Below are positions 1-64,000 of a DNA stretch of 64,000 nucleotides, piece by piece; the stretch's first letter is position 1; every line of letters begins with the position of its first letter. The stretch is from contig OX638332.1 in NCBI GenBank assembly GCA_951812735.1, positions 938,732 through 1,002,731 of the forward strand, in the 5' to 3' direction. The notes below the pieces were generated by a model that was not told where the DNA came from, ran no database searches, and worked only from the letters and a program-made list of their open reading frames with translations. The stretch comes from Candidatus Dadabacteria bacterium (lineage in GTDB: Bacteria; Desulfobacterota_D; UBA1144; Nemesobacterales; Nemesobacteraceae). The position numbers and the translations under genes were made by a program.

Positions 1-2
1 AC

Positions 3-227
3 GACTTGATGCAGGATCCGATTGCTCAGCTTCGCCGGATTTATCTAAAGGCGGGGGTTGGTTTTGATGCAGAAGCGGTGCAGCAAGCCAAGACTTTTAT
101 GAAAAGAAATCCCCAAAACCGCTTTGGCAGGCACGCCTACCATTTAAGTGATTTCGGATTGAGCGAGGAAATTATCGAGGATCATTTCTCCTTTTATCGG
201 GAGAAATATGAAATTCCTTTCGAATAG
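3..227 (+). CDS. C-terminal end of a sulfotransferase family protein (5' partial)
   Basis: The reading frame is open at the left edge of the window, so only the last 75 or so residues are seen. The tail has a basic stretch, then a His-Tyr and FGLSEE segment, then an amphipathic helix with FYREKYEIPF. This is the usual ending of PAPS-dependent sulfotransferases, where a 'GLs-x-E-x-I' helix closes the protein. Such enzymes move a sulfo group from PAPS to an alcohol, amine or sugar. The PAPS-binding loop lies outside the window, so the family call rests on the tail alone. The gene runs in the same direction as two dehydrogenases and an SRPBCC protein, which suggests a small-molecule modification cluster. 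Confidence 0.6.
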   Translation, partial: DLMQDPIAQLRRIYLKAGVGFDAEAVQQAKTFMKRNPQNRFGRHAYHLSDFGLSEEIIEDHFSFYREKYEIPFE

Positions 228-283
228 TCTATGCAAATTCAAGCAACCACAAAGAACCGAAAAACAATGCAGAGAAACTCACC

Positions 284-1285
284 ATGAAGCGAAAAACAAA
301 CCAAATGGGTGATGGTTCTTTCATAAACGCTATAACCATCGCAATTCGAGATTTGGCGCAACCCAAGGTATCGGAAGTAAATCCTGTTCCAAAGCACGTA
401 CGTATTGATGGCAAAACTTGTCTAATAACCGGAGCGAACAGCGGGCTGGGTAAAGCCGCTGCCATCGAACTTGCAAGACGTGGCGCAAACATGATTTTAG
501 CTTGTCGACCTGGTCATACGAAAACATGCGACGAAATAAAGGAACTGTCTGGTTCTCAGGATGTAGAAATGATGGAAGTAGACCTCTCAGATCTTCGGTC
601 GGTACACCGTCTTTGCGATGGTCTGAGCGACCGGAACATCAAAATTGATATTGCGGTTTTCAACGCAGGCTTAGCGCCCAAAAAGGCAATTAAAACACCG
701 CAAGGATACGAAACAATGTTCGCGGTTCATTTCCTGTCGAATCGCATCATGATTGACCGGTGGTTGAAAGACGGCGTGATTTTTCCATCGAGCCAAGCTG
801 GAAAAACACCGCGAATTATCTTCGTTTCATCTGAGGCTCATCGGTCCTCTCATACTATCGATTTCGACCACCTCGGGGAATTTACCGACTATGGACTCAG
901 GGATGGCTTCAAGTATTACGGTATAAGCAAACTTACTCTGTGTATGTTTGCAACTGAACTCTCGCGCCGTTTGAACACAGGAAGAAAAACTGAGGTTGCA
1001 GTTCACTCAATGTGTCCTGGAGGCGTCGCTACGAACCTTTCACGAGAAACGCCGTCGATTTTGAAACCTATAGTTAACCCATTGCTAAGATATTTTTTTC
1101 AATCTCCAGAAGAAGCTATTGGACCGGTAATTTACTTATGCTGTGCAGAAGAAGCTGGTACCGACACAGGCATCTACTTACATTTAATGCAGCGAAAGTA
1201 CGTGTCTCCTACGGCGTTGGATAAGGGAAACGGAACTAAGTTGTGGGAAGCAAGTGGGCCCTTAGTCGCTAATTCCCGAGAGTAA
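284..1285 (+). CDS. Short-chain dehydrogenase/reductase, retinol-dehydrogenase-like
   Basis: NAD(P)-dependent oxidoreductase of 333 residues. A Rossmann cofactor motif TGANSGLG lies at residues 49-56, an FNAG motif at about 126-129, the catalytic Ser pair near 182 and the YGISK active site with Tyr212 and Lys216. The Arg after the second strand (LACR) points to NADP. The first 40 residues precede the fold and are longer than in classical SDRs, as in WWOX/retinol dehydrogenase-type members. The substrate cannot be read from sequence. It sits 56 bp after the sulfotransferase and about 110 bp before a second SDR, and its codon use looks AT-richer than the housekeeping genes from 2.9 kb on. Confidence 0.85.
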   Translation: MKRKTNQMGDGSFINAITIAIRDLAQPKVSEVNPVPKHVRIDGKTCLITGANSGLGKAAAIELARRGANMILACRPGHTKTCDEIKELSGSQDVEMMEVDLSDLRSVHRLCDGLSDRNIKIDIAVFNAGLAPKKAIKTPQGYETMFAVHFLSNRIMIDRWLKDGVIFPSSQAGKTPRIIFVSSEAHRSSHTIDFDHLGEFTDYGLRDGFKYYGISKLTLCMFATELSRRLNTGRKTEVAVHSMCPGGVATNLSRETPSILKPIVNPLLRYFFQSPEEAIGPVIYLCCAEEAGTDTGIYLHLMQRKYVSPTALDKGNGTKLWEASGPLVANSRE

Positions 1286-1394
1286 GCCCTATAGCTGGCG
1301 TAGTAGCTGGGTGAGCAAGTACCAGATGCGCATTTGTGTTATATAAAGATTAGTTGTACGCGAGACCACACCTTATACATAAAGTTGCTCCAGC

Positions 1395-2399
1395 ATGCCT
1401 AAAACGTTCTCAAAATCTGTAACTCATATCTTGCAGTTGTTTACCAGTAAGCCGATGGCGGAAGAAGTTGATATGTCGAGTCGGAACGTCATTGTGACAG
1501 GTGCTGCTCCTCATTCAATTGGTTACGAAACGGCCAAGATTCTTGCAAGTTGGGGGGCTACAGTTGTTGTCACCAGTACTCACAATATTGAATTGATGGA
1601 AAGTTCTCTAAAAAGAGACTTGCGGATCATTGGCGCTGACGAAAAGAAGATTACAGCCCACACGTTAGATCTGTGTGATGTCGGTAGTGTTAATAATTTT
1701 ACGACGTGGTACCAAAAAAATTACAACGACCAACTACATGTACTTATCAATAACGCAGGGATTCATAAGAACATTCTTAATCCAAGAAAAAAGCCACCCA
1801 TGACAAAAGATGGTTTCGAAATTCACTGGCGAACCAATTTCCTTGGAACTTTTCACCTGACGAGTTTATTGCTTCCAATTCTTAAGCAAAATGGTTTAGA
1901 AAACGGAGATGCGCGAATCATAAACGTGACTTCCCACTTGCACGACAGGGTGAAAAACAAGAGCATGTTTAACGATGACAGAGGCTACCACTCCTGGGAT
2001 GCTTATGGGCTGTCAAAGCTAGCGCTAATTCACTTTACTTTTGAGATCCAGAGACGGTTTGCCAAAAAGTACAACCTCCAATCGGCAGCAGTGCACCCCG
2101 GGTCCGTTATGACTAATCTTACGCAGATTAAAGAGTTCGAAGGAAAGATCGGGTACCTTCTAAACCAAATCTGTTCCTCGCTCGCATCTTTTGTCTTGTT
2201 GCGCCCAATATTTGGCGCACAAACTTCTGTGATGTGTGCTAGTAAATACCCGCTTCAAGGTGGAAACTATTACGCACGCTGCGAAATAGTGGAATCATCC
2301 GACGAGACAAAAGATCAGAAGGTATCGAAGCTTTTATGGGACAACTCAGATGCATGGGTTAAAACTCTAGTTAAAAACAGTAGAGATGGGCATGAATAA
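1395..2399 (+). CDS. Short-chain dehydrogenase/reductase with variant cofactor loop
   Basis: A 334-residue SDR. NNAG lies at 119-122, the catalytic Ser at 180 and YGLSK with Tyr204 and Lys208. The glycine-rich loop is unusual: TGAAPHSIGYE at about 35-45 carries an extra residue and lacks the middle Gly of the classical TGxxxGxG. This may change cofactor preference or affinity, which is an inference. A 30-residue N-terminal stretch precedes the fold, as in its upstream neighbour, and the two may be old paralogues. Its last 14 bases overlap the start of the next gene, which argues for translational coupling with the SRPBCC protein. Confidence 0.85.
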   Translation: MPKTFSKSVTHILQLFTSKPMAEEVDMSSRNVIVTGAAPHSIGYETAKILASWGATVVVTSTHNIELMESSLKRDLRIIGADEKKITAHTLDLCDVGSVNNFTTWYQKNYNDQLHVLINNAGIHKNILNPRKKPPMTKDGFEIHWRTNFLGTFHLTSLLLPILKQNGLENGDARIINVTSHLHDRVKNKSMFNDDRGYHSWDAYGLSKLALIHFTFEIQRRFAKKYNLQSAAVHPGSVMTNLTQIKEFEGKIGYLLNQICSSLASFVLLRPIFGAQTSVMCASKYPLQGGNYYARCEIVESSDETKDQKVSKLLWDNSDAWVKTLVKNSRDGHE

Positions 2400-2856
2400 T
2401 TTTATTGTACGTACCGACCGCATTCAGATCAACGCACCCATTGACTTCGTTTGGGAGGTCCTGACTGACGTTGAAAAATATGGTGAGTGGAATCCATTCA
2501 CACCTCGGGCTAGAACCGATTTCAAAATTGGGTCGCCCGCTCATCTACTGGTAAGAATGGGACCCACAAAATTCAGAATAACCGAAACCGTATGTGCATT
2601 TGAAAAACCACGCCTTGTTGCTTGGAGCAGGAAATTCGGAGCTTCCTGGTTCTTGTTTGTGGTGCGAGAGCAGCATCTGGAACCTATAAGTGATGACAGC
2701 TGCAGCTACCATAATGTCGACCTATTGAGCGGTGTGTTTTCATCAATCGTCTCGCTGTTCTTCGGCGGTTATATGCGCCGCGGTTTTAGCGATGTAGGCG
2801 TGGGATTAAAACTTCGTGCAGAAACTCTATATCGGAAAGCGAAAAACCAGAGTTAA
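2386..2856 (+). CDS. SRPBCC (START-like) ligand-binding protein
   Basis: 156 residues with the helix-grip signature near the N-terminus: the I-x-A-P-x-D-x-V-W-x-V-L-x-D pattern, then Y-x-E-W-N-P-F. This is typical of polyketide cyclase/dehydrase and lipid-transfer relatives. These proteins hold a hydrophobic small molecule in a deep pocket, either as carriers or as cyclases. The start overlaps the end of the preceding dehydrogenase, so the two are probably made together and may act on the same molecule. No signal peptide is evident, so it is probably cytoplasmic. The ligand is unknown. Confidence 0.75.
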   Translation: MGMNNFIVRTDRIQINAPIDFVWEVLTDVEKYGEWNPFTPRARTDFKIGSPAHLLVRMGPTKFRITETVCAFEKPRLVAWSRKFGASWFLFVVREQHLEPISDDSCSYHNVDLLSGVFSSIVSLFFGGYMRRGFSDVGVGLKLRAETLYRKAKNQS

Positions 2857-2945
2857 CCTAATCCCCAGAAGTACTGTGTTCCATCTTGGTGTGTAGGATC
2901 TTTGGCGGATACCGAACTAACGCCGAAAGAGAGAAAAAGACTCTA

Positions 2946-3623
2946 CTAAGGAGAAATCCCGACAAAGCTGATCATCTTGTCCGTACCAGAACCATCTCTT
3001 CTGTACGAAGGAAGATCCTGACAGCAAGTGCACATGTCCATCGTCTCGATTTCCAGAACTCCCGCATCGCAAAGTTCGATTCTGTTAAGTTCCACAAGAT
3101 CAAGAAGAAACTTCCCGTCACCTTTTTCGAAAAGCCAGTTTCCCTCGCCACTGAACCTCGAAGCGAACTGTGACGCTACATCGTCTCGAACTTCGTAGCA
3201 GCACCCTCCTATAGCCGGGCCTATCACGGCCACGGCATCCTGCGGTTTCAAAGAATATTTTTCACAAACGGCCCCAAGACAGTTGCTGACCGCACGTAGC
3301 GAGGTTCCACGCCATCCCGCGTGAACAGCGCATACGCACCTAGAATCGGGAAAGTAGAGCAAAACAGGAACGCAGTCGGCCGTGATGACCCCGACGCCTA
3401 CTCCTTTTTGCTGCGTAACGACCGAATCGGCTTCGGCATAGTTCTCTCCCATGGCACTGTCGGCGAAAAAAACAGTGTTGCCGTGAACCTGGTTCACGGT
3501 AAGGATATTTTTAAGCCCGTGGGCGGAGGCAATTCTCAGGATATCCGGCCCTCCGGGATCATGAACAAAACCGTGGATAACGCCGTCGCACTTCTCAAGC
3601 AAAGGCGAACGAAAAACCTTCAT
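2946..3623 (-). CDS. pgeF: Purine nucleoside phosphorylase / laccase-domain protein (YfiH family)
   Basis: 225 residues of the YfiH/DUF152 family. Members cleave purine nucleosides and are associated with peptidoglycan editing. The zinc-site residues are present: His in VNQVHGNTVF, Cys in ITADCVPVL and His in AVHAGWRGT, in the usual order. A Cys-rich stretch (CTCCQD) lies close to the C-terminus, as in the family. Its ATG overlaps the stop of the upstream pseudouridine synthase by 4 bases, giving the order SAM hydrolase, rluD-type, pgeF in one minus-strand operon. An rluD-yfiH pair is common in bacteria, which supports both calls. Confidence 0.9.
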   Translation of the reverse strand: MKVFRSPLLEKCDGVIHGFVHDPGGPDILRIASAHGLKNILTVNQVHGNTVFFADSAMGENYAEADSVVTQQKGVGVGVITADCVPVLLYFPDSRCVCAVHAGWRGTSLRAVSNCLGAVCEKYSLKPQDAVAVIGPAIGGCCYEVRDDVASQFASRFSGEGNWLFEKGDGKFLLDLVELNRIELCDAGVLEIETMDMCTCCQDLPSYRRDGSGTDKMISFVGISP

Positions 3624-4576
3624 CCTTTCTGTCTCCCTAAAAAATCGATCACTGAAACCATATCTTCAGGAATTTCCGCCGAGAACTCAATCGGCTTTCC
3701 GGTCGCCGGATGGGTGAATCCGAGGCTTCTCGCGTGAAGCGCGTGTCTTTTTATTAACGTCCCCAGGATCCCTGAATTTTTGGGGCGGCTCTTTTTGCCT
3801 CCGTAAACTTTATCAGCAAGCACCGGGAACCCGTTTTCAGAAAAATGAACCCTTATCTGGTGAGTTCTTCCTGTCTTCGGCCAGACATTCACAAAAGTCG
3901 CTCCACGCAACCTCTCGATTGCCTCCCAGCGGGTTTCAGCATCTCTTCCGGCTTTGGAAAAAGAAGTCATTTTTACCCTGTTCGAGGGGCTTCTTCCTAT
4001 CGGAGAACTGAAAACTCCTGAACTTTTTTTCATTTCCCCTGAAACAATAGCCACATACTCTTTCTTCGTCTCTCTGCTCTTGAACTGCTCGGAAAGGCTT
4101 TTGTGCGCACGGTCGTTCTTCGCAACGACTATGATCCCCGAGGTTTCCTTGTCAAGGCGGTGTACGATTCCGGGACGCATCTCGCCTCCTATTCCCGAAA
4201 GATCTTTACACATATGCACAAGAGCGTTTACAAGCGTGCCGCTTGTTACCCCCGCCCCAGGATGAACCACCATGCCGGCCGGTTTATTGACGACTATCAT
4301 GTCGCGGTCTTCGTAAGCAACCTCGATATCGATTTCCTCTCCCTCGACACTGCAGGGCTCGGGAGGCGGAATATTCACGCTCAGGCTCTCTCCGCCACTT
4401 ATGATCTTAGAGGGCTTAAACGTTTTTCGGTCAATAAGTATGTCTCCCCGCTCTATGTGCTTTTTTATGCTCGAGCGACTAAGTTCCGTCAGGAAACCCG
4501 AGAGAAACACATCCGCTCTTTGTCCAGCAAACTCCCGAGGGATTTCCATTACGTTCTTTTCTTCTGGAGTTTCCAT
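3620..4576 (-). CDS. rluD: RluA/RluD-family large-subunit pseudouridine synthase
   Basis: 318 residues. An S4 RNA-binding domain fills about residues 15-65 (RADVFLSGFL, then IKKHIERGDILID). The catalytic domain follows, with the GIVHRLDKETSG motif whose Asp attacks the uridine, and a TGRTHQIRVH motif. RluD modifies U1911, U1915 and U1917 of 23S rRNA. The exact target here is inferred from family and context, so RluD versus a close RluA-type paralogue is not fully settled. A strong ribosome-binding site (AAGGGGAG) lies 4 bases before the ATG. It is 9 bp downstream of the SAM hydrolase gene. Confidence 0.9.
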   Translation of the reverse strand: METPEEKNVMEIPREFAGQRADVFLSGFLTELSRSSIKKHIERGDILIDRKTFKPSKIISGGESLSVNIPPPEPCSVEGEEIDIEVAYEDRDMIVVNKPAGMVVHPGAGVTSGTLVNALVHMCKDLSGIGGEMRPGIVHRLDKETSGIIVVAKNDRAHKSLSEQFKSRETKKEYVAIVSGEMKKSSGVFSSPIGRSPSNRVKMTSFSKAGRDAETRWEAIERLRGATFVNVWPKTGRTHQIRVHFSENGFPVLADKVYGGKKSRPKNSGILGTLIKRHALHARSLGFTHPATGKPIEFSAEIPEDMVSVIDFLGRQKG

Positions 4577-4585
4577 GGACTCCCC

Positions 4586-5368
4586 TTAGCTCTTCTTGTC
4601 AATAATAACAATTTCCGGCGGAGCTTCGCCGAAAACATCATACGCCCGGCCCTGATTAACCGATATCTCGATATATCCGCAGCTTCCTCCGACAGCGAGA
4701 ATCTCTCCAGGCTCTACCGAAGAATATGACTCCGAAATTCCCGCGACCTGCTTGCCTCCAACGGTCACCGAAGCCCCGGCCCTGTTCCCGATTGCCTCCG
4801 TCGGTATGCTGGTTACAAGGTTTCCGAACTTGTCAGTGTAAACGACTGTTCCACGAATCTCGCTTCCGGTTACCGAATATCCGTCGCCGGGAAGAATTTC
4901 AGGATCCTGGATCTGGGGTCCGATTTCTGAGAAAGAAACCCCGAGCGAGAGATGCGCCGCGACCGGGGAGAATATGTCTCTTCCATGAAAAGTGGAGCTT
5001 ATCTCTTTTAAAAAGTAGTCGCGGTTTTTTATTTCGCGGGCACTGAAATCCTCACAGGAACGAATGACCGAGCTGAAAACACCGTTATCGGGCCCCACAA
5101 AGAAATGACCGTCGGCCACAACCGCAATGGGCCTTCGTTCGCTTCCGACTCCTGGGTCAACAACGACCAAATGTACGGTCTTTTCCGGAAAATATCGGTA
5201 TGAATTCCCAATCACAAAAGACGCGGCACCAACGTCGTGGGAGTCAATGCAGTGGGTTATATCGACCGGGTTGGCGTTTTCGTTTACAGAAAGCATTACC
5301 CCCTTCATCGCTCCCACGTAATGATCCTTTAACCCAAAATCGGTCGTCAGTGTTATAGTGCTCTTCAT
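4586..5368 (-). CDS. S-adenosyl-L-methionine hydrolase (adenosine-forming), DUF62 family
   Basis: 260 residues of the SAM hydroxide adenosyltransferase family, related to fluorinases and chlorinases. The N-terminus has TLTTDFGLKDHYVGAMKG with the conserved Asp. Further on are VVDPGVGS, the GPDNGVFS motif and FHGRDIFSPVAAHL, all family hallmarks. The enzyme splits SAM to adenosine and methionine in the cytoplasm. Members with the Asp-Arg-His set (here in the GRD and DxH motifs) use water rather than halide. It is the first gene of the operon with rluD and pgeF, and a GGAG ribosome-binding site precedes the ATG. Confidence 0.85.
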   Translation of the reverse strand: MKSTITLTTDFGLKDHYVGAMKGVMLSVNENANPVDITHCIDSHDVGAASFVIGNSYRYFPEKTVHLVVVDPGVGSERRPIAVVADGHFFVGPDNGVFSSVIRSCEDFSAREIKNRDYFLKEISSTFHGRDIFSPVAAHLSLGVSFSEIGPQIQDPEILPGDGYSVTGSEIRGTVVYTDKFGNLVTSIPTEAIGNRAGASVTVGGKQVAGISESYSSVEPGEILAVGGSCGYIEISVNQGRAYDVFGEAPPEIVIIDKKS

Positions 5369-5410
5369 TTAAGCCGCTCCGCGAGTAAGATTATGGAAGG
5401 GAGACGGAAT

Positions 5411-5416
5411 TATATC
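5411..5416 (+). promoter_or_regulatory. Putative -10 element of a leaderless transcript
   Basis: TATATC lies exactly 7 bases before the ATG of the MBL hydrolase, which would put the transcript start at or next to the start codon. No Shine-Dalgarno sequence is in place for this ATG (GGAAGGGAG is too far upstream). The -35 region is weak. Confidence 0.35.
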
Positions 5417-5423
5417 AAGTCAG

Positions 5424-6185
5424 ATGGTAAAACTTACGGTTCTGGGTTCGGGCACCTGTGTGCCCCACAAGAAAAGAGGTTCTTCCGGATATCTTTTGAG
5501 TACCGATACCGGCACGGCCCTTTTTGACTGCGGAAACGGTGCAGTCTGGAAACTCGAGAAAATAGGGGTCGACTACCTTGGGATTGACAATGTTTTCATA
5601 ACGCATTTTCACCCCGATCACACTTCCGACCTGATCCCTCTTCTCTTCGCCACGAGGCATCCATACGGGAAAAAAAGAGAGAAAACGCTCGGGATATGGG
5701 GGCCGGAGGGGTTCTCAGAGTTTATCGAAAAGCTGCGGGCGCCTTACAGGGAGTGGGTAAGACCCGACCTTGTTGAAATCCGTGAGATAGGAAAAAAGAA
5801 ACAGAAAATCGACGGCCTCGAAATAAAGACATTCAAAACCGTTCATACTGAAAACAGTATTGGCTATGTTGTACGCTCCAGCGGAAAGAAAATCGTCTAC
5901 ACGGGAGATACAGGTTATTTCCCCGGACTTCGCCAAGCGGCCTCGGAAGCAGACATATTCGTTACGGAATGCGCGCTTCCTGATTCAGAGAAAATGGCCG
6001 TTCACATGACTCCCTCGGACATAGCGGAGATTCTTCGGGAAAGCATTCCCAAAAAAATCGTGCTCTCGCATCTTTACCCTTCAATGGACGGAAGAGATCT
6101 TCCGGAAGAAATAAAAACACTTTCAGGAAACAGCGAAACGGAGATAATAGTCGCTGAGGACCTGATGGAAATTGTCGCACAATAA
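5424..6185 (+). CDS. MBL-fold metallo-hydrolase, ribonuclease Z-like
   Basis: 253 residues of the metallo-beta-lactamase fold. The metal motif is THFHPDHTSDL near residue 60. A later GDTG (VYTGDTGYFP) carries the bridging Asp, and a final LSHLYP supplies the last His. The N-terminal VLGSGTCVP is the usual first strand of RNase Z-like MBL proteins. The length is below that of true tRNase Z (about 300 or more) and no exosite arm is seen, so the substrate is open: RNA, a phosphodiester or a thioester. It is divergent from the SAM hydrolase operon and convergent with pyrF. Confidence 0.8.
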   Translation: MVKLTVLGSGTCVPHKKRGSSGYLLSTDTGTALFDCGNGAVWKLEKIGVDYLGIDNVFITHFHPDHTSDLIPLLFATRHPYGKKREKTLGIWGPEGFSEFIEKLRAPYREWVRPDLVEIREIGKKKQKIDGLEIKTFKTVHTENSIGYVVRSSGKKIVYTGDTGYFPGLRQAASEADIFVTECALPDSEKMAVHMTPSDIAEILRESIPKKIVLSHLYPSMDGRDLPEEIKTLSGNSETEIIVAEDLMEIVAQ

Positions 6186-6200
6186 GGATCAATAGATCCT

Positions 6201-6944
6201 TTAACCATCTTTGCCCGCAACGGCGCGGTTTACTTCATCTATCAGGTTTTCCACAACTTCAAGGCTGTTTTGCGCTTGGGTAACCGGACGTCCCACAACC
6301 AGATAATCGGCTCCGTACTCAATAGCCATCGTTGGAGTTAGCGCCCTTTTATGATCATTTCTGTTTTTTCCCTCTGGGCGTATCCCCGGGGCAACTATTA
6401 CCAGCCGGCTTCCAAATTCCCGCCTGATTTCCCGTATCGATTCCCCCGAAGCCACGACCCCGTCACAGCCCGCTTCAATTGACCTTCGCGTAAAGACCCG
6501 CACGTATTCTTCGAGTTCGAGATTCTCGTTCATCATAAGCGCCCTAAGGTCATCTTGGTTAAGACTTGAAAGAAAAGTGAGAGAAAGAATAAGCGGGCGG
6601 TTTCTTTCACCGCGTCCTTCCTTCGCAGCGGCCACAGTGGCCTTTCCGCCGTTTATGGTAACAAACTCTACTCCCTCGGGCACCGCCCGAAGCGCGGCTG
6701 CAATAGTGCGATCTATGTCTCCCATCTTAAGATCAAGAAAGACCTTTTTTCCAAGTTCCACAAGCTTTTTTACGAACCCCATACCCTCTCGCATAAAGAG
6801 CTGATACCCGACTTTGTAGATTCCGCTCCTTTCGCCGAGAAGTTCCACTAGGGCAAGGGCTTCTTCTCCCGAGTCAAAATCAAGCGCTATTATAATCCTC
6901 TCGCAACTCTGCGCGGCGCTTTTTCCGTTGTTCTCCACTGCCAT
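6201..6944 (-). CDS. pyrF: Orotidine 5'-phosphate decarboxylase
   Basis: 247 residues, TIM barrel. It makes UMP from OMP in the last step of pyrimidine synthesis. The IIALDFDSGEEAL start and the catalytic FLDLKMGDI motif (Asp-Lys-x-x-Asp network) are clear. VAPGIRPEG and a C-terminal GADYLVVGRPVTQA phosphate-binding loop complete the set. The length is normal for type-1 enzymes. AAGGGA lies about 10 bases before the ATG. It converges on the MBL gene with a 15-bp gap. Confidence 0.93.
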   Translation of the reverse strand: MAVENNGKSAAQSCERIIIALDFDSGEEALALVELLGERSGIYKVGYQLFMREGMGFVKKLVELGKKVFLDLKMGDIDRTIAAALRAVPEGVEFVTINGGKATVAAAKEGRGERNRPLILSLTFLSSLNQDDLRALMMNENLELEEYVRVFTRRSIEAGCDGVVASGESIREIRREFGSRLVIVAPGIRPEGKNRNDHKRALTPTMAIEYGADYLVVGRPVTQAQNSLEVVENLIDEVNRAVAGKDG

Positions 6945-7077
6945 AATTTGAATCCCTTTCTGTGCGTTTTTCCGGTCAGATGTTTAGACCGCAAGCGGGA
7001 TAAAGCATACCCGCAAACATGCACCACGCTTAGGGGTACAGCCTGATTTTTGTTATGTACGCGGGAAGTCGCTTTGC

Positions 7078-7106
7078 TTGACCCTCTTTTGCCGTGGCGT
7101 TATCAT
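7078..7106 (+). promoter_or_regulatory. Sigma-70-type promoter of ispH, nearly leaderless
   Basis: TTGACC at 7078-7083, a 17-base spacer and TATCAT at 7101-7106 fit a housekeeping promoter. The ispH ATG at 7117 begins only 10 bases after the -10 box, so the transcript would start about 3-4 bases before the start codon. No ribosome-binding site is seen. Confidence 0.6.
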
Positions 7107-7116
7107 CTACGGTTAC

Positions 7117-8058
7117 ATGCGAGTTGTAGTTGCTAAACCCAGAGGATTCTGCGCCGGAGTGGAAAGGGCGATTGAGATAGTCGAAAGGGCTCTTGAAATG
7201 TACGGTCCTCCGATCTATGTCCGCCACGCCATAGTGCACAACAAAAGGGTCGTGGATTCTCTAAGAGAAAAAGGCGCGGTTTTCGTCGAGGAGCTCGACG
7301 AAATCGAAAACCCCGAAGCGCGGGTAATTTTCAGTGCCCACGGCGTAAGCCCCGCAGTCATCGACGAAGCCAAAAAGCGAGGCTTCCACATAGTTGACGC
7401 AGTCTGTCCGCTTGTGACCAAGGTTCACAACGAAGTAAGGCACTACTCGGAAATGGGATACACGATAATACTCGTAGGTCACAGGGATCACGTTGAAGTT
7501 ATAGGAACGAAGGGCGAGGCGCCCGAAAGTGTAGTGGTGGTGGAGTCGGTAAACGAAGCCCTTTCCATTCACGTCCCAGATCCGGAAAAAGTAGCCTACG
7601 TGACGCAGACCACTCTCAGCGTCGACGACACTAAGGAAATAGTAACTACGCTTGAAAAACGCTTTCCGAAAATAACGAAACCCTCAAAGCTCGATATCTG
7701 CTACGCGACCCAGAACCGCCAGGATGCCGTAAAGAAGCTCGCCGAGATCTCAGACGTCATCTTTATCGTCGGATCCCCTGAAAGTTCGAATTCAAACAGG
7801 CTGGTCGAAGTCGCCAAGTCCTGTGGCGTAAAAGACGCCTACCTTATTGAAGACACAGACGGGCTCGGCAACGTGGGAAGGCTTGAGCGAGACATGACCG
7901 TGGGGATAAGTTCCGGCGCGTCAACCCCCGAGGTGATAATCGAAGAGCTGGTTTCAAGGTTAAAGGACCTGGGAGCTACTACTTTCGAAGAGTTCAGCTT
8001 GAAGGAGGAGTCCACAAAATTTCCCTTTCCCCACTCGTTTGAGTTCTCAACCGGCTGA
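7117..8058 (+). CDS. ispH: 4-hydroxy-3-methylbut-2-enyl diphosphate reductase
   Basis: 313 residues from the chosen ATG. A TTG 39 bases upstream is also in frame but falls in the -35 box. IspH is the last enzyme of the MEP isoprenoid pathway and reduces HMBPP to IPP and DMAPP on a 4Fe-4S cluster. The cluster Cys residues are at 12 (PRGFCAGVERA), 97 (VDAVCPLVTKVH) and 195 (LDICYATQNRQ). The substrate-binding His motifs (RHAIVHNK, FSAHGVSP), TQTTLS and SNSNR are all present. It supplies precursors for the lipid carrier recycled by uppP in this window. Confidence 0.95.
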   Translation: MRVVVAKPRGFCAGVERAIEIVERALEMYGPPIYVRHAIVHNKRVVDSLREKGAVFVEELDEIENPEARVIFSAHGVSPAVIDEAKKRGFHIVDAVCPLVTKVHNEVRHYSEMGYTIILVGHRDHVEVIGTKGEAPESVVVVESVNEALSIHVPDPEKVAYVTQTTLSVDDTKEIVTTLEKRFPKITKPSKLDICYATQNRQDAVKKLAEISDVIFIVGSPESSNSNRLVEVAKSCGVKDAYLIEDTDGLGNVGRLERDMTVGISSGASTPEVIIEELVSRLKDLGATTFEEFSLKEESTKFPFPHSFEFSTG

Positions 8059-8069
8059 GTTTACCGAGA

Positions 8070-8366
8070 ATGCAGGAGCAAACCCTAAGGTACGTAGCCG
8101 ACATAGAGATCCCAGATGGAATAGTGTCGATAGACTGCGAGGTGAGGAGCGGGAGGAAAACGGAGATTCTCTTTATCCTTAACAACTCAACACACGAAGG
8201 AAATGAAAACCCGCCTGAGGGAGATTTCCGGGGTTCTCTTGAGAACAGAGGAGAAATCCTCGTTGAAGCAGAGACAAATGACCCAGAAGCCTTTATAAGA
8301 AAGACCCTCTTTGCCGCATACGGACCCCTTGCGGATATAACCCTTACAGACACCGATACCGACTGA
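8070..8366 (+). CDS. Small conserved-looking hypothetical protein
   Basis: 98 residues, starting 11 bases after ispH in the same direction and so likely co-transcribed. The protein is acidic, has no signal peptide or membrane segment, and alternates short beta-like stretches (YVADIEIPDG, SIDCEVRSG, ILVEAET) with a loop rich in Asn and Glu. It ends in a Thr-Asp repeat (TLTDTDTD). I do not recognise the family. It could be a dodecin-like or small ligand-binding fold, but nothing in the sequence decides this. Confidence 0.5.
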   Translation: MQEQTLRYVADIEIPDGIVSIDCEVRSGRKTEILFILNNSTHEGNENPPEGDFRGSLENRGEILVEAETNDPEAFIRKTLFAAYGPLADITLTDTDTD

Positions 8367-8392
8367 CAGATTCGGGCACTGAAACTGTTTTC

Positions 8393-9163
8393 CTAGTTAG
8401 CTATCCAGCCGCCGTCAACGGAAAGCTCCGCCCCAGTCATATACGCCACGTTCTCACTGTCGCAGAGGAAAAGCACAGCGTGCGCCATTTCTTCAGGAGT
8501 CGCGAAGCGACCCAAGTGTCCAGTTATCGGTTGGAGTCCCTTCAGATACGCATCAAGCTCCGGAGGCGAATCGTCAAGGAAAGCCTGTACCATTGGAGTC
8601 AGGGTAGTGCCGGGATTTATGGCGTTTACCCTGATGCCGTTTGCTCCGTACTCAAGGGCCATGCTTCTTGTGAGCTGCGACACCGCTCCTTTGGTGGAAT
8701 TATATGCAGCGGTACCCGGTATGGCCTTAATTCCCAGTATGGAGGAATTGTTGACTATTGTGCCTCCACCCTGCTCTATCATGTGAGGAATCGAGAACTT
8801 GGACATCAAGAAAGTGCCTCTTACGTTAATGGCGAACACCTGGTCCCAGTCTTCAATAGATGTTTCGTGAGTAATCGCGAGAGGAAGCACCCCGGCGTTA
8901 TTAAACAGTATGTCGATTTTGCCGAAAAGCTCTATAGCGTGCTCAACCGCCTCCTTGCAGTCCTCTTCCTTTGATACATCGCTTACAAGATACTCTATTC
9001 TTCCAGGAGAATCCTTGGCCAGCTCCGCAGCTTCCGCAAGAGTACTTTCTGTTCTGCCGGTTATAAGAACATCGGCACCCTCGTTTGCGAAAAGAAGCGC
9101 TGTGACCTGTCCTATTCCCAGACTTCCACCCGTGATTATCGCAGATTTGCCCTTAAGTTTCAT
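8393..9163 (-). CDS. Short-chain dehydrogenase/reductase (classical SDR)
   Basis: 256 residues, a classical SDR. The cofactor motif TGGSLGIG is at 11-18, NNAG at 88-91, the catalytic Ser at 140-141 and YNSTK with Tyr154 and Lys158. The C-terminal SVDGGW ending is typical of the glucose-1-dehydrogenase/3-oxoacyl-ACP reductase-like subgroup. Arg37 after the second strand suggests NADP. AGGAGGG lies 5 bases before the ATG and a good promoter lies at 9221-9249. It converges on the ispH operon. The substrate is not known. Confidence 0.85.
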   Translation of the reverse strand: MKLKGKSAIITGGSLGIGQVTALLFANEGADVLITGRTESTLAEAAELAKDSPGRIEYLVSDVSKEEDCKEAVEHAIELFGKIDILFNNAGVLPLAITHETSIEDWDQVFAINVRGTFLMSKFSIPHMIEQGGGTIVNNSSILGIKAIPGTAAYNSTKGAVSQLTRSMALEYGANGIRVNAINPGTTLTPMVQAFLDDSPPELDAYLKGLQPITGHLGRFATPEEMAHAVLFLCDSENVAYMTGAELSVDGGWIAN

Positions 9164-9220
9164 TGTATCCCTCCTTGGTATATGTTGAGGCAGGCTGCAA
9201 AAACCCCCACCTTGGTGGTT

Positions 9221-9249
9221 AGTTTAAACATCATGGATAGTTGCGTCAA
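9221..9249 (-). promoter_or_regulatory. Promoter of the SDR gene at 8393-9163
   Basis: Read on the minus strand: TTGACG (9249-9244), a 17-base spacer and TAAACT (9226-9221). Transcription would start near 9214, leaving a leader of about 50 bases. The leader contains a small CCACC/GGTGG inverted repeat before the ribosome-binding site. Confidence 0.5.
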
Positions 9250-9327
9250 TTCTCAGATGACTTTTTTTGCTGCCCTCAACATAAGGCACGGAAAAGACGG
9301 AAAACATCGTCAAAAAAAAGGTGGTGT

Positions 9328-9403
9328 TGGTAGCCCCAACGGGATTCGAACCCGTGTTTCAGCCTTGAGAGGGCTGCGTCCTAAACCCCTAGACGATGGG
9401 GCC
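9328..9403 (-). tRNA. tRNA-Glu (anticodon CTC)
   Basis: A full cloverleaf can be folded on the minus strand. There is a 7-bp acceptor stem with a terminal G-U pair, a 4-bp D stem (CGTC/GACG), a 5-bp anticodon stem CAGCC/GGCTG around the loop CTCTCAA, and a T arm ACGGG-TTCGAAT-CCCGT. Loop positions 34-36 are CTC, reading GAG codons. The 3' CCA is encoded. A run of eight T residues about 8 bases after the CCA could end the transcript. It stands alone, with no other tRNA next to it. Confidence 0.93.
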
Positions 9404-9519
9404 AAACTCGCAAGAAGTTATCAAGCTATCATAAAAGAAATCCGATTTCAAAGAATACGGTCAGAAAGCATGAAAAAACCTGACGCCGTTTCGCTTGGTT
9501 TTTAGCCGGGAATATGCTG

Positions 9520-9525
9520 TATAAT
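9520..9525 (+). promoter_or_regulatory. Putative -10 box of the HAD/GH65/phosphatase operon
   Basis: A perfect TATAAT about 50 bases before the HAD gene. TTGGTT at 9495-9500 is a possible -35 box, but the 19-base spacer is longer than ideal. Confidence 0.4.
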
Positions 9526-9576
9526 TAACCCGCGGCGAAAACGGTCTTATCAGAATTTCCGAGCAGGAAAACTAAT

Positions 9577-10362
9577 ATGGGAACGAGCGCAACAAAGCTA
9601 AAAACTCCAAACGGAGAATCTATCTTTTCAAAAAACAGCTACGACGCGGTTCTCTTCGACCTTGACGGAGTGCTTACCACGACCGAAAAAATTCACTCCG
9701 CCTGCTGGAAAAAAACATTTGACGAGTTCCTCCACACCCGGGCAAGGAAGTGCAGGGAGAGCTTCGTCCCGTTCAGCGAAACGGACGACTACCTTGAACA
9801 TGTTGACGGCAAACCTCGCTACGAGGGTGTGCGCGGGTTTCTACTCTCGCGCGGAATAGAACTTCCCGAGGGCAACAAGGATTCCCCGCCGGGCGAGCAG
9901 TCCGTTTTCGGACTCGGGAACAAAAAAAACCAGCTGTTTAGGGAAACCCTTGAAAAAGAGTCGCCCGGAACCTATGAAACATCCATCGCGCTTGCGCATC
10001 GTCTCAAGAAAGCCGGGTTTCGCCTGGGCGTCGTATCTTCAAGCAGGAACTGCCGGGCGGTGATGGCAGCTGCGGGAATAGAGGACCTTTTTGAGGTTAC
10101 GGTTGATTGGGTCACGGCGACTGAAAAAGGGCTTCGAGGGAAACCTGAGCCAGATACATTTATCGAAGCCGCTTCGGCGCTTGGAAGCAAGCCCGAAAAA
10201 AGTATCATTATCGAGGACGCTGCGGCAGGGGTAGCGGCGGGAGCGCGCGGGGGCTTCGGGCTTGTAATCGGTGTAGCGAGAAAGCAAAACGAAGATGAGC
10301 TTCTTTCAAACGGAGCGGATGTAGTTGTCAGCGATCTGGGAGAGTTCGGGTCTGGAGAGTAG
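9577..10362 (+). CDS. HAD-superfamily hydrolase, beta-phosphoglucomutase-like
   Basis: 261 residues. HAD motif I is FDLDGVLTTTEKIH near residue 30 (nucleophile Asp and acid Asp). A later VVSSSRN is motif II, a Lys-Pro-Glu-Pro segment gives motif III, and IIEDAAAGVAAG gives motif IV. Beta-phosphoglucomutase turns beta-glucose 1-phosphate into glucose 6-phosphate. The gene lies 18 bp before a GH65 phosphorylase, which makes beta-glucose 1-phosphate, so the pair forms a complete two-step route. AGGAAAA precedes the ATG. The mutase call depends mainly on this neighbour. Confidence 0.8.
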   Translation: MGTSATKLKTPNGESIFSKNSYDAVLFDLDGVLTTTEKIHSACWKKTFDEFLHTRARKCRESFVPFSETDDYLEHVDGKPRYEGVRGFLLSRGIELPEGNKDSPPGEQSVFGLGNKKNQLFRETLEKESPGTYETSIALAHRLKKAGFRLGVVSSSRNCRAVMAAAGIEDLFEVTVDWVTATEKGLRGKPEPDTFIEAASALGSKPEKSIIIEDAAAGVAAGARGGFGLVIGVARKQNEDELLSNGADVVVSDLGEFGSGE

Positions 10363-10380
10363 CGAACCAAGGAAACCGGG

Positions 10381-12774
10381 ATGATAAAGAGAGAGAGAAA
10401 GGGCATATACACGGCACGGCACATATATTCCCCCGATCCGTGGAGGATAACGGAAAAAGAGTTTTATCCCGAACTGATCGGCCTCGCGGAAACCATCTTC
10501 TGCACCTCAAACGGCTACATAGGAATGCGGGGGGCCTTTGAGGAGGGAAACCCCAGCTACCAGAACTTCACCATAGTCAACGGCTTCTACGAAACATGGC
10601 CCATCATATACGGAGAAGAAGCATTCGGGTTCACGAAGATGGGACAGACAATAGTGAACATCCCGGACTCAAAAATAATCAAGCTTTACGTAGACGACGA
10701 GCCCTTTTACCTGCCAACCGCGACTCTTCTTCACTTTGAGCGGTTCCTTGACATGAGAAACGGCGTGGTCGAGAGAAATCTCGTGTGGGAAATGTTCTCG
10801 GGCAAGCAGATATCGATAAGGTCGAAAAGACTAGTTTCCATGGAGCACCGCCACCTAGCCGCCATATCTTACGAAGTAACGGTTCTTAACGACAAGGCCC
10901 CCGTAATCATATCTTCGGAAATAATCGACCACGAAAACTACGCGGAAGGGGATGAAGAGCAGCAGATCCACGGCAACGGAGGAGATCCGCGGAGGGCTAG
11001 CAAACTTGAGCATCGGGTTCTTGAACCCCGCATGAACGATGTGCAGGACACAAGCGTGATTCTCTGCCACTCGACCCGAAACAGCAAGATGACGATCACC
11101 TCGGGAATCGAGCACACGCTTGATACAAACTGCGATTTTGCCTATACAAGCAGGGCGGCAGATGACCGCGGAAAAGTGGTTTTCATGGTCGATGCCCGAA
11201 AGGGAGAACCCATAAATCTTACCAAGTACATGACCTATCACACCACAAGAACCGCCCCGCACACAAACGAGGAACTGCGAGAGAGAGCTAAAAGAAGCCT
11301 CAAAAGAGCCAAGAAGTTCGGGTTTTCAGACCTGCTTGAGGGACAGCGCAAGTATCTCGACGAGTTCTGGGAAAGAAGCGACGTGAGCGTGGAGATGGAC
11401 AATGATGAGCAGACCGTATCGTTCCAGCAGGCAATACGATTCAGTCTTTTCCAGATGTACCAGTCTTCGGCAAGAGTGGAGGGGGCCGGAGTGCCGTCCA
11501 AGGGTCTCACAGGAGCGGGCTACGACGGTCATTACTTCTGGGACATGGAAATATACTTGATGCCTTTCCTTATCTACACGTCACCCGGTATTGCCGAGAA
11601 CCTCTTAAAGTTTCGCTACAGCATGCTTGACAAGGCAAGGAAATACGCAAAAAGGCTTAACCAGAAAGGAGCAATGTTTCCCTGGAGAACCATAAACGGG
11701 GAGGAAGCATCCGCTTACTACGCGGCAGGAACTGCGCAGTACCACATAAACGCCGATATAGTCTACGCGCTCAGAAAATACGTGAATGTTACGGGAAATC
11801 ATGATTTTGTTTCCAAGTACGGAGTGGAGATTCTGATTGAAACAGCCAGGCTCTGGAGCGATCTTGGATTTTACTCGAACTCTGGAGAAGAAAAATTCGA
11901 AATACACGGTGTTACGGGTCCCGATGAGTACAACACCGTGGTAAACAACAACACCTACACGAATCTCATGGCCCGCGAGAACCTGAGGCTCGCCGCCGCC
12001 ACGGTTGAAAAACTCAAGGAAACCGAGCCTGAACTTTTTAAGAACCTCGCCCACAAAACCAGTTTCCGCACTTCGGAAATCAAAGACTGGAAAAAAGCCG
12101 CCCAACTCATGTACATACCGTATGACGAAAAGCTGGGGATACATCCCCAGGACAATTATTTTCTCGAGAAAGAAGAATGGGATTTTGAGAATGTTCCAGA
12201 AGATAAATATCCCGTACTGCTCCACTACCATCCGCTGGTCATCTACCGTCACAGAGTAGTTAAACAGTCGGATCTCGTGCTTGCGATGTTCCTCCTTGAA
12301 AAGGAGTTCTCGCAGGAAGAAAAAGAACGGAACTTCGATTACTACGATCCTCTCACAACAGGAGACTCTTCGCTTTCGGCATGTATACAGGGAATAGTGG
12401 CTGCCAAGGTAGGACAAATGGATAAGGCGATGGAATACGCGGAAAATGCGGTTTTCATGGATCTGGGAGACATGGGACGAAACACCGTTGACGGCTGTCA
12501 CATAGCCTCCATGGGTGGAACGTGGATGATGTTTGTGTTCGGGTTTGCCGGGCTCGCCAACACAGGCAAAGCTCCCGAGTTCTCTCCAAACCTGCCCGAA
12601 GAAATGCTGCGGCTCAGTTTCTCCATCACGATCCTGGGCAACCTGATAGAGGTGGACCTAAACCACTCAGAAGCCATGTATACGCTTAAAAACGGAGATG
12701 GGATAGCGCTTCGCCACGCAGGAATTGATTTTGAAATTTCCCCGGAGAGCCCGACATTCGTAACGAAAACCTGA
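10381..12774 (+). CDS. Glycoside hydrolase family 65 disaccharide phosphorylase (trehalose/maltose/kojibiose type)
   Basis: 797 residues, the usual GH65 length. The N-terminal beta-sandwich is followed by an (alpha/alpha)6 barrel. GLTGAGYDGHYFWDME near residue 380 is the typical barrel entry. GVTGPDEYNTVVNNN near residue 515 holds the catalytic acid Glu. A C-terminal His-rich segment and the DGCHIASMGGTW motif complete the phosphate and sugar site. The enzyme splits an alpha-linked glucose disaccharide with phosphate, giving beta-glucose 1-phosphate. Which disaccharide is used cannot be told from sequence; trehalose or maltose is most likely. The upstream HAD mutase would feed the product into glycolysis. 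Confidence 0.9.
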   Translation: MIKRERKGIYTARHIYSPDPWRITEKEFYPELIGLAETIFCTSNGYIGMRGAFEEGNPSYQNFTIVNGFYETWPIIYGEEAFGFTKMGQTIVNIPDSKIIKLYVDDEPFYLPTATLLHFERFLDMRNGVVERNLVWEMFSGKQISIRSKRLVSMEHRHLAAISYEVTVLNDKAPVIISSEIIDHENYAEGDEEQQIHGNGGDPRRASKLEHRVLEPRMNDVQDTSVILCHSTRNSKMTITSGIEHTLDTNCDFAYTSRAADDRGKVVFMVDARKGEPINLTKYMTYHTTRTAPHTNEELRERAKRSLKRAKKFGFSDLLEGQRKYLDEFWERSDVSVEMDNDEQTVSFQQAIRFSLFQMYQSSARVEGAGVPSKGLTGAGYDGHYFWDMEIYLMPFLIYTSPGIAENLLKFRYSMLDKARKYAKRLNQKGAMFPWRTINGEEASAYYAAGTAQYHINADIVYALRKYVNVTGNHDFVSKYGVEILIETARLWSDLGFYSNSGEEKFEIHGVTGPDEYNTVVNNNTYTNLMARENLRLAAATVEKLKETEPELFKNLAHKTSFRTSEIKDWKKAAQLMYIPYDEKLGIHPQDNYFLEKEEWDFENVPEDKYPVLLHYHPLVIYRHRVVKQSDLVLAMFLLEKEFSQEEKERNFDYYDPLTTGDSSLSACIQGIVAAKVGQMDKAMEYAENAVFMDLGDMGRNTVDGCHIASMGGTWMMFVFGFAGLANTGKAPEFSPNLPEEMLRLSFSITILGNLIEVDLNHSEAMYTLKNGDGIALRHAGIDFEISPESPTFVTKT

Positions 12775-12816
12775 GAAACCGCCGAAGCTTTGTTCTAAGC
12801 GCGGGATCTGATACAA

Positions 12817-13812
12817 ATGGGCTTTGAACTGGAAAAAAAGGCGGGGATCGACGCTGTAACCAAAGCATCCAGCGTCTGCGCGCGAATGCGCGAGGAACCA
12901 GAGTTCCGCGAAGCACTTCACAAAACAGACGGTTCCCCGGTCACCCTCGCGGATTTTTTCGTGCAGGCGTTAATAAACGAGGAACTCACAGCAGCTTTTC
13001 CCGAAATTCCCATAGTAGCCGAAGAAACTTCGCTCTGTCTTGAGGGCAACTCCGGGGAAAAACTCAGAAACCATCTTGGGGAGCTTCTGCCTGGAAAGAA
13101 CTTAGACGAAATACTGCGTGCGATCGACAGAGGGAATAACGAAGGCGGAAGCCACGGAAAATTCTGGACGCTTGATCCGATTGACGGAACAAGAGGGTTT
13201 CTTGCAAAACGTCAGTATGCAATCGCACTCGCACTGATTGAAAACGGAGAAGTCGTCCTCGGAATACTGGGGTGCCCGGAACTGGGACCGGATGCAAGAG
13301 ACGATGCAGGCCGGGAGAAGGGATTTGTGTTTTTTGCCGAGAAGGAACAGGGTTCCTATCAGGTCGCACTTTCAGACGGTCTGCAAACGCGCATTTCGGT
13401 ATCGGGAATCGCAAGAGCCTCAGAGGCTGTTATGTGCGAATCGGTCGAAGCCCCGGGTTCATCCTATGAATTCTCGGGAAAAATCTCCCGCCTTCTCAAT
13501 ATAAGCGCAAGACCTGTAAGAATGGACAGCCAATGCAAGTACGCGGTTTTGGCCAGGGGAGATACCTCCATCTACCTTCGCCCGCCTCCGCGAAAAGATT
13601 ACAAGGAAAACATATGGGATCATGCAGCGGGATGTATAATTGTCAGGGAAGCCGGAGGAACCGTGACAGACTCTTCAGGGAAGCCTCTTGATTTCTCCGT
13701 CGGCAAAAAACTGCACGAGAACAAAGGGGTCTTGGCAACCAATGGCGTCATCCATGAAGCGGTGCTGCAGGCGGTGAAAAAGACCGTTCCCCAAAAAAAG
13801 CATACAGATTAA
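12817..13812 (+). CDS. 3'(2'),5'-bisphosphate nucleotidase (HAL2/CysQ-like), inositol phosphatase superfamily
   Basis: 331 residues. Metal-binding motifs are in order: PVTLADFF, IVAEETS, LDPIDGTRGFL (DPIDGT core) and WDHAAGCIIVREAGG. The long insert before DPIDGT and the QYAIALALIENG stretch are closer to the HAL2/SAL1 type than to inositol monophosphatase. Such enzymes remove the 3'-phosphate of PAP, the by-product of sulfotransferases, so a link with the sulfotransferase at the left edge is possible but inferred. It is the third gene of the GH65 operon, 42 bp downstream. Confidence 0.8.
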   Translation: MGFELEKKAGIDAVTKASSVCARMREEPEFREALHKTDGSPVTLADFFVQALINEELTAAFPEIPIVAEETSLCLEGNSGEKLRNHLGELLPGKNLDEILRAIDRGNNEGGSHGKFWTLDPIDGTRGFLAKRQYAIALALIENGEVVLGILGCPELGPDARDDAGREKGFVFFAEKEQGSYQVALSDGLQTRISVSGIARASEAVMCESVEAPGSSYEFSGKISRLLNISARPVRMDSQCKYAVLARGDTSIYLRPPPRKDYKENIWDHAAGCIIVREAGGTVTDSSGKPLDFSVGKKLHENKGVLATNGVIHEAVLQAVKKTVPQKKHTD

Positions 13813-13923
13813 CAGATCAAATTTCTTGCGAGTGGGAAACCGGCATTTCCCGAATCCAGTCTAATCAAAGACTTCTAAAAAGTTACTCCCCACTTCACTG
13901 GACCCCATAGAGCACAACTATTC

Positions 13924-14727
13924 CTACACCCACAAATAAACCGCAATTATCACAACAGAAAGAACCGCTCTGTAAACGACAAAAAGAGTGAATGACCTTG
14001 TCTTAACGTAATCCAGCAGAAATCGGATGGCGAAAAGGGCCGAGATAAAAGAAGTCGCGATCCCGAGAGCAAACGACCATCGGAATATCTCCGCATAGCC
14101 AAGATGCCTGATCTCAAAAACCCCCGCTGCCACTATGACAGGTATGGCCAGAAGAAATGAAAAACGCGCGGCTTCCTCTCTTTTGTAGTTTCTGAAAAGC
14201 CCTCCGGTAATCGTAACGCCCGCTCTCGAAGCTCCGGGCAAAATTGCGAAGGCCTGCGCAACGCCGAAAAAAAGCGCGTCGGTAAGGTTCATGTCCTGAA
14301 GGGTCTTACTTGCGGTCGTCTTCCTGTCGGAGATATAAAGAAGCACCCCGAAACCAAGAAGAAATACAGAGACCAGAACCGGGTCTCGAAGCACACCTGA
14401 GGCGTAGCGCTCAAACAAAAACCCGGCCCCAACCGCGGGCAGGGTGGCAACCACCAAATATATCCCCGTTTTTCCATCTTGGCGTCCCTCGAACGAAAAA
14501 GACCACAAACCACAGAAAAAATCCCGTACGATGAACCCAAGCTCCTCCCTGAAGCAGTAAAAGATCGCAAAAAGGCTTCCTACGTGAAGCGCCACCGTGA
14601 AAGGCAATCCCTGATCCTTCCAGGAAAAAAGCCATGGGACCAGGAACAGGTGAGCGGTGCTGCTTACCGGGAAAAACTCGGTTATTCCCTGTATTACGCC
14701 GAGGATTATCGACTGCACTGTTTCCAA
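13924..14727 (-). CDS. uppP: Undecaprenyl-diphosphatase
   Basis: 267 residues with about eight membrane segments. It removes phosphate from undecaprenyl diphosphate, recycling the lipid carrier for peptidoglycan and O-antigen. The two signature regions are present: GITEFFPVSSTAHL near residue 15 (Glu and Ser-Ser) and PGASRAGVTI near 165. The second usually reads PGTSRSG, so the Ser-to-Ala change is a small oddity, but the essential Arg is kept. It begins 3 bases after the uvrA stop and is thus the last gene of the puuD-like/uvrA/uppP operon. Confidence 0.93.
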   Translation of the reverse strand: METVQSIILGVIQGITEFFPVSSTAHLFLVPWLFSWKDQGLPFTVALHVGSLFAIFYCFREELGFIVRDFFCGLWSFSFEGRQDGKTGIYLVVATLPAVGAGFLFERYASGVLRDPVLVSVFLLGFGVLLYISDRKTTASKTLQDMNLTDALFFGVAQAFAILPGASRAGVTITGGLFRNYKREEAARFSFLLAIPVIVAAGVFEIRHLGYAEIFRWSFALGIATSFISALFAIRFLLDYVKTRSFTLFVVYRAVLSVVIIAVYLWV

Positions 14728-14730
14728 TCT

Positions 14731-17553
14731 CTAACTCCCTGCAACCCCGTTTTCTAAAACACCTCTGAGATAAAAGGCCGTGTGTGAATTGCTGACCCCG
14801 CATATCTGCTCGGGGGTACCACAGGCCACAAGTTCTCCTCCATCCTCTCCGCCCCCGGGACCGAGATCAATTACGTGGTCCGCGCACTTTATTATGTCCA
14901 GATTATGTTCTATCACAACCACGGTGTTTCCGAGATCCACGAGCCTGTGTATCACCGAAACGAGCTTCTGTATATCGTCGAAATGAAGCCCGACAGACGG
15001 TTCGTCAAGTATGTAGAGTGTTTTTCCAGAAGCTTTTTTCCCAAGCTCTCTCGCAAGCTTTATCCGCTGCGCCTCCCCTCCGGAAAGAGTAGTCACCCGC
15101 TGCCCAAGTCTTACGTAGCCGAGCCCGACATCGTTTAAGACCCTGAGCTTTCCCGAAATCTTCGGGATGTTCTCGAAAAACTCAGCCGCCTCCCTTATCG
15201 TCATATCAAGAACATTTGATACGCTCTTCCCCTTGTACCTGATCTCCAGAGTTTCGTCGTTATATCTTTTGCCTCTGCACACCTCGCACGTAACGTAAAC
15301 ATCGGGAAGAAAATGCATCTCGATTCTTACGGTTCCACTTCCCCCGCACCCCGCGCAGCTTCCCTGGGAGAGGTTAAAGCTGAACCTGCCCGGCCCGTAT
15401 CCCATCACCTTCGACTCCGGAAGCATGGAGAAGATTTTTCTTATCTCGGTAAGCACACCGGTGTAAGTTGCGGGGTTTGATCTCGGGGTTCTGCCTATCG
15501 GGCTCTGATCAACTTTGATGACCTTGTCGAGATTCTCGGTGCCGACAATTCCCCCGTGAGGCGCAACGCGGTTTCTTCCCCTGTTAAGCTTTCTCGAGAG
15601 ACCGCTGTAAAGAGTATCAACTACAAGGGTGCTTTTCCCCGACCCTGAAACTCCCGTCACACATATAAATGTTCCGAGAGGAAAATCGACGTCGATTTTC
15701 CTCAGATTGTTCCCGAAAGCTCCACGCACCCCGATCCGGGCAGCGGAGGATCGTCTCGACCCGGGCACAGGGATTTTCTTTTTGCCCGAAAGGTATCTTC
15801 CGGTAACCGAACCGGCGCAGCGGGAGATTTTCCCGACGCTTCCCGAGCAGACAACCTCACCTCCGAGCTCGCCGGCCCCCGGACCGACGTCAAGCACGAA
15901 ATCCGCGCTCTTTATGGTTTCCTCGTCATGCTCGACGACAATTACCGTGTTGCCCATGTCCCTTATGCTCTTTAGTGTTTCAACGAGTTTTTTGTTGTCC
16001 TTCGGGTGAAGTCCTATGGAAGGTTCGTCAAGCACGTACGTTATTCCCGTAAGTTTCGAACCCACCTGCGTCGCGAGCCTCACCCTTTGAGCCTCTCCAC
16101 CAGAAAGAGTCGGAGCCGTACGGTCAAGACTCACATAACCAAGTCCTATGTCCCCGAGAAAACCGAGCCGAGAGGATATCTCTTTTACTACTTCTCCCGC
16201 AATCTTTGTCTCTCTTCCGGAAAGCTCAAGCGACTCGAAGTAAGGGAGAAGGTCGCAAATGGCCATCCCCGCGAGATCCGATATGGTTTTTTCCCTGAGA
16301 AGCACGGAAAGGGCAATCCTGTTGAGCCGGGCTCCGTCGCACTTTCTGCACGGAACCGTCCTCATGTACTTTGAGAGTTTTTCCCGAAGCTCTTCCGACT
16401 GGGTCTGTGAATACCATTCCATGAGCATGCCGACGATTCCCGGAAAGGTCGCAACGTACTCCCTGAGTCTCCCCCTCCTCGCTTTCCTGAAGCTTATCCT
16501 CTCCGTCCCCGAACCGTACAGTATCTTTTGTTTGTCCAGAGAGGTGAGCTGAGAAAACGGCACGTCGAGTGCGAAGCCGTAATGATCGGAGAGTCCCTCG
16601 AGTATTCGGGTAATGTATTTTGAATCTTCAAACGGTTTGATCGCTCCTTTGGAAAGAGATTTCCCCGGGTCTTCCACTATGAGCTCAGGATCGAAAAATG
16701 TCTCGAATCCAAGCCCCTGACAGTTCACACACGCGCCGTAGGGGCTGTTAAAGGAGAAAAGCCTGGGGGATATCTCAGGGTAGTTTATCGCGCAGCGGGG
16801 ACAGGAAAAATGTTCGCTGAAAGTAAGAATTTTCCCGCCTTCGATCTCGCATTTTAAAAGCCCTCCCGATCTTTTAAGGGCTAGGGAGACTGCGTCAGCT
16901 AGCCTTTTTTTCGAACTCTCCCCACGCAGGACTATGCTGTCCACCAAGAGTTCGATAGTGTGCTTTTTGTTGCGGGAAAGCTCTATGCTGTCTTCAAGGT
17001 CGTAGGTCTCTCCGTCAATTCTCACCCTCACGAAGCCTTCCCTTCTCATGTCCTCAAGCTCTTTTCTGTATATCCCCTTTCTTCCCTGAACTACCGGGGA
17101 ATACACGCACACAGGCTTTTTGCCCGCTTCTTCGTAGATTCTCTCAATCATGCTCAATGGGGTCTGGGAAGATATCTCCTCGCCGCACTCATAGCAGTGC
17201 GGCTCTCCGACTACGGAGAAAAGTACGCGCATGTAATCATATATCTCCGTTATCGTCCCGACGGTTGAGCGCGGGTTTCTGTGAAAGGTTTTCTGATCGA
17301 CCGAAACGGAGGGAGAAAGACCCTCGACAAAGTCGACGTTCGGCTTGTCAAGCTTCTCGACAAACTGTCTTGCGTAGGAGGAAAGGGACTCCATAAATCT
17401 TCTCTGCGCCTCGGCAAAAAGTATGTCGAAAACCAGAGAAGACTTTCCCGAACCGCTCACTCCCGTGACAACGGTGAAGCTTCGCCTCGGTATTTTGACG
17501 TCTATGTTCTTGAGATTGTGCTCTCGCGCACCGACTATGCTTATGAACTTCAA
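14731..17553 (-). CDS. uvrA: UvrABC excinuclease subunit A
   Basis: 940 residues, full length for UvrA, the damage-sensing ATPase of nucleotide excision repair. Two ABC ATPase halves are visible: Walker [14 protein letters not shown] near residue 32 and [13 protein letters not shown] near 640, each with LSGGEAQR signature motifs (about 490 and 830). Zinc-binding Cys pairs are seen in the first half (CPRC then CVNC) and in the second (CAGC then CEVC). DEPSIGLHP and DEPSVGLHF are the Walker B regions. The enzyme loads UvrB onto DNA; uvrB and uvrC are not in this window. No SOS box was recognised upstream. Confidence 0.97.
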
Positions 17554-17589
17554 CCTGAAGGCTCCCCGGGCAAAAATACGCAGATAAAA

Positions 17590-18348
17590 TTACCCGATAC
17601 TCGGGGAACCGTCCGCCGTCTGGGCGGCCTCTGTGAGGAACCGGGTGAAAATCAGTTCGGACAGGCGGGTCCGCTCAAGCTCGGGATGCCACTGAATCCC
17701 CATTACGCGGCCGTCTGTGGACTCAAATCCCTCGACTATTCCGTCCGGGGCTAAGGCACTTACCCGAAGACCCTCTCCCACGCTGTTTATCGCTTGGTGG
17801 TGGTAGCTTTTTATCTCGAATTTCCTTTCTTCCGTAAAGCTGCCGAAGAGCGTGTCCTCAAGAACCGTGACCCCGTGAACCTCGCCCCCCTCGTGACAAA
17901 GCGCGTCGGGCAGAAGCGCTTTTATGTCCTGATGAATTGAGCCCCCGTAGAAAACGTTTATAAACTGCATGCCCCCGCATATGCCGAGAACCGGCATGTC
18001 TCTTTCGAGCGCAAGGCGCAGGACACTGAACTCCGTTTCAGTTCTCTCGGGGCTCATTGGCTTTATGGCGGGATGCGGGGATTCGCCGTAGAACTTCGGG
18101 TCCATGTCCCTTGAACCCGGTATCAAAAGCCCGTCAATAGCGGAGACTATACTGAACAGAAAATCCGAGCCTGACGTTTCAGCGACTGTGGGAATCAGAA
18201 CTGGCGCACCACCGTAGAACTCAACGGCCTTCGAGTAGGCAGACTCTATGAGGTTTGATTTGTCTTCAAGGTCGGTTGTTATGCCGATAATCGGTCGCGC
18301 TTCAGCACTCGCCGGTTTTTGGGCCAAAGGAAAGTCCCTCTCGTTCAC
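17590..18348 (-). CDS. Class I glutamine amidotransferase, gamma-glutamyl-GABA hydrolase (PuuD) family
   Basis: 252 residues. It has the catalytic triad of the peptidase C26 family: the nucleophile Cys in VLGICGGMQFIN, then SYHHQAI and GIQWHPE. GLLIPGSRDMDPKFYGE is the typical PuuD region before the nucleophile. Family members cleave gamma-glutamyl amides, for example gamma-glutamyl-GABA in putrescine breakdown. No other puu genes are nearby, so the substrate is open. It starts the operon with uvrA, 36 bp upstream of it. Confidence 0.8.
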   Translation of the reverse strand: MNERDFPLAQKPASAEARPIIGITTDLEDKSNLIESAYSKAVEFYGGAPVLIPTVAETSGSDFLFSIVSAIDGLLIPGSRDMDPKFYGESPHPAIKPMSPERTETEFSVLRLALERDMPVLGICGGMQFINVFYGGSIHQDIKALLPDALCHEGGEVHGVTVLEDTLFGSFTEERKFEIKSYHHQAINSVGEGLRVSALAPDGIVEGFESTDGRVMGIQWHPELERTRLSELIFTRFLTEAAQTADGSPSIG

Positions 18349-18421
18349 GTAACAGAATAAGTTCAGGCGTGATAAAGCTTACCCGCAGACCCGAGAATAT
18401 GTACAGCGCGCCGGTCCCGGT

Positions 18422-19216
18422 TTATTCCGAAACGATCATACGCGAGTTAAGAGGCTGCACTGGGCGCGCGTTTACGGAAAAAACCTGCCTGAATTTTTCA
18501 ATCTGCCCTTTGGAAAAACGGATCGGTTCACGAAGCACATACCAGTTCACTCCCTCCGTACAGGGCGGGGTGGTAAGGGATCCCATAAAGCGATAATAAC
18601 GCAAATCGCCGGGCAGTAGCTCTGCCGCGTTCACCATGACGTCCTCATGCGTAACCGCTCCAGCTTTACGCAACGGCAGGTACCGCCAAATTTCTTCGGC
18701 CGCCGCGCTTGGTTTGCCTTCCTCAATCATTACGCCGACAACCCCCAAGATCCCACTCTCCGTTTTGTGCACCAGATGCATTTCCATGGCATATGACTTG
18801 CTGTTTATTGTGTTTTCGCTCGGGGTGTGGAAATGGAGCTGCAATAAACGATAGATGATGCCACCCACCCTTAAAGTGCCACCTTCGGGAAAATTCACCC
18901 GCACGGTGTGACCGTTGTTGAGAATTTCAAGCGGAGAATCTTTGTAGTCAAACACCAAATCGGGCAGATCCGCCGAAAAAGTGGGCTTGATATCCACGGG
19001 AGACTGAAATTTCCCCAGACCACACGCTCTGAATTCAGGCTTCAATTTAGCCCAATTGCCCGGAGCACCTTCACCTTCATAACCCCATTCGACCTTGGTT
19101 CCATGGATTCGCTCGGCACTCTCGACGTAAACAAAACCAGCCATTACCACCGCAAAAGCACCAACCACCAACAGCCTAAGAAACCACTTACGAGAGATTT
19201 GGTGTCTATGCCACAT
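18422..19216 (-). CDS. Alpha-class carbonic anhydrase, exported
   Basis: 264 residues from the ATG at 19216, chosen because a GGAG ribosome-binding site lies 6 bases before it; a GTG 12 bases upstream is also open. Basic residues and one hydrophobic segment (about 10-28) form a signal peptide or anchor, so the enzyme acts in the periplasm. The catalytic zinc ligands are His-Phe-His in LQLHFHTPSE and the His in MEMHLVH. QSPVDI and SLTTPPCTEGV are hallmarks of the alpha class. It interconverts CO2 and bicarbonate. It stands alone between puuD and htpX. Confidence 0.93.
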   Translation of the reverse strand: MWHRHQISRKWFLRLLVVGAFAVVMAGFVYVESAERIHGTKVEWGYEGEGAPGNWAKLKPEFRACGLGKFQSPVDIKPTFSADLPDLVFDYKDSPLEILNNGHTVRVNFPEGGTLRVGGIIYRLLQLHFHTPSENTINSKSYAMEMHLVHKTESGILGVVGVMIEEGKPSAAAEEIWRYLPLRKAGAVTHEDVMVNAAELLPGDLRYYRFMGSLTTPPCTEGVNWYVLREPIRFSKGQIEKFRQVFSVNARPVQPLNSRMIVSE

Positions 19217-19336
19217 GTTTGTCTCCACACTTCCACCGGCCGTTCACGGACTCAACCGAGAACTTCGTACTTCCCCCGGATTCTGCGCGTTCTCTTCCGA
19301 CTTGGGAATTTCACGTTACGAAAAGATCTTTCAGTG

Positions 19337-20194
19337 CTAACGCGCGCCGCCAACCATCGCTTCCAGCCGGGCAACCCTTTCTTCCGTCGGAGGATGAGTG
19401 CTGAAAAGCTTCGCGAAACCTCCCCCGATCATCGGGCTCACTATCATCATGTGAGCCGTACTCTCGGCCGCCTGCTCGCTTACCTGCAGGGGGATTCTTG
19501 ACGCTCCCGCCTGCAGCTTTCTAAGCGCATCGGCCAGATAGAGAGGGTTTCCACATATCTCGGCCCCGGTCTTGTCCGCTCCGAACTCTCTTGTTCTCGA
19601 TATGGCCATTCTTACGATCATAGCCGCCATAGGAGCAATAATGGCCATAGCCAGAAGTCCCAGCATTCCTCCACCGCCTCTTCTACTACCCCCTCCGAAA
19701 ATGGCCGCGAACTGCGCCATGTAGGCAAGGTAGCTGATAGCACCCGCGATCGTCGCCGCCACAGAACCAATCAGTATGTCTCTGTTACTTATATGGGCAA
19801 GTTCGTGAGCGATTACGCCTTTAAGCTCATTTCGGTTCAAAAGACGCATTATTCCCTGAGTGACCGCTACGGCCGAGTGGTGCGGATCCCGTCCCGTGGC
19901 AAAGGCGTTTGGAGCCTGTTCAGGGATTATGTAGACCCGAGGCATCGGAAGCCCGGCTATCTGGGCAAGCTCCTCCACATCGGAATAAAGTTGGGGAGCG
20001 TCGTCCCTTCCGACTTCACTCGCCTTGTACATCCTGAGAACGATTTTATCGCTCCACCAGTAGCTTGCGAAATTCATAACTCCCGCGAGAACAAGCGCCA
20101 CCATGGCACCGTTTTTTCCCCCGATCATACCCCCTACCCAAACCAGAATAGCGGAGAGAAAAGCAAGCAGAAAAAGACTTTTAAGGGTGTTCAT
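19337..20194 (-). CDS. htpX: HtpX-type M48 zinc metalloprotease
   Basis: 285 residues. Two N-terminal membrane segments (about 5-35) are followed by the metalloprotease site [10 protein letters not shown] (HExxH) near residue 130, more membrane segments near 145-200 and the third zinc ligand in the [10 protein letters not shown] region. HtpX removes damaged membrane proteins under stress together with FtsH. The length and topology are as in typical HtpX. It has its own leader and is divergent from mnmG with about 285 bp between. Confidence 0.93.
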
Positions 20195-20479
20195 TTTCTA
20201 TGAATGCCTCCGAAATATTTTCCAAGCCCAAAGAAAAACAATGGGTTCCTCTTACAAGAAATATAATAATACCGGCGGCAGCAAATTCAACGAAAAGCAT
20301 CTATTTTTAAGTCACAACGTGATTATCACCATCCTTATGCGATTCTACCGTAAGACTTAACCTCTCGGCTGAAATCTCAAATAAATCACCTACGAAAACT
20401 CCAAAGTCGTCTTTCGTTTATCCGTCAGGCTTTGGCGGTTATACTTGGCACAGGAAAACCACTTGGGTGGTTTAGAAAA
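20195..20479. other. Intergenic region between htpX and mnmG
   Basis: 285 bp, AT-rich near htpX. TATACT at 20440-20445 could be a -10 box for mnmG with a poor -35. I see no RNA gene, repeat or small reading frame with a ribosome-binding site here. Confidence 0.4.
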
Positions 20480-22396
20480 ATGTCTCTTGCAAGTTCAAAA
20501 AAATACGAAGTGATAGTTATAGGAGCAGGACACGCAGGCTGCGAGGCGGCACTTGCCGCTGCCAGAATGGGCTGTACGACCTTGGTTGTCACGGCGAATA
20601 TAGACACCATTGGGCTCATGTCGTGTAATCCTTCAATAGGAGGCGTTGGAAAAGGACACTTGGTAAAAGAGATAGACGCGCTTGGCGGCGAGATGGGAAA
20701 AGCCGCCGACACCGCAGCCATACAGTTCAGAAGACTGAACACCCGAAAGGGAGCGGCGGTTCAGGCGACCAGGATACAGGCAGACCGCCAAACCTACAGG
20801 ACCTATATGAAAAAGGCTCTTGAGAGCGAACCCAATATAGAGATAAAACAGGCAATGGTCGAGGAGTTTCTGGTCGACGGCAAAAAAGTCGCGGGAGTTA
20901 AAACAGCGCTCGGTGAGAAGTTTTTCTCAGATACCGTTGTGGTTACCCCTGGAACGTTTCCCGGAGGACTCATACACATAGGGCTTACCCGGATTTCGTC
21001 GGGGCGGGCGGGGGAAGCCGCCGCGGGAGCCATATCGAATTCCTTTGCGGATCTGGGTTTCACAACGGGCAGACTTAAAACCGGAACCCCTCCGCGCTTT
21101 GATGGAAGAACTATCGAGTGGGACAAGCTTGAGAGACAGGATGGGGATGAGAATCCGGTGCCTTTTTCCTTCTCCGCTAGAAAAATCACGACTGAGCAGA
21201 TGCCGTGCTACATAACCTACACGAATGAGGAAACCCACCGCGTGATAAACGAGAACATTGACAAGTCTCCTCTTTACTCAGGCCTCATAAAGGGAATAGG
21301 ACCTAGGTATTGCCCTTCGATAGAAGATAAGGTGGTCAAGTTTCCCGACCGCAGCCGTCACCAGATATTTCTCGAACCTGAGGGAAGAAACACTTACGAA
21401 ATCTATCCCAACGGAATTTCAACCAGCCTTCCCATTGAAGTTCAGCACGAGTTCTCAAGAACCATGGAAGGACTTCGCAACGTGGAAATAATGAGACCGG
21501 GATACGCGGTTGAATATGACTTTCTCGACCCCACGCAGCTTGGTGCTACGCTTGAATCAAAGCTTCTTGAAAACATATTTTTCGCAGGACAGGTAAACGG
21601 AACCACGGGCTATGAGGAGGCGGCAAGCCAGGGACTAATAGCGGGAATAAACGCGGCGCTTCGGGTAAAGGGGAAGGATCCTTTCGTGCTCGGACGCTCG
21701 GAGGCCTACATAGGAATTCTGATTGATGATCTGGTCACAAAAGGAGTCGATGAGCCCTACAGGATGTTTACCTCAAGGGCAGAGTACAGACTTATACTGA
21801 GAGAGGATAACGCTGACTTAAGACTCGGGGAGCTTGGACACTCCATAGGACTTCTTAGCGACGAGCGGATTGAGAAATTTCGCACCAGGAAAACCGCGCT
21901 TGAAAACGAACTCGCAAGGCTTGAAAAAGAAAAGGTGGTTCCAAACGAAAAGACAAACAGGATTCTTGAGAATCTCGGCTCCCAGAGAATCAAAAAGCCC
22001 CAAAGCCTAAAAGAGATACTCAGAAGGCCCGGCTTTACGTATGAAATGCTCGGCTTTATAGACTCCGCCGCAAATCCGGATATCTCTCCGAAACTCGGAG
22101 CGCAGATAGAGATGGAAGTAAAATACGAAGGTTACATAAAAAGGCAGAAAGAAGAGGTAGAAAAATTACAAAAATTCGAGAACATGAAGATCCCGGAGAC
22201 ATTCGAGTACGGAAGCATCCCGGGACTTTCAAACGAAATCGTCCAGAAACTCTCAAGAGTAAAACCCGAGTCGGTAGGGCAGGCAAGCCGTGTTTCAGGT
22301 ATAACGCCCGCCGCTATATCGGTACTGCTTGTTCATATCAGAAAAACGCGGGGGCTTGAGCAGGAAGCTCAGTTAAAATCAAGTTCCGCGTCGTAA
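20480..22396 (+). CDS. mnmG: tRNA uridine-5-carboxymethylaminomethyl modification enzyme, FAD subunit
   Basis: 638 residues from the ATG at 20480; an in-frame TTG 48 bases upstream adds residues unlike the family. With MnmE it builds the cmnm5 modification on wobble U34 of tRNAs. The FAD motif VIVIGAGHAGCEAA is at residues 10-23. CNPSIGG and GKGHLVKEIDALGG, the RPGYAVEYDF motif and GQVNGTTGYEEAASQG are all MnmG signatures. A C-terminal helical domain of about 90 residues ends the protein. Its stop overlaps the end of a small minus-strand gene by 28 bp. Confidence 0.95.
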   Translation: MSLASSKKYEVIVIGAGHAGCEAALAAARMGCTTLVVTANIDTIGLMSCNPSIGGVGKGHLVKEIDALGGEMGKAADTAAIQFRRLNTRKGAAVQATRIQADRQTYRTYMKKALESEPNIEIKQAMVEEFLVDGKKVAGVKTALGEKFFSDTVVVTPGTFPGGLIHIGLTRISSGRAGEAAAGAISNSFADLGFTTGRLKTGTPPRFDGRTIEWDKLERQDGDENPVPFSFSARKITTEQMPCYITYTNEETHRVINENIDKSPLYSGLIKGIGPRYCPSIEDKVVKFPDRSRHQIFLEPEGRNTYEIYPNGISTSLPIEVQHEFSRTMEGLRNVEIMRPGYAVEYDFLDPTQLGATLESKLLENIFFAGQVNGTTGYEEAASQGLIAGINAALRVKGKDPFVLGRSEAYIGILIDDLVTKGVDEPYRMFTSRAEYRLILREDNADLRLGELGHSIGLLSDERIEKFRTRKTALENELARLEKEKVVPNEKTNRILENLGSQRIKKPQSLKEILRRPGFTYEMLGFIDSAANPDISPKLGAQIEMEVKYEGYIKRQKEEVEKLQKFENMKIPETFEYGSIPGLSNEIVQKLSRVKPESVGQASRVSGITPAAISVLLVHIRKTRGLEQEAQLKSSSAS

Positions 22397-22542
22397 AAGC
22401 TGTCGGCCCCTTCCATCTCCTCAAGCTCCTGCTCGTAAAGTTCCATGGCGTCGCAGTCGCTTCCGATGTAACCGGAGCCGTCAGGATCCTGCATCATCTC
22501 CACAAGATCTCTCACTTTTTTTTCATTCCTTCTTTTAGTCAT
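22369..22542 (-). CDS. Small acidic protein of 57 residues
   Basis: Begins ATG-ACT-AAA-AGA-AGG and ends TTT-AAC-TGA. The N-terminus is basic (MTKRRNEKKVRDL) and the rest strongly acidic with GSDCDAMELYEQELEEMEG. A strong ribosome-binding site (AGGGGGGAT) lies 4 bases before the ATG and a good promoter lies at 22572-22599, so expression is likely. Its last 28 bases overlap the end of mnmG in the opposite direction. There is no signal peptide or membrane segment. I do not recognise the family; the charge split suggests a helical partner-binding or regulatory protein. Confidence 0.65.
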   Translation of the reverse strand: MTKRRNEKKVRDLVEMMQDPDGSGYIGSDCDAMELYEQELEEMEGADSFYDAELDFN

Positions 22543-22571
22543 TTGATCCCCCCTAAAAAAATTTTACATAG

Positions 22572-22599
22572 ATTATAGAAACAGTTTTCACAAATGCAA
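22572..22599 (-). promoter_or_regulatory. Promoter of the 57-residue acidic protein gene
   Basis: On the minus strand TTGCAT (22599-22594), a 16-base spacer and a perfect TATAAT (22577-22572). The start site would be about 25 bases before the ATG. Confidence 0.55.
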
Positions 22600-22707
22600 C
22601 AGTGTCGACAAAAAAAATAGTTGCCGTTGACCGCTCGATGCAATCATAACAGCATCCCGTTCGTCTTTACTAAGTGAGTACACACTCTAAAGGAAATGAT
22701 ATTCAAT

Positions 22708-23091
22708 ATGAAGAGCATAATAGGAATACTGGTTTTTCTGGCTTTTACTTCGACCACCTTTGCCGCCGATGACCCGAGCATAAAAGGGGACAGACGCCTC
22801 GGGATCCAGACGGCGATGCAGGAGCATATTGACCACAGCACGGTGGACGGACATTATGTACTGTATGACGCAGTCACGGACGACCTACTCAAACTGAAGC
22901 TCGCAAAGCTGCATGACGGAATTGTGAAAAAAGCCGACTACTACGTCAGTTGCGCGGATTTCCACGACCGCAACGGCGTCTATTTCGACCTTGATTTTCT
23001 GGTGATCGAAAAAGACGGCAAGTTTCGGACCTTACAAGGTGTCGTACACAAGGTCGGGAACGTCAAACGGAAGTATCATCTGGAAGACTGA
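22708..23091 (+). CDS. Secreted protein of unknown function beside an ECF sigma factor
   Basis: 127 residues from the ATG at 22708; an ATG four codons earlier follows the AAAGGAA motif too closely. A signal peptide covers about residues 1-19 (IIGILVFLAFTSTTFA then ADD). The mature part of about 105 residues has a basic middle and ends in VHKVGNVKRKYHLED. One Cys (VSCADFHDR) is seen. I do not recognise a named domain. It lies 70 bp before an ECF sigma factor and a membrane protein, so it may be the sensor or output of that module, which is an inference. Confidence 0.6.
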   Translation: MKSIIGILVFLAFTSTTFAADDPSIKGDRRLGIQTAMQEHIDHSTVDGHYVLYDAVTDDLLKLKLAKLHDGIVKKADYYVSCADFHDRNGVYFDLDFLVIEKDGKFRTLQGVVHKVGNVKRKYHLED

Positions 23092-23161
23092 ACCAGGCAC
23101 AAAAATACAGAAACTCGGAAGCGGCAGAGGCGGCCGGGGTCGTGCCTAGCCGCGCAAAGCC

Positions 23162-23632
23162 ATGCCAGAATTACTATCACTCAATGCAGAGGAACTGTTA
23201 CAGAGCGGATTCCGGTATGCATACGCACTCACTCACCACCATCACGATGCTGAGGATCTAGTGCAGACGGCTTGGCTGAAATTGCATCAGCGGTATAGCG
23301 AGGTAAAAACGAAGGCTCTTTTTTTCACAACTATCCGAAATCTTTACATCGACCAATATCGCAGACGGAAACGCGTCTGGTTTATCTCGCTCACCAGCGA
23401 ACACGAGCACCTTTCAGCTTCCGTGGACACCGGCGGGGAGAATACAAAAGTCGCGATAGATCAGATGCTTTCCAATCTTCGGGACATCGAGCGAGAAGCG
23501 CTGTTTCTACATGTCGTGGAGGGTTACTCGGCTAATGAAATTGCCACACTGACCGGCAGGCCTCGGGGAACCGTCCTGAGTCTCATACATAGGAGTAAGA
23601 AAAAACTGGCTGCCCTAGGCGCGGCCGACTGA
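23162..23632 (+). CDS. ECF-type RNA polymerase sigma factor
   Basis: 156 residues. Region 2 is seen at about 10-75: HHHDAEDLVQTAWLKLH, then the -10-reading helix FFTTIRNLYIDQYRRRK. Region 4 at about 105-150 has REALFLHVVEGYSANEIA, followed by a helix-turn-helix and RGTVLSLIHRSKKKL. Regions 1 and 3 are absent, as in all ECF sigmas. The His run (LTHHHHDAEDL) is a small oddity. No clear ribosome-binding site precedes the ATG. A membrane protein starts 5 bases after its stop and is the likely partner regulator. Confidence 0.88.
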   Translation: MPELLSLNAEELLQSGFRYAYALTHHHHDAEDLVQTAWLKLHQRYSEVKTKALFFTTIRNLYIDQYRRRKRVWFISLTSEHEHLSASVDTGGENTKVAIDQMLSNLRDIEREALFLHVVEGYSANEIATLTGRPRGTVLSLIHRSKKKLAALGAAD

Positions 23633-23637
23633 ACATC

Positions 23638-24201
23638 ATGAAAAATTTGGAGCAAAAACTCAATAACTACTATCGAAGCAAGCGCCTTGCTTCGCACAGG
23701 ATTACAGCAATACAAGCCTCCGTTCATGAGATGGGCGGAACCCGTCGCCGTATTTCTTATCTTGTCCCGCTGGCTGCAGTCATACTGCTGACAATTGGAA
23801 TTGGGTTATGGTCACACATGAGTACGGACAGTATCACCCATCAGGTCGTCGCTGAAATTGGACACAACCACCGACAACACGGAGCACTGGTGGTGGAATC
23901 AGAGCAGTACGGCGTTGTACAGGCTGCACTCAGCGAGTTGGACTTCCCCATCCGACCCCGTCGCGGCAAATTGGTTCAGGATTTCGTCCTCGTAGGCGGC
24001 AAGTACTGCACCATTCAAGGTTTTAAGGCAGCTCAATTGAAGTTGAGCCCCCGCAAAAACGGGACCATTCACACATTGTATGTACTTCCAATGTCGGATG
24101 ACATAAAAAGCGTCAAGCCGGGTGTATATGAAACAAACGGCATACGGATAGAACTGTGGACTGACCAGACCCTACTCTACGGCCTTGCCCACGGACAATA
24201 A
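23638..24201 (+). CDS. Single-pass membrane protein, probable anti-sigma factor of the ECF module
   Basis: 187 residues. A basic cytoplasmic part of about 40 residues leads into one membrane segment (about 41-60, SYLVPLAAVILLTIGIGLW), followed by a periplasmic domain of about 125 residues. The inside-basic topology and the position 5 bases after an ECF sigma gene are the pattern of an anti-sigma factor. The classical zinc-binding HxxxCxxC motif is missing, so this is inference. The periplasmic part has one Cys (GGKYCTIQGF), which could bind a ligand or metal. Confidence 0.6.
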   Translation: MKNLEQKLNNYYRSKRLASHRITAIQASVHEMGGTRRRISYLVPLAAVILLTIGIGLWSHMSTDSITHQVVAEIGHNHRQHGALVVESEQYGVVQAALSELDFPIRPRRGKLVQDFVLVGGKYCTIQGFKAAQLKLSPRKNGTIHTLYVLPMSDDIKSVKPGVYETNGIRIELWTDQTLLYGLAHGQ

Positions 24202-24297
24202 TCAAAACTTGGAATTGCGGAAGAACATCTCGTCCTAATCCACATCAGGTTTTCTGGTTGAAATACAATGCCGGGGGAATTACACGTGCAAACACCA

Positions 24298-26409
24298 CTA
24301 CTCAGGAACTTTATTGAAACTTTTCCCTTCTCGTATAAGCTCAAGCATCCGCACCGGATCATCCGTCGGAAGACGGCACTGGTAATTTGAGCACACATAG
24401 GCCGCAGTTTTCCCGTTAAGGGGTGTGTGGTCTTGTGTGTAGTGGGCGATTTTGGAAATCTCCTCTTCATTTGCCGCGTCTTTCAATATCACCACCTTGT
24501 TCGGCAAATACTCGCTTGAGAGAGCATCGAGAAACTGTCGGGTCCCGGGGGAATTTTTGTCCCCGGCTATGACTATCTCGAAAGAAGGGCCCAGCACGAA
24601 ATCAAGAGAGTTCATGTGCATTGAAAAAGAAGCCGGGTGTTTCGAGGTCTGAGGAGAAAAAGCCGCGGTCATCCGGGCTGCCTTATCTTCAAGCTCGGGG
24701 TCGGCGGTCAGCCTCGCAATTTTCAGGATGTTAAGTATCGAAAGCGAGTTTCCGGACGGAAGCGCTCCGTCATAAATTTCCTTCTGTCTGGTGATCAGAG
24801 CTTCGCCGTCATCGGCCGTGAAGAAAAAACCCCCGAACTCCTCGTCCCAGAAATGCTCAAACTGGTCGCGACAAAGAGAAATCGCCAAAACGAGATATTT
24901 TTCGTCGAAAACGCTTTCGTAATACTCAAGAAGCCCCCATATGAAAAAGGCGTAATCATCGACGCTTGCCATTATGCCCGCTTCCCCTTCGCGGTAGCGG
25001 TGAAGGAGCCTCCCGCCGCGAACAAGGTTTTGCCTTATAAATTCTATCGAGCCCCGCGCAGCATCAGAATATCTTTTCTCTCCAAAAGCCGCCGCCGCTT
25101 TTGAAAACGCCGCTATTGCTATTCCGTTCCAGTCAGTGAGCACCTTGTCGTCCTTGTATGGATGAACTCTTTTTTCCCTGCTAGCGAAAAGCTTCTCTCT
25201 TAAGCCCTCGAGTCTTTGCTCAAGCTCTTTGGTGCTGACCCCGAGGCGGGCAGCCGTATCATCTAGAGGCTCTTTCAGGTGAAATATGTTCCCCTCGCCC
25301 TGTTCCCCCGTCGCCTCGTCTCTGAAATTTCCGTTGCGAGAAAGATTGTAGACATCCGAGAGAAGTTCCGTGTCCTCCGCGCCCACAAGTTCCTCTATTT
25401 CCCCCACTGTCCAAATATAAAACTTGCCCTCTTCCCCTTCGCTGTCGGCATCTTCAGCCGAGTAGATGCCTCCTTCGGGAGAGGTCATATCCCGAATCAA
25501 ATATTCGAGTATTTCTCTCGCCTTTCTTTCGTAAAACGGATTTTTCGTGATCTGCCAAGCTTCTGTGTAAGTGATTGCCAAAAGTGCCTGATCGTAAAGC
25601 ATCTTCTCAAAGTGTGGGACAAGCCACCCCGAGTCAGTTGAGTACCTGTGAAACCCGAAGCCCACGTGGTCGTAGATACCCCCCCTTCCCATGGCGAGAA
25701 GAGTTCTCTCAACCATCCTCAAAGAAGCCTCCTTCCCGCTGCGCCCGTAATATCTCATCAAAAACATCAGGTTGTGCGGTGTCGGGAATTTCGGCGCCCT
25801 CCCGAAGCCGCCTTCATCGGGGTCGAAAGTTGAAAGAAAATAACTGTAAGCCTGATCGAGGGTTTTTTCGTTAAGCGGAGAAGTTTCGGCGTTTCGCAGA
25901 GAATCCCCCAGACTGCATACGGCGTCGGTTATCTGCCGGGCCGATTCCAGCACCTCTTCCCTTTTGTTCTCCCAGAGTTCTTTTATCGCCGGCACAAGTT
26001 CCTTCATCCCAACTCTTCCGTAACGGTTCTCCTTCGGTATGTAGGTTCCGGCGAAAAAGGGTTCCCCCTCGGGAGTCATGACTATGTTAAGAGGCCAGCC
26101 GCAGCTTTTCCTTGAAATCACATGACAGACCGTCATATATATATTGTCGATATCAGGGCGCTCCTCTCTGTCGACTTTGATCGAGACGAAGTTCTCGTTC
26201 ATGAGCCCCGCCACCTCGGCGTCTTCAAAGGATTCGCGCTCCATAACGTGGCACCAGTGACAGGTCGAGTAACCTATGGAAAGGAATACCGGTTTCCCCA
26301 GTTCGCGTGCCTTTTCGAACGCATCCTCTCCCCACGGGTACCAGTCGACCGGATTCTCCGCGTGCTGCAGAAGATAGGGACTTTTTTCGCCTTTAAGTTT
26401 GTTTGACAC
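24298..26409 (-). CDS. YyaL/SSP411-type protein with N-terminal thioredoxin-like domain (DUF255)
   Basis: 703 residues, full length. The start is GTG with a GGAGG site. The N-terminal domain (about 1-165) has [18 protein letters not shown] and [12 protein letters not shown] with Cys50 and Cys53, typical of the DUF255 family. The rest looks like an (alpha/alpha)6 barrel of the cellobiose-epimerase kind, with [20 protein letters not shown] and [15 protein letters not shown]. The biochemical role is unsettled in bacteria. It is divergent from the Nudix gene. The lack of a signal peptide suggests a cytoplasmic place. Confidence 0.88.
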
Positions 26410-26583
26410 TCAAACCTCCGTCACTTGGAAATAGAAAATTATACAGTCTGATTAAAAACAAGCTCCATGCAACGCAAAGAGCAGCCTGATTTTAGAAACG
26501 CATCCGAGGAATTTTCCCTGATCGAGAAAAATGGTGGTTTCTTTCTGTTCATATTCTATTTTTAGGCTAACATTCTCACCTAA

Positions 26584-27000
26584 ATGCGTAAACCCGTACA
26601 AAAAGCTGGAGTCGTTGCCTACAGGGAAAACAGCCTCGGGGAAATCGAAGTTATCCTGGTGAGTTCAAGAAAACTCCAAAATTCCTGGGTCTTTCCAGCA
26701 GGAGGAGTCGATTACGGTGAGACCCCAGCCGAGGCGGCGGAGAGGGAATGCCTTGAGGAAAGCGGATACAGGGTGGAAATAGAGCATCCTCTTGACATAA
26801 TGGTCATTGAAGGGGCGAAAAGACGCGTTCTCTACACTTTTTTCCGCGCTAGGGCCATCGAGGATACGGGAGATTACGAAAGGGACAGAAAAAGAAAGTG
26901 GTGCGGGGTTGACGACCTTCCCGATACGGTCGCTTTCATGTTTCGGGAAGTCGCGGAAAGCTTCCAGAAAAATATCCTGAGCCCACAATCCCGCGGTTGA
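26584..27000 (+). CDS. Nudix hydrolase
   Basis: 138 residues. The Nudix box starts at GGVDYGETPAEAAE and continues with RECLEESGY, matching the GX5EX7REUXEEXGU pattern in its metal-binding Glu residues. Nudix enzymes hydrolyse nucleoside diphosphates linked to another group; members like this often act on diphosphoinositol polyphosphates or dinucleoside polyphosphates. The specificity is open. No Shine-Dalgarno is seen, but TAACAT at 26568-26573 is 10 bases before the ATG, so the mRNA may be leaderless. A methyltransferase follows 56 bp later. Confidence 0.88.
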   Translation: MRKPVQKAGVVAYRENSLGEIEVILVSSRKLQNSWVFPAGGVDYGETPAEAAERECLEESGYRVEIEHPLDIMVIEGAKRRVLYTFFRARAIEDTGDYERDRKRKWCGVDDLPDTVAFMFREVAESFQKNILSPQSRG

Positions 27001-27056
27001 ACTTTTAATCGATCAAGTTACAATCGGAATTTCATACTCATACCGGAGAGGAACAA

Positions 27057-27851
27057 ATGAAAAGCCAGAACTTCATAAAGAAAACGCAGGGTCACTACGC
27101 GCAGATAGCGGATATCTACAGATCTTTGAGGGTTACCGACTCTGAACCCGTACTCTACATAAAGGAAATAATAGGAGACAAGGGGGAAATAACGGCCGCC
27201 GACGTGGGGGCCGGAGCCGGGCGGTACGCAAGACTCTTCTTCGAGCATCTGGGCAAGAAATCCCTGTTTCTTTACTGCTACGACACAAACGAGTTCATGC
27301 TCGAGAGTCTCGAGCAGTACCTTGACGATAATGATATCCGGAACTACGTGACCAAAATCGCCATGGCGCAAGAACTTCCCATCCCGGACAATGCACTTGA
27401 TGCCATATTCTGCTTCAACGCAGTACATTTTTTCAACACCCCGAAATTCCTAAGGGAAAGCACGAGGGTGCTGCGCGAGGGATCTTTTCTTTTTATCTAC
27501 ACTAGAACTAAGGCCCAGAGTATGAAAAGCATATGGGGAAAGCACTTTCCGTCTTTTAACCAGAAGGAATCCGATCTTTACAAAACCGAGAGGCTGGATT
27601 CCGAGATTGAAGCAACCCAAGGACTCGAGCTCATGGAAAAGAAGACTTTTACCCTAGCGCGTGAGAACTCCCTTGAAGAACTGACCGAGAGGGCGCAGAG
27701 CAAGCATTACTCGACTTTTTATCTCTACGAGAGCCAGGAGTTTGAGAGATCCCTTGCGGAATTCAGGAAAAATATCAAGGAATCCTACGAAGACCCCGGG
27801 AAAATCAAATGGTCAGACGAAAAAACCATGTACACGGTGCTTAGGAGATAA
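27057..27851 (+). CDS. Class I SAM-dependent methyltransferase
   Basis: 264 residues. Motif I is AADVGAGAGRYARLFFEHLG near residue 45, followed by YCYDTNEFML (motif II acidic residue), PDNALDAIFCFNAVHF (motif IV) and a C-terminal helical part. This is the UbiE/Coq5-like methyltransferase core. The substrate is not known. A good GGAGAGGAA ribosome-binding site lies 5 bases before the ATG. It follows the Nudix gene in the same direction. Confidence 0.82.
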   Translation: MKSQNFIKKTQGHYAQIADIYRSLRVTDSEPVLYIKEIIGDKGEITAADVGAGAGRYARLFFEHLGKKSLFLYCYDTNEFMLESLEQYLDDNDIRNYVTKIAMAQELPIPDNALDAIFCFNAVHFFNTPKFLRESTRVLREGSFLFIYTRTKAQSMKSIWGKHFPSFNQKESDLYKTERLDSEIEATQGLELMEKKTFTLARENSLEELTERAQSKHYSTFYLYESQEFERSLAEFRKNIKESYEDPGKIKWSDEKTMYTVLRR

Positions 27852-27962
27852 CGGGGGAACTTTTTCGCCGAGACCCGTCGAGTTGACATCTCTTTTTTCC
27901 GACTAATATAAAGTCGAGTTACATATTAGTCGGATTTTCGAAGTGTCGGGCGAAGACTGTCA

Positions 27963-28039
27963 TGGCGGGCGATGGGGGATTCGAACCCCCGACCCCAGGC
28001 TCCGGAGGCCTGTGCTCTAATCCACTGAGCTAATCACCC
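27963..28039 (-). tRNA. tRNA-Arg (anticodon CCG)
   Basis: Full cloverleaf on the minus strand. It has a 7-bp acceptor stem with one G-U pair, discriminator G and an encoded CCA. The anticodon stem CAGGC/GCCTG surrounds the loop CTCCGGA, with CCG at positions 34-36, reading CGG. The T arm is CGGGG-TTCGAAT-CCCCC-like. Its 5' end begins inside the end of the uracil-DNA glycosylase gene upstream, overlapping the last bases including the stop codon. Confidence 0.95.
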
Positions 28040-28780
28040 GTTGACAGGTATTCCAAGTTCCTTCATCACAAGCTTCATATCTTCCCAGACGGGTTTTTTA
28101 AAAGACGGGTTCCGCAGAAGCGCGGCTGGGTGGTACGTAATCATAAGCTTTGAATTTCCGTACTGATGGAAAGTGCCTCTTAACTGCCCCATCTTGAAGT
28201 TTTTAAGCTTGAGCATCAATCCGGTAGCGACGCTTCCGAGGGAAACTATGATCTCGGGATTTATGCTTTCTATCTGTTTCATAAGAAACGGCTCGCAGCT
28301 TGCCACCTCGTCAGGTTCCGGATTTCTGTTTTTCGGAGGACGACATTTTACCACGTTGCATATGTATACGTCCTTTCTCTCAAGCTTCATCGCCTGGATT
28401 ATCTTCGTAAGCAGCTGCCCGGCTCTTCCGACAAAGGGCCTTCCCTGAATGTCCTCGTCTCTTCCCGGACCCTCGCCGACAAACACCAGTCTCGCCTTGG
28501 GATTGCCCTCGCCGAACACTATGCTCTTTCTCGTCTCGCAGAGACGACACCTAGTGCAATCCCCAAGCTCCTCCCTTATCTCGGAAAGCGTCTGGACCGC
28601 CGATGAACCGTGCGAATCCCTGCGATCAGGGGAAAGGGCGGTTCCGTTTTTCTCCGTGTCCGCTATCTCAGTCCCTCCAGCTGCAAGCCCCGCCGGCAAC
28701 TCCCCTATCCCTATTTCCTTGCAGAAACGAAGATAGTTCTCAAGCGCCCGCGCCGTCTCGTAAAATTCATTGGAACTCAT
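28034..28780 (-). CDS. udg: Uracil-DNA glycosylase, family 4 (Fe-S type)
   Basis: 248 residues. A variable N-terminal part of about 70 residues precedes the glycosylase domain. The Fe-S Cys pairs (CTRCRLC at about 90, further Cys in NVVKCRPP and ASCEPF) and motifs GEGPGRDEDIQGRPFVGRAG and MITYHPAALLR are those of family 4 enzymes. It removes uracil from DNA to start base excision repair. The stop codon TGA overlaps the first bases of the tRNA-Arg gene on the same strand, so the two are probably on one transcript and RNase P cleaves at the end of the coding region. Confidence 0.92.
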   Translation of the reverse strand: MSSNEFYETARALENYLRFCKEIGIGELPAGLAAGGTEIADTEKNGTALSPDRRDSHGSSAVQTLSEIREELGDCTRCRLCETRKSIVFGEGNPKARLVFVGEGPGRDEDIQGRPFVGRAGQLLTKIIQAMKLERKDVYICNVVKCRPPKNRNPEPDEVASCEPFLMKQIESINPEIIVSLGSVATGLMLKLKNFKMGQLRGTFHQYGNSKLMITYHPAALLRNPSFKKPVWEDMKLVMKELGIPVNG

Positions 28781-28933
28781 TGCTCGCCGGGAAGAAAGTT
28801 TAACACAAACGGCGTTAGGTGGCGAAAGAGTTTGAAAGCAAAGAGGCTTTTAATTAGAATAAAATTGCGCTTATAAAAACCTTAGACCTAAATCCGAAAG
28901 GCGCTTTCCCCTCGAAATGGAAAAAAGGAGAAT

Positions 28934-30220
28934 TATATACTTTGTTGCCTGTCTATCGCATTGGGTATAATATACTGCAATGACTAAAGAAATACGTTCA
29001 GTAGAGTTCGTTGTACTGCCTACAAGCAGGACCAAAGCAAGGCAGATGTTTCAGATAGCCGGGGCTTGCAGATTCGTCTGGAACCATTTCAGAGAAAAGA
29101 ATCTCGGAGACTACCAGAATTTCAAGAATGGAAAAGGAACGCAGCCACCTGTCAGTTTTTTCAGCCTCGGAGTGGAGTTCAGTAAACTGAGGCATGAGAC
29201 AGACTGGCTACGAAAACTACCCGCCCATCCGGTCAGGTACACCCTCAAGCATTTCGCAGATGCCCTAAAGCAGGCAATGCAGGGCAAGAAAGGTTTTCCG
29301 AAGCCAAGAAGCAGAAGGCAAACCATCCCCAGCTTCACGCTTCCCAGCGAGGAGAATTTCGGTATAAAGAAGCTGAACGAAAAATACAGTCTCCTTCGTA
29401 TCCCCTTGGTCGGCTGGGTGAAACTTACCCGCAGGGGAGGTAATCCTTATGAGGACAACGTACCGAAGCAAGTAGTGCTTCGCCATGACGGACGGAGATG
29501 GAGGGCTTTTGTCTTCTACGAGGTTGAAGTGGAAGAAAAGCTGGACGACGGCAAGGTTCTTGGCGTTGACATGAATGTACGCCAGATCGCCACTTCGGAC
29601 GGACATTTCTACTTTCTGCCCGATTTGAGGAGGAAGGAAGCAAGGCGGAAAAAGTATCAGAGAAGGATGGCGCGACAGGTAAAAAGCTCAAACAGGCGGA
29701 AAGATACAAAAAAGAAACTTGCGAAAGTGAGCAGGAAGATCGTCAACATACGCAAGAACTGGGTTCACCAAACTACCAAAGAAGTTGCAGACAGATATGG
29801 AATCGTGGTGGTCGAGAATCTGAACGTTAAAGTAATGACAGCCTCCGCTAAGGGAACAGTCGAGAATCCAGGGAAAAACGTAAGGCAGAAAGCGAGACTT
29901 AACAAGGGAGTGCTTGATACAGCTTTCGGTGAAATAAGAAAAAAACTGGAATACAAGTGCGGGAGGCTGATAGAAGTGAATCCCGCATACACAAGTCAGA
30001 CATGTTCCGAATGCGGACATGCGGATGAAGAGAACCGTAAAACCCAAGCACGGTTCCAATGTGTAAGTTGCGGCTTTGCGTCCAACGCGGACACGAACGC
30101 GGCAATGAACATAAGGCGTCTGGGAATGGCGCGACTGCACGGGGAGGGTTCTGGTATTAGTACAGCCCCTGCGAACCGTGAAATTGATGCGAGGCTGCCC
30201 AATGGGCAACAAAGTATATA
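28934..30220 (+). mobile_element. TnpB-only element of IS200/IS605 type bounded by a perfect 16-bp inverted repeat
   Basis: TATATACTTTGTTGCC at 28934-28949 is repeated in inverted orientation at 30205-30220. Inside it CATTGGG occurs on both sides too (with 9 extra bases on the left). Between them lies one tnpB gene and no Y1 transposase. Classical IS605 ends carry hairpins but not matching inverted repeats, so the boundaries are uncertain. A small hairpin GCCC-AAT-GGGC (30197-30207) sits near the right end. The right repeat is also the first codons of leuS. Confidence 0.6.
28942..28971 (+). promoter_or_regulatory. Promoter of tnpB
   Basis: TTGTTG (28942-28947), an 18-base spacer and a perfect TATAAT (28966-28971). 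The ATG is 8 bases after the -10 box, so the transcript would be leaderless. The -35 box lies inside the left inverted repeat. Confidence 0.5.
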
Positions 30221-30221
30221 G
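28980..30221 (+). CDS. tnpB: RNA-guided endonuclease TnpB (OrfB of IS200/IS605)
   Basis: 413 residues. The three RuvC catalytic acids are present: Asp197 in VLGVDMNVRQ, Glu279 in VVVENLNVK and Asp371 in SNADTNAAMNI. The zinc ribbon has CSECGHADE and CVSCGFASN. The N-terminal helix-turn-helix-like part (CRFVWNHFREKN) is typical. TnpB cuts DNA guided by an omega-RNA made from the 3' end of its own gene and the right end of the element. With all motifs intact it may be active. Its last 20 bases overlap the first codons of leuS, so the guide region would be drawn from leuS sequence. Confidence 0.92.
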   Translation: MTKEIRSVEFVVLPTSRTKARQMFQIAGACRFVWNHFREKNLGDYQNFKNGKGTQPPVSFFSLGVEFSKLRHETDWLRKLPAHPVRYTLKHFADALKQAMQGKKGFPKPRSRRQTIPSFTLPSEENFGIKKLNEKYSLLRIPLVGWVKLTRRGGNPYEDNVPKQVVLRHDGRRWRAFVFYEVEVEEKLDDGKVLGVDMNVRQIATSDGHFYFLPDLRRKEARRKKYQRRMARQVKSSNRRKDTKKKLAKVSRKIVNIRKNWVHQTTKEVADRYGIVVVENLNVKVMTASAKGTVENPGKNVRQKARLNKGVLDTAFGEIRKKLEYKCGRLIEVNPAYTSQTCSECGHADEENRKTQARFQCVSCGFASNADTNAAMNIRRLGMARLHGEGSGISTAPANREIDARLPNGQQSI

Positions 30222-32679
30222 TTCCCAAAAAGAGTACAAACCGCAGGAAATCGAGAAAAAATGGCAGGATTTCTGGGCGGAAAAAGACACCTACAAGGTC
30301 TCCGAAGACGCACCCGGGGAAAAATACTATGTCCTTGAAATGTTTCCCTATCCGTCGGGGAGAATCCACATGGGGCACGTTAGAAACTACACGATCGGAG
30401 ACGTTGCCTCGAGATTCAAAAAAGCTAGGGGCTTTAACGTTCTTCACCCCATCGGATGGGACGCCTTCGGTCTTCCCGCGGAAAACGCGGCGATACAAAA
30501 CGCCATACATCCCTCGACCTGGACGCGGGCCAACATAGAGCAGATGAAACAGCAGCTCATGCGCCTTGGGTTCAGCTACGACTGGAGCAGGGAAATCGCG
30601 ACATGCGACGTTGAATATTACCGCTGGGAACAGTGGCTTTTCACAAGACTTCACCGCGAGGGGCTGGCGTACAGAAAGACCTCCGTTGTAAACTGGGACC
30701 CGGTTGACCAGACGGTGCTCGCAAACGAACAGGTAATTGACGGAAAGGGATGGCGCTCAGGGGCGGTTGTCGAGAAAAAGGAAATACCGCAGTGGTTCCT
30801 TAGGGTAAGCGACTACTCCGAGGAACTGCTGAGCGAACTTGAGAAAATGCAAGGGTGGCCCGACGCCGTTAAAACCATGCAGAAAAACTGGATAGGAAAA
30901 TCCGATGGAGTCGAGGCCGACTTCCCCGTGGACGGTGGAAAAGATGTCTTGAAGATATTTACCACACGCCCGGACACGATCATGGGAGTAACCTATCTGG
31001 CTCTGGCTCCCGAACACCCACTTACAGGAGAGGTAGCGAAGAAAAATTCCGAGGTCGCCGATTTTATCGCTCAGTGCCGAAAAGCTCCGGTTTCCGAGGC
31101 GGAGGTTGAGACCATGGAAAAAAGCGGTGTTCCGCTTGGGATAGACGCCATACATCCGATAAGCGAGGAGAAAATACCCGTATGGACCGCGAACTTCGTC
31201 CTCATGAGCTATGGAACTGGAGCGGTTATGAGCGTCCCCGCACACGACCAGAGGGACTGGGAATTTGCAAAACAATACAGCCTTCCCATAAAACAGGTGA
31301 TTTTCCCCGGCGACGGAAGCACTTTTGACATCGAAAAAGAAGCGTTTACCGAGAAAGGGGCTCTCGGAGATTCGGGATGGCTCTCGGGACTAACCTCGCA
31401 GGAAGCCTTCGGGAAAATAGCCGAATATCTCCGGGAAAAGTCGGCTGGAGGGGCAAAAACCAACTACCGTCTTCGTGACTGGGGAATTTCAAGGCAGCGC
31501 TATTGGGGAGCACCGATACCTATAGTCTACTGCGAGCGGTGCGGGGAGGTTCCGGTCCCGGACTCCGATCTTCCAGTGGAACTCCCGCTTGAAATAGATA
31601 TTGACGGGGAGCGCATCCCGGCTCTCTCCGCAATCGAAAGCTTCATCGCCACCAGCTGCCCCGCCTGCAAAGGACCCGCAAGAAGGGAAACCGACACGAT
31701 GGATACGTTTGTCGAATCGTCCTGGTACTTTCTTAGATACGCATCTCCCGATTTCAAAGACGGTATGTTTGAGCCCGGAAAAGCCTCTTACTGGCTTCCG
31801 GTGAATCAGTACATAGGCGGAATAGAGCACGCCATACTCCACCTCCTTTACTCAAGGTTCTTCACGAAGGTGCTCCGCGATATCGGCGTTTTCGAACTCG
31901 ACGAACCGTTTGCGAACCTTCTTACCCAGGGGATGGTGGTAAAAGACGGGGCGAAAATGTCAAAGTCTCTTGGGAACACGGTGGATCCAGACGACATGAT
32001 AGTTCGCTACGGGGCCGATACCGTGAGGATGTTCATGCTTTTTGCCGCTCCCGTGGAAAAAGATCTTGAATGGAGCGAGCAGGGAGTAAACGGAATGTTC
32101 AGGTTTCTGGGCAGGGTCTGGCGTTTTGCGGTCGGGTTTTTTGCCGAGCCGAAAGATGAAGAGCAAATCCGGGAACTCCAAGCGGAGGGAAAAACGGCTG
32201 TGCTCACCGCCGCCACCAACCGGACAATCAAGAAAGTCACAGAAGACATAGAGAGCTTCAAGTTTAACACTGCGATTTCGGCAATAATGGAGCTTTTCAA
32301 TGAACTCAGCGCGCTTTGGAAGGAGAAAAGCGTGGGAAGTGAGCACGCCCGAGAGACGCTGCTCGCTGTGGCGAGGCTTATCTACCCGATGGCTCCTCAT
32401 TTCGCGGAAGAACTCTGGGAACTTTCAGGAGAAAGCGGGAACCTAGTTAACAAGGAATGGATAAAGTGGGACGAGGGTGCTTTTGAGAGTGCGGAAATAA
32501 CCATACCGGTAAGGGTTAACTCGAGGGTCAGAAACCAGATATCCCTGAGCCCGGACGCAGACGAGGAAACCGCAAGGAAAATCGCCCTCTCCGACAGCCG
32601 GGTAAAGGAGTATATAGCGGGGCGGAAAATAAAAAACTTCGTCTACGTGCCGAAAAGACTCGTGGATATAAGAGTTTAG
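30202..32679 (+). CDS. leuS: Leucyl-tRNA synthetase
   Basis: 825 residues from ATG 30202; GAGG lies 7 bases upstream. An in-frame GTG at 30178 is also open. The family body begins at about residue 11 (KEYKPQEIEKKWQ), so the first ten or so residues (MGNKVYSSQ) are probably supplied by the TnpB element end. HMGH is at 56-59 (HIGH motif), the editing CP1 domain at about 220-400 with TTRPDTIMGVTY, and KMSKS near 585. A C-terminal anticodon-binding domain follows. It charges tRNA-Leu. A deoxyhypusine-synthase-like gene starts 16 bp downstream. Confidence 0.96.
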   Translation: MGNKVYSSQKEYKPQEIEKKWQDFWAEKDTYKVSEDAPGEKYYVLEMFPYPSGRIHMGHVRNYTIGDVASRFKKARGFNVLHPIGWDAFGLPAENAAIQNAIHPSTWTRANIEQMKQQLMRLGFSYDWSREIATCDVEYYRWEQWLFTRLHREGLAYRKTSVVNWDPVDQTVLANEQVIDGKGWRSGAVVEKKEIPQWFLRVSDYSEELLSELEKMQGWPDAVKTMQKNWIGKSDGVEADFPVDGGKDVLKIFTTRPDTIMGVTYLALAPEHPLTGEVAKKNSEVADFIAQCRKAPVSEAEVETMEKSGVPLGIDAIHPISEEKIPVWTANFVLMSYGTGAVMSVPAHDQRDWEFAKQYSLPIKQVIFPGDGSTFDIEKEAFTEKGALGDSGWLSGLTSQEAFGKIAEYLREKSAGGAKTNYRLRDWGISRQRYWGAPIPIVYCERCGEVPVPDSDLPVELPLEIDIDGERIPALSAIESFIATSCPACKGPARRETDTMDTFVESSWYFLRYASPDFKDGMFEPGKASYWLPVNQYIGGIEHAILHLLYSRFFTKVLRDIGVFELDEPFANLLTQGMVVKDGAKMSKSLGNTVDPDDMIVRYGADTVRMFMLFAAPVEKDLEWSEQGVNGMFRFLGRVWRFAVGFFAEPKDEEQIRELQAEGKTAVLTAATNRTIKKVTEDIESFKFNTAISAIMELFNELSALWKEKSVGSEHARETLLAVARLIYPMAPHFAEELWELSGESGNLVNKEWIKWDEGAFESAEITIPVRVNSRVRNQISLSPDADEETARKIALSDSRVKEYIAGRKIKNFVYVPKRLVDIRV

Positions 32680-32695
32680 GAAGGAGAGAAAAAAC

Positions 32696-33763
32696 GTGGA
32701 GCAAGACTCAGGTTATTTAGGAAAAAAGGTAAAAGCAATAGAGGTCTCTCCCGGAAAGCCGATCTCGAGGCTACTTGAAGAAATGGCGGGGACGGGATTT
32801 CAAGGCAAAAACCTGGGCAGGGTCGCGGATGTTTTCTGCAGGATGGTGGAAGCTGAGGATCTCACGATTTTCTTCGGCTACGCGGGTTCTCTTTCCACCA
32901 CGGGGCAGTGGAAAATAATAAACTGGCTCATTGAAAACAGATACATAGACGTTCTTATCCCAACCGGCGCGAACATCTCCGAGGACATAGTGGAGGCTAT
33001 GGGATTTTCGTACTGGCAGGGAACCTCGAACGAAGATGACGCGAAGCTTTTTTCCGAGGGAATAAACCGCTACTACGATGTTTACGGAACCGAACCCGAC
33101 TACCTTGAGATGACTGAACTTCTGGCCGAATTCATAATGACCCTTGATAAATCTCAAACCTATTCCTCAAGGAAATTCCTCAAAAGATGCGGACAGTGGC
33201 TCGACAAGAAAAACATAAACTGCATTGTGGCAACAGCCGCGAGAAACGAAGTTCCCATTTTCTGCCCCGCCATAGCTGACAGCCCTTACGGAGACGCGGC
33301 GCTTATCGCAGAAAGCAGGGGGCACCATCTCACGATCGACGCCATACAGGACTATGTGGAATTTATGAGTATGGGCGAGAGCGTAATTGACACCGGAGTT
33401 GTTTACATAGGCGGCGGAGTACCGAAAGACTTTATTCAGCTTTTTGCCGTCACAGGCGACCTTCTTTACGAAGACAGGAAGATTCCGGGAAGAGCGGCCG
33501 GGCTTAACCGCAAGGGGACGGGGGAGCAGGAAACCTACTATCCCCATAAATACGCGATCCAGATTACAACCGATTCCCCCCAGTGGGGAGGACTATCGGG
33601 ATGCACCTTTGAAGAGGCGGTTTCATGGGGAAAGGAAAACCCCGAAGGCGACCTGGTTCAGTGCTACTGCGACGCCACAATAGCTCTTCCCATAGTTTCC
33701 CACGCTCTTTCGGAAAAAACACAGGTAAAAAGGAAAGGAACTGTTTTAAAATTTGACGATTAA
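32696..33763 (+). CDS. Deoxyhypusine synthase-like protein
   Basis: 355 residues; GTG start with an AGGAAGGAG site. The NAD-binding region IFFGYAGSLSTTGQWKII and LIPTGANISEDIVEAMG match the deoxyhypusine synthase fold, and the EAVSWGK motif near residue 310 keeps the active-site Lys that accepts the aminobutyl group. Bacteria lack eIF5A, the substrate of the eukaryotic and archaeal enzyme. Bacterial members have been linked to polyamine formation such as homospermidine. No polyamine genes lie nearby. It is co-transcribed with leuS. Confidence 0.85.
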   Translation: MEQDSGYLGKKVKAIEVSPGKPISRLLEEMAGTGFQGKNLGRVADVFCRMVEAEDLTIFFGYAGSLSTTGQWKIINWLIENRYIDVLIPTGANISEDIVEAMGFSYWQGTSNEDDAKLFSEGINRYYDVYGTEPDYLEMTELLAEFIMTLDKSQTYSSRKFLKRCGQWLDKKNINCIVATAARNEVPIFCPAIADSPYGDAALIAESRGHHLTIDAIQDYVEFMSMGESVIDTGVVYIGGGVPKDFIQLFAVTGDLLYEDRKIPGRAAGLNRKGTGEQETYYPHKYAIQITTDSPQWGGLSGCTFEEAVSWGKENPEGDLVQCYCDATIALPIVSHALSEKTQVKRKGTVLKFDD

Positions 33764-33987
33764 CCCGCTTTTCTCGCAGAATATAATCAGGATATTTTTG
33801 GGAGTTAGATTTTGCTTGAACTGATTATTAAACATCATGATTTGACCTGTTTAACCAGAAAAGTCTTAGCGTCTTCAGCATAATCGAGCGGCTGAAAATA
33901 TATAAGGTCAAATCGTAAGTTTAAATCCCCGATATATTAGCTCTGATCATCTGCAAGGTTTCGCGCCGACGGAATTTGAAAAATTTC
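33764..33987. other. AT-rich intergenic region left of the insertion sequence
   Basis: 224 bp without a convincing gene. It holds GATTTGACC (33839-33847) and its inverted copy GGTCAAATC (33907-33915). The core TAAGGTCAAAT (33903-33913) recurs inverted just before the porin gene (35556-35566). The 5 bases ATTTC at 33983-33987 are the left target duplication of the insertion sequence. Confidence 0.4.
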
Positions 33988-35374
33988 TGTTAATAGCAAA
34001 CGGAATTGTCCGCTTTTATAGCACGCGGGTTGTCCGCTTTTGCTTTGTTCACTTCAGCCTCGCAGGGCGTAGCCCGAAGAGGGTGAAGTGAAACTTCGGG
34101 AACCCCTTATCCGGGTTCTCGGTCTGCTTTTCCCTCCTTTGTTTTTTAATCTGCCTTCACTGTCATATCTGCCCAGCCTGCGCTTCCCATGGTATACCGA
34201 CATGCTCCCGTCACAATACTCATGCACAACTACCCTGGCCCTCACAAAATGATAACGATCCTTAACCGGCGGGATCTGCAAACTCATTCCCCTGTACCTC
34301 ACGCAGTTGTCATTGCCCACCACCCTCCGATGCTTCAAACACAGTATGTCCTCAAGGTTGGCATCGAGAAGTGGCACAAACGCTTCTTCAGGCTCCGCCG
34401 CAGCCACCATGAAACGCCTGTTGAAATCCTCTATGAAACTGTTCTCCAAAAAACTGTTCGCCTCTCCCATCTCCACATATACCACGCTCACGCAGTTCTG
34501 CGGGCAATCTCCCCTGCAAGGTCCCGAACATCCTCTCGCTGCGCCCACGGGCCTCAGGGGAGTATCCCGGTATCATCAAAATGCCCAACTCCGCCATCGC
34601 TCGCCCAAACTGCGTGGGGTTCTCCTTGTCCACCCTCTCTCCAGCCACCGGAGTGCTCCAGTAGTGAGGACTCCTGTCACTGTAAAAACTTGTGAATATA
34701 CCCCTGCTCTCCAACACTTCCCTTACACCTCTCATGCTGCTCCAGGTTCCTTCCTCCGAAACAAAGAAAGCACTGTATATCTCCCCGGTGGCGTCGTCCA
34801 TGGTCACCACAAGGTCCCATACCTCCTCGGGAACCCACCTGTGAGTGCTTGCGTCCTGGTGTATCATCTCCCCAGCCTGCCCCCGCCGCTCCCTGCGCTC
34901 CCGGTGCACTCCCCCGCCGCGGGGCCTCCTAGCCACTCCCCCAGAGTAAAGAGTCCTCTTCACCCAGTTGTAGCAGCGACGGCCTCCATGGTGCTCTTTA
35001 TACGCCTCGTAGAAGTGAGCCACGTTGCGCTGGGGGTAAAGAGTCTTGTATAACTCCACCACCTCCGAGACCTCCTCCTGCGGGGCACGGTTGTGGGAGA
35101 GCGCTCCCAGTCGGCGATCCAAAAGCCCACGCATCCCTTGGTTGCTGTAACGGACTGTGTAACGACGAAACGTTCTCTCCCCTATACCGAGCTGCTCTGC
35201 CGCCTCTGCCTGTGTCACCTTCTTCTCCTTCCATCTCCGGTATACCCTCTCGAACTGGTTCATCCTGACTCTTTGCAGAAACCTCGTCTGGTCCATGGGT
35301 ATCTCCTCCTGTGGAGAAGATAAATCCAGATAATCCCTCTACTGCAAGACCGGACAGATGGCGTGCTATTAACA
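33988..35374 (-). mobile_element. ISNCY-like insertion sequence, complete ends, 1387 bp
   Basis: Terminal inverted repeats begin TGTTAATAGCA on the left (33988) and end TGCTATTAACA on the right (35374), with a second matching block TGTCCG about 7-8 bases inside. The target duplication ATTTC flanks both sides (33983-33987, 35375-35379). TTGTCCGCTTTT occurs twice near the left end and may be a transposase-binding site. One transposase gene fills the element but is frameshifted. It sits about 200 bp upstream of the porin gene. Confidence 0.75.
34054..35296 (-). pseudogene. ISNCY-like DDE transposase with +1 frameshift
   Basis: The N-terminal part (35296 down to about 34480) has a helix-turn-helix (VTQAEAAEQLGIGERTFRRY), then the DDE core with MIHQDASTHRW, TMDDATGEIYSAFF and RSERMFGTLQGRLP (catalytic Glu). 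After the ELRERGI residues the family sequence continues in another frame (VEMGEANSFLENSFIEDFN, then VVGNDNCVRYRGMSLQIP) down to 34054. The shift lies near 34474-34480 and amounts to one extra base. Either the gene is dead or it uses programmed +1 frameshifting; no typical slippery run is seen. Full length would be about 414 residues. Confidence 0.8.
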
Positions 35375-35585
35375 ATTTCTTTAAAAACATCCGATGTTTG
35401 TGATAGAATAAGGATTGTTTATGTGGATGAACCTTATGGATTGATTACAGTACTGGGTTCAATAGACCTAACTGCTGTTATCTCCAAACGATTTTCAAAG
35501 CCACTAGAGGATATTTTGTCTGGAAGAATTGGGTATATTTTAACTAAGTGAACGTATTTGACCTTACGATAAAAGGAGGAGGAAA

Positions 35586-36749
35586 ATGAATTACTTTATC
35601 AAAAGGGTTTTAATGATTTGTCTGCTGGCATCCGGCATGTTGGCAGTGCCGCTCTCAGCATTCGCGGGAGGGGGAGAGGCCGAGGAGCCAATGGCTGAAG
35701 AGGCAATGGCCGAGGAGCCGGCGGCTGAAGAGGCAATGGCCGAGGAGCCAATGGCTGAAGAGGCAATGGCCGAGGAGCCGGCGGCCGAAGAAGCAATGGT
35801 TAAGGATACCGATGTTTCAATTTACGGCAGGTTCTGGCCTAGGGTTACCTATAACGATGTTAGTGGCGGGGATTCGTCAACCGACATAACCGATGCGCTT
35901 TCCCGGGTCGGGCTCAAAGCCAATACCCAGATAACTGAAACTCTCAGCGCAGTGTTGCACGGGGAGTGGGATGTTGATATTGAGGCTAACGGTGACTTTG
36001 GCGACGCGCGTCAGGCTTACGTGGGTTTACGGAGCGAGGACTTGGGTATGGTAGCCATTGGTAAGCAATGGAATCCCTACTTTAACACCATTGCTGAAGT
36101 AACCGACATTTTCTATCATCGCGCAAGCCCCTTTGGATATGACAATCAGGGTCCTTTCCGAAGCAGCAATCTGGTAACCTACGCGAACGGTTTTGGGGGG
36201 TTAAACATAAACGCAGGACTGCAGGCAAACGGCAGAGTTGACGGCGGTGGCGGAAGGGCTTTTCGTAACAACAACGATACAGCCGGTGATGCCGACAATG
36301 TTGACGCGGCTTCAGTCGGCGTGAGTCTCAGCTCCGGGCCGGTTTATATCGGCGTATCCTACTTGCGACAGAACAGGGATGATGATGAACTTGAGAGGAA
36401 TTACTTCGGTTTAGGCAGCAGCCTGAACGTAAATGACGATATTTACCTGGCGGTTACCTACCAGTACATAGCGGACAATTACGATGACGGCAGTGAGCTT
36501 AACCCCTATACTCTTGACGTAGCCACTTCCTTCTCTTTTAGCAGCGGGATTACGGCGCTTGCGGGCTTTTTTATATCTGATCCAGATGACGGAAACGATT
36601 TGATGGGCTATAACCTCACCTTGATTAAAGAGGTGCATCCTGCCTTAGACGTCTTTGCCGAATGGGTATTGACTGACAAGGATCAGGGCGATAACATAAA
36701 TACTTTTAGCCTCGGTTTCCGCTATGACTTTGACGTAGCAATCTTTTAG
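35586..36749 (+). CDS. Outer-membrane porin with a Glu-rich tandem-repeat N-terminus
   Basis: 387 residues. The signal peptide is about 1-27 (ends LSAFA). The next 35 or so residues are made of a repeated EEPMAEEAMA / EEPAAEEAMA unit. The barrel follows from about residue 65 (VSIYGRFWPRVTYNDVSGG) with the alternating strands of a trimeric 16-strand porin and the C-terminal Phe that marks outer-membrane insertion. PEFG-like external loops are Asp- and Asn-rich, which suggests cation preference. A strong AGGAGGAGG site precedes the ATG. The repeat makes the mature N-terminus a negatively charged tail. Confidence 0.88.
   Translation: MNYFIKRVLMICLLASGMLAVPLSAFAGGGEAEEPMAEEAMAEEPAAEEAMAEEPMAEEAMAEEPAAEEAMVKDTDVSIYGRFWPRVTYNDVSGGDSSTDITDALSRVGLKANTQITETLSAVLHGEWDVDIEANGDFGDARQAYVGLRSEDLGMVAIGKQWNPYFNTIAEVTDIFYHRASPFGYDNQGPFRSSNLVTYANGFGGLNINAGLQANGRVDGGGGRAFRNNNDTAGDADNVDAASVGVSLSSGPVYIGVSYLRQNRDDDELERNYFGLGSSLNVNDDIYLAVTYQYIADNYDDGSELNPYTLDVATSFSFSSGITALAGFFISDPDDGNDLMGYNLTLIKEVHPALDVFAEWVLTDKDQGDNINTFSLGFRYDFDVAIF
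35690..35790 (+). repeat. Tandem repeat inside the porin gene
   Basis: About three and a half copies of a 30-base unit (GCCGAGGAGCCAATGGCTGA is its core), each encoding ten residues of the EEPMAEEAMA type. Copies differ only by a few bases (CCAATG versus CCGGCG), so copy number is likely to vary by slippage. Confidence 0.85.
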
Positions 36750-36816
36750 TCAGCCATAGACTTTAAGATCTGAAGGTCAGAATCATGACAGCGACTTTGT
36801 CGTGATTAATATTCTC

Positions 36817-36859
36817 GGGGACATGTTTGGAGTTTTCTTCAAATATGTCCCCGTTTTTT
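36817..36859 (+). terminator. Rho-independent terminator of the porin gene
   Basis: GGGGACATGTTTG pairs with CAAATATGTCCCC (13 bp, one mismatch) around a short loop and is followed by GTTTTTT. A weaker hairpin AATCATGACA/TGTCGTGATT lies just before it at 36781-36807. Confidence 0.85.
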
Positions 36860-36986
36860 ATCCCCTAACCAACTGACTTTTAAATTTCCTTTCCGCAACT
36901 GCCTAGGGCGTTGTGTTTAGGCAATTAAAGTGTAGATTCAATTACGGAAGTTCCTTAAAAATCCAAGCGGAGGAAACACACGGCAA

Positions 36987-37802
36987 ATGAGCGAAAAACG
37001 TATAGGGGTAGATTATTCTGAGCTTCACCAGCTCGATAGTCCCGCAAACAGACTTATAAGAGAATCCATATGGGGGAAAGAAGACGACATAGGACAGCAG
37101 TCGTTCACCACTCCCCGCTATCTTGATCAGCTGATCCCCAGACTGGGCATAGAGAAAACGACCCATGTGCTTGATGTGGGAAGCGGAGCGGGTGGTCCGG
37201 CGATATACATAGCGGACAGAACCAGATGCAGGGTATCCGGAATAGAGATTAACGAGGTGGGAGTCGACGTATCGAGAAAACTTGCGAAAAACTCGGGCCT
37301 CCAAGAAAAAACGGGATTTCACTTAGGTGACGCAATGAAAATGCCGTTTACCGAAAACATGTTTGACCTCGCCATAAGCCTTAACGTGATGAACGTATTT
37401 GAGGATAAAACAGGACTTTTCAAAGAGGTTCGTAGAGTACTTAAACCCTCGGGAATATGGGCGTTTTTAAGCGGCACTTTTGAGATATCCGGTGACGAGG
37501 AAACGAAACAGAAAATGGCAAGGGGCTACCTTATCCCGCAATATTACGATTCGCTTGAAGGCTACAGAGAAATGCTAGAATCAGCCGGTTTCCGTATCGA
37601 GGAAATAACTGAATACGTGGCGGATTTCCGGGTTCAGGTCAAAAAATGGGGAGATGCCTACAAAAAACACTCGGCCGTGATCGCAGAAGAACAGGGAGAG
37701 GAGAACACCCGGTATCACATTGAGTATTTCGATACGTATCTGAGACTGGTTGACGAGAAAAGGGCTTCAAATCATCTCATCATATGCTCAAAACCTGAAT
37801 AG
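36987..37802 (+). CDS. SAM-dependent methyltransferase (small-molecule type)
   Basis: 271 residues. Motif I VLDVGSGAGGPAIYIAD near residue 55 is followed by VSGIEINEVGVDVSRKL (motif II) and DAMKMPFTENMFDLA (motif III/IV). The arrangement and the C-terminal part resemble phosphoethanolamine or sarcosine methyltransferases, but no specific call is safe. It is not in an operon with the porin, since a terminator stands between them. Confidence 0.82.
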   Translation: MSEKRIGVDYSELHQLDSPANRLIRESIWGKEDDIGQQSFTTPRYLDQLIPRLGIEKTTHVLDVGSGAGGPAIYIADRTRCRVSGIEINEVGVDVSRKLAKNSGLQEKTGFHLGDAMKMPFTENMFDLAISLNVMNVFEDKTGLFKEVRRVLKPSGIWAFLSGTFEISGDEETKQKMARGYLIPQYYDSLEGYREMLESAGFRIEEITEYVADFRVQVKKWGDAYKKHSAVIAEEQGEENTRYHIEYFDTYLRLVDEKRASNHLIICSKPE

Positions 37803-37881
37803 GTGTTACCAACCTTGATAGTGACGTTATTCGTGCAGTCCACGTCGGGGAAACGATTAGTAACATCCCCCAATATTTCGC

Positions 37882-37911
37882 TTGACATAGCCGAAGGGAA
37901 AAGTGCAGAAT
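37882..37911 (+). promoter_or_regulatory. Promoter of the Cache-type protein gene
   Basis: A perfect TTGACA (37882-37887), an 18-base spacer and CAGAAT (37906-37911). The gene begins 40 bases downstream with a GGGAGG ribosome-binding site. Confidence 0.45.
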
Positions 37912-37951
37912 CTTAGGAAGTAAGTTTAGAATTTTGGGAGGAATGTATACT

Positions 37952-38644
37952 ATGGAGAGATATTTTTCTAGAATAGTTTTTGCCTTGATATTGGCAGTTG
38001 CTTTTATGGCTGTTCCGACTTCCGCCAAGACCGCAGCCGATGTAACGGATAAAGAGACTCTTAAAAGTTTCGTTATGAATGCGAAAGACCGTCTTGAGCA
38101 TGTCTCTACCGTGAGTGGACTTTTCGCTACCCTAAGGGAATTCAGAGACAGCAAAACCTGGAACGATGGCGCTATCTACCTGTTTATCATGCAACGGCCC
38201 AGTGGGCCCCAAGGAGGGGAGGTAGTTGTTTTTAACGCGCACAATACCAGCCTTGAAGGTACAACCCTGCACGTCACAGACGTAGACGATAAGGATGTCG
38301 GTCATGAAATCGACAGGGCGGTATACCAAGGAGACGGCTTTGTAGAGTACAAGTGGGACAACCCGTCAGTTTCTGGAGACGAAGTGAGTGGAGAGGGAAG
38401 AGCCACCGGTACTTCACGGAAGATTGGTTACGGCGTGGGCATAACGCTTCTCGGTGAAGATTTCGTGCTAGGTTCAGGTTTTTACCCTGATTCGCCGTCG
38501 GCTGGTAGCAGTGATAAAAAAGGATGTGCGATTGTCGCGACAGAAATCGGAAATTCTTCTCAAAGTACTATGTTTAACCTGCTTTTGATCGTATCAGCCT
38601 TGTTTCTTGCGGTCTCGTTTAAAAGCCGTCTCGAGGAAAAATGA
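37952..38644 (+). CDS. Exported Cache-domain protein with C-terminal membrane anchor
   Basis: 230 residues from ATG 37952, which GGGAGG precedes by 10 bases (two nearer ATGs are too close). The signal peptide is about 1-25 (FALILAVAFMAVPTSAKTA). The middle has the single-Cache pattern: helix, GQ-type strands, FVEYKWDNPS near 130 and a final GYGVGITLLGEDFVLGSGFY. The C-terminus is unusual: GCAIVATEIGNSSQ, then a hydrophobic stretch (FNLLLIVSALFLAVSF) and basic residues KSRLEEK. This resembles a C-terminal sorting signal with a lipidation-type Cys. Cache domains sense small ligands outside the cell, but no signalling domain is attached. Confidence 0.7.
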   Translation: MERYFSRIVFALILAVAFMAVPTSAKTAADVTDKETLKSFVMNAKDRLEHVSTVSGLFATLREFRDSKTWNDGAIYLFIMQRPSGPQGGEVVVFNAHNTSLEGTTLHVTDVDDKDVGHEIDRAVYQGDGFVEYKWDNPSVSGDEVSGEGRATGTSRKIGYGVGITLLGEDFVLGSGFYPDSPSAGSSDKKGCAIVATEIGNSSQSTMFNLLLIVSALFLAVSFKSRLEEK

Positions 38645-38697
38645 GTTTGGGTGGGTTGTTCTGACCCGCTAGAATACCGGTCGTAACGACAGAAAGT

Positions 38698-38740
38698 AAA
38701 AAAGGGGAAGCGACAAAAAGATCGCTTTCTCCCTTTTTTT
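38698..38740. terminator. Strong intrinsic terminator between the Cache gene and thiE
   Basis: AAAAAAGGG-GAAGCGA pairs with TCGCTTTCTCCCTTTTTT around a 7-base loop. It has A and T runs on both flanks, so it can act on both converging transcripts. Confidence 0.85.
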
Positions 38741-38790
38741 GATCAGTTTACTTCTGCTTTTTCGAGGCTTGTCCCGGTTTCCCGATACAA

Positions 38791-39441
38791 TCAAACAGCA
38801 GGGGGGTCAAGAACGGAGCAGAAATCCCTTGAAGCCTTCTCCGGGTCGTCTGACCCGAAAACACTCGTTATGACTGCTATCCCGTCCACTCCGGTAGCAA
38901 GTACCTGCACTGCGTTATGGGGGAATATCCCCCCTATAGCGAATATCGGAATTCCCGTGATAGCGGTTTTCGCTTCAACCAGGGTTTCAAAAGGCGTGGG
39001 AATCCTGCCGGGTTTTGTCGGAGTAGCCCAAGGAGTACCGAAAACAACGTAATCGGCTCCCATTCTCTCGGCGTGTATGCCCCTTGGAAGAGAACCGTAA
39101 CAGGAAACGCCTATGATGGCGCCGTTACCGAGCCTCTTTCTCGTGGGTATTATGTTCGGGTCGTCTTCGCCCAGATGCACTCCGTCAGCTTTTATTTCCA
39201 TCATTATTTCCGGAGAGTCGTTTATTATAAGCGGCACTCCGTATCTTTTCGTAATACCGAGCAGTTCCTTGCCCAAGGAAACAACATCCGAGCGCGGGGA
39301 GGTTTTGTCTCGCAACTGAACGATGTCAGCACCTCCTGCCAAGGATCTCTCGACGGTTTCGCAAAAAGAACTGCGCGGAATCAGTCTCTCGTCGGTAATC
39401 ACGTAAAGTCCCTTAATTTCAAAATCCATGGTGCATCGCAA
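38791..39441 (-). CDS. thiE: Thiamine-phosphate synthase
   Basis: 216 residues, or 212 if the ATG four codons later is used. It joins HMP-diphosphate and thiazole phosphate to thiamine phosphate. It has the LYVITDERL start, a VQLRDKTSP stretch, KADGVHLGEDD (substrate diphosphate site) and VFGTPWATPTKPG with the Ser/Thr and Gly phosphate loop. IPIFAIGGIFPHN near the end is also a ThiE signature. No TPP riboswitch can sit upstream, as argH ends only 41 bases before it. It may be co-transcribed with argH. Confidence 0.9.
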   Translation of the reverse strand: MRCTMDFEIKGLYVITDERLIPRSSFCETVERSLAGGADIVQLRDKTSPRSDVVSLGKELLGITKRYGVPLIINDSPEIMMEIKADGVHLGEDDPNIIPTRKRLGNGAIIGVSCYGSLPRGIHAERMGADYVVFGTPWATPTKPGRIPTPFETLVEAKTAITGIPIFAIGGIFPHNAVQVLATGVDGIAVITSVFGSDDPEKASRDFCSVLDPPAV

Positions 39442-39482
39442 ACAGAATGAGAATCATCCCCAACCCCTCTCGGAAAGACCAG

Positions 39483-40868
39483 CTACATGCATCTTTTGAG
39501 AAACCTTCTGGCGCTTGCTATCTGTTTTCTGACGTTTGCAGTTGAGGTGCCGCCGAGTGAATTCCTGCTCTCAACGGAACCCGAAAACGTTATCACTTGG
39601 AAAATATCCTCGTCAATCTCCTTAGAGAACCTGCGGAATTCGGAGAGCTTGAGATCGGAAAGCTCCTTTTCTCCCCGCTCCGCGTAAGAAACTATTTTCC
39701 CCACAATTTCATGGGCTGAACGGAACGGGATACCTTTGCGGGCCAAGTAGTCCGCCACATCGGTTGCGGTTACAAAGCCTCTCTCAAGCGCTTTTTTCAT
39801 GTTCTCTTCCTTAAATTGCAAGGTCTTGAGCATTTCGATATTAACCCGCAGGCAAAGCTTCACCGTATCAACGGTATCGAAAAGAGGCTCCTTGTCTTCC
39901 TGCATGTCTCTATTGTAGGAAAGCGGAAGTCCTTTCATCAGGGTTAGCAGTGCGCTCAGATTCCCGTAGACCCTAGCGGTTTTTCCCCGGGTGAGTTCAG
40001 ACATGTCAGGATTTTTTTTCTGGGGCATTATGCTTGAACCCGTTGTGAACCCGTCCCCGAGATCAACGAAATCAAACTCCTTCGCACTCCACAGAACAAA
40101 CTCCTCGGAGAGCCTGCTGAGGTGCATCATCAAAACCGAGCAGCAGAAGACAAATTCCGCACAGAAATCACGATCGCTTACTGCGTCTATGCTGTTTTTA
40201 GAAAATGTCTTGAAACCCAGATCTTCGGCAGTCATCTCCCTGTCTATCGGAAACGAGGTTCCCGCCCCGGCACAGCTTCCAAGCGGGCTCACATCCACCC
40301 TTGCAAGACAGTCAACAAACCTCTCACGGTCTCGCTTCAGCATCTCGTAGTAGGCCAGAAGGTGGTGTGAGAGAAGCACCGGCTGGGCACTCTGCATGTG
40401 AGTATAAAGGGGAAGAATCACCCCGAGGTTCTTTGCGGAAAGCTCAACGAACTGCTCTGCCAACGCACACACAAGCGAAATTATCTCCTCTGTTTCCCCC
40501 CTGAGGTAAAGCCTAGTGTCGGTCAGAACCTGGTCGTTTCTGCTCCTGGCCGTGTGTACCATGGCGCCCGAAGAGCCCGTTTTCTCGATAAGTCTCTTTT
40601 CTATATTGAGATGGATATCCTCGTAGCTCTCGCTGAAAGCAAATTCCCCGCGGTCTATTTCTTTTTCGATTTCCCTAAGGCCTTTGGTTATCCGAGAGGC
40701 GTCCTTGCGGGAAATAATTCCGGTTTTGCGAAGCATCTTCACATGGGCGATACTGCCCCGCACGTCTTCTTTGTAAAGGCGCTTGTCAAAACTTACCGAT
40801 TCCGAGAACTTTTCGGCAATGCTGTGTGTCTGGGAAGCGAAGCGGCCTCCCCACGCTTTTTTGGCCAA
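39483..40868 (-). CDS. argH: Argininosuccinate lyase
   Basis: 461 residues. It makes arginine and fumarate in the last step of arginine synthesis. The fumarase-superfamily signature GSSIMPQKKNPDMSEL is near residue 277. TARSRNDQVLTD and HMQSAQPVLLSHHLLAYYEM are other ASL hallmarks, and the catalytic Ser loop lies within the signature. It starts one base after the stop of the mscS-type gene and is part of that transcript. argG is not in this window. Confidence 0.95.
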   Translation of the reverse strand: MAKKAWGGRFASQTHSIAEKFSESVSFDKRLYKEDVRGSIAHVKMLRKTGIISRKDASRITKGLREIEKEIDRGEFAFSESYEDIHLNIEKRLIEKTGSSGAMVHTARSRNDQVLTDTRLYLRGETEEIISLVCALAEQFVELSAKNLGVILPLYTHMQSAQPVLLSHHLLAYYEMLKRDRERFVDCLARVDVSPLGSCAGAGTSFPIDREMTAEDLGFKTFSKNSIDAVSDRDFCAEFVFCCSVLMMHLSRLSEEFVLWSAKEFDFVDLGDGFTTGSSIMPQKKNPDMSELTRGKTARVYGNLSALLTLMKGLPLSYNRDMQEDKEPLFDTVDTVKLCLRVNIEMLKTLQFKEENMKKALERGFVTATDVADYLARKGIPFRSAHEIVGKIVSYAERGEKELSDLKLSEFRRFSKEIDEDIFQVITFSGSVESRNSLGGTSTANVRKQIASARRFLKRCM

Positions 40869-40869
40869 C

Positions 40870-41961
40870 TCAGCCTCCAGTTCCCGCGCCGGTCGACGCG
40901 GTATTTATTGAATCAAGAAAAATCTTCCGGGTGGGATAAGCGAACTCTATTCCCTCCTCGGAGAACCTTTTGAATATCTTGAGGTTAACGTTCTGCTGTG
41001 TATCCATGTAATCATCAAACGAAGGCGTAAGAACAAAGTAAACTATATCGTAGTTAAGGGCAAAATCACCGTAGCTGCTGAAATGCGCCCTGCCGAACTT
41101 CGCCTTAGGTTCTGCGTCTATTATCCCCCTTATCAACCCGGGTATTTTCACAAGATTGTCGTAGGATGTCTCGTAAACGACGCCGAGGGAAAAAAGGATT
41201 CTGCGGGTATCCATCCTCTTGTAGTTTTTTACGCGGCTTTGCAGCAGGTCGTTATTCGACAAAACAAGCTGCTCGCCCGAGAGGCTCCTTAGGCGAGTGG
41301 TCTTAAGCCCTATGTGTTCCACGTCTCCGCTCATACTGTCTATGACTATGAAATCCCCCACTTCAAAAGGCTTGTCGAAAATGATGGAAAGCGAGGCTAT
41401 GAGGTCGCCCAGAACGTTCTGAAGCGCAAGTGCCACAGCTATGCCCCCGACGCCGAGTCCCGCAATTATAGTGGTCGGGTCAAAACCAAGGTTGTCGATC
41501 GTTAGAATTACGAGGATTACCCAGAGAACCGATTTCGCGAAAAAACCGAGGGTCTTTATGTGCGTTATGGAAGCGCCGGCACCGGCACCAATACCCGCAA
41601 GCTTCTTGGTTACGTAGTAGTCGATGAAACCGCCTCCCCAGAAACCAACCTGGACGAGAAGGCAGATAACTATCACGCTTTTTCGGAATTCCTTCAGCTG
41701 CCCGGTCAGGTCAAGGAAGAAAGTCGCCACGTAGACTGAAAAGATTATTATCAGCACTATGCTGGTTTTCTCTACGAGCGCCGAAACCAGATCGTCAAAA
41801 TCGGTTTCGGTCTTCTCGGCAAAGCCGGCAAATGACCTTACAAACCTTTTGAGAATGAAGTTAAAGACAAAAGCTAAAATAATCGCCGCTCCGAGCGCCC
41901 AGAGCCACGACTCAACAGAATTGCCAAGATAAGTACGGCTGATTATTTCCTCAATGTTCAA
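40870..41961 (-). CDS. Small-conductance mechanosensitive channel, MscS family
   Basis: 363 residues. Membrane segments lie at about 15-40, 65-90, 95-115 and 140-165. The pore-lining helix GLGVGGIAVALALQNVLGDLIASL is followed by the beta domain (FDKPFEVGDFIVIDSMSGDVEHIG, then TRLRSLSGEQLVLSNNDLL), typical of MscS. Such channels open on membrane tension during osmotic downshift. Its end is adjacent to argH with a single base between. Confidence 0.88.
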   Translation of the reverse strand: MNIEEIISRTYLGNSVESWLWALGAAIILAFVFNFILKRFVRSFAGFAEKTETDFDDLVSALVEKTSIVLIIIFSVYVATFFLDLTGQLKEFRKSVIVICLLVQVGFWGGGFIDYYVTKKLAGIGAGAGASITHIKTLGFFAKSVLWVILVILTIDNLGFDPTTIIAGLGVGGIAVALALQNVLGDLIASLSIIFDKPFEVGDFIVIDSMSGDVEHIGLKTTRLRSLSGEQLVLSNNDLLQSRVKNYKRMDTRRILFSLGVVYETSYDNLVKIPGLIRGIIDAEPKAKFGRAHFSSYGDFALNYDIVYFVLTPSFDDYMDTQQNVNLKIFKRFSEEGIEFAYPTRKIFLDSINTASTGAGTGG

Positions 41962-42066
41962 TCAAATATTCTCCCTAATTCAAAAATATGCCCGTCCCCG
42001 TGTACGGCCATCATATAGATACCCGCTTGACTAGCCTTAAACAACAAAGAAGGGCGGGGAAAAAGA

Positions 42067-42702
42067 TCAGAAGGAACTTCCGGGTTCTTTTAGAAACTCG
42101 GTTTCTTCCGGGGTGGATTCTCTTCCCAAAGCCGCGTTTCTGTGGGGATACCTTCCGAATTTTTTTATTATGTCGAAGTGTCGTCCCGCAAAATCCGTAG
42201 AACAGGCAAGAGTTTCTCTGATTTGCGGCTGCGTGGTGTACTCTTTTTCAAGAGCGGAGTACTTCTCAACACTCAGGTTCTGGATCTCGAGATCCTCCGA
42301 GTGCATAAGCGGTAGATAGAAAAATGCCCTGTGCATCGGGTGAAGATCTTTATCAAATCCCTTCTCAATACCCTCAAGGCATACACGAAGTGCCAATGAG
42401 TCCCTTGAGAAGGCTCCTGGGGTATCGCGGTAGATGTTCCTTGGAAACTGATCGACAACCACTATAAACGCCACGGTGCCCAAGGGTGTTTCAAGCCAAT
42501 TGGAAAGCTCCCCTTCTTCAGCGAAAAGAACATATTTCTCAAATCTCTGCTTTATAAGATCGTCGAACTCCTCTGACTTCATCCACCATGTCATCTGCTT
42601 CTCTTTATCCGGCAGTTCACCCTCGCGCAGGTCGCCGAACCAGAAACGCAACACATCGGAGATTTCTTCAAGTCCGTCTGCTGTCGAGACTTCCTTCTTC
42701 AT
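42067..42702 (-). CDS. DUF924 family protein
   Basis: 211 residues from ATG 42702; a start six codons earlier is less usual for the family. It carries the DUF924 features: VLRFWFGDL near the start, MTWWMKSEEFDDLI, FIVVVDQFPRNIYRDTPGAFSRD and MHRAFFYLPLMHSEDL. The all-alpha family has no agreed biochemical role. The last 80 or so bases have a rough duplicate at 42818-42879. It lies 105 bp upstream of the mscS-type gene in the same direction. Confidence 0.85.
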   Translation of the reverse strand: MKKEVSTADGLEEISDVLRFWFGDLREGELPDKEKQMTWWMKSEEFDDLIKQRFEKYVLFAEEGELSNWLETPLGTVAFIVVVDQFPRNIYRDTPGAFSRDSLALRVCLEGIEKGFDKDLHPMHRAFFYLPLMHSEDLEIQNLSVEKYSALEKEYTTQPQIRETLACSTDFAGRHFDIIKKFGRYPHRNAALGRESTPEETEFLKEPGSSF

Positions 42703-43159
42703 GCTTCGAGAGTATAACACAGGAGAAGCGGTATTCCGCAGAAACCATTTCTCGCTTCAAAGCAAACTCAATATGAAGTCACCCCTTGAAACCACGAACA
42801 AAAAAACGACGAAAAAATCAGAAGCAACTACCGGGGTGATTTCTCTTTCCAAAGCTGCGTTTCTAGGGGGGGGGCCTTACGGATTTTACTATTTGTATAT
42901 TGTAACGGAAGACATGAAATTGCCAAACGGAAGACATCAAGTTGCCACAAAATTCGCAGAAATGGGCATATTATGTTAACTAAAAAAGCCGATAATTTAA
43001 GTAATACTCTTAAGTTTTAATGGGTATCGAATGGCTGTTTAAGGTTCTTTCATGGGGGTTCAAACGGGCTTTAAATCAGGTTTAAAACTCCTTTTAGTCT
43101 CCTTCTAATACATGCGTTTCAGTTAAGCCTGCATCAAAGCGGGGGTGGCGGATAACCGG
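42703..43159. other. Intergenic patchwork: gene-end duplicate and IS-end-like repeats
   Basis: 457 bp with no gene. 42818-42879 resembles the 3' end of the DUF924 gene (ATCAGAAG, CTCTT, CCAAAGC and GCGTTTCT blocks) with a deletion. 42898-42930 and the following tandem copy of GGAAGACAT-SAA-RTTGCCA look like transposon-end sequence and recur near 46863. The rest up to 43159 is AT-rich without a visible function. Confidence 0.5.
42898..42947. repeat. IS-end-like repeat, copy A (tandem motif)
   Basis: The motif AACGGAAGACATGAAATTGCC, shortened here to its core GGAAGACATGAAATTGCC, is followed directly by GGAAGACATCAAGTTGCCA. The first 33 bases (42898-42930) match 46863-46895 with about six changes. 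The tandem arrangement suggests transposase-binding sites of a lost element. Confidence 0.5.
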
Positions 43160-43780
43160 TCAGTTCTTAGTGGCAGAATCATTTCTTCCGTTACCCAAAG
43201 TCTCCGGTCCATTCGTGATTTCCTTACACTTCCCTTCTCCTATCTCCCAGCATTGACGAAACCTTTCTGAATGCTCCGAGCTGAAGTGAGCCTCATAGCG
43301 GTGATTAGGGCCTTTAACCGTAAATCGGAAGGATTCACCGCGTGCCAAGGAATTCCTTTCGTCGACCGGTTGTTCTTCATTGAGATTCAGCAGTTTTATA
43401 TCTTTCGCGTCGCCCCCTTTGTTTTCGACTATCCAGTCCCACCAATTTCCGGGTGAAGCGATTCTAAGAGTAAGACGGGGTATGGCATTCCGTAAGTCTT
43501 CTGTTACTTGCTCCTGTAACAATTCAGTCTGTTTACCGAGCTGGTCTCGTGTAAGCGCTAGTTCCTCGCGCTGAAGGCGGAGCTCTTTGGACTGTAGGAG
43601 ATACCCGTATACCAACCAACCGAAAGCCAGGGGTGTGAAGAAGCCTGCGAGAAAGTCTCCCAACTCGTTGAGGTTGCCTGCCCTTAAGAGCTCACATGCA
43701 TCGTTACCACGCAAAAAAAGAATGACGGCGATGTAGACAATGCTTAAGCCACCTATCACTAAGATGTTAGGATACTTCAT
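43160..43780 (-). CDS. Membrane protein with cytoplasmic coiled coil, unknown function
   Basis: 206 residues. Two membrane segments (about 5-23 and 43-62) enclose a short loop. A coiled coil follows (about 65-95, QSKELRLQREELALTRDQL). The C-terminal domain of about 100 residues is beta-rich (RLTLRIASPG) with no known motif. Two-segment membrane proteins with the DFLAGFFTPLAFGWLVYGY-like stretch and coiled coil occur often in accessory islands. AAGGGAAAG lies before the ATG. It is divergent from the SRAP gene. Confidence 0.6.
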   Translation of the reverse strand: MKYPNILVIGGLSIVYIAVILFLRGNDACELLRAGNLNELGDFLAGFFTPLAFGWLVYGYLLQSKELRLQREELALTRDQLGKQTELLQEQVTEDLRNAIPRLTLRIASPGNWWDWIVENKGGDAKDIKLLNLNEEQPVDERNSLARGESFRFTVKGPNHRYEAHFSSEHSERFRQCWEIGEGKCKEITNGPETLGNGRNDSATKN

Positions 43781-43926
43781 TCACTTTCCCTTACTCTTCT
43801 CGACCCATTTGCGCGCCTTCCCCGAATTTATCTCTTGCCAAACGTCAAAAATCTAATATCTTCCTCTTACTTTTTCAATGACATTTTCGAAAAATCGCTA
43901 GGCGAGAGCGAGAGAGGTGTACAACG

Positions 43927-44607
43927 ATGTGCGGCCGTTTCACTCAGCAGTTGACTTGGCATCAGATTCACCAGCTGTACAGTCTGAGGGGACCGGAGTT
44001 GCCGCTGAATCTGCAGCCGCGCTATAACGGTGCACCATCTCAGGACTTTGCGGCGTGCCGGCTCGATGAAGATGGGAACCGCGCCATTGCTCAGCTACGC
44101 TGGGGGCTGGTGCCGTCCTGGGCACGAAACGTCAGGATGGGAACGCGTCTCATCAACGCCCGGGCAGAGACCGTTCACGACAAGCCGTCATACGGTGCCG
44201 CCTTTCGCTCACGTCGATGCCTGGTGCCGGCCAACGGCTGGTTCGAGTGGAAAAGGACCGGGCACGGCAAGCAGCCATACTTTCTGGCACTTGCCGACGG
44301 ATCGCCTTTATCGTTCGCCGCTTTGTGGGAACATTGGGAAAAGCGCGGAGAACCCCTCGAGTCTTTCACCATTATTACAACTGTGGCCTCTTCGGGGCTC
44401 GCTGACATTCACCACCGACAGCCGGCTATTGTCGATCCTGACCATTTTTACGATTGGCTCGATCCGGAATCACCGGTGTCGCTACTGCTTGATCTGGTGC
44501 GTAAGCCCTATTGTGGGCCTTACGAAAAACGCGCCGTCAGTACCAGGGTGAACAGCGTGAGTAACGACGATCCAGATGTTCTACTCCCCTTATCGGAGAA
44601 ACTCTGA
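43927..44607 (+). CDS. SOS response-associated peptidase (SRAP / YedK / HMCES family)
   Basis: 226 residues. Cys2 after the start Met is the nucleophile that crosslinks to abasic sites in single-stranded DNA. MCGRFTQQ at the start, INARAET near residue 78 (Asn and Glu of the site) and the His in IHHRQPAIV near 160 are the hallmark residues. Such proteins protect replication forks from abasic lesions. It has an intact length. No LexA-like site was recognised upstream. It lies alone in the accessory region, divergent from a membrane protein. Confidence 0.92.
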   Translation: MCGRFTQQLTWHQIHQLYSLRGPELPLNLQPRYNGAPSQDFAACRLDEDGNRAIAQLRWGLVPSWARNVRMGTRLINARAETVHDKPSYGAAFRSRRCLVPANGWFEWKRTGHGKQPYFLALADGSPLSFAALWEHWEKRGEPLESFTIITTVASSGLADIHHRQPAIVDPDHFYDWLDPESPVSLLLDLVRKPYCGPYEKRAVSTRVNSVSNDDPDVLLPLSEKL

Positions 44608-44674
44608 AAACGCCCTTTAAGAACAGCAAAACCATTTTTAAAATTTGGCAAAAATATCTTTCAAACCATAATGG

Positions 44675-45337
44675 TCATGTTTTCTCATCGAGAATTTGGG
44701 CGCAGTTGAGGGGACCACCTAAATCGAAATAATAGTGGTCGCAAAATATACGTTTCCCCTCTTTGTTTTTCTCGAATTTGTGCAGAGCGGTAGGAACGAT
44801 CAGCCTAAATTCGTACTCCTCCGAAAATTTGCTAGGTTTTTGGCGGGTAGACAACTCGTATATTTCACTGAGGGTCGGTTCTGTATCCCGGCGTTGGTTC
44901 TCGTCATACCTGACTTTGCAACATTCAACTACCATGTCGGCAAACGGGTGTGTAGGATCTAGCTTGCAAAATGTATCAGTCAGTTTTTGGCCTAACTCGA
45001 TGGGATTGGTAATTCGAACAACGTGCTGCTTCCCGAACTTCTCTTTTAGTTTAGCAATGTTGGCCCTCCGCGGATCTGTAAAACTAAGGATATACATTGG
45101 ACTGGCATAGGTTGCGATGTTGTAGATGTAACCTAGACCCTCACTTGGAGCGATGAATAAACCCGTGCCCTCACTTGGATCATTTATTGTTTGGTCCTCA
45201 ACACCTTTGTAGTAGTCCAGTGATCCAATCCGGATGTTCCCAGAAATAAATTCCTCCGCATGCTCTCTCTCTTCGAAGAACCGGAGCAACTCCGGAGGAT
45301 AATCGCCAAACGTCAATTTATCTTTTCCATCATTCAT
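44675..45337 (-). CDS. DUF2971-like protein
   Basis: 220 residues. The pattern of an early INDPSEG and a later EEYEFRLIV resembles DUF2971 proteins, which are found in phage-defence and other accessory islands with no proven activity. The match is not strong. A clear AAGGAGGTAGT site precedes the ATG. The 5' leader is duplicated (45341-45499) and contains two palindromes, which suggests tight regulation. It lies next to an IS3 remnant. Confidence 0.5.
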   Translation of the reverse strand: MNDGKDKLTFGDYPPELLRFFEEREHAEEFISGNIRIGSLDYYKGVEDQTINDPSEGTGLFIAPSEGLGYIYNIATYASPMYILSFTDPRRANIAKLKEKFGKQHVVRITNPIELGQKLTDTFCKLDPTHPFADMVVECCKVRYDENQRRDTEPTLSEIYELSTRQKPSKFSEEYEFRLIVPTALHKFEKNKEGKRIFCDHYYFDLGGPLNCAQILDEKT

Positions 45338-45340
45338 TTG

Positions 45341-45499
45341 TACTACCTCCTTAAAACTCGTTAGTATCTATTGATACTGTCCACCTTAAGGTGTTCCCGA
45401 CGCTCAGAAAATCCCGCCTATCGATCTTACTACCTCCTTAAAACTCGTTAGTATCTACTAATACTATCCACCTTAAGGTGTTCCCGACGCTCAGAAAAT
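45341..45499. repeat. Two direct 72-bp repeats in the leader of the DUF2971-like gene
   Basis: Copies at 45341-45412 and 45428-45499 differ at three positions only. Each contains, on the minus strand, a ribosome-binding site, a 12-bp palindrome CACCTTAAGGTG (45382-45393; 45469-45480) and an AGTATC/GATACT inverted repeat (imperfect in the second copy). The second copy's ribosome-binding site has no start codon after it. Confidence 0.85.
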
Positions 45500-45504
45500 A
45501 GAAG

Positions 45505-45862
45505 TGGACCCCAATGTTAGGACAGTTTTTTCGTTTTCTTAAGTGTATTCCAACCATTTTCAAGCCACTTTTGGTAATCCACGAGGCAGACCATAGTAAA
45601 CCTGATCTGGCGTAGATCTATCAAGACCCTGATGTCGCCGACGAGTATTGTAAAAATCTATCCATTCCCCAATCCCTTCCTTCGCCGAGCGAACCGAATC
45701 ATAGGCCTTAAGATACACTTCCTCGTATTTTAAACTCCTCCATAATCTCTCAATAAACACATTGTCCATCCAGCTTCTCTTCCCGTCCATACTGATCCTT
45801 ATGCCGTTTCTCTTCAATACCCCCGTAAACCCCCGGTATAACGAGAAAAATAGTTTTGCCAT
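45505..45862 (-). pseudogene. IS3-family transposase C-terminal remnant
   Basis: Minus-strand reading gives about 90 residues of the integrase end: GIRISMDGKRSWMDNVFIE, then LWRSLKYEEVYLKAYDS and FYNTRRRHQGLDRSTP, typical of IS3-family OrfB. The N-terminal two thirds are missing. The other end of the fragment has GTGGACCCCAATGTTAGGACA (its core CCCCAATGTTAGGACA), which resembles an IS3-family terminus at about 45505. The first ten residues of the open frame come from unrelated sequence. Confidence 0.75.
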
Positions 45863-45895
45863 TTTGGAAAGATAATTTTGCCACGAAATCTATAA
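45861..45895. repeat. IS-end-like repeat, related sequence
   Basis: On the minus strand it reads GTGGCAAAATTATCTTTCC, a loose match to the GGAAGACAT-AA-TTGCCAC motif of copies at 42898 and 46863. It adjoins the IS3 remnant. Confidence 0.3.
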
Positions 45896-46008
45896 GACAA
45901 CAGTATGATATTGGCAGAGATCACGAATAAATTAAATAGTTCGCTTAAGTTTAAAGGTGCGTCAACCGGCCTTTAAACGGGTTTGAAAGGATGGTTTATG
46001 GTGTGTTC

Positions 46009-46269
46009 TTACGTGGCCACGGTTCTTTCAATAGACGTGGTTCCCGACGGTATGGCGCGGGCCTCAATCGTGACGACTGCCCGTAGCGAGAGCTGGAGCC
46101 AGTTGCTCGGAGCCCCATTAGGTACCAGCTTGACGCCGATTACTCTAAGCCTGTTCCCCAGCGCCCTTATTGGGCGGTTGAGGGTATATAAACAGACTTT
46201 AACTAGGTTGTAACCAGTCGGCGACATTAGATAAGAAATCGAAAAAACTTTGCTGACATTGGGCTTCAC
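46009..46269 (-). pseudogene. Duplicated 3' fragment of the phage end-protein gene
   Basis: The last 54 residues (from IRALGN on) match the end of the protein coded at 46913-47500, including the identical SIERTVAT ending. The matching DNA is 45998-46172 against 46902-47076, exactly 904 bases apart. The N-terminal residues of the open frame come from elsewhere. It has no start of its own and is probably not a functional gene. Confidence 0.8.
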
Positions 46270-46861
46270 TTCTTTCTTCTCTTTTTCCTATCTGTTCTAG
46301 TAGTCTTTTACGTAGTATTTTAATCTTGCTGTGCTCTCTTCGCATCAGCGGTGCGAGGGCTACAAGTTTTTTGTGGAGTTCATGTGATAAGGAGTTGTCC
46401 TTTTCCACTTTTTCATATCGAACTAAGAGCTCGCTGTTAGTTTTGTAAGAATCTAAGAGTGCCTTTGACAGCGTGTATGCCTTCACAATATCCCTACGCA
46501 AATCTTCGTCCTCGATCTGCCCAATAACATGTGCATTTGAGTTATAGATGGTGAAATAATCTCGAGAGGGATCCCATTTGTAAGGAAAGTAGGATCCCTT
46601 TTCTAATTTCTCCATCCTATTTCCCATAGCCTCCATATAGCGTTCCCAGAGCACTGTAATCTCAACGTGAATTGCTTGAAGGACACCTTCAACTTCCTCA
46701 CATCGACGGATCTCATCACGCTTGATCTGGTTATGATAAGCGAACCATGCACCCGTGAGGACAAGAATAACAGGCATCATTGATTTTGCAACGACACGCA
46801 GAGTGTTGAGTGAGAGAAATTTTGTGTTCATGGCATTATCTTTTTTCCTAATCATTTTCAT
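46199..46861 (-). CDS. Membrane-anchored helical protein inserted between phage fragments
   Basis: 220 residues. A start ten codons later is also possible. One membrane segment lies near residues 28-46 (MMPVILVLTGAWFAYH), then a long helical part with acidic and basic heptads (about 50-210) and a Lys/Arg-rich end. I see no known domain. It lies between two copies of a phage-gene end, which marks it as a later insertion, and a TATAAT sits just before its start within IS-end-like sequence. It may be a phage 'moron' or defence-type gene; this is not shown by sequence. Confidence 0.55.
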   Translation of the reverse strand: MKMIRKKDNAMNTKFLSLNTLRVVAKSMMPVILVLTGAWFAYHNQIKRDEIRRCEEVEGVLQAIHVEITVLWERYMEAMGNRMEKLEKGSYFPYKWDPSRDYFTIYNSNAHVIGQIEDEDLRRDIVKAYTLSKALLDSYKTNSELLVRYEKVEKDNSLSHELHKKLVALAPLMRREHSKIKILRKRLLEQIGKREERSEAQCQQSFFDFLSNVADWLQPS

Positions 46862-46862
46862 C

Positions 46863-46895
46863 TATTATAACGGGAAAAATCAAATTGCCGAACGG
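46863..46895. repeat. IS-end-like repeat, copy B
   Basis: 33 bases matching 42898-42930 with about six changes. Both contain TAACGG, an A-rich centre, AAATTGCC and AACGG. It lies directly upstream of the inserted membrane gene and supplies its TATAAT. Confidence 0.5.
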
Positions 46896-46912
46896 CCCTT
46901 GAATGGTGTGTA

Positions 46913-47500
46913 TTAAGTGGCCACGGTTCTTTCAATAGACGCGGTTCCCGACGGTACGGCGCGTACCTCAATCGTGACGACTGCCTGCATCGAGAGCTGG
47001 AGCCGGTTGCCCGGAGCACCACCAGGTCTCAGCCTGACGCTGGTTGTTTTAAGCCCGTTCCCCAGCGCCCTTATTGTGTATGACGTGCTCGTGTAAGTCA
47101 CCCACGCACTCTGCCCCATATACTGGAAATCCACATCTATTCGCAGCCAGCCGAAGTTCGTCGGCGGGTTATAAGAGGAGGGGAACGATACGTTCACGTA
47201 CGGCCAGTCGTCCACTAGGGCTAGATCCTCCTTGCCCCCTACTACGGTGGTGGTCGGCACCTGAATGGGGGTCTGGGCTGGGCTGCCCTCCGTCGCTTCA
47301 ATTACAATGCTCGGAATATACGAGTCGTTGTCGCTTGTAATCTGCCAAGTCTCCCGCGAGGTAATGCTTCCGGACACAGTGAATGTTTTTTGCGTTTCTC
47401 CTGGGGAGAAGTAATGCGCGCCGCCGTAGCCAAACCATGTTGGGCTCGGCCTCTCAATAGCAAAATCCACCCGTCGCGACTGTGTCGGGAACCGGAACAT
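46913..47500 (-). CDS. Phage tail-module protein, 5' end truncated
   Basis: 195 residues as an open frame. The first 17 or so come from the IS1182 remnant read in another frame, so the true gene has lost its 5' end. The remainder is beta-rich with Ser, Thr and Tyr (GYGGAHYFSPGETQKTFTVSG, shortened to its core GYGGAHYFSPG), as in phage tail-tip and receptor-binding proteins. The end matches the duplicated fragment at 46009. Expression is doubtful. Confidence 0.55.
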   Translation of the reverse strand: MFRFPTQSRRVDFAIERPSPTWFGYGGAHYFSPGETQKTFTVSGSITSRETWQITSDNDSYIPSIVIEATEGSPAQTPIQVPTTTVVGGKEDLALVDDWPYVNVSFPSSYNPPTNFGWLRIDVDFQYMGQSAWVTYTSTSYTIRALGNGLKTTSVRLRPGGAPGNRLQLSMQAVVTIEVRAVPSGTASIERTVAT

Positions 47501-47578
47501 AAACCGTTATATCCTCATCCTCGCACCGCTTAAGTTGCGTGCTCTCGTAATAACCCCCCAACAGCGCTTTTTCTACGT
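47452..47578 (-). pseudogene. IS1182-family transposase fragment
   Basis: Between the two phage genes a minus-strand frame reads about 40 residues: EKALLGGYYESTQLKRCEDE, then DITVYVPVPDTVAT. The GYYES..LKxCEDxxITVYVP pattern is typical of IS1182-family transposases just before their C-terminal part. It is closed by stops on both sides and is far below full length. Confidence 0.65.
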
Positions 47579-47585
47579 CTTATTC

Positions 47586-50500
47586 TCACAAATAAGTCCA
47601 CTCGGAATTAAGATATGGAATGGTTCCTAGCAGCCAGGAAGCGTTCGCGAGAGCCTGGATTCTCACTCCTGTGAATGGTACAGATTGAAGAAAGGAGGCA
47701 GGCGGTTCTCCCACGTCGCTCTGTCGTCGGCTTCCTTCGTGCACGAAGCTAATTCTGTAAGCTCTAGCATTAGGAACAAGATTCCAGGTGTATCTCTGAG
47801 ATTGATTCAGACTCCCTTCAAAATAACGCTGAAACCCAGTGGGGGCCCCAAGTCGTTCCCACTGTTCTTGGGGCGGAAGCGGCGGAACATATCTCCCGAC
47901 ATTGATCACAACGGAATCAGTCGCACTTGTCGTCCCATCACTCACCGTCAGCTGAAATTCCAAGATGTGGCTGGAGCTCGTCGAAGGAGCCGTAAAACTG
48001 GCCCGCTCCGAGGTCGGGTTTGAAATCGATACGGGCGCTCCCGACAGCTGTTCCCAGAAATAGGTGAGATTGTCACCATCCGGATCGTGAGAGTATGAAC
48101 CATTGAGCGTTACGGATGCTCCAGCTCCTACGCTCCTGTCAATGCCGGCACTTGCAACCGGAGCAGTGTTTACCAGAAAGGAAACAGGGAACCCGAGCAA
48201 TTCCTTATTCTCTGATACCGAGTATACGACCACCGTATAGGAAGCGATCTCCAAAGGAAGGTTGAACCGGGCTTTTCGTGACGTTGTCGAGAGCCTGTCA
48301 ACAACCAGTTCTTCGTCCGTAACTCGCTGAGGAGTTCCGGTGTTCCCCAAAACCAGCCAGACTTGAGCTCCCGAGTAGTTTTCGGGAGGGACCTCGTAGC
48401 TTAATTCGCAGACGAAGACGCTTTCATCTCCCGACCCGACGCTCCTGGTTTGCGCAAACAGGTTTCGTATTGGTTCCGGATGTGTCTGAGAGAAGTCAGT
48501 AGGAGGCTTAAAGGAACTCTCGTTTAAGTGGAAATCTCTTTCCCCATACGGATATTTGAGGACTCCGCTCAGGCGGTCAAGATCGCTGGGGTCCGATAGA
48601 TAAATGTCGGGCAAGGGAACGAGCTCAAGTTGGATAAATGCGTCGCAAGTTTCTTCCTTCCTCGCGACTTCCCAATCGGTTTCACTGTCGAGAATGTTAT
48701 TGGAAACTTTTATCCTCTCGCCGACTTTTATGCTATCCCTCGAGAGTATGATAGCGGCGGCATCCACAGAGACTCGGAGCCTCCTGTTGTGTGCCAGGCG
48801 CGTCTGCTTCTCTCGCCACAGGACAATATCTGCGGTCAGCTGATCGTAAACAAACGGAAGGTCGACAGCAGCTCTTCTTCCCATCTTTCTTACAGATTCC
48901 GCTGCTTGCTCCTCAGCGTCTGCATCTGTAGGTGGCAGAGACAGATCGAATTTCCCGTCACCGTCCGGACGGAAATTGACGACGAGTTCCTTGGTGAGCT
49001 CCGAGAGAGGATCCATTACAACCTCGGGCAACTCCAGCTGTTGAGTCAGATCTTCGGGCAGGACTTTCGCAATGTAGTCTCCGGAGCCTGGCGTCGGCTC
49101 CGGTTCGCGAAAGTGTAAAGATATTCCTTTTGGATCGCGAGCGAGTTTGAACGGCCGGATCTTCGCGGCTTCCTCGACGAGCGCAGCCACGGTCGTTTCC
49201 CTGGTTATAGCTCCTTCCATTTTCAGGTCCAGCATTGAGGACTCGGCTGCCGTAAAGGACTCGACATCTATCTCGTCATTCTTGATCCCAAGGCCCCATG
49301 TGTTGTCCTGGAGCAGACAGCGGATAAACTGTGCCGGGCTTGAGGAGAGAGTGGGATCTTGGCTTTGGAAACCTTCCACGTCTGCGGTGATTTCTCCAGT
49401 ATATTTCACAGCAAAGCGCATAAAGGCATACCCGGGCCACGGGTAGTCCTGGGATCCGTCGAAGAATCGGAACCCTCGGAGCCGGTAATTGTTATAGTCG
49501 AGAGCATTGACGGCGGAGAGGGTTACAGAGTTCATTTCGCTGTCGTAGCTCTCTATCGGGATCGCACCCTCTAGCACGTCGCCATTATAAAACTCGATGA
49601 CGAAGTTCGCGTACCAGTCATCCAGCGGCCGGGCAAGGTGATCTTCTAAAGTGAGAGTGTGCTCGCCGTCTGGCAGATTCGTATCGTTCGTGAGATCTCC
49701 GGAGACAAGCTCGGGCAATGCACGACCGTCGTGGTAAACTCTGAACACCTGTTTGAACCGCCTGCCCTGGATGGTCGAGCACGTACCCTCGCCCAGCAGA
49801 TAGTCATAGACGTTAGAGTGATTCACTACTACCTCATCAATGGCGTGTGCGTTCTCGAGGCTTTCTGTGAGCGTGACAGTGTCTGAGCTCAGATTTACAG
49901 CTGAGATCTTCGCGGTCTCAAGGTTGTCGGTGCCGAGCCCTATGGAAATCACGTCTCCCTTCCCCATGCCAGCGGCCGAATTGACTGTGATCTGCGTCGC
50001 TTCCGCGCTTGAGGCCGCTGCAAGGGCGGTCTCGTACCCAACCGCGAGATTCGGGCACTTATGCCGTATCGCTCGGCCGAAGACTATGGGGATCGGCGTA
50101 TTCTGCGCCAGGGAGGTCGGGAACGTCTCTTGAGTAATCTTGCGCCTGGGGAGTGTCTGTTCGAGCTCCTGTATTACCAGGTCGGACATGGAGAGACGAA
50201 CCTCGGTAAGGTTCGTCGTCTGTTCGGAGATCTGCCCGTTGAAGATGAGCCTGGTCGTCTCGGCGAGCGACTGTCCCCAGATCTGAACGTACCACCCTAT
50301 ATAGTTTCGTTGGGAGAGAGCATCGTCCGCGTTGTCGAGTCTGATATTTACGGTTGAGGAGTCCTGGATAAAAAAGTCATAGGAGGAAACCACCGGAATC
50401 TCAAGCAGTCGAGGCGTTGCAAAAAGGCCGCGAGGAAGCTCCGGCCGCAAAGTGTTTGGGACCTTCAGCCTGCCCTGCCGAGTTACAATGCTGGCGTTAG

Positions 50501-50891
50501 GGTCTATCAGCTCTACAAATATCTTCTCTGCCTTAGAGTTTCTCTCGGCTGGACGTGAGGTGTCTGCAAAGTCGATGTCTAGGCAGAAAAGATCCGGAGG
50601 CACTACCCTGGGAGTTGCCTGCGTAAAATGCGTCAGGACGCCGTCCGACTCTGTCGCGGGGAAATCATCGGTCACCCGTAAAGGCCTTGCAAGGTGCGTC
50701 AGGACACCGTCCGACTCTGTCGCGGGGAAGTCATCGGTCACCCGCAAAGGCCTTGCAAGGTGCGTCAGGACACCGTCCGACTCTGTCGCGGGGAAGTCAT
50801 CGGTCACCCGCAAAGGCCTTGCAAGGTGCGTCAGGACACCGCCCGACTCTGTCGCGGGAAAGTCGTCGATCGCCGAAAGACTTATTGCCAC
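47586..50891 (-). CDS. Large phage tail/fibre-like protein with N-terminal repeats and a PKD-like domain
   Basis: 1101 residues; GTG start, 9 bases after the previous gene. Residues 9-88 are four near-identical 22-residue repeats (DDFPATESDGVLTHLARPLR, then VT). Residues 95-800 resemble phage tail-associated proteins, with strand-rich sequence and YIGWYVQIWGQSLAETTRL. At about 915-1000 a PKD/REJ-like domain has ASAGIDRSVGAGASVTLNGS and a DPDGDNLTYFW motif. The last 100 residues are beta-rich. No enzyme motif is visible. Probably a tail-tip or fibre protein. Confidence 0.65.
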   Translation of the reverse strand: MAISLSAIDDFPATESGGVLTHLARPLRVTDDFPATESDGVLTHLARPLRVTDDFPATESDGVLTHLARPLRVTDDFPATESDGVLTHFTQATPRVVPPDLFCLDIDFADTSRPAERNSKAEKIFVELIDPNASIVTRQGRLKVPNTLRPELPRGLFATPRLLEIPVVSSYDFFIQDSSTVNIRLDNADDALSQRNYIGWYVQIWGQSLAETTRLIFNGQISEQTTNLTEVRLSMSDLVIQELEQTLPRRKITQETFPTSLAQNTPIPIVFGRAIRHKCPNLAVGYETALAAASSAEATQITVNSAAGMGKGDVISIGLGTDNLETAKISAVNLSSDTVTLTESLENAHAIDEVVVNHSNVYDYLLGEGTCSTIQGRRFKQVFRVYHDGRALPELVSGDLTNDTNLPDGEHTLTLEDHLARPLDDWYANFVIEFYNGDVLEGAIPIESYDSEMNSVTLSAVNALDYNNYRLRGFRFFDGSQDYPWPGYAFMRFAVKYTGEITADVEGFQSQDPTLSSSPAQFIRCLLQDNTWGLGIKNDEIDVESFTAAESSMLDLKMEGAITRETTVAALVEEAAKIRPFKLARDPKGISLHFREPEPTPGSGDYIAKVLPEDLTQQLELPEVVMDPLSELTKELVVNFRPDGDGKFDLSLPPTDADAEEQAAESVRKMGRRAAVDLPFVYDQLTADIVLWREKQTRLAHNRRLRVSVDAAAIILSRDSIKVGERIKVSNNILDSETDWEVARKEETCDAFIQLELVPLPDIYLSDPSDLDRLSGVLKYPYGERDFHLNESSFKPPTDFSQTHPEPIRNLFAQTRSVGSGDESVFVCELSYEVPPENYSGAQVWLVLGNTGTPQRVTDEELVVDRLSTTSRKARFNLPLEIASYTVVVYSVSENKELLGFPVSFLVNTAPVASAGIDRSVGAGASVTLNGSYSHDPDGDNLTYFWEQLSGAPVSISNPTSERASFTAPSTSSSHILEFQLTVSDGTTSATDSVVINVGRYVPPLPPQEQWERLGAPTGFQRYFEGSLNQSQRYTWNLVPNARAYRISFVHEGSRRQSDVGEPPASFLQSVPFTGVRIQALANASWLLGTIPYLNSEWTYL
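50628..50867 (-). repeat. 66-bp tandem repeat in the large tail-protein gene
   Basis: Three and a half copies of a 66-base unit, nearly identical at DNA level (AAGGCCTTGCAAGGTGCGTC recurs in each), in frame and coding 22 residues each. The first copy and the last differ slightly. High identity suggests recent expansion. Confidence 0.9.
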
Positions 50892-50900
50892 TCAAAGCTC

Positions 50901-51473
50901 CTAAAGAACCGATATAATCGCCAGTTCGCCTGCGGGAATATATACATCGTTTCCGCTGAAAACAGCTTCGGGATCGTTCGTGAGGTCAATCTCATAAAGT
51001 TTGTCGCCCCCGGTAGAAGCCGTGTGAATCGTGATCTCGGTGATATCGCCCCATGATCCGGTCGGAGTGGCGAAATCCAGCTGGCTCGTGTTCCGCAGTT
51101 GCGGGTAGCGAACCACCTCCGCGCCATTTGCGTGATCGTTTACCAAACCGGTTTCGAGAGTTAGGGTGGATTCGCTTATCGCTGTGATTTTCACGCGCTC
51201 TCTGCTTGTGCCCGTGCCGATATGGATTCTATCGTTTACAGACAGGCCGGTTACGCTTGTGAGGGTAACCGTTGTGTCTCCACTCGCCGAATCCGCGCTA
51301 AGCGTCGTCTCAAACTCATCGCTCTCAAAAGTTACTCCGGACGACGAGAGCGATTTTCTCGCGTACGCGTTTCCGCTTACTTCCGTCCCACTGACCCCTA
51401 GACCTATATATCTTGTGGAGCTGAAAAGACCTTTCAGCATCGCTTCAGCACCCTTGTTAGTTGCACCTGGCAT
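50901..51473 (-). CDS. Phage structural protein
   Basis: 190 residues. MPGATNKGAEAML followed by IGLGVSGTEVSGNAYARKS is the common start of a small phage structural family found beside tail genes. The rest is beta-rich with alternating polar residues. A strong AAAGGAGGTAATT site lies before the ATG. It lies 9 bases before the large tail protein and 75 bases after the previous gene. There is no signal peptide. Confidence 0.65.
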   Translation of the reverse strand: MPGATNKGAEAMLKGLFSSTRYIGLGVSGTEVSGNAYARKSLSSSGVTFESDEFETTLSADSASGDTTVTLTSVTGLSVNDRIHIGTGTSRERVKITAISESTLTLETGLVNDHANGAEVVRYPQLRNTSQLDFATPTGSWGDITEITIHTASTGGDKLYEIDLTNDPEAVFSGNDVYIPAGELAIISVL

Positions 51474-51548
51474 CTTAATTACCTCCTTTGTTATTTCACT
51501 TCCAGCGTAAGCGCTGGTGTTGTTTGCCTGTTAAAATCCCCTTACAAG

Positions 51549-52253
51549 TTACAAGACCTCCATCACTACGGGTTGGACCCGCTCGCGCCCGTATTCTGCC
51601 AAAACATGCTTCGCTGTTCGCTGAGAGGATTTTCCAATGATCCACGCCTCGGAGAGATTGCGGCCGAAAAAGAAGAAGTCTCTCTGGGGCGAGAGTGTGC
51701 GGAGTATCTTGTAGATCTTGGAATCGGGGTCCGGCTCCTCTTCGTCTTCGGCTCGAAGATTGATCGTAATATCAAGCATCGGCTCCCGGCCGACGACGCG
51801 TACAAGATCATTGCCGCCTTCCCTCCGTTCGGAACTCACCCTGGGAGACAGGTTACGAGCAAAAGGATAGGTAATGATAACCTCGTCTGTGATCTCGATT
51901 TCATCAGAGACAAGTCAGGCGAGTATCGTTCCCGCGCGCCGATCTCCCACCAGATTCAGGTTCACGTCAATATTAATTGAGGCAGGAGTAAAGGTTCTGA
52001 TCGCGCGGGAGCGGTCGAGATACAGATCCTTTACCGTATCGACACCTGTACCGGCTATGTCCACGGCCGTCGAATCCTGCAGGCGTTCGCAGAAGAGACG
52101 AATTTCATTGCCACCTGCCGCTGCGGGAAGCGTGATATCAAGCGCCGCGTTGATTCCCGCCCCAGGATTCCGTGGGTCGGAATCTTCAATTCGAAAGAGA
52201 CGATCCCCTGAAAGTTCGACCTGAATATCCAGAAATTTCGACACTATGTACAT
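51549..52253 (-). pseudogene. Phage tail protein with an in-frame TGA stop
   Basis: Two open frames in the same phase (52253-51915 and 51839-51549) are joined by coding-like sequence. After GTILA the TGA at 51915-51917 is followed by LVSDEIEITDEVIITYPFAR and the protein goes on without another stop to 51549. Reading through gives 234 residues. Both halves have the beta-rich look of the neighbours. Either the gene is broken by a point change or it uses stop readthrough. The only in-frame start in the second half is a GTG at 51839. The first half overlaps the coiled-coil gene by one base. Confidence 0.7.
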
Positions 52254-52588
52254 CAGGGCCTCCCCGATAAAGCCTGTAACGGTTGCCGCAGACTGCGCTC
52301 AAGCGATGACTCAATCCTGCGCAGAGATCCGCTTATCCTCTCGAGCTCAGAGACCATCCGCGAATGTTGGTTGTGCTGCTCCTCGAGGAGAGACACCTGG
52401 TTGCTCAGGTGGGCGTCGATAATCCTTTTGGTCTCAAGCGATACGGTAAACTGGCGATTATTCACCGCCTCGATGCGCGCCGCGATTTCATTCTGCCTCG
52501 CCACAAGGCCCTGTTGAGTTATGATTTCCTGGCGGGTCTGGTCCTGCACAAGCTTAAGTCCTTCCTCGGCCGCGGCGAACTTTTCCAC
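52253..52588 (-). CDS. Coiled-coil phage-module protein, 5' end truncated
   Basis: 111 residues, GTG start, almost wholly alpha-helical. Coiled coil heptads run through about 20-105 (ARQNEIAARIEAVNNRQ, then HSRMVSELERISGSLRRIES). The frame stays open upstream of the GTG into unrelated peroxidase sequence, so the true start has probably been lost. It overlaps the next gene by one base. It could be a tail chaperone or a tail-fibre assembly protein. Confidence 0.5.
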   Translation of the reverse strand: MEKFAAAEEGLKLVQDQTRQEIITQQGLVARQNEIAARIEAVNNRQFTVSLETKRIIDAHLSNQVSLLEEQHNQHSRMVSELERISGSLRRIESSLERSLRQPLQALSGRP

Positions 52589-52762
52589 ACAATCGTTGCC
52601 CGTCAGTTCAGGGTGTTGCGCGACGGCGATCGTTTCTGGTACCAGCGTAGCCTATCGCAAGATGAACTTAGAGAAATAGAAGAAACAAGTCTCGCCGATA
52701 TTATCCGCAGAAACACAGATGTTGGAAGTGAAATCAGCGTCAACGCATTTATCATTGAGTAG
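52583..52762 (+). pseudogene. C-terminal remnant of an animal-type heme peroxidase
   Basis: About 60 residues in plus frame: FHTIVARQFRVLRDGDRFWY, then LSQDELREIEETSLADII, then RRNTDVGSEISVNAF. This is the distinctive end of animal-type heme peroxidases found in bacteria, with a RLRDGDRFWY core and the Asn of IRRNT. The catalytic His and heme pocket are missing. The region upstream in this frame is antisense to a phage gene, so the peroxidase was cut by the phage insertion or a rearrangement. Confidence 0.75.
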
Positions 52763-53020
52763 CTGAATTGAAAAGGAAGTACTATTAAGAATCGGGCGTT
52801 TTTGAGACCAGATCTCAAAAAATTGCTGTTACTTTTCCCAAGAAACTCAATTCATGTGAGATGATTGCTTGCTACAAAGGAAATTTTAACAGTCCATGAG
52901 TTACCGAGAAACTTTTATGATTCGTGGCTAATCATCTGATCTCATTGAAATTTCAGGACCCGATAGTTCTTCTTTACGGGAAGCTCTTTAACCTTATCTT
53001 AACAAAAACAAAATAGTTTC
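52763..53020. other. AT-rich spacer between the peroxidase remnant and nrdJ
   Basis: 258 bp with no gene, RNA or repeat that I can support. The nrdJ control region starts at 53021. Confidence 0.4.
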
Positions 53021-53050
53021 TTGACAAGACCCAATATATTGTGTTTAAAT
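53021..53050 (+). promoter_or_regulatory. nrdJ promoter overlapping an NrdR-type box
   Basis: TTGACA (53021-53026), an 18-base spacer and TTAAAT (53045-53050). The spacer holds CAATATATTG in the palindrome ACCCAATATATTGTGT (53029-53044), close to the NrdR box consensus. A second weaker box, GCAACATATCTTGTGC (53071-53086), lies 42 bases downstream, four helical turns. Binding there would block transcription when nucleotide pools are high. Confidence 0.6.
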
Positions 53051-53061
53051 AGACTTCACGT

Positions 53062-53084
53062 ACAAGATAAGCAACATATCTTGT
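53062..53084 (+). promoter_or_regulatory. Hairpin in the nrdJ leader
   Basis: ACAAGATA and TATCTTGT (8 bp) pair around a 7-base loop. It overlaps the second putative NrdR box and may be an operator or an mRNA structure. No cobalamin riboswitch sequence was recognised. Confidence 0.45.
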
Positions 53085-53132
53085 GCGCGGCCCGGAAGGC
53101 AATGTTTATAAGGAACAAAAAAGGAGGAGAAT

Positions 53133-55610
53133 GTGCCTGGAGATAAGACCCCCCCCGAAATCGTTGCTAATGGAACATCCGATCATAAAACTACAACAGT
53201 TGATGAGCAAAAAGCCCAGGCTCAAGAACCTTCTCCAGAACACGTAAAAGCTCCAAGCGACACCATAGATATCCCTGCAGAAACGATTGACGCCTTCGGC
53301 GGGGACAAGCTCAGGGCTCGGGTTTTTTACGAAAAATACGCTCTTCGCGACATAAAGGGAGAAATAATAGAAAAAACTCCAGAGCAAATGTGGCGAAGGG
53401 TGGCCAAGGAAATAGCCTCACCCGAAGAAAAAAAAGAACTGAGGAAACAGTGGGAGGAGAATTTCTACTGGCTCCTTTCCGATTTCAAATTCATACCTGG
53501 TGGAAGAATCCTCTTCGGAGCCGGTCAGAAGAGAAGAGCCACGCTCCTTAACTGCTACTACATGCCCATAAAGGAAGATTCCATAGAAGGAATATTCGAG
53601 TGGTGCAAGGAGGCCGCCAGGACCTATTCTTTCGGCGGAGGAGTCGGAACCGACATATCGATCCTGAGGCCGAAAGGCTCCCCGGTGAACAATTCAGCCA
53701 TATACTCGACGGGAGCAGTCTCTTTCATGGATCTTCTCTCCACAACGACCGGAACCATAGGACAGGCGGGAAGAAGAGGGGCTCTGATGATAACCATCAA
53801 AGTCGATCATCCAGACATAATGGAGTTTCTCGACATAAAAAACGATGAGGCGAGATCAAAGGTCCAGTTCGCCAACATCTCGGTTAAGGTGGATGACAAG
53901 TTCATGGAGGCTGTGGAAAAAGACACAGATTACGAACTCACCTTCTCAAACGAGAAAACCGAAATAAAAAGAACCGTGCGGGCCCGCCAAATATGGGAAA
54001 AACTGGTCAAATCAGCATGGTCCTCGGCCGAGCCCGGACTTATTTTCTGGGACACGGTTAAGAGGTACTCGCCTACCGAATACGCCAACATGGAAGTAAA
54101 CGGAGTGAACCCATGCAGCGAGCAGGCACTTGAGGATTACGGAAACTGCTGTCTTGGAAACGTAAATCTCTCTATGTTTGTCAAAAATGCCTTTGAGAAA
54201 GATGCAGCGATAGAGTGGGAGGATCTCGAGAAGGCTTTTCACTACAGCGTCAGATTCCTTGATGACATCTTGGACTACAACATCGAAAAACATCCTCTAA
54301 GTTTCCAGACAAAAGCATCTATGAGATCAAGGAGAATAGGAGTCGGATTCACCGGCCTAGGGGACATGCTTGCGAAGCTCAACATAAAATACGATACGCA
54401 CGAAGGTATAAAGTTCACCGACGAGCTTTTCGAGCACGTAAAGAATATCGTTTACGAAGCCAGTTCCGATCTTGCCAAGGAGAAGGGGACTTTCCCTGTG
54501 TTTGACCTCAAAACCCATATCGCAAATCCGTTCGTAAAAAGCATGCGTGATAATGTGATGAGCAAGATAAAGAAGCAGGGTCTTAGAAACGCGTGCATAC
54601 TCACGGTCCCTCCTGTAGGAAGCGGTTCTGTTCTCGCGGGGACCACAAGCGGAGTCGAGCCCATGTTCGCCCTGTCTTATCTCCGACGCTCGGAATCCCT
54701 GTCGGAAGGAGAATTCAAGGTTTATCATCCGCTGGTATCGGAGTACATGGAGAAATCTGGACTGGATAACGAGGCGGATCTTCCAGACACGTTCGTCACC
54801 TCCCACGAGATAGAACCGGAGATGCGGGTACGCATGCAAGCCGCAATCCAGAAGCACATAGATTCATGCATATCAAGTACCGTGAATCTTCCCAAAGACA
54901 TAAGCCTTGAGGAAGTTGAGAAGATATATTTTCTTTCTTGGAAGCTTGGCTGTAAGGGAGTAACCGTCTACAGAGAAGGTTCCAGGGAAGGGATACTGAT
55001 AACAGAAGAACAAGCAAAAGAAAAAACAAACTCTCCACCCCGGGATGAAGGGATGTCAACCACCCACTCCAACCTCACACCATCCCCTCATCCCTCTCAA
55101 AAAGAAACGGTAAAACCTGTCACAAGACCCCAAGTCTTGGAAGGGTTTACCGAGGCGATTAAAACTGGGTATGGGAATCTCTACGTGACTGTAAACAGTT
55201 ACGAAGGCAAGCCGTTTGAAGTTTTTGTCCAGATTGGGAAATCTGGATTTACTACGATGGCGGATGCCGAGGCAACTGGAAGGCTGATATCTCTGTCTCT
55301 GAGGTCTGGGGTCGATGTCAGAGATGTCGTGGAACAGCTGGAGGCCATTGGAGGTTCCTCACCAGTTTTTTCGGGGGGTAGGGTTATAATGTCCGTCCCC
55401 GACGCCATAGCTAAAGTGCTAAGAAGCCATTTCGTCACGAAGGAAAAAACCAGCGACGAAGTCGGCCCAGCCATGGAAGCAAATGGCAGCACCCAGAAGG
55501 TCTCAACGGACCTTATCCTTGAGCAATGCCCGGATTGCGGAAGCAGGGCACTTGCTTTTGAATCGGGTTGCGTTACCTGTAGGGGTTGCGGATTCTCGAA
55601 GTGCAGCTAG
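53133..55610 (+). CDS. nrdJ: Adenosylcobalamin-dependent ribonucleotide reductase (class II)
   Basis: 825 residues, GTG start with AAAGGAGGAG 5 bases before. It makes deoxyribonucleotides with a B12-generated radical. NPCSEQALEDYGNCCLGNVN holds the active-site Cys and Glu, and SRRIGVGFTGLGDMLA lies in the barrel. After about residue 620 a low-complexity linker (AKEKTNSPPRDEGMSTTHSN) leads to a TSCPD-type domain (VLEGFTEAIKTGYGNLYVTV) and a C-terminal zinc ribbon with CPDC and CRGC. The first 40 residues are an unusual Glu- and Pro-rich extension. It converges on the ATP synthase operon. Confidence 0.93.
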   Translation: MPGDKTPPEIVANGTSDHKTTTVDEQKAQAQEPSPEHVKAPSDTIDIPAETIDAFGGDKLRARVFYEKYALRDIKGEIIEKTPEQMWRRVAKEIASPEEKKELRKQWEENFYWLLSDFKFIPGGRILFGAGQKRRATLLNCYYMPIKEDSIEGIFEWCKEAARTYSFGGGVGTDISILRPKGSPVNNSAIYSTGAVSFMDLLSTTTGTIGQAGRRGALMITIKVDHPDIMEFLDIKNDEARSKVQFANISVKVDDKFMEAVEKDTDYELTFSNEKTEIKRTVRARQIWEKLVKSAWSSAEPGLIFWDTVKRYSPTEYANMEVNGVNPCSEQALEDYGNCCLGNVNLSMFVKNAFEKDAAIEWEDLEKAFHYSVRFLDDILDYNIEKHPLSFQTKASMRSRRIGVGFTGLGDMLAKLNIKYDTHEGIKFTDELFEHVKNIVYEASSDLAKEKGTFPVFDLKTHIANPFVKSMRDNVMSKIKKQGLRNACILTVPPVGSGSVLAGTTSGVEPMFALSYLRRSESLSEGEFKVYHPLVSEYMEKSGLDNEADLPDTFVTSHEIEPEMRVRMQAAIQKHIDSCISSTVNLPKDISLEEVEKIYFLSWKLGCKGVTVYREGSREGILITEEQAKEKTNSPPRDEGMSTTHSNLTPSPHPSQKETVKPVTRPQVLEGFTEAIKTGYGNLYVTVNSYEGKPFEVFVQIGKSGFTTMADAEATGRLISLSLRSGVDVRDVVEQLEAIGGSSPVFSGGRVIMSVPDAIAKVLRSHFVTKEKTSDEVGPAMEANGSTQKVSTDLILEQCPDCGSRALAFESGCVTCRGCGFSKCS

Positions 55611-55642
55611 GTCCCCCGCGGGCCAAACTTCAAAAAGGGTGA

Positions 55643-56044
55643 TTACTCTCCCACTCTGGCGCGCGCTATCCTCAGTTTTTTATCAAGTTCTTCTCTTTGT
55701 GAGGGTTCTGCGTCTTGAAACTCGTCAATTTCTCTCTGAAAAGTCTCGGCATCTTTTCTAGCAGCCGCGACATCGACTTCTTCGGGATCCTCCGACTGGT
55801 CGGTGAGAATGCTGATGGTATCATCCTTTACGTCCGCAAGACCGCCATGGATTATGAGCGTGTTTTCTCCCGACTCCTCGGTCTTGAACCTGAGTCTCCC
55901 GGGAAAAAGTACTGAGAGAAAAGGCACGTGACCCGGCAAAACGCCGAACTCCCCCATCTGGCCTGGAGCGACCAGTTCCTCAACCTCGCCGTCAAACACG
56001 AGCTTTTCGGGGGTTATTATTTTGAGTCGCAATTTTTCAGCCAA
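55643..56044 (-). CDS. atpC: F-type ATP synthase epsilon subunit
   Basis: 133 residues. The N-terminal beta-sandwich shows LRLKIITPEKLVFDGEVEEL and VLPGHVPFLSVLFPG, with the GELGVLPGH-type turn of epsilon subunits. A helical C-terminal part ends the protein. It is the last gene of the atp operon and sits 15 bp after atpD. It couples rotation and inhibits the ATPase when its C-terminal helices extend. Confidence 0.93.
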   Translation of the reverse strand: MAEKLRLKIITPEKLVFDGEVEELVAPGQMGEFGVLPGHVPFLSVLFPGRLRFKTEESGENTLIIHGGLADVKDDTISILTDQSEDPEEVDVAAARKDAETFQREIDEFQDAEPSQREELDKKLRIARARVGE

Positions 56045-56059
56045 TTTTCAAATCTCCCG

Positions 56060-58419
<2,360 letters not shown>

Positions 58420-58439
58420 TATCCCTTCCCGCTAGTGTG

Positions 58440-59957
58440 TCAGGCAAGCTCGCCTAACTGGTTTTTAAGTTCGTCAAGCGCAGCCACAAGCTTTTCCTCA
58501 AGTTCGTCTGAGATGACTTTTTTCTCCTTTATTTCCGCCAGGTGCTCGGGGTACTTCGATTCAAGGAAAGAAGACATCTCCCTTTCGTATTTTCTCACCG
58601 CGGAGATCGGATAGTCATCAACATAGCCGTTTGTAACGGCAAATATGATCAGAATCTGCTTTTCAACCGCCTGCGGCTCGTACTGATCCTGCTTGAGGGC
58701 TTCTACAAGCCTGCTTCCCCGGGCAAGCTGATTCTGGGTTACCTTATCAAGATCGGAAGCGAACTGCGCGAACGCCTCGACCTCCCTGTACTGGGCAAGC
58801 TCAAGCCTCAGGGTTCCGGCGACGTTTTTCATCGCCTTTATCTGCGCGCTTCCCCCTACCCTGGAAACTGAAAGACCGACGTTAATCGCGGGGCGGACAC
58901 CCGAGTAGAAAAGATCGCTCTCAAGGTATATCTGCCCGTCGGTAATGGAAATCACGTTTGTTGGAATGTAAGCGGAAACGTCGCCCGCCTGCGTTTCAAT
59001 TATGGGAAGCGCCGTAAGAGAACCGCCTCCGTCCTCGTCTCTCATCTTGGCAGCACGCTCAAGAAGTCTGGAGTGAAGATAGAAAACGTCTCCCGGGTAC
59101 GCCTCGCGTCCCGGCGGTCTCTTGAGAAGAAGCGAGAGCTGACGATACGACCACGCATGTTTTGTCAGATCATCGTATATTATGAGCGCGTGGCGTCCGC
59201 TGTCCCTGAAGTACTCTCCCATGGCGCAGCCGGAAAAAGGAGCCAGAAACTGAAAAGGCGCCGGCGTGCTGGCCGTAGCGGAGACTATGGTCGTGTACTT
59301 CATGGCGTCATGCTCCTTAAGCTTGTCGACGACCTGAGCCACGGTTGACTGTTTCTGTCCTATGGCCACGTATATGCAGTGAACGTCTTCTTCTCTCTGA
59401 TTTATTATCGTGTCAATAGCGATAGCGGTCTTTCCAACCTGGCGGTCCCCCAAGATAAGTTCCCTCTGCCCCCTTCCTATCGGTATCATGGAATCAACGG
59501 ACTTAAGCCCGGTCTGAAGGGGTTCGTTCACCGACTGGCGGTAGATGACTCCAGGGGCCTTTACCTCAATCTGCTTTGTTCCATCAGCAGCTATTTCGCC
59601 GAGACCGTCAATCGGCCTTCCAAGCGCGTCAACCACCCTTCCGCCAAGGGCGTCCCCGACTGGCACCTCGGCGATGCGCCCCGTGCGCTTTACCGTTCCT
59701 CCTTCGCTCAGGTGGGAGTCTTCTCCGAAAAGAGCGACACCGACATTGTCTTCTTCAAGGTTCAGGACAAGTCCGGTAATCCCGCCGTCAAACTCTACAA
59801 GTTCTCCCGCTACTGCCTGGTCAAGACCGTAAACCCGGGCAATACCATCGCCGACGGAGATAATCGTCCCGACTTCTTCGGTGTCCACCTTTCGTTCATA
59901 GCCTTTTATCCTGTTTCTCAGAATTTCGCCTATACTTTCTGCTTTTAGTTCCTGCAT
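58440..59957 (-). CDS. atpA: F-type ATP synthase alpha subunit
   Basis: 505 residues. Walker [15 protein letters not shown] is near residue 170. The [20 protein letters not shown] stretch, [14 protein letters not shown] at the start and [20 protein letters not shown] near 375 are alpha hallmarks. It forms the hexamer with beta and binds nucleotide without catalysis. It lies 33 bp after atpH. Confidence 0.96.
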
Positions 59958-59990
59958 TGCTAACTCCTTTGGAATTACTAACTGTTGAGA

Positions 59991-60533
59991 TTAGGACGGA
60001 GAAAGAATACCTCTTATTCTCTCAAGCTGTGTCCTGACGCTGTTATCGTAAACCTTGTCTCCTACCTGTGCTTTTATTCCACCTATCATTGAAGGGTCAA
60101 CCTTAAGCGACACCTCAACCGTTTTTCCGGTCGCCACGCGAAGCGCCGTGCTAAGTCTCTCGATATCGCTTTGGCTAAGATCCCTAGCCGAAGTAATCTC
60201 GGCCGTCACTTTTCCTACCGCTTCATCAAGTCTTGCAAGCACAGCTTCCTTAGAGCCGAGAAGCGCCGCAACCTTCTCCATCTCCAAAACGAGCAGAATA
60301 AATCTTTTCGTAATCTCGAGAAAAGACGCCGCCTCGAGAAAATCCTCCACGACCGCTTTTTTCTCTTCCGTAGAAAACACCGTGCTTAAAAAAACATCCC
60401 GTAACTCCCCCGAACTGCAGAGCTGTTCAAGGAAACTCTCCACATCAGCTCTTATCCCCAAAAGTTCGCGTTCATCCGCCGCGGAATCCACAAGCGCCGA
60501 GACAAGATCTCTCAGTGTCGCAACTGTTGCCAT
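59991..60533 (-). CDS. atpH: F-type ATP synthase delta subunit
   Basis: 180 residues, helical N-terminal half and a C-terminal SMIGGIKAQVGDKVYDNSVRTQLERI typical of delta, shortened here to MIGGIKAQVGDKVYDNSV. It links F1 to the b stalk. Its start overlaps the atpF end by 22 bases. Confidence 0.9.
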   Translation of the reverse strand: MATVATLRDLVSALVDSAADERELLGIRADVESFLEQLCSSGELRDVFLSTVFSTEEKKAVVEDFLEAASFLEITKRFILLVLEMEKVAALLGSKEAVLARLDEAVGKVTAEITSARDLSQSDIERLSTALRVATGKTVEVSLKVDPSMIGGIKAQVGDKVYDNSVRTQLERIRGILSPS

Positions 60534-61021
60534 TTCCCTTCCTCTATCATTTTTACGAAATCGTCAACCGAATCGGTCGTAAAATCCGCATCCACCCGTT
60601 CTCTTATCATCTTTTCGGCAAGCGCAAGCGCCGAGTCAACCACTTCTGACTGTATCTCGGAGACCGCCTTTGTAGTCTCGAGACGAACCGTGTCCTCGAC
60701 TTCCTTTTTTATCATTTCGCAGCTTTTCTCCGCCGCGGAGACAAGTTCACCCCTTTCATTCTCGCCCTGTTTTCTTATGTTTTCCTGAAGAGCCGCTATC
60801 TCCGAGGAGACCGCATCAAGTTTCGCCGAGTATTCCTCAAGCGTCATCTTCGCCTGCTCAGCCGCCTTTGCAGCCCTGTCCACTTCCGAGCGAAGCCTTT
60901 CCTTTCTGTTTTTCAGAAAAGAGAGAAAGGGCTTTTTGATAAGGTATATGATAAGGGCCAGAAGCAGACCCAAGTTAACGGCGTACTTTATTACAAACAC
61001 CCAGTCAAAATGGCTATCCAA
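60512..61021 (-). CDS. atpF: F-type ATP synthase b subunit
   Basis: 169 residues. One membrane segment near the N-terminus (about 9-26, VIKYAVNLGLLLALIIYLI) is followed by a long charged helix (about 35-165). That is the peripheral stalk. It is one of two b-type proteins encoded side by side. Confidence 0.88.
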   Translation of the reverse strand: MDSHFDWVFVIKYAVNLGLLLALIIYLIKKPFLSFLKNRKERLRSEVDRAAKAAEQAKMTLEEYSAKLDAVSSEIAALQENIRKQGENERGELVSAAEKSCEMIKKEVEDTVRLETTKAVSEIQSEVVDSALALAEKMIRERVDADFTTDSVDDFVKMIEEGKWQQLRH

Positions 61022-61066
61022 TTAGTTGTTCCCCCGGAAAATTAAAATCCGCAGCAAGTTTCATAA

Positions 61067-61576
61067 CTACACCCCCTTTCTCAATACCCGGTTGCTTATT
61101 TCCGCTGCGAGTGACTCTACCTCATCCCGTAAATCCGTCCTTATCTTCGCAACTTCGCTCTCAAGAGTCCCTCTCGCACCCTCAAGTTCCGCTTGGGCAG
61201 CCTCTCTCGCCGAAAGCAGCATCTTTGAAGATTCGTTTTGCCCCTGCTGGCGGAGTTCGTTTCTTGTCTCGGTCGCCTGGGCCCTCGCCTCAGCAAGTTT
61301 CTCGTTGTACTCGGCGATCGCACCCTCGGCCTTACGGGTCATCTCTTCAGCTTCCCTAAGAGTGCCCGCAGTAAGCTCCTCTCTTCTGTCCCAGACCCCG
61401 AGAAGCGGGCGGAAAATAAGCCTGTTTAGAAGAAAAAGCCCCACCAGAAAAATAACAAGCTGAATTCCTAGCGTTTTATCGACGCTTAGCATATCCTCTG
61501 CAGCACTTGCCGGGGAAACGACTGCCAAGGTGAAAATCACAGCATATAGAAATGTCTTAAGATCACTGAATCTCAT
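61067..61576 (-). CDS. F-type ATP synthase b' subunit
   Basis: 169 residues from ATG 61576; a longer frame from 61651 overlaps the antiporter gene. A hydrophobic N-terminus (about 8-26, resembling a signal peptide ending SPASA) precedes a second membrane segment (about 36-55, LVIFLVGLFLLNRLIF) and then a long charged helix. The pair b'/b forms a heterodimeric stalk as in many deltaproteobacteria, cyanobacteria and alphaproteobacteria. It is the first atp gene in the operon, 22 bp after the antiporter. Confidence 0.85.
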   Translation of the reverse strand: MRFSDLKTFLYAVIFTLAVVSPASAAEDMLSVDKTLGIQLVIFLVGLFLLNRLIFRPLLGVWDRREELTAGTLREAEEMTRKAEGAIAEYNEKLAEARAQATETRNELRQQGQNESSKMLLSAREAAQAELEGARGTLESEVAKIRTDLRDEVESLAAEISNRVLRKGV

Positions 61577-61598
61577 GATTAACCTGGTTTTAAGATGA

Positions 61599-62885
61599 TT
61601 ATTCGCTAAACCGTGTTTTGGCCAGCTCACGCTCCTTGCTTTCATTCTCAAACATCCATTTTAAAAGCGGGGGTACTATGAAGGTCGTTAGTATGACCAT
61701 GGCCGTAACGGCAGAGAAAAGATCGGTTTTGAAAACACCGTGCACAAGACCGATCTTCGCGAAAATAAGCCCAACCTCACCTCGTGGGATCATTCCGACG
61801 CCAACTATACTTTTTCTTACGCCTTTTTCATAGACCACGTAACCGCTCGCGTATTTCCCGATAACCGCCACCGCGAAAAGAATTAAAGCGATTGATATTA
61901 CCATAATATTTTCAGATACAAAGGGGTTAAACACAGAAATATCCACGGCGGCGCCCACCATCACGAAAAATATGGGGGCAAAAAAGTGCGAAACGGGCTT
62001 TATGCCGCCCTCAATAGTTTTGAACTGGTCGGTCTCGCGAAGAACCAGACCGGCCGCAAATGCCCCCACTATGGGAGCAAGAGAAAAAAGATTCGAGCAA
62101 TAGGCATAGACAAAGCAGAAGGCTATTGCCATAATCCAAACGAGGTTGTTGTTGTCGATCCGGGCGAAAAACCCGAAGATCTTGGGAGCGAGAATCCTGC
62201 CAAGAAGTATTGAAACGGCAAGGAAACCGAAAGCTTTTACCGTTATAAAGGCAATCGAACCGAAGGTTATCTGCCCTGCTCCCGCAGTATCCGATCCAAA
62301 AGAACTCACTATGCCGCTTACGACCCCGAGAATTATAAGCCCGAGCACATCATCTATTATGGCGGCAGTGAGAACTATTCTGGCTTCTTTTGTCTGGAGC
62401 CGGTCAAGGTCCGCTAGAACCCTGGCGGTAATCCCGACGCTGGTGGCGGTGAGCGTCGCCCCAGTCACTATGGCCACCAGTCCGACCATACCGGCTTCGA
62501 GATTGAGTATGGAGAATTGCTGGAAATAGATTATGGAGAAGTACCCCATCACAAACGGCAGCACTACCCCTACTATGGCGACAAGCGCAGAGACGGGACC
62601 TACTTTTATCAGATCCACAAGTCTGGTTTCAAGGCCTATTTCAAAAAGAAGAAGAACAACCCCTATTTCCGCCAGCAGGTGAAAAACATCGTATCCGACC
62701 ATACCCTCGACAGACGGAATAAGAGCCAAAACGCTTGCGCTCAGAATGACCCCGGCAAGAAGTTCCCCGAGAACAGAGGGCTGTCCAATTTTTTCGGCCA
62801 GCCGACCGAAGGCTTTGGCGAAAACAAGAATTATCAGAAGATAAAGAATGAATTTTTCTACTGATAAATGCTCAACGTATTCCAT
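61599..62885 (-). CDS. Cation/proton antiporter, CPA2 family
   Basis: 428 residues with about 12 membrane segments. The N-terminus has the family's GQPSVLGELLAGVILS motif and LLLFEIGLET. The paired acidic ion-binding site is seen near residue 160 in the AIIDDVLGLIILG motif. A final helix with MIPRGEVGLIFA lies near 365. It lacks a regulatory TrkA or CBS domain. It swaps Na+ or K+ for protons. It is directly upstream of the ATP synthase genes in the same direction, so shared expression is likely. Confidence 0.88.
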   Translation of the reverse strand: MEYVEHLSVEKFILYLLIILVFAKAFGRLAEKIGQPSVLGELLAGVILSASVLALIPSVEGMVGYDVFHLLAEIGVVLLLFEIGLETRLVDLIKVGPVSALVAIVGVVLPFVMGYFSIIYFQQFSILNLEAGMVGLVAIVTGATLTATSVGITARVLADLDRLQTKEARIVLTAAIIDDVLGLIILGVVSGIVSSFGSDTAGAGQITFGSIAFITVKAFGFLAVSILLGRILAPKIFGFFARIDNNNLVWIMAIAFCFVYAYCSNLFSLAPIVGAFAAGLVLRETDQFKTIEGGIKPVSHFFAPIFFVMVGAAVDISVFNPFVSENIMVISIALILFAVAVIGKYASGYVVYEKGVRKSIVGVGMIPRGEVGLIFAKIGLVHGVFKTDLFSAVTAMVILTTFIVPPLLKWMFENESKERELAKTRFSE

Positions 62886-63231
62886 TGTCTCATCTTGGGA
62901 AATCTGGGGGTTCTTGTCAGATTAGAAAGCAGTTTACTATCACAAAACAGGCTCACTGTCAAAAAAACGCTGAATTGTTCAGAGAATTCCAGAGGATTCA
63001 ACAGATACGGAAATCGTATTCAAGCCTTCCGGTTAATTTTCCAAAACCGTAGCACCTCAAGTCACAGGAATTCTTCTCCCGCGCAGTCTCTGAGATAATC
63101 GACGTCACAAACGCATCTCATTACCACCTGGAGAAATGTCTGAGCATCTTTTTTGGGCTTACCCATGCATGTTCGCTTCAGGTTAAAAAAAACTTTGCAT
63201 TTTCTGAATTTACCGACATATTTCCCCGTTT
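62886..63231. other. Intergenic region between antiporter and pyruvate kinase
   Basis: 346 bp. The divergent genes probably have promoters here, but I cannot name convincing boxes. No RNA gene, repeat or small gene stands out. There is no ribosome-binding site before the pyk ATG. Confidence 0.4.
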
Positions 63232-64000
63232 ATGAAGTCCTTTAGAAAAACCAAGATAATCTGCACCGCCGGCCCATCCACAAGTTCGTACAATATGCTG
63301 ATGAAAATGTACGAAGCGGGTATGACTGCTGTACGTCTTAATATGTCGCACGGCACTCACGAAAGCCACCTTGAAGTAATTGAAACAGTGAGGTCCATCA
63401 ACAGGGAAGTTGGAGATTCAATCGCCCTGATACTTGACACCCAAGGACCTGAGATCAGAACCGGGGTTCTGCAAAGCGACCTGCATATAAGCGAGGGAGA
63501 CGTAATCACAGTGTCCGTAAGACTGGGTGACGTTGAAGAATCCTCAATTCATATTAACTATGAGGACATTATCAACGAGGTTCAGATAGGAGAGAAGATA
63601 ACCGTGGACAACGGTCTCATAAACCTGAAAATACTCGAGAAAGATCACGGAACCATGAAATGCAAAGTAATTGACGGCGGAACCATGAAGAGCAACCGTC
63701 ATGTCAATCTGCCCGGTGTAAGGGTCAATCTTCCCTCAATAACGGACAAGGACAAGGCAGATATAGAGTTTGGAGTCAAAAACGAAGTCGATTACATAGC
63801 CCTTTCTTTCGTCAGGGAAGCACAAGACGTTTTGGAACTCAGGGAACTTCTAGGAGCCGACGGGGAGGGAATAAAAATCATCTCTAAGATCGAAGATCAG
63901 GAGGGGGTGCGCAACGTGGAGGAAATCGTTGAAGCATCGGACGCAGTCATGGTCGCAAGAGGGGATCTCGGCATTGAAATAAGCATTGAGGAATTGCCAG
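63232..64000 (+). CDS. pyk: Pyruvate kinase, N-terminal part (3' partial)
   Basis: 256 residues run off the right edge with no stop. The start has KTKIICTAGPSTSS (usual TKIVCTIGPAS region), LNMSHGTHESH (N-M/F-S-H-G), ALILDTQGPEIRTG and SFVREAQDV. KIEDQEGVRN and MVARGDLGIEI carry the Lys and the metal-binding Glu and Asp. It makes pyruvate and ATP in the last step of glycolysis and would use products of the GH65/HAD pathway. ATG follows without an apparent ribosome-binding site. Confidence 0.95.
   Translation, partial: MKSFRKTKIICTAGPSTSSYNMLMKMYEAGMTAVRLNMSHGTHESHLEVIETVRSINREVGDSIALILDTQGPEIRTGVLQSDLHISEGDVITVSVRLGDVEESSIHINYEDIINEVQIGEKITVDNGLINLKILEKDHGTMKCKVIDGGTMKSNRHVNLPGVRVNLPSITDKDKADIEFGVKNEVDYIALSFVREAQDVLELRELLGADGEGIKIISKIEDQEGVRNVEEIVEASDAVMVARGDLGIEISIEELP

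Follow-up and report, generated by a model that had tools for sequence, protein, structure and literature searches.

Tail-gene ends, an inserted membrane gene and their neighbours

The window analyzed here, a 64,000-nt stretch of DNA, corresponds to G000:C1:938732-1002731 in the single-contig, 1,590,246-base genome of a Candidatus Dadabacteria bacterium. It contains two direct repeats, copies 1 and 2, with an open reading frame between them (Table 1). The repeats align over 164 nt (46009-46172 and 46913-47076) at a spacing of 904 nt, with 22 mismatches (E 2.6e-53), and BLAST extended the match to 45998/46902-3, giving 175 nt. Read on the minus strand, the repeated DNA comprises the final 54 codons of a phage-tail-associated ORF and about 12 nt beyond its stop. 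A sequence-only reading of the window had reported that 45998-46172 and 46902-47076 match closely around a 220-residue membrane-anchored protein, and we confirmed both points: 22 of 164 positions differ, and the ORF at 46199-46861 is open and has a hydrophobic N-terminal segment.

Table 1. Features of the island and its repeat pair (window positions)
Feature	Position	Strand	Basis
Mosaic genomic island, 10.1 kb	42724..~52880	.	flanks joined in same-genus genomes
MITE-like element, ~295 nt, 24-nt terminal inverted repeats, 22-bp subterminal tandem repeat	42901..43195	+	repeat analysis
206-aa small membrane protein ORF, phrog_9267, function unknown	43160..43780	-	PHROG
SRAP (SOS response associated peptidase) gene	43927..44607	+	PF02586
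MITE-type end fragment, inverted relative to 45845-45883	44626..44665	-	repeat comparison
Accessory ORF, 220 aa, phrog_13198, function unknown	44675..45337	-	PHROG
87-bp tandem duplication, 1.8 copies, 95% matches	45341..45499	+	repeat search
3' fragment of IS3-family element (end of OrfB)	45495..45836	-	100% identical to full copies at 342.5 and 915.5 kb
MITE-like repeat copy, outer terminus at IS3-fragment stop	45837..45991 (right limit approximate)	+	69% over 152 nt to L011:1619-1470
Tail-ORF end, copy 1 (gene fragment)	45998..46172	-	repeat comparison, BLAST
Short match, 24/28, to repeat region L011:1495-1468; weak	46177..46204	+	sequence match
Inserted ORF, 220 aa, N-terminal membrane anchor	46199..46861	-	ORF list
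Divergent IS3-type 3' end remnant, opposite orientation to 45495-45836	46217..46275	+	inverted pair
42-nt block shared with L005:8261-8302; internally deleted MITE or shared promoter region	46863..46904	-	BLAST
Tail-ORF end, copy 2 (195-aa ORF, 46913-47500)	46902..47500	-	ORF list, BLAST
Transposase fragment between two tail ORFs, 84% to full transposase ORF in L006	47483..47558	-	sequence match
Phage tail-tip-like protein, 1101 aa, PKD domain near C-terminus	47586..50891	-	family scans
Phage fibre/structural protein	50901..51473	-	PF23140 Gp80, phrog_240
C-terminal scrap of animal-haem-peroxidase-type gene, island right edge	52570..52762 (left limit approximate)	+	PF03098 positions 450-530 of 530

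The substitutions between copies 1 and 2 comprise 17 transitions and 5 transversions; they alter the residue in 15 codons and leave it unaltered in 2, a proportion compatible with a fragment evolving under no constraint. Because these substitutions are mixed, mostly transitions, and not confined to the adenines of one copy, the copies are unlike the template/variable repeat pair of a diversity-generating retroelement, and we rejected that candidate. The ORF between them gave no reverse transcriptase match in the Pfam and PHROG family scans.

The 195-aa ORF that ends in copy 2 starts inside transposon debris, since the 76 nt at 47483-47558 match a transposase, in the same reading as in L006, whose family we take to be IS1182. 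The copy 2 "phage gene" is itself broken, with the transposase scrap in place of its upstream part. The neighbouring 1101-aa ORF is a putative tail tip protein, judged by its neighbours and architecture. Five genomes of other families contain distant relatives of its residues 355-853 (~30-37% identity); in the other 3 genomes with matches (own excluded), the match lies for the most part in the PKD region or in a short stretch. A solved-structure search returned one match for this ORF, at residues 906-988 in the PKD region, and none for the 195-aa ORF of copy 2. The 5' part of the tail-tip ORF also carries a 66-bp tandem repeat (50629-50868; 3.6 copies, 96% alike), which encodes 22-residue units that recur in the protein.

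The last ~26 residues of the inserted ORF read into the IS3-type end remnant to the right of copy 1; its homologues end before this stretch or differ there, with no clear counterpart. Three of the 12 other same-genus genomes contain relatives of the ORF, as do seven genome-contig loci, the hosts of which are two Alphaproteobacteria, a Pseudomonadota MAG, a member of the Nitrospirales, a member of the Dadabacteria and two bacteria without a named group. The relative in Candidatus Dadabacteria bacterium isolate RHO1_bin_23 is the same ORF as the one at same-genus locus L019. Searches of viral_contigs and phages found no relative. Restriction-type genes lie near two of the seven genome-contig relatives (L073 and L074) and a phage-type integrase near one (neighbours scanned at L072, L073 and L074); the relatives at L070 and L071 sit among seemingly ordinary chromosomal genes, as judged by ORF sequences only. 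At L073:5926-11926 the relative is found close upstream of type I restriction-modification genes. The inserted ORF matched nothing in PADLOC, Pfam, PHROG or NCBIfam, and a solved-structure search with its family gave a marginal match only (E 0.009). It is a member of a sporadic accessory family. We did not adopt a defence-system reading: there is no family match, and the restriction genes near 2 of 7 relatives are a lead only. That the protein acts in phage exclusion would be a guess. The core of the 42-nt block beside this ORF occurs once more in the genome, at L005, again upstream of accessory ORFs, one of which encodes a PIN-domain protein.

A third copy and two islands

A third copy of the tail-ORF end lies in the same genome, 430 kb from the window pair (G000:C1:1414359-1414755). 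The sequence-only reading was to fall if the duplicate proved absent elsewhere and the inserted gene proved part of a single old phage; with this copy, the duplicate is not confined to the window pair. Over the common 164 nt, 22 differences separate copies 1 and 2, 23 separate copies 1 and 3, and 10 separate copies 2 and 3; the private differences number 17, 4 and 5 for copies 1, 2 and 3, respectively, and one site differs in all three. The closest pair would thus be copies 2 and 3, not the adjacent copies 1 and 2, unless copy 1 has decayed faster, and the 17 private differences of copy 1 (versus 4 and 5) are as expected from decay or from an older split. On the 3' side similarity ends at about the same point past the stop in all three copies, the 5' truncation points of copies 1 and 3 differ (window 46172 and L004 12359), and the three copies have three different downstream contexts.

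The window pair lies in an island bounded on the left by a conserved gene ending at 42720, presumably of DUF924 type, and on the right by a gene at 53133 that we take, from its sequence, to encode ribonucleotide reductase. The site is empty in 8 of the 12 same-genus (Candidatus Dadabacteria) genomes, where 42669-42753 is followed by 52881-52906 within about 36-160 nt. The other four were unscored: in G001, G002 and G009 the reductase gene is preceded by different sequence or by a contig end, and G008 gave no reductase-gene match. No island DNA was present at that place in the relatives' loci examined. Because the flanks are joined in 8 of the 12 relatives, the DNA between 42724 and ~52880 counts as an insertion, and this genome is the only one in which it was seen. 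Copy 3 occupies a second island (L004 ~8269-17495) of IS and gene fragments, which is absent from the site in 11 of the 12 same-genus genomes; the G009 locus ends before the junction.

The phage genes in the window therefore stand in a block that is absent from the relatives' site, without core phage modules among the ORFs scanned, as in a degraded prophage island. The island ORFs that were scanned include neither a phage integrase nor a second phage end. A tRNA-borne integration site was ruled out, since 40000-56000 contains no tRNA, and the single Rfam match on the island fell below the gathering score and was taken as chance. The 87-bp duplication is located directly upstream of the accessory ORF at 44675-45337 and has no other copy among the genome matches.

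IS and MITE-like remnants at the junctions

Both sides of copy 1 carry transposon remnants. To its left, a 342-nt IS3 fragment stops exactly where a MITE-like repeat begins at 45837. To its right, the divergent IS3-type remnant is 86% identical to the full IS end over 46232-46273 and matches tnp codons over 46217-46230. The element at 42901-43195 is short and non-coding, has terminal inverted repeats and exists in several dispersed copies, as expected of a MITE. Its terminal inverted repeats are 83% complementary over 24 nt, and inverted repeats of this length were found in this copy only. We take its ends to resemble IS21-type ends; an IstB family search of the own genome gave 3 matches, the best at L047. 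By eye, no target-site duplication was clear at this element. A DNA search with a relative found 6 places in the own genome (query included) and none in the 12 other genomes.

A terminus of this family adjoins a truncated gene in four places, namely the IS3 element (window 45836/45837), tail copy 3 (L004 12359), an IS110 transposase (L004 16363; match to positions 1-217 of the 343 in the profile) and a gene of pentapeptide-collagen type (L011 1620). Diverged or truncated copies of pentapeptide-repeat and collagen-like fusion genes adjoin the MITE-like repeat at L004:13244-14464, L005:9950-11458 and L011:1620-2510. The family resembles MITEs and other non-autonomous IS derivatives in its length of ~295 nt, its 24-nt inverted repeats, its 22-bp tandem subterminal repeats, its dispersal and its lack of a notable ORF. 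Unlike typical MITEs, most of its copies are truncated or internally deleted, and we identified no autonomous partner.

Origin of the repeat pair

We consider it probable, at roughly three chances in four, that the pair is debris in a recently acquired 10-kb mosaic island of degraded prophage and accessory DNA, shuffled by insertion sequences and a MITE family. On this account, the island would have drawn together the tail genes of a degraded prophage with accessory genes and with 3' fragments from several unrelated genes, its pieces being shuffled by IS elements (IS3, IS1182-type) and by a MITE-like family with termini at the junctions. Copy 1 would derive from a related tail ORF, as a decayed fragment caught between remnants of MITE and IS and presumably without function; copy 2 would be the 3' part left where an IS cut a tail ORF; and the membrane gene would be a sporadic accessory gene, with IS debris now taking over at its 3' end. 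The junctions were probably made by IS/MITE recombination and not by phage recombination. The order of events behind the mosaic is something we infer and cannot read, because no intact tail-ORF ancestor is available. This account is supported by the empty site in 8 of 12 genomes and the absence of the second island in 11 of 12, by the truncated pieces (IS3 fragment, IS3-type end, transposase scrap and peroxidase C-terminus), by the four repeat termini adjoining truncated genes, by the 17 private differences of copy 1 and by the MITE copy with 24-nt inverted repeats. Against it, the common end of similarity past the stop is expected of a fixed module or phage boundary and not of random debris, the recurrence of the 42-nt block before other accessory ORFs hints at some order, and the repeat match at 46177-46204 is weak.

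The sequence-only reading had instead proposed that the membrane gene came in together with a copied phage end, as cargo exchanged by recombination at a phage tail locus. It is supported in part, by the foreign nature of the stretch (given the empty site), the phage tail genes, the sporadic accessory ORF and the three downstream contexts. A single joint arrival is not supported: copies 1 and 2 are apparently not sisters, and IS and MITE debris stands at the junctions in place of clean phage-phage joints. On this reading, a related phage would have recombined in the conserved tail-gene end, leaving a tail end, a new accessory gene and the old tail end. Such an exchange would suit tail genes next door, an inserted ORF from an accessory family and a different downstream neighbour for each copy, but copy 2 resembles the distant copy, 430 kb off, more than it does copy 1, IS/MITE remnants flank copy 1 on both sides and the ORF of copy 2 is cut by an IS. 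In addition, the 195-aa tail-end ORF had no relative in viral_contigs, genome_contigs, phages or 59 other genomes, in searches that reach fairly close relatives only. The proposed check, a search for other genomes with the same gene end beside different cargo, found no other genome at all, and no cargo hotspot can be shown because none of these searches found a relative of the tail-end ORF outside this genome. A moron hotspot should present one gene end with different cargo across several genomes and clean junctions within phage sequence; we found three copies with three neighbours within this genome, and IS3, transposase-scrap and MITE remnants at the junctions. Taken together, these results make cargo exchange unlikely.

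The shared 3' limit of the copies would suit a fixed boundary of a mobile unit, in which the tail ORF forms the extreme end of a phage that integrates or transposes, so that copies stop at the same base and their flanks differ. Copies 1, 2 and 3 do remain alike up to roughly one common base past the stop, where they begin to differ, and their 5' truncation points differ. However, there are three copies only, the scanned island ORFs supplied neither an integrase nor a second phage end, and a target duplication or shared core was not found; we regard this origin as quite improbable. A Pack-MITE-like origin, with copy 1 inside a MITE-like element (45837-45991 and, weakly, the 28-nt match at 46177-46204) of a family that captures 3' gene fragments and spreads them between islands, is rated very low because its right-hand evidence is that 28-nt match; the captured fragments may then include the tail end, the IS3 end and the pentapeptide-collagen gene. 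Slimmest of all are the prospects of a history in which the tail end was duplicated locally, in tandem, and the membrane gene inserted between the two copies afterwards. The direct orientation and short spacing fit such an event, whereas the pattern of differences, with copies 2 and 3 closest (10/164) and copy 1 the outlier (22 and 23), disfavours a simple duplication, although faster decay of copy 1 could mimic it.

The debris reading brings the locus close to degraded ("grounded") prophage remnants and IS-rich islands, which likewise combine tail genes without head, terminase or integrase genes (among the ORFs scanned), IS fragments, unrelated accessory genes and absence from sister genomes. 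Nothing essential differs from these, and here two islands share repeats and gene fragments. The small accessory ORF, with its recurrent upstream block and its place beside tail genes, also recalls phage morons; unlike morons, it has no intact phage around it, its 3' end is replaced by IS debris, and its relatives elsewhere are found with type I restriction, GmrSD/methylase or integrase genes or in apparently ordinary chromosome.

Most likely, the pair is ordinary debris of the genome rather than a special device for cargo swapping, and the main value of the analysis is this correction: the duplicate shows no cargo-swapping phage locus. The analysis also documents a small (1.59 Mb) genome of Candidatus Dadabacteria type in which phage and transposon debris forms islands, their sites being empty in relatives. 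If it is true that the MITE family carries gene fragments, these islands would offer a tractable case of fragment capture in bacteria.
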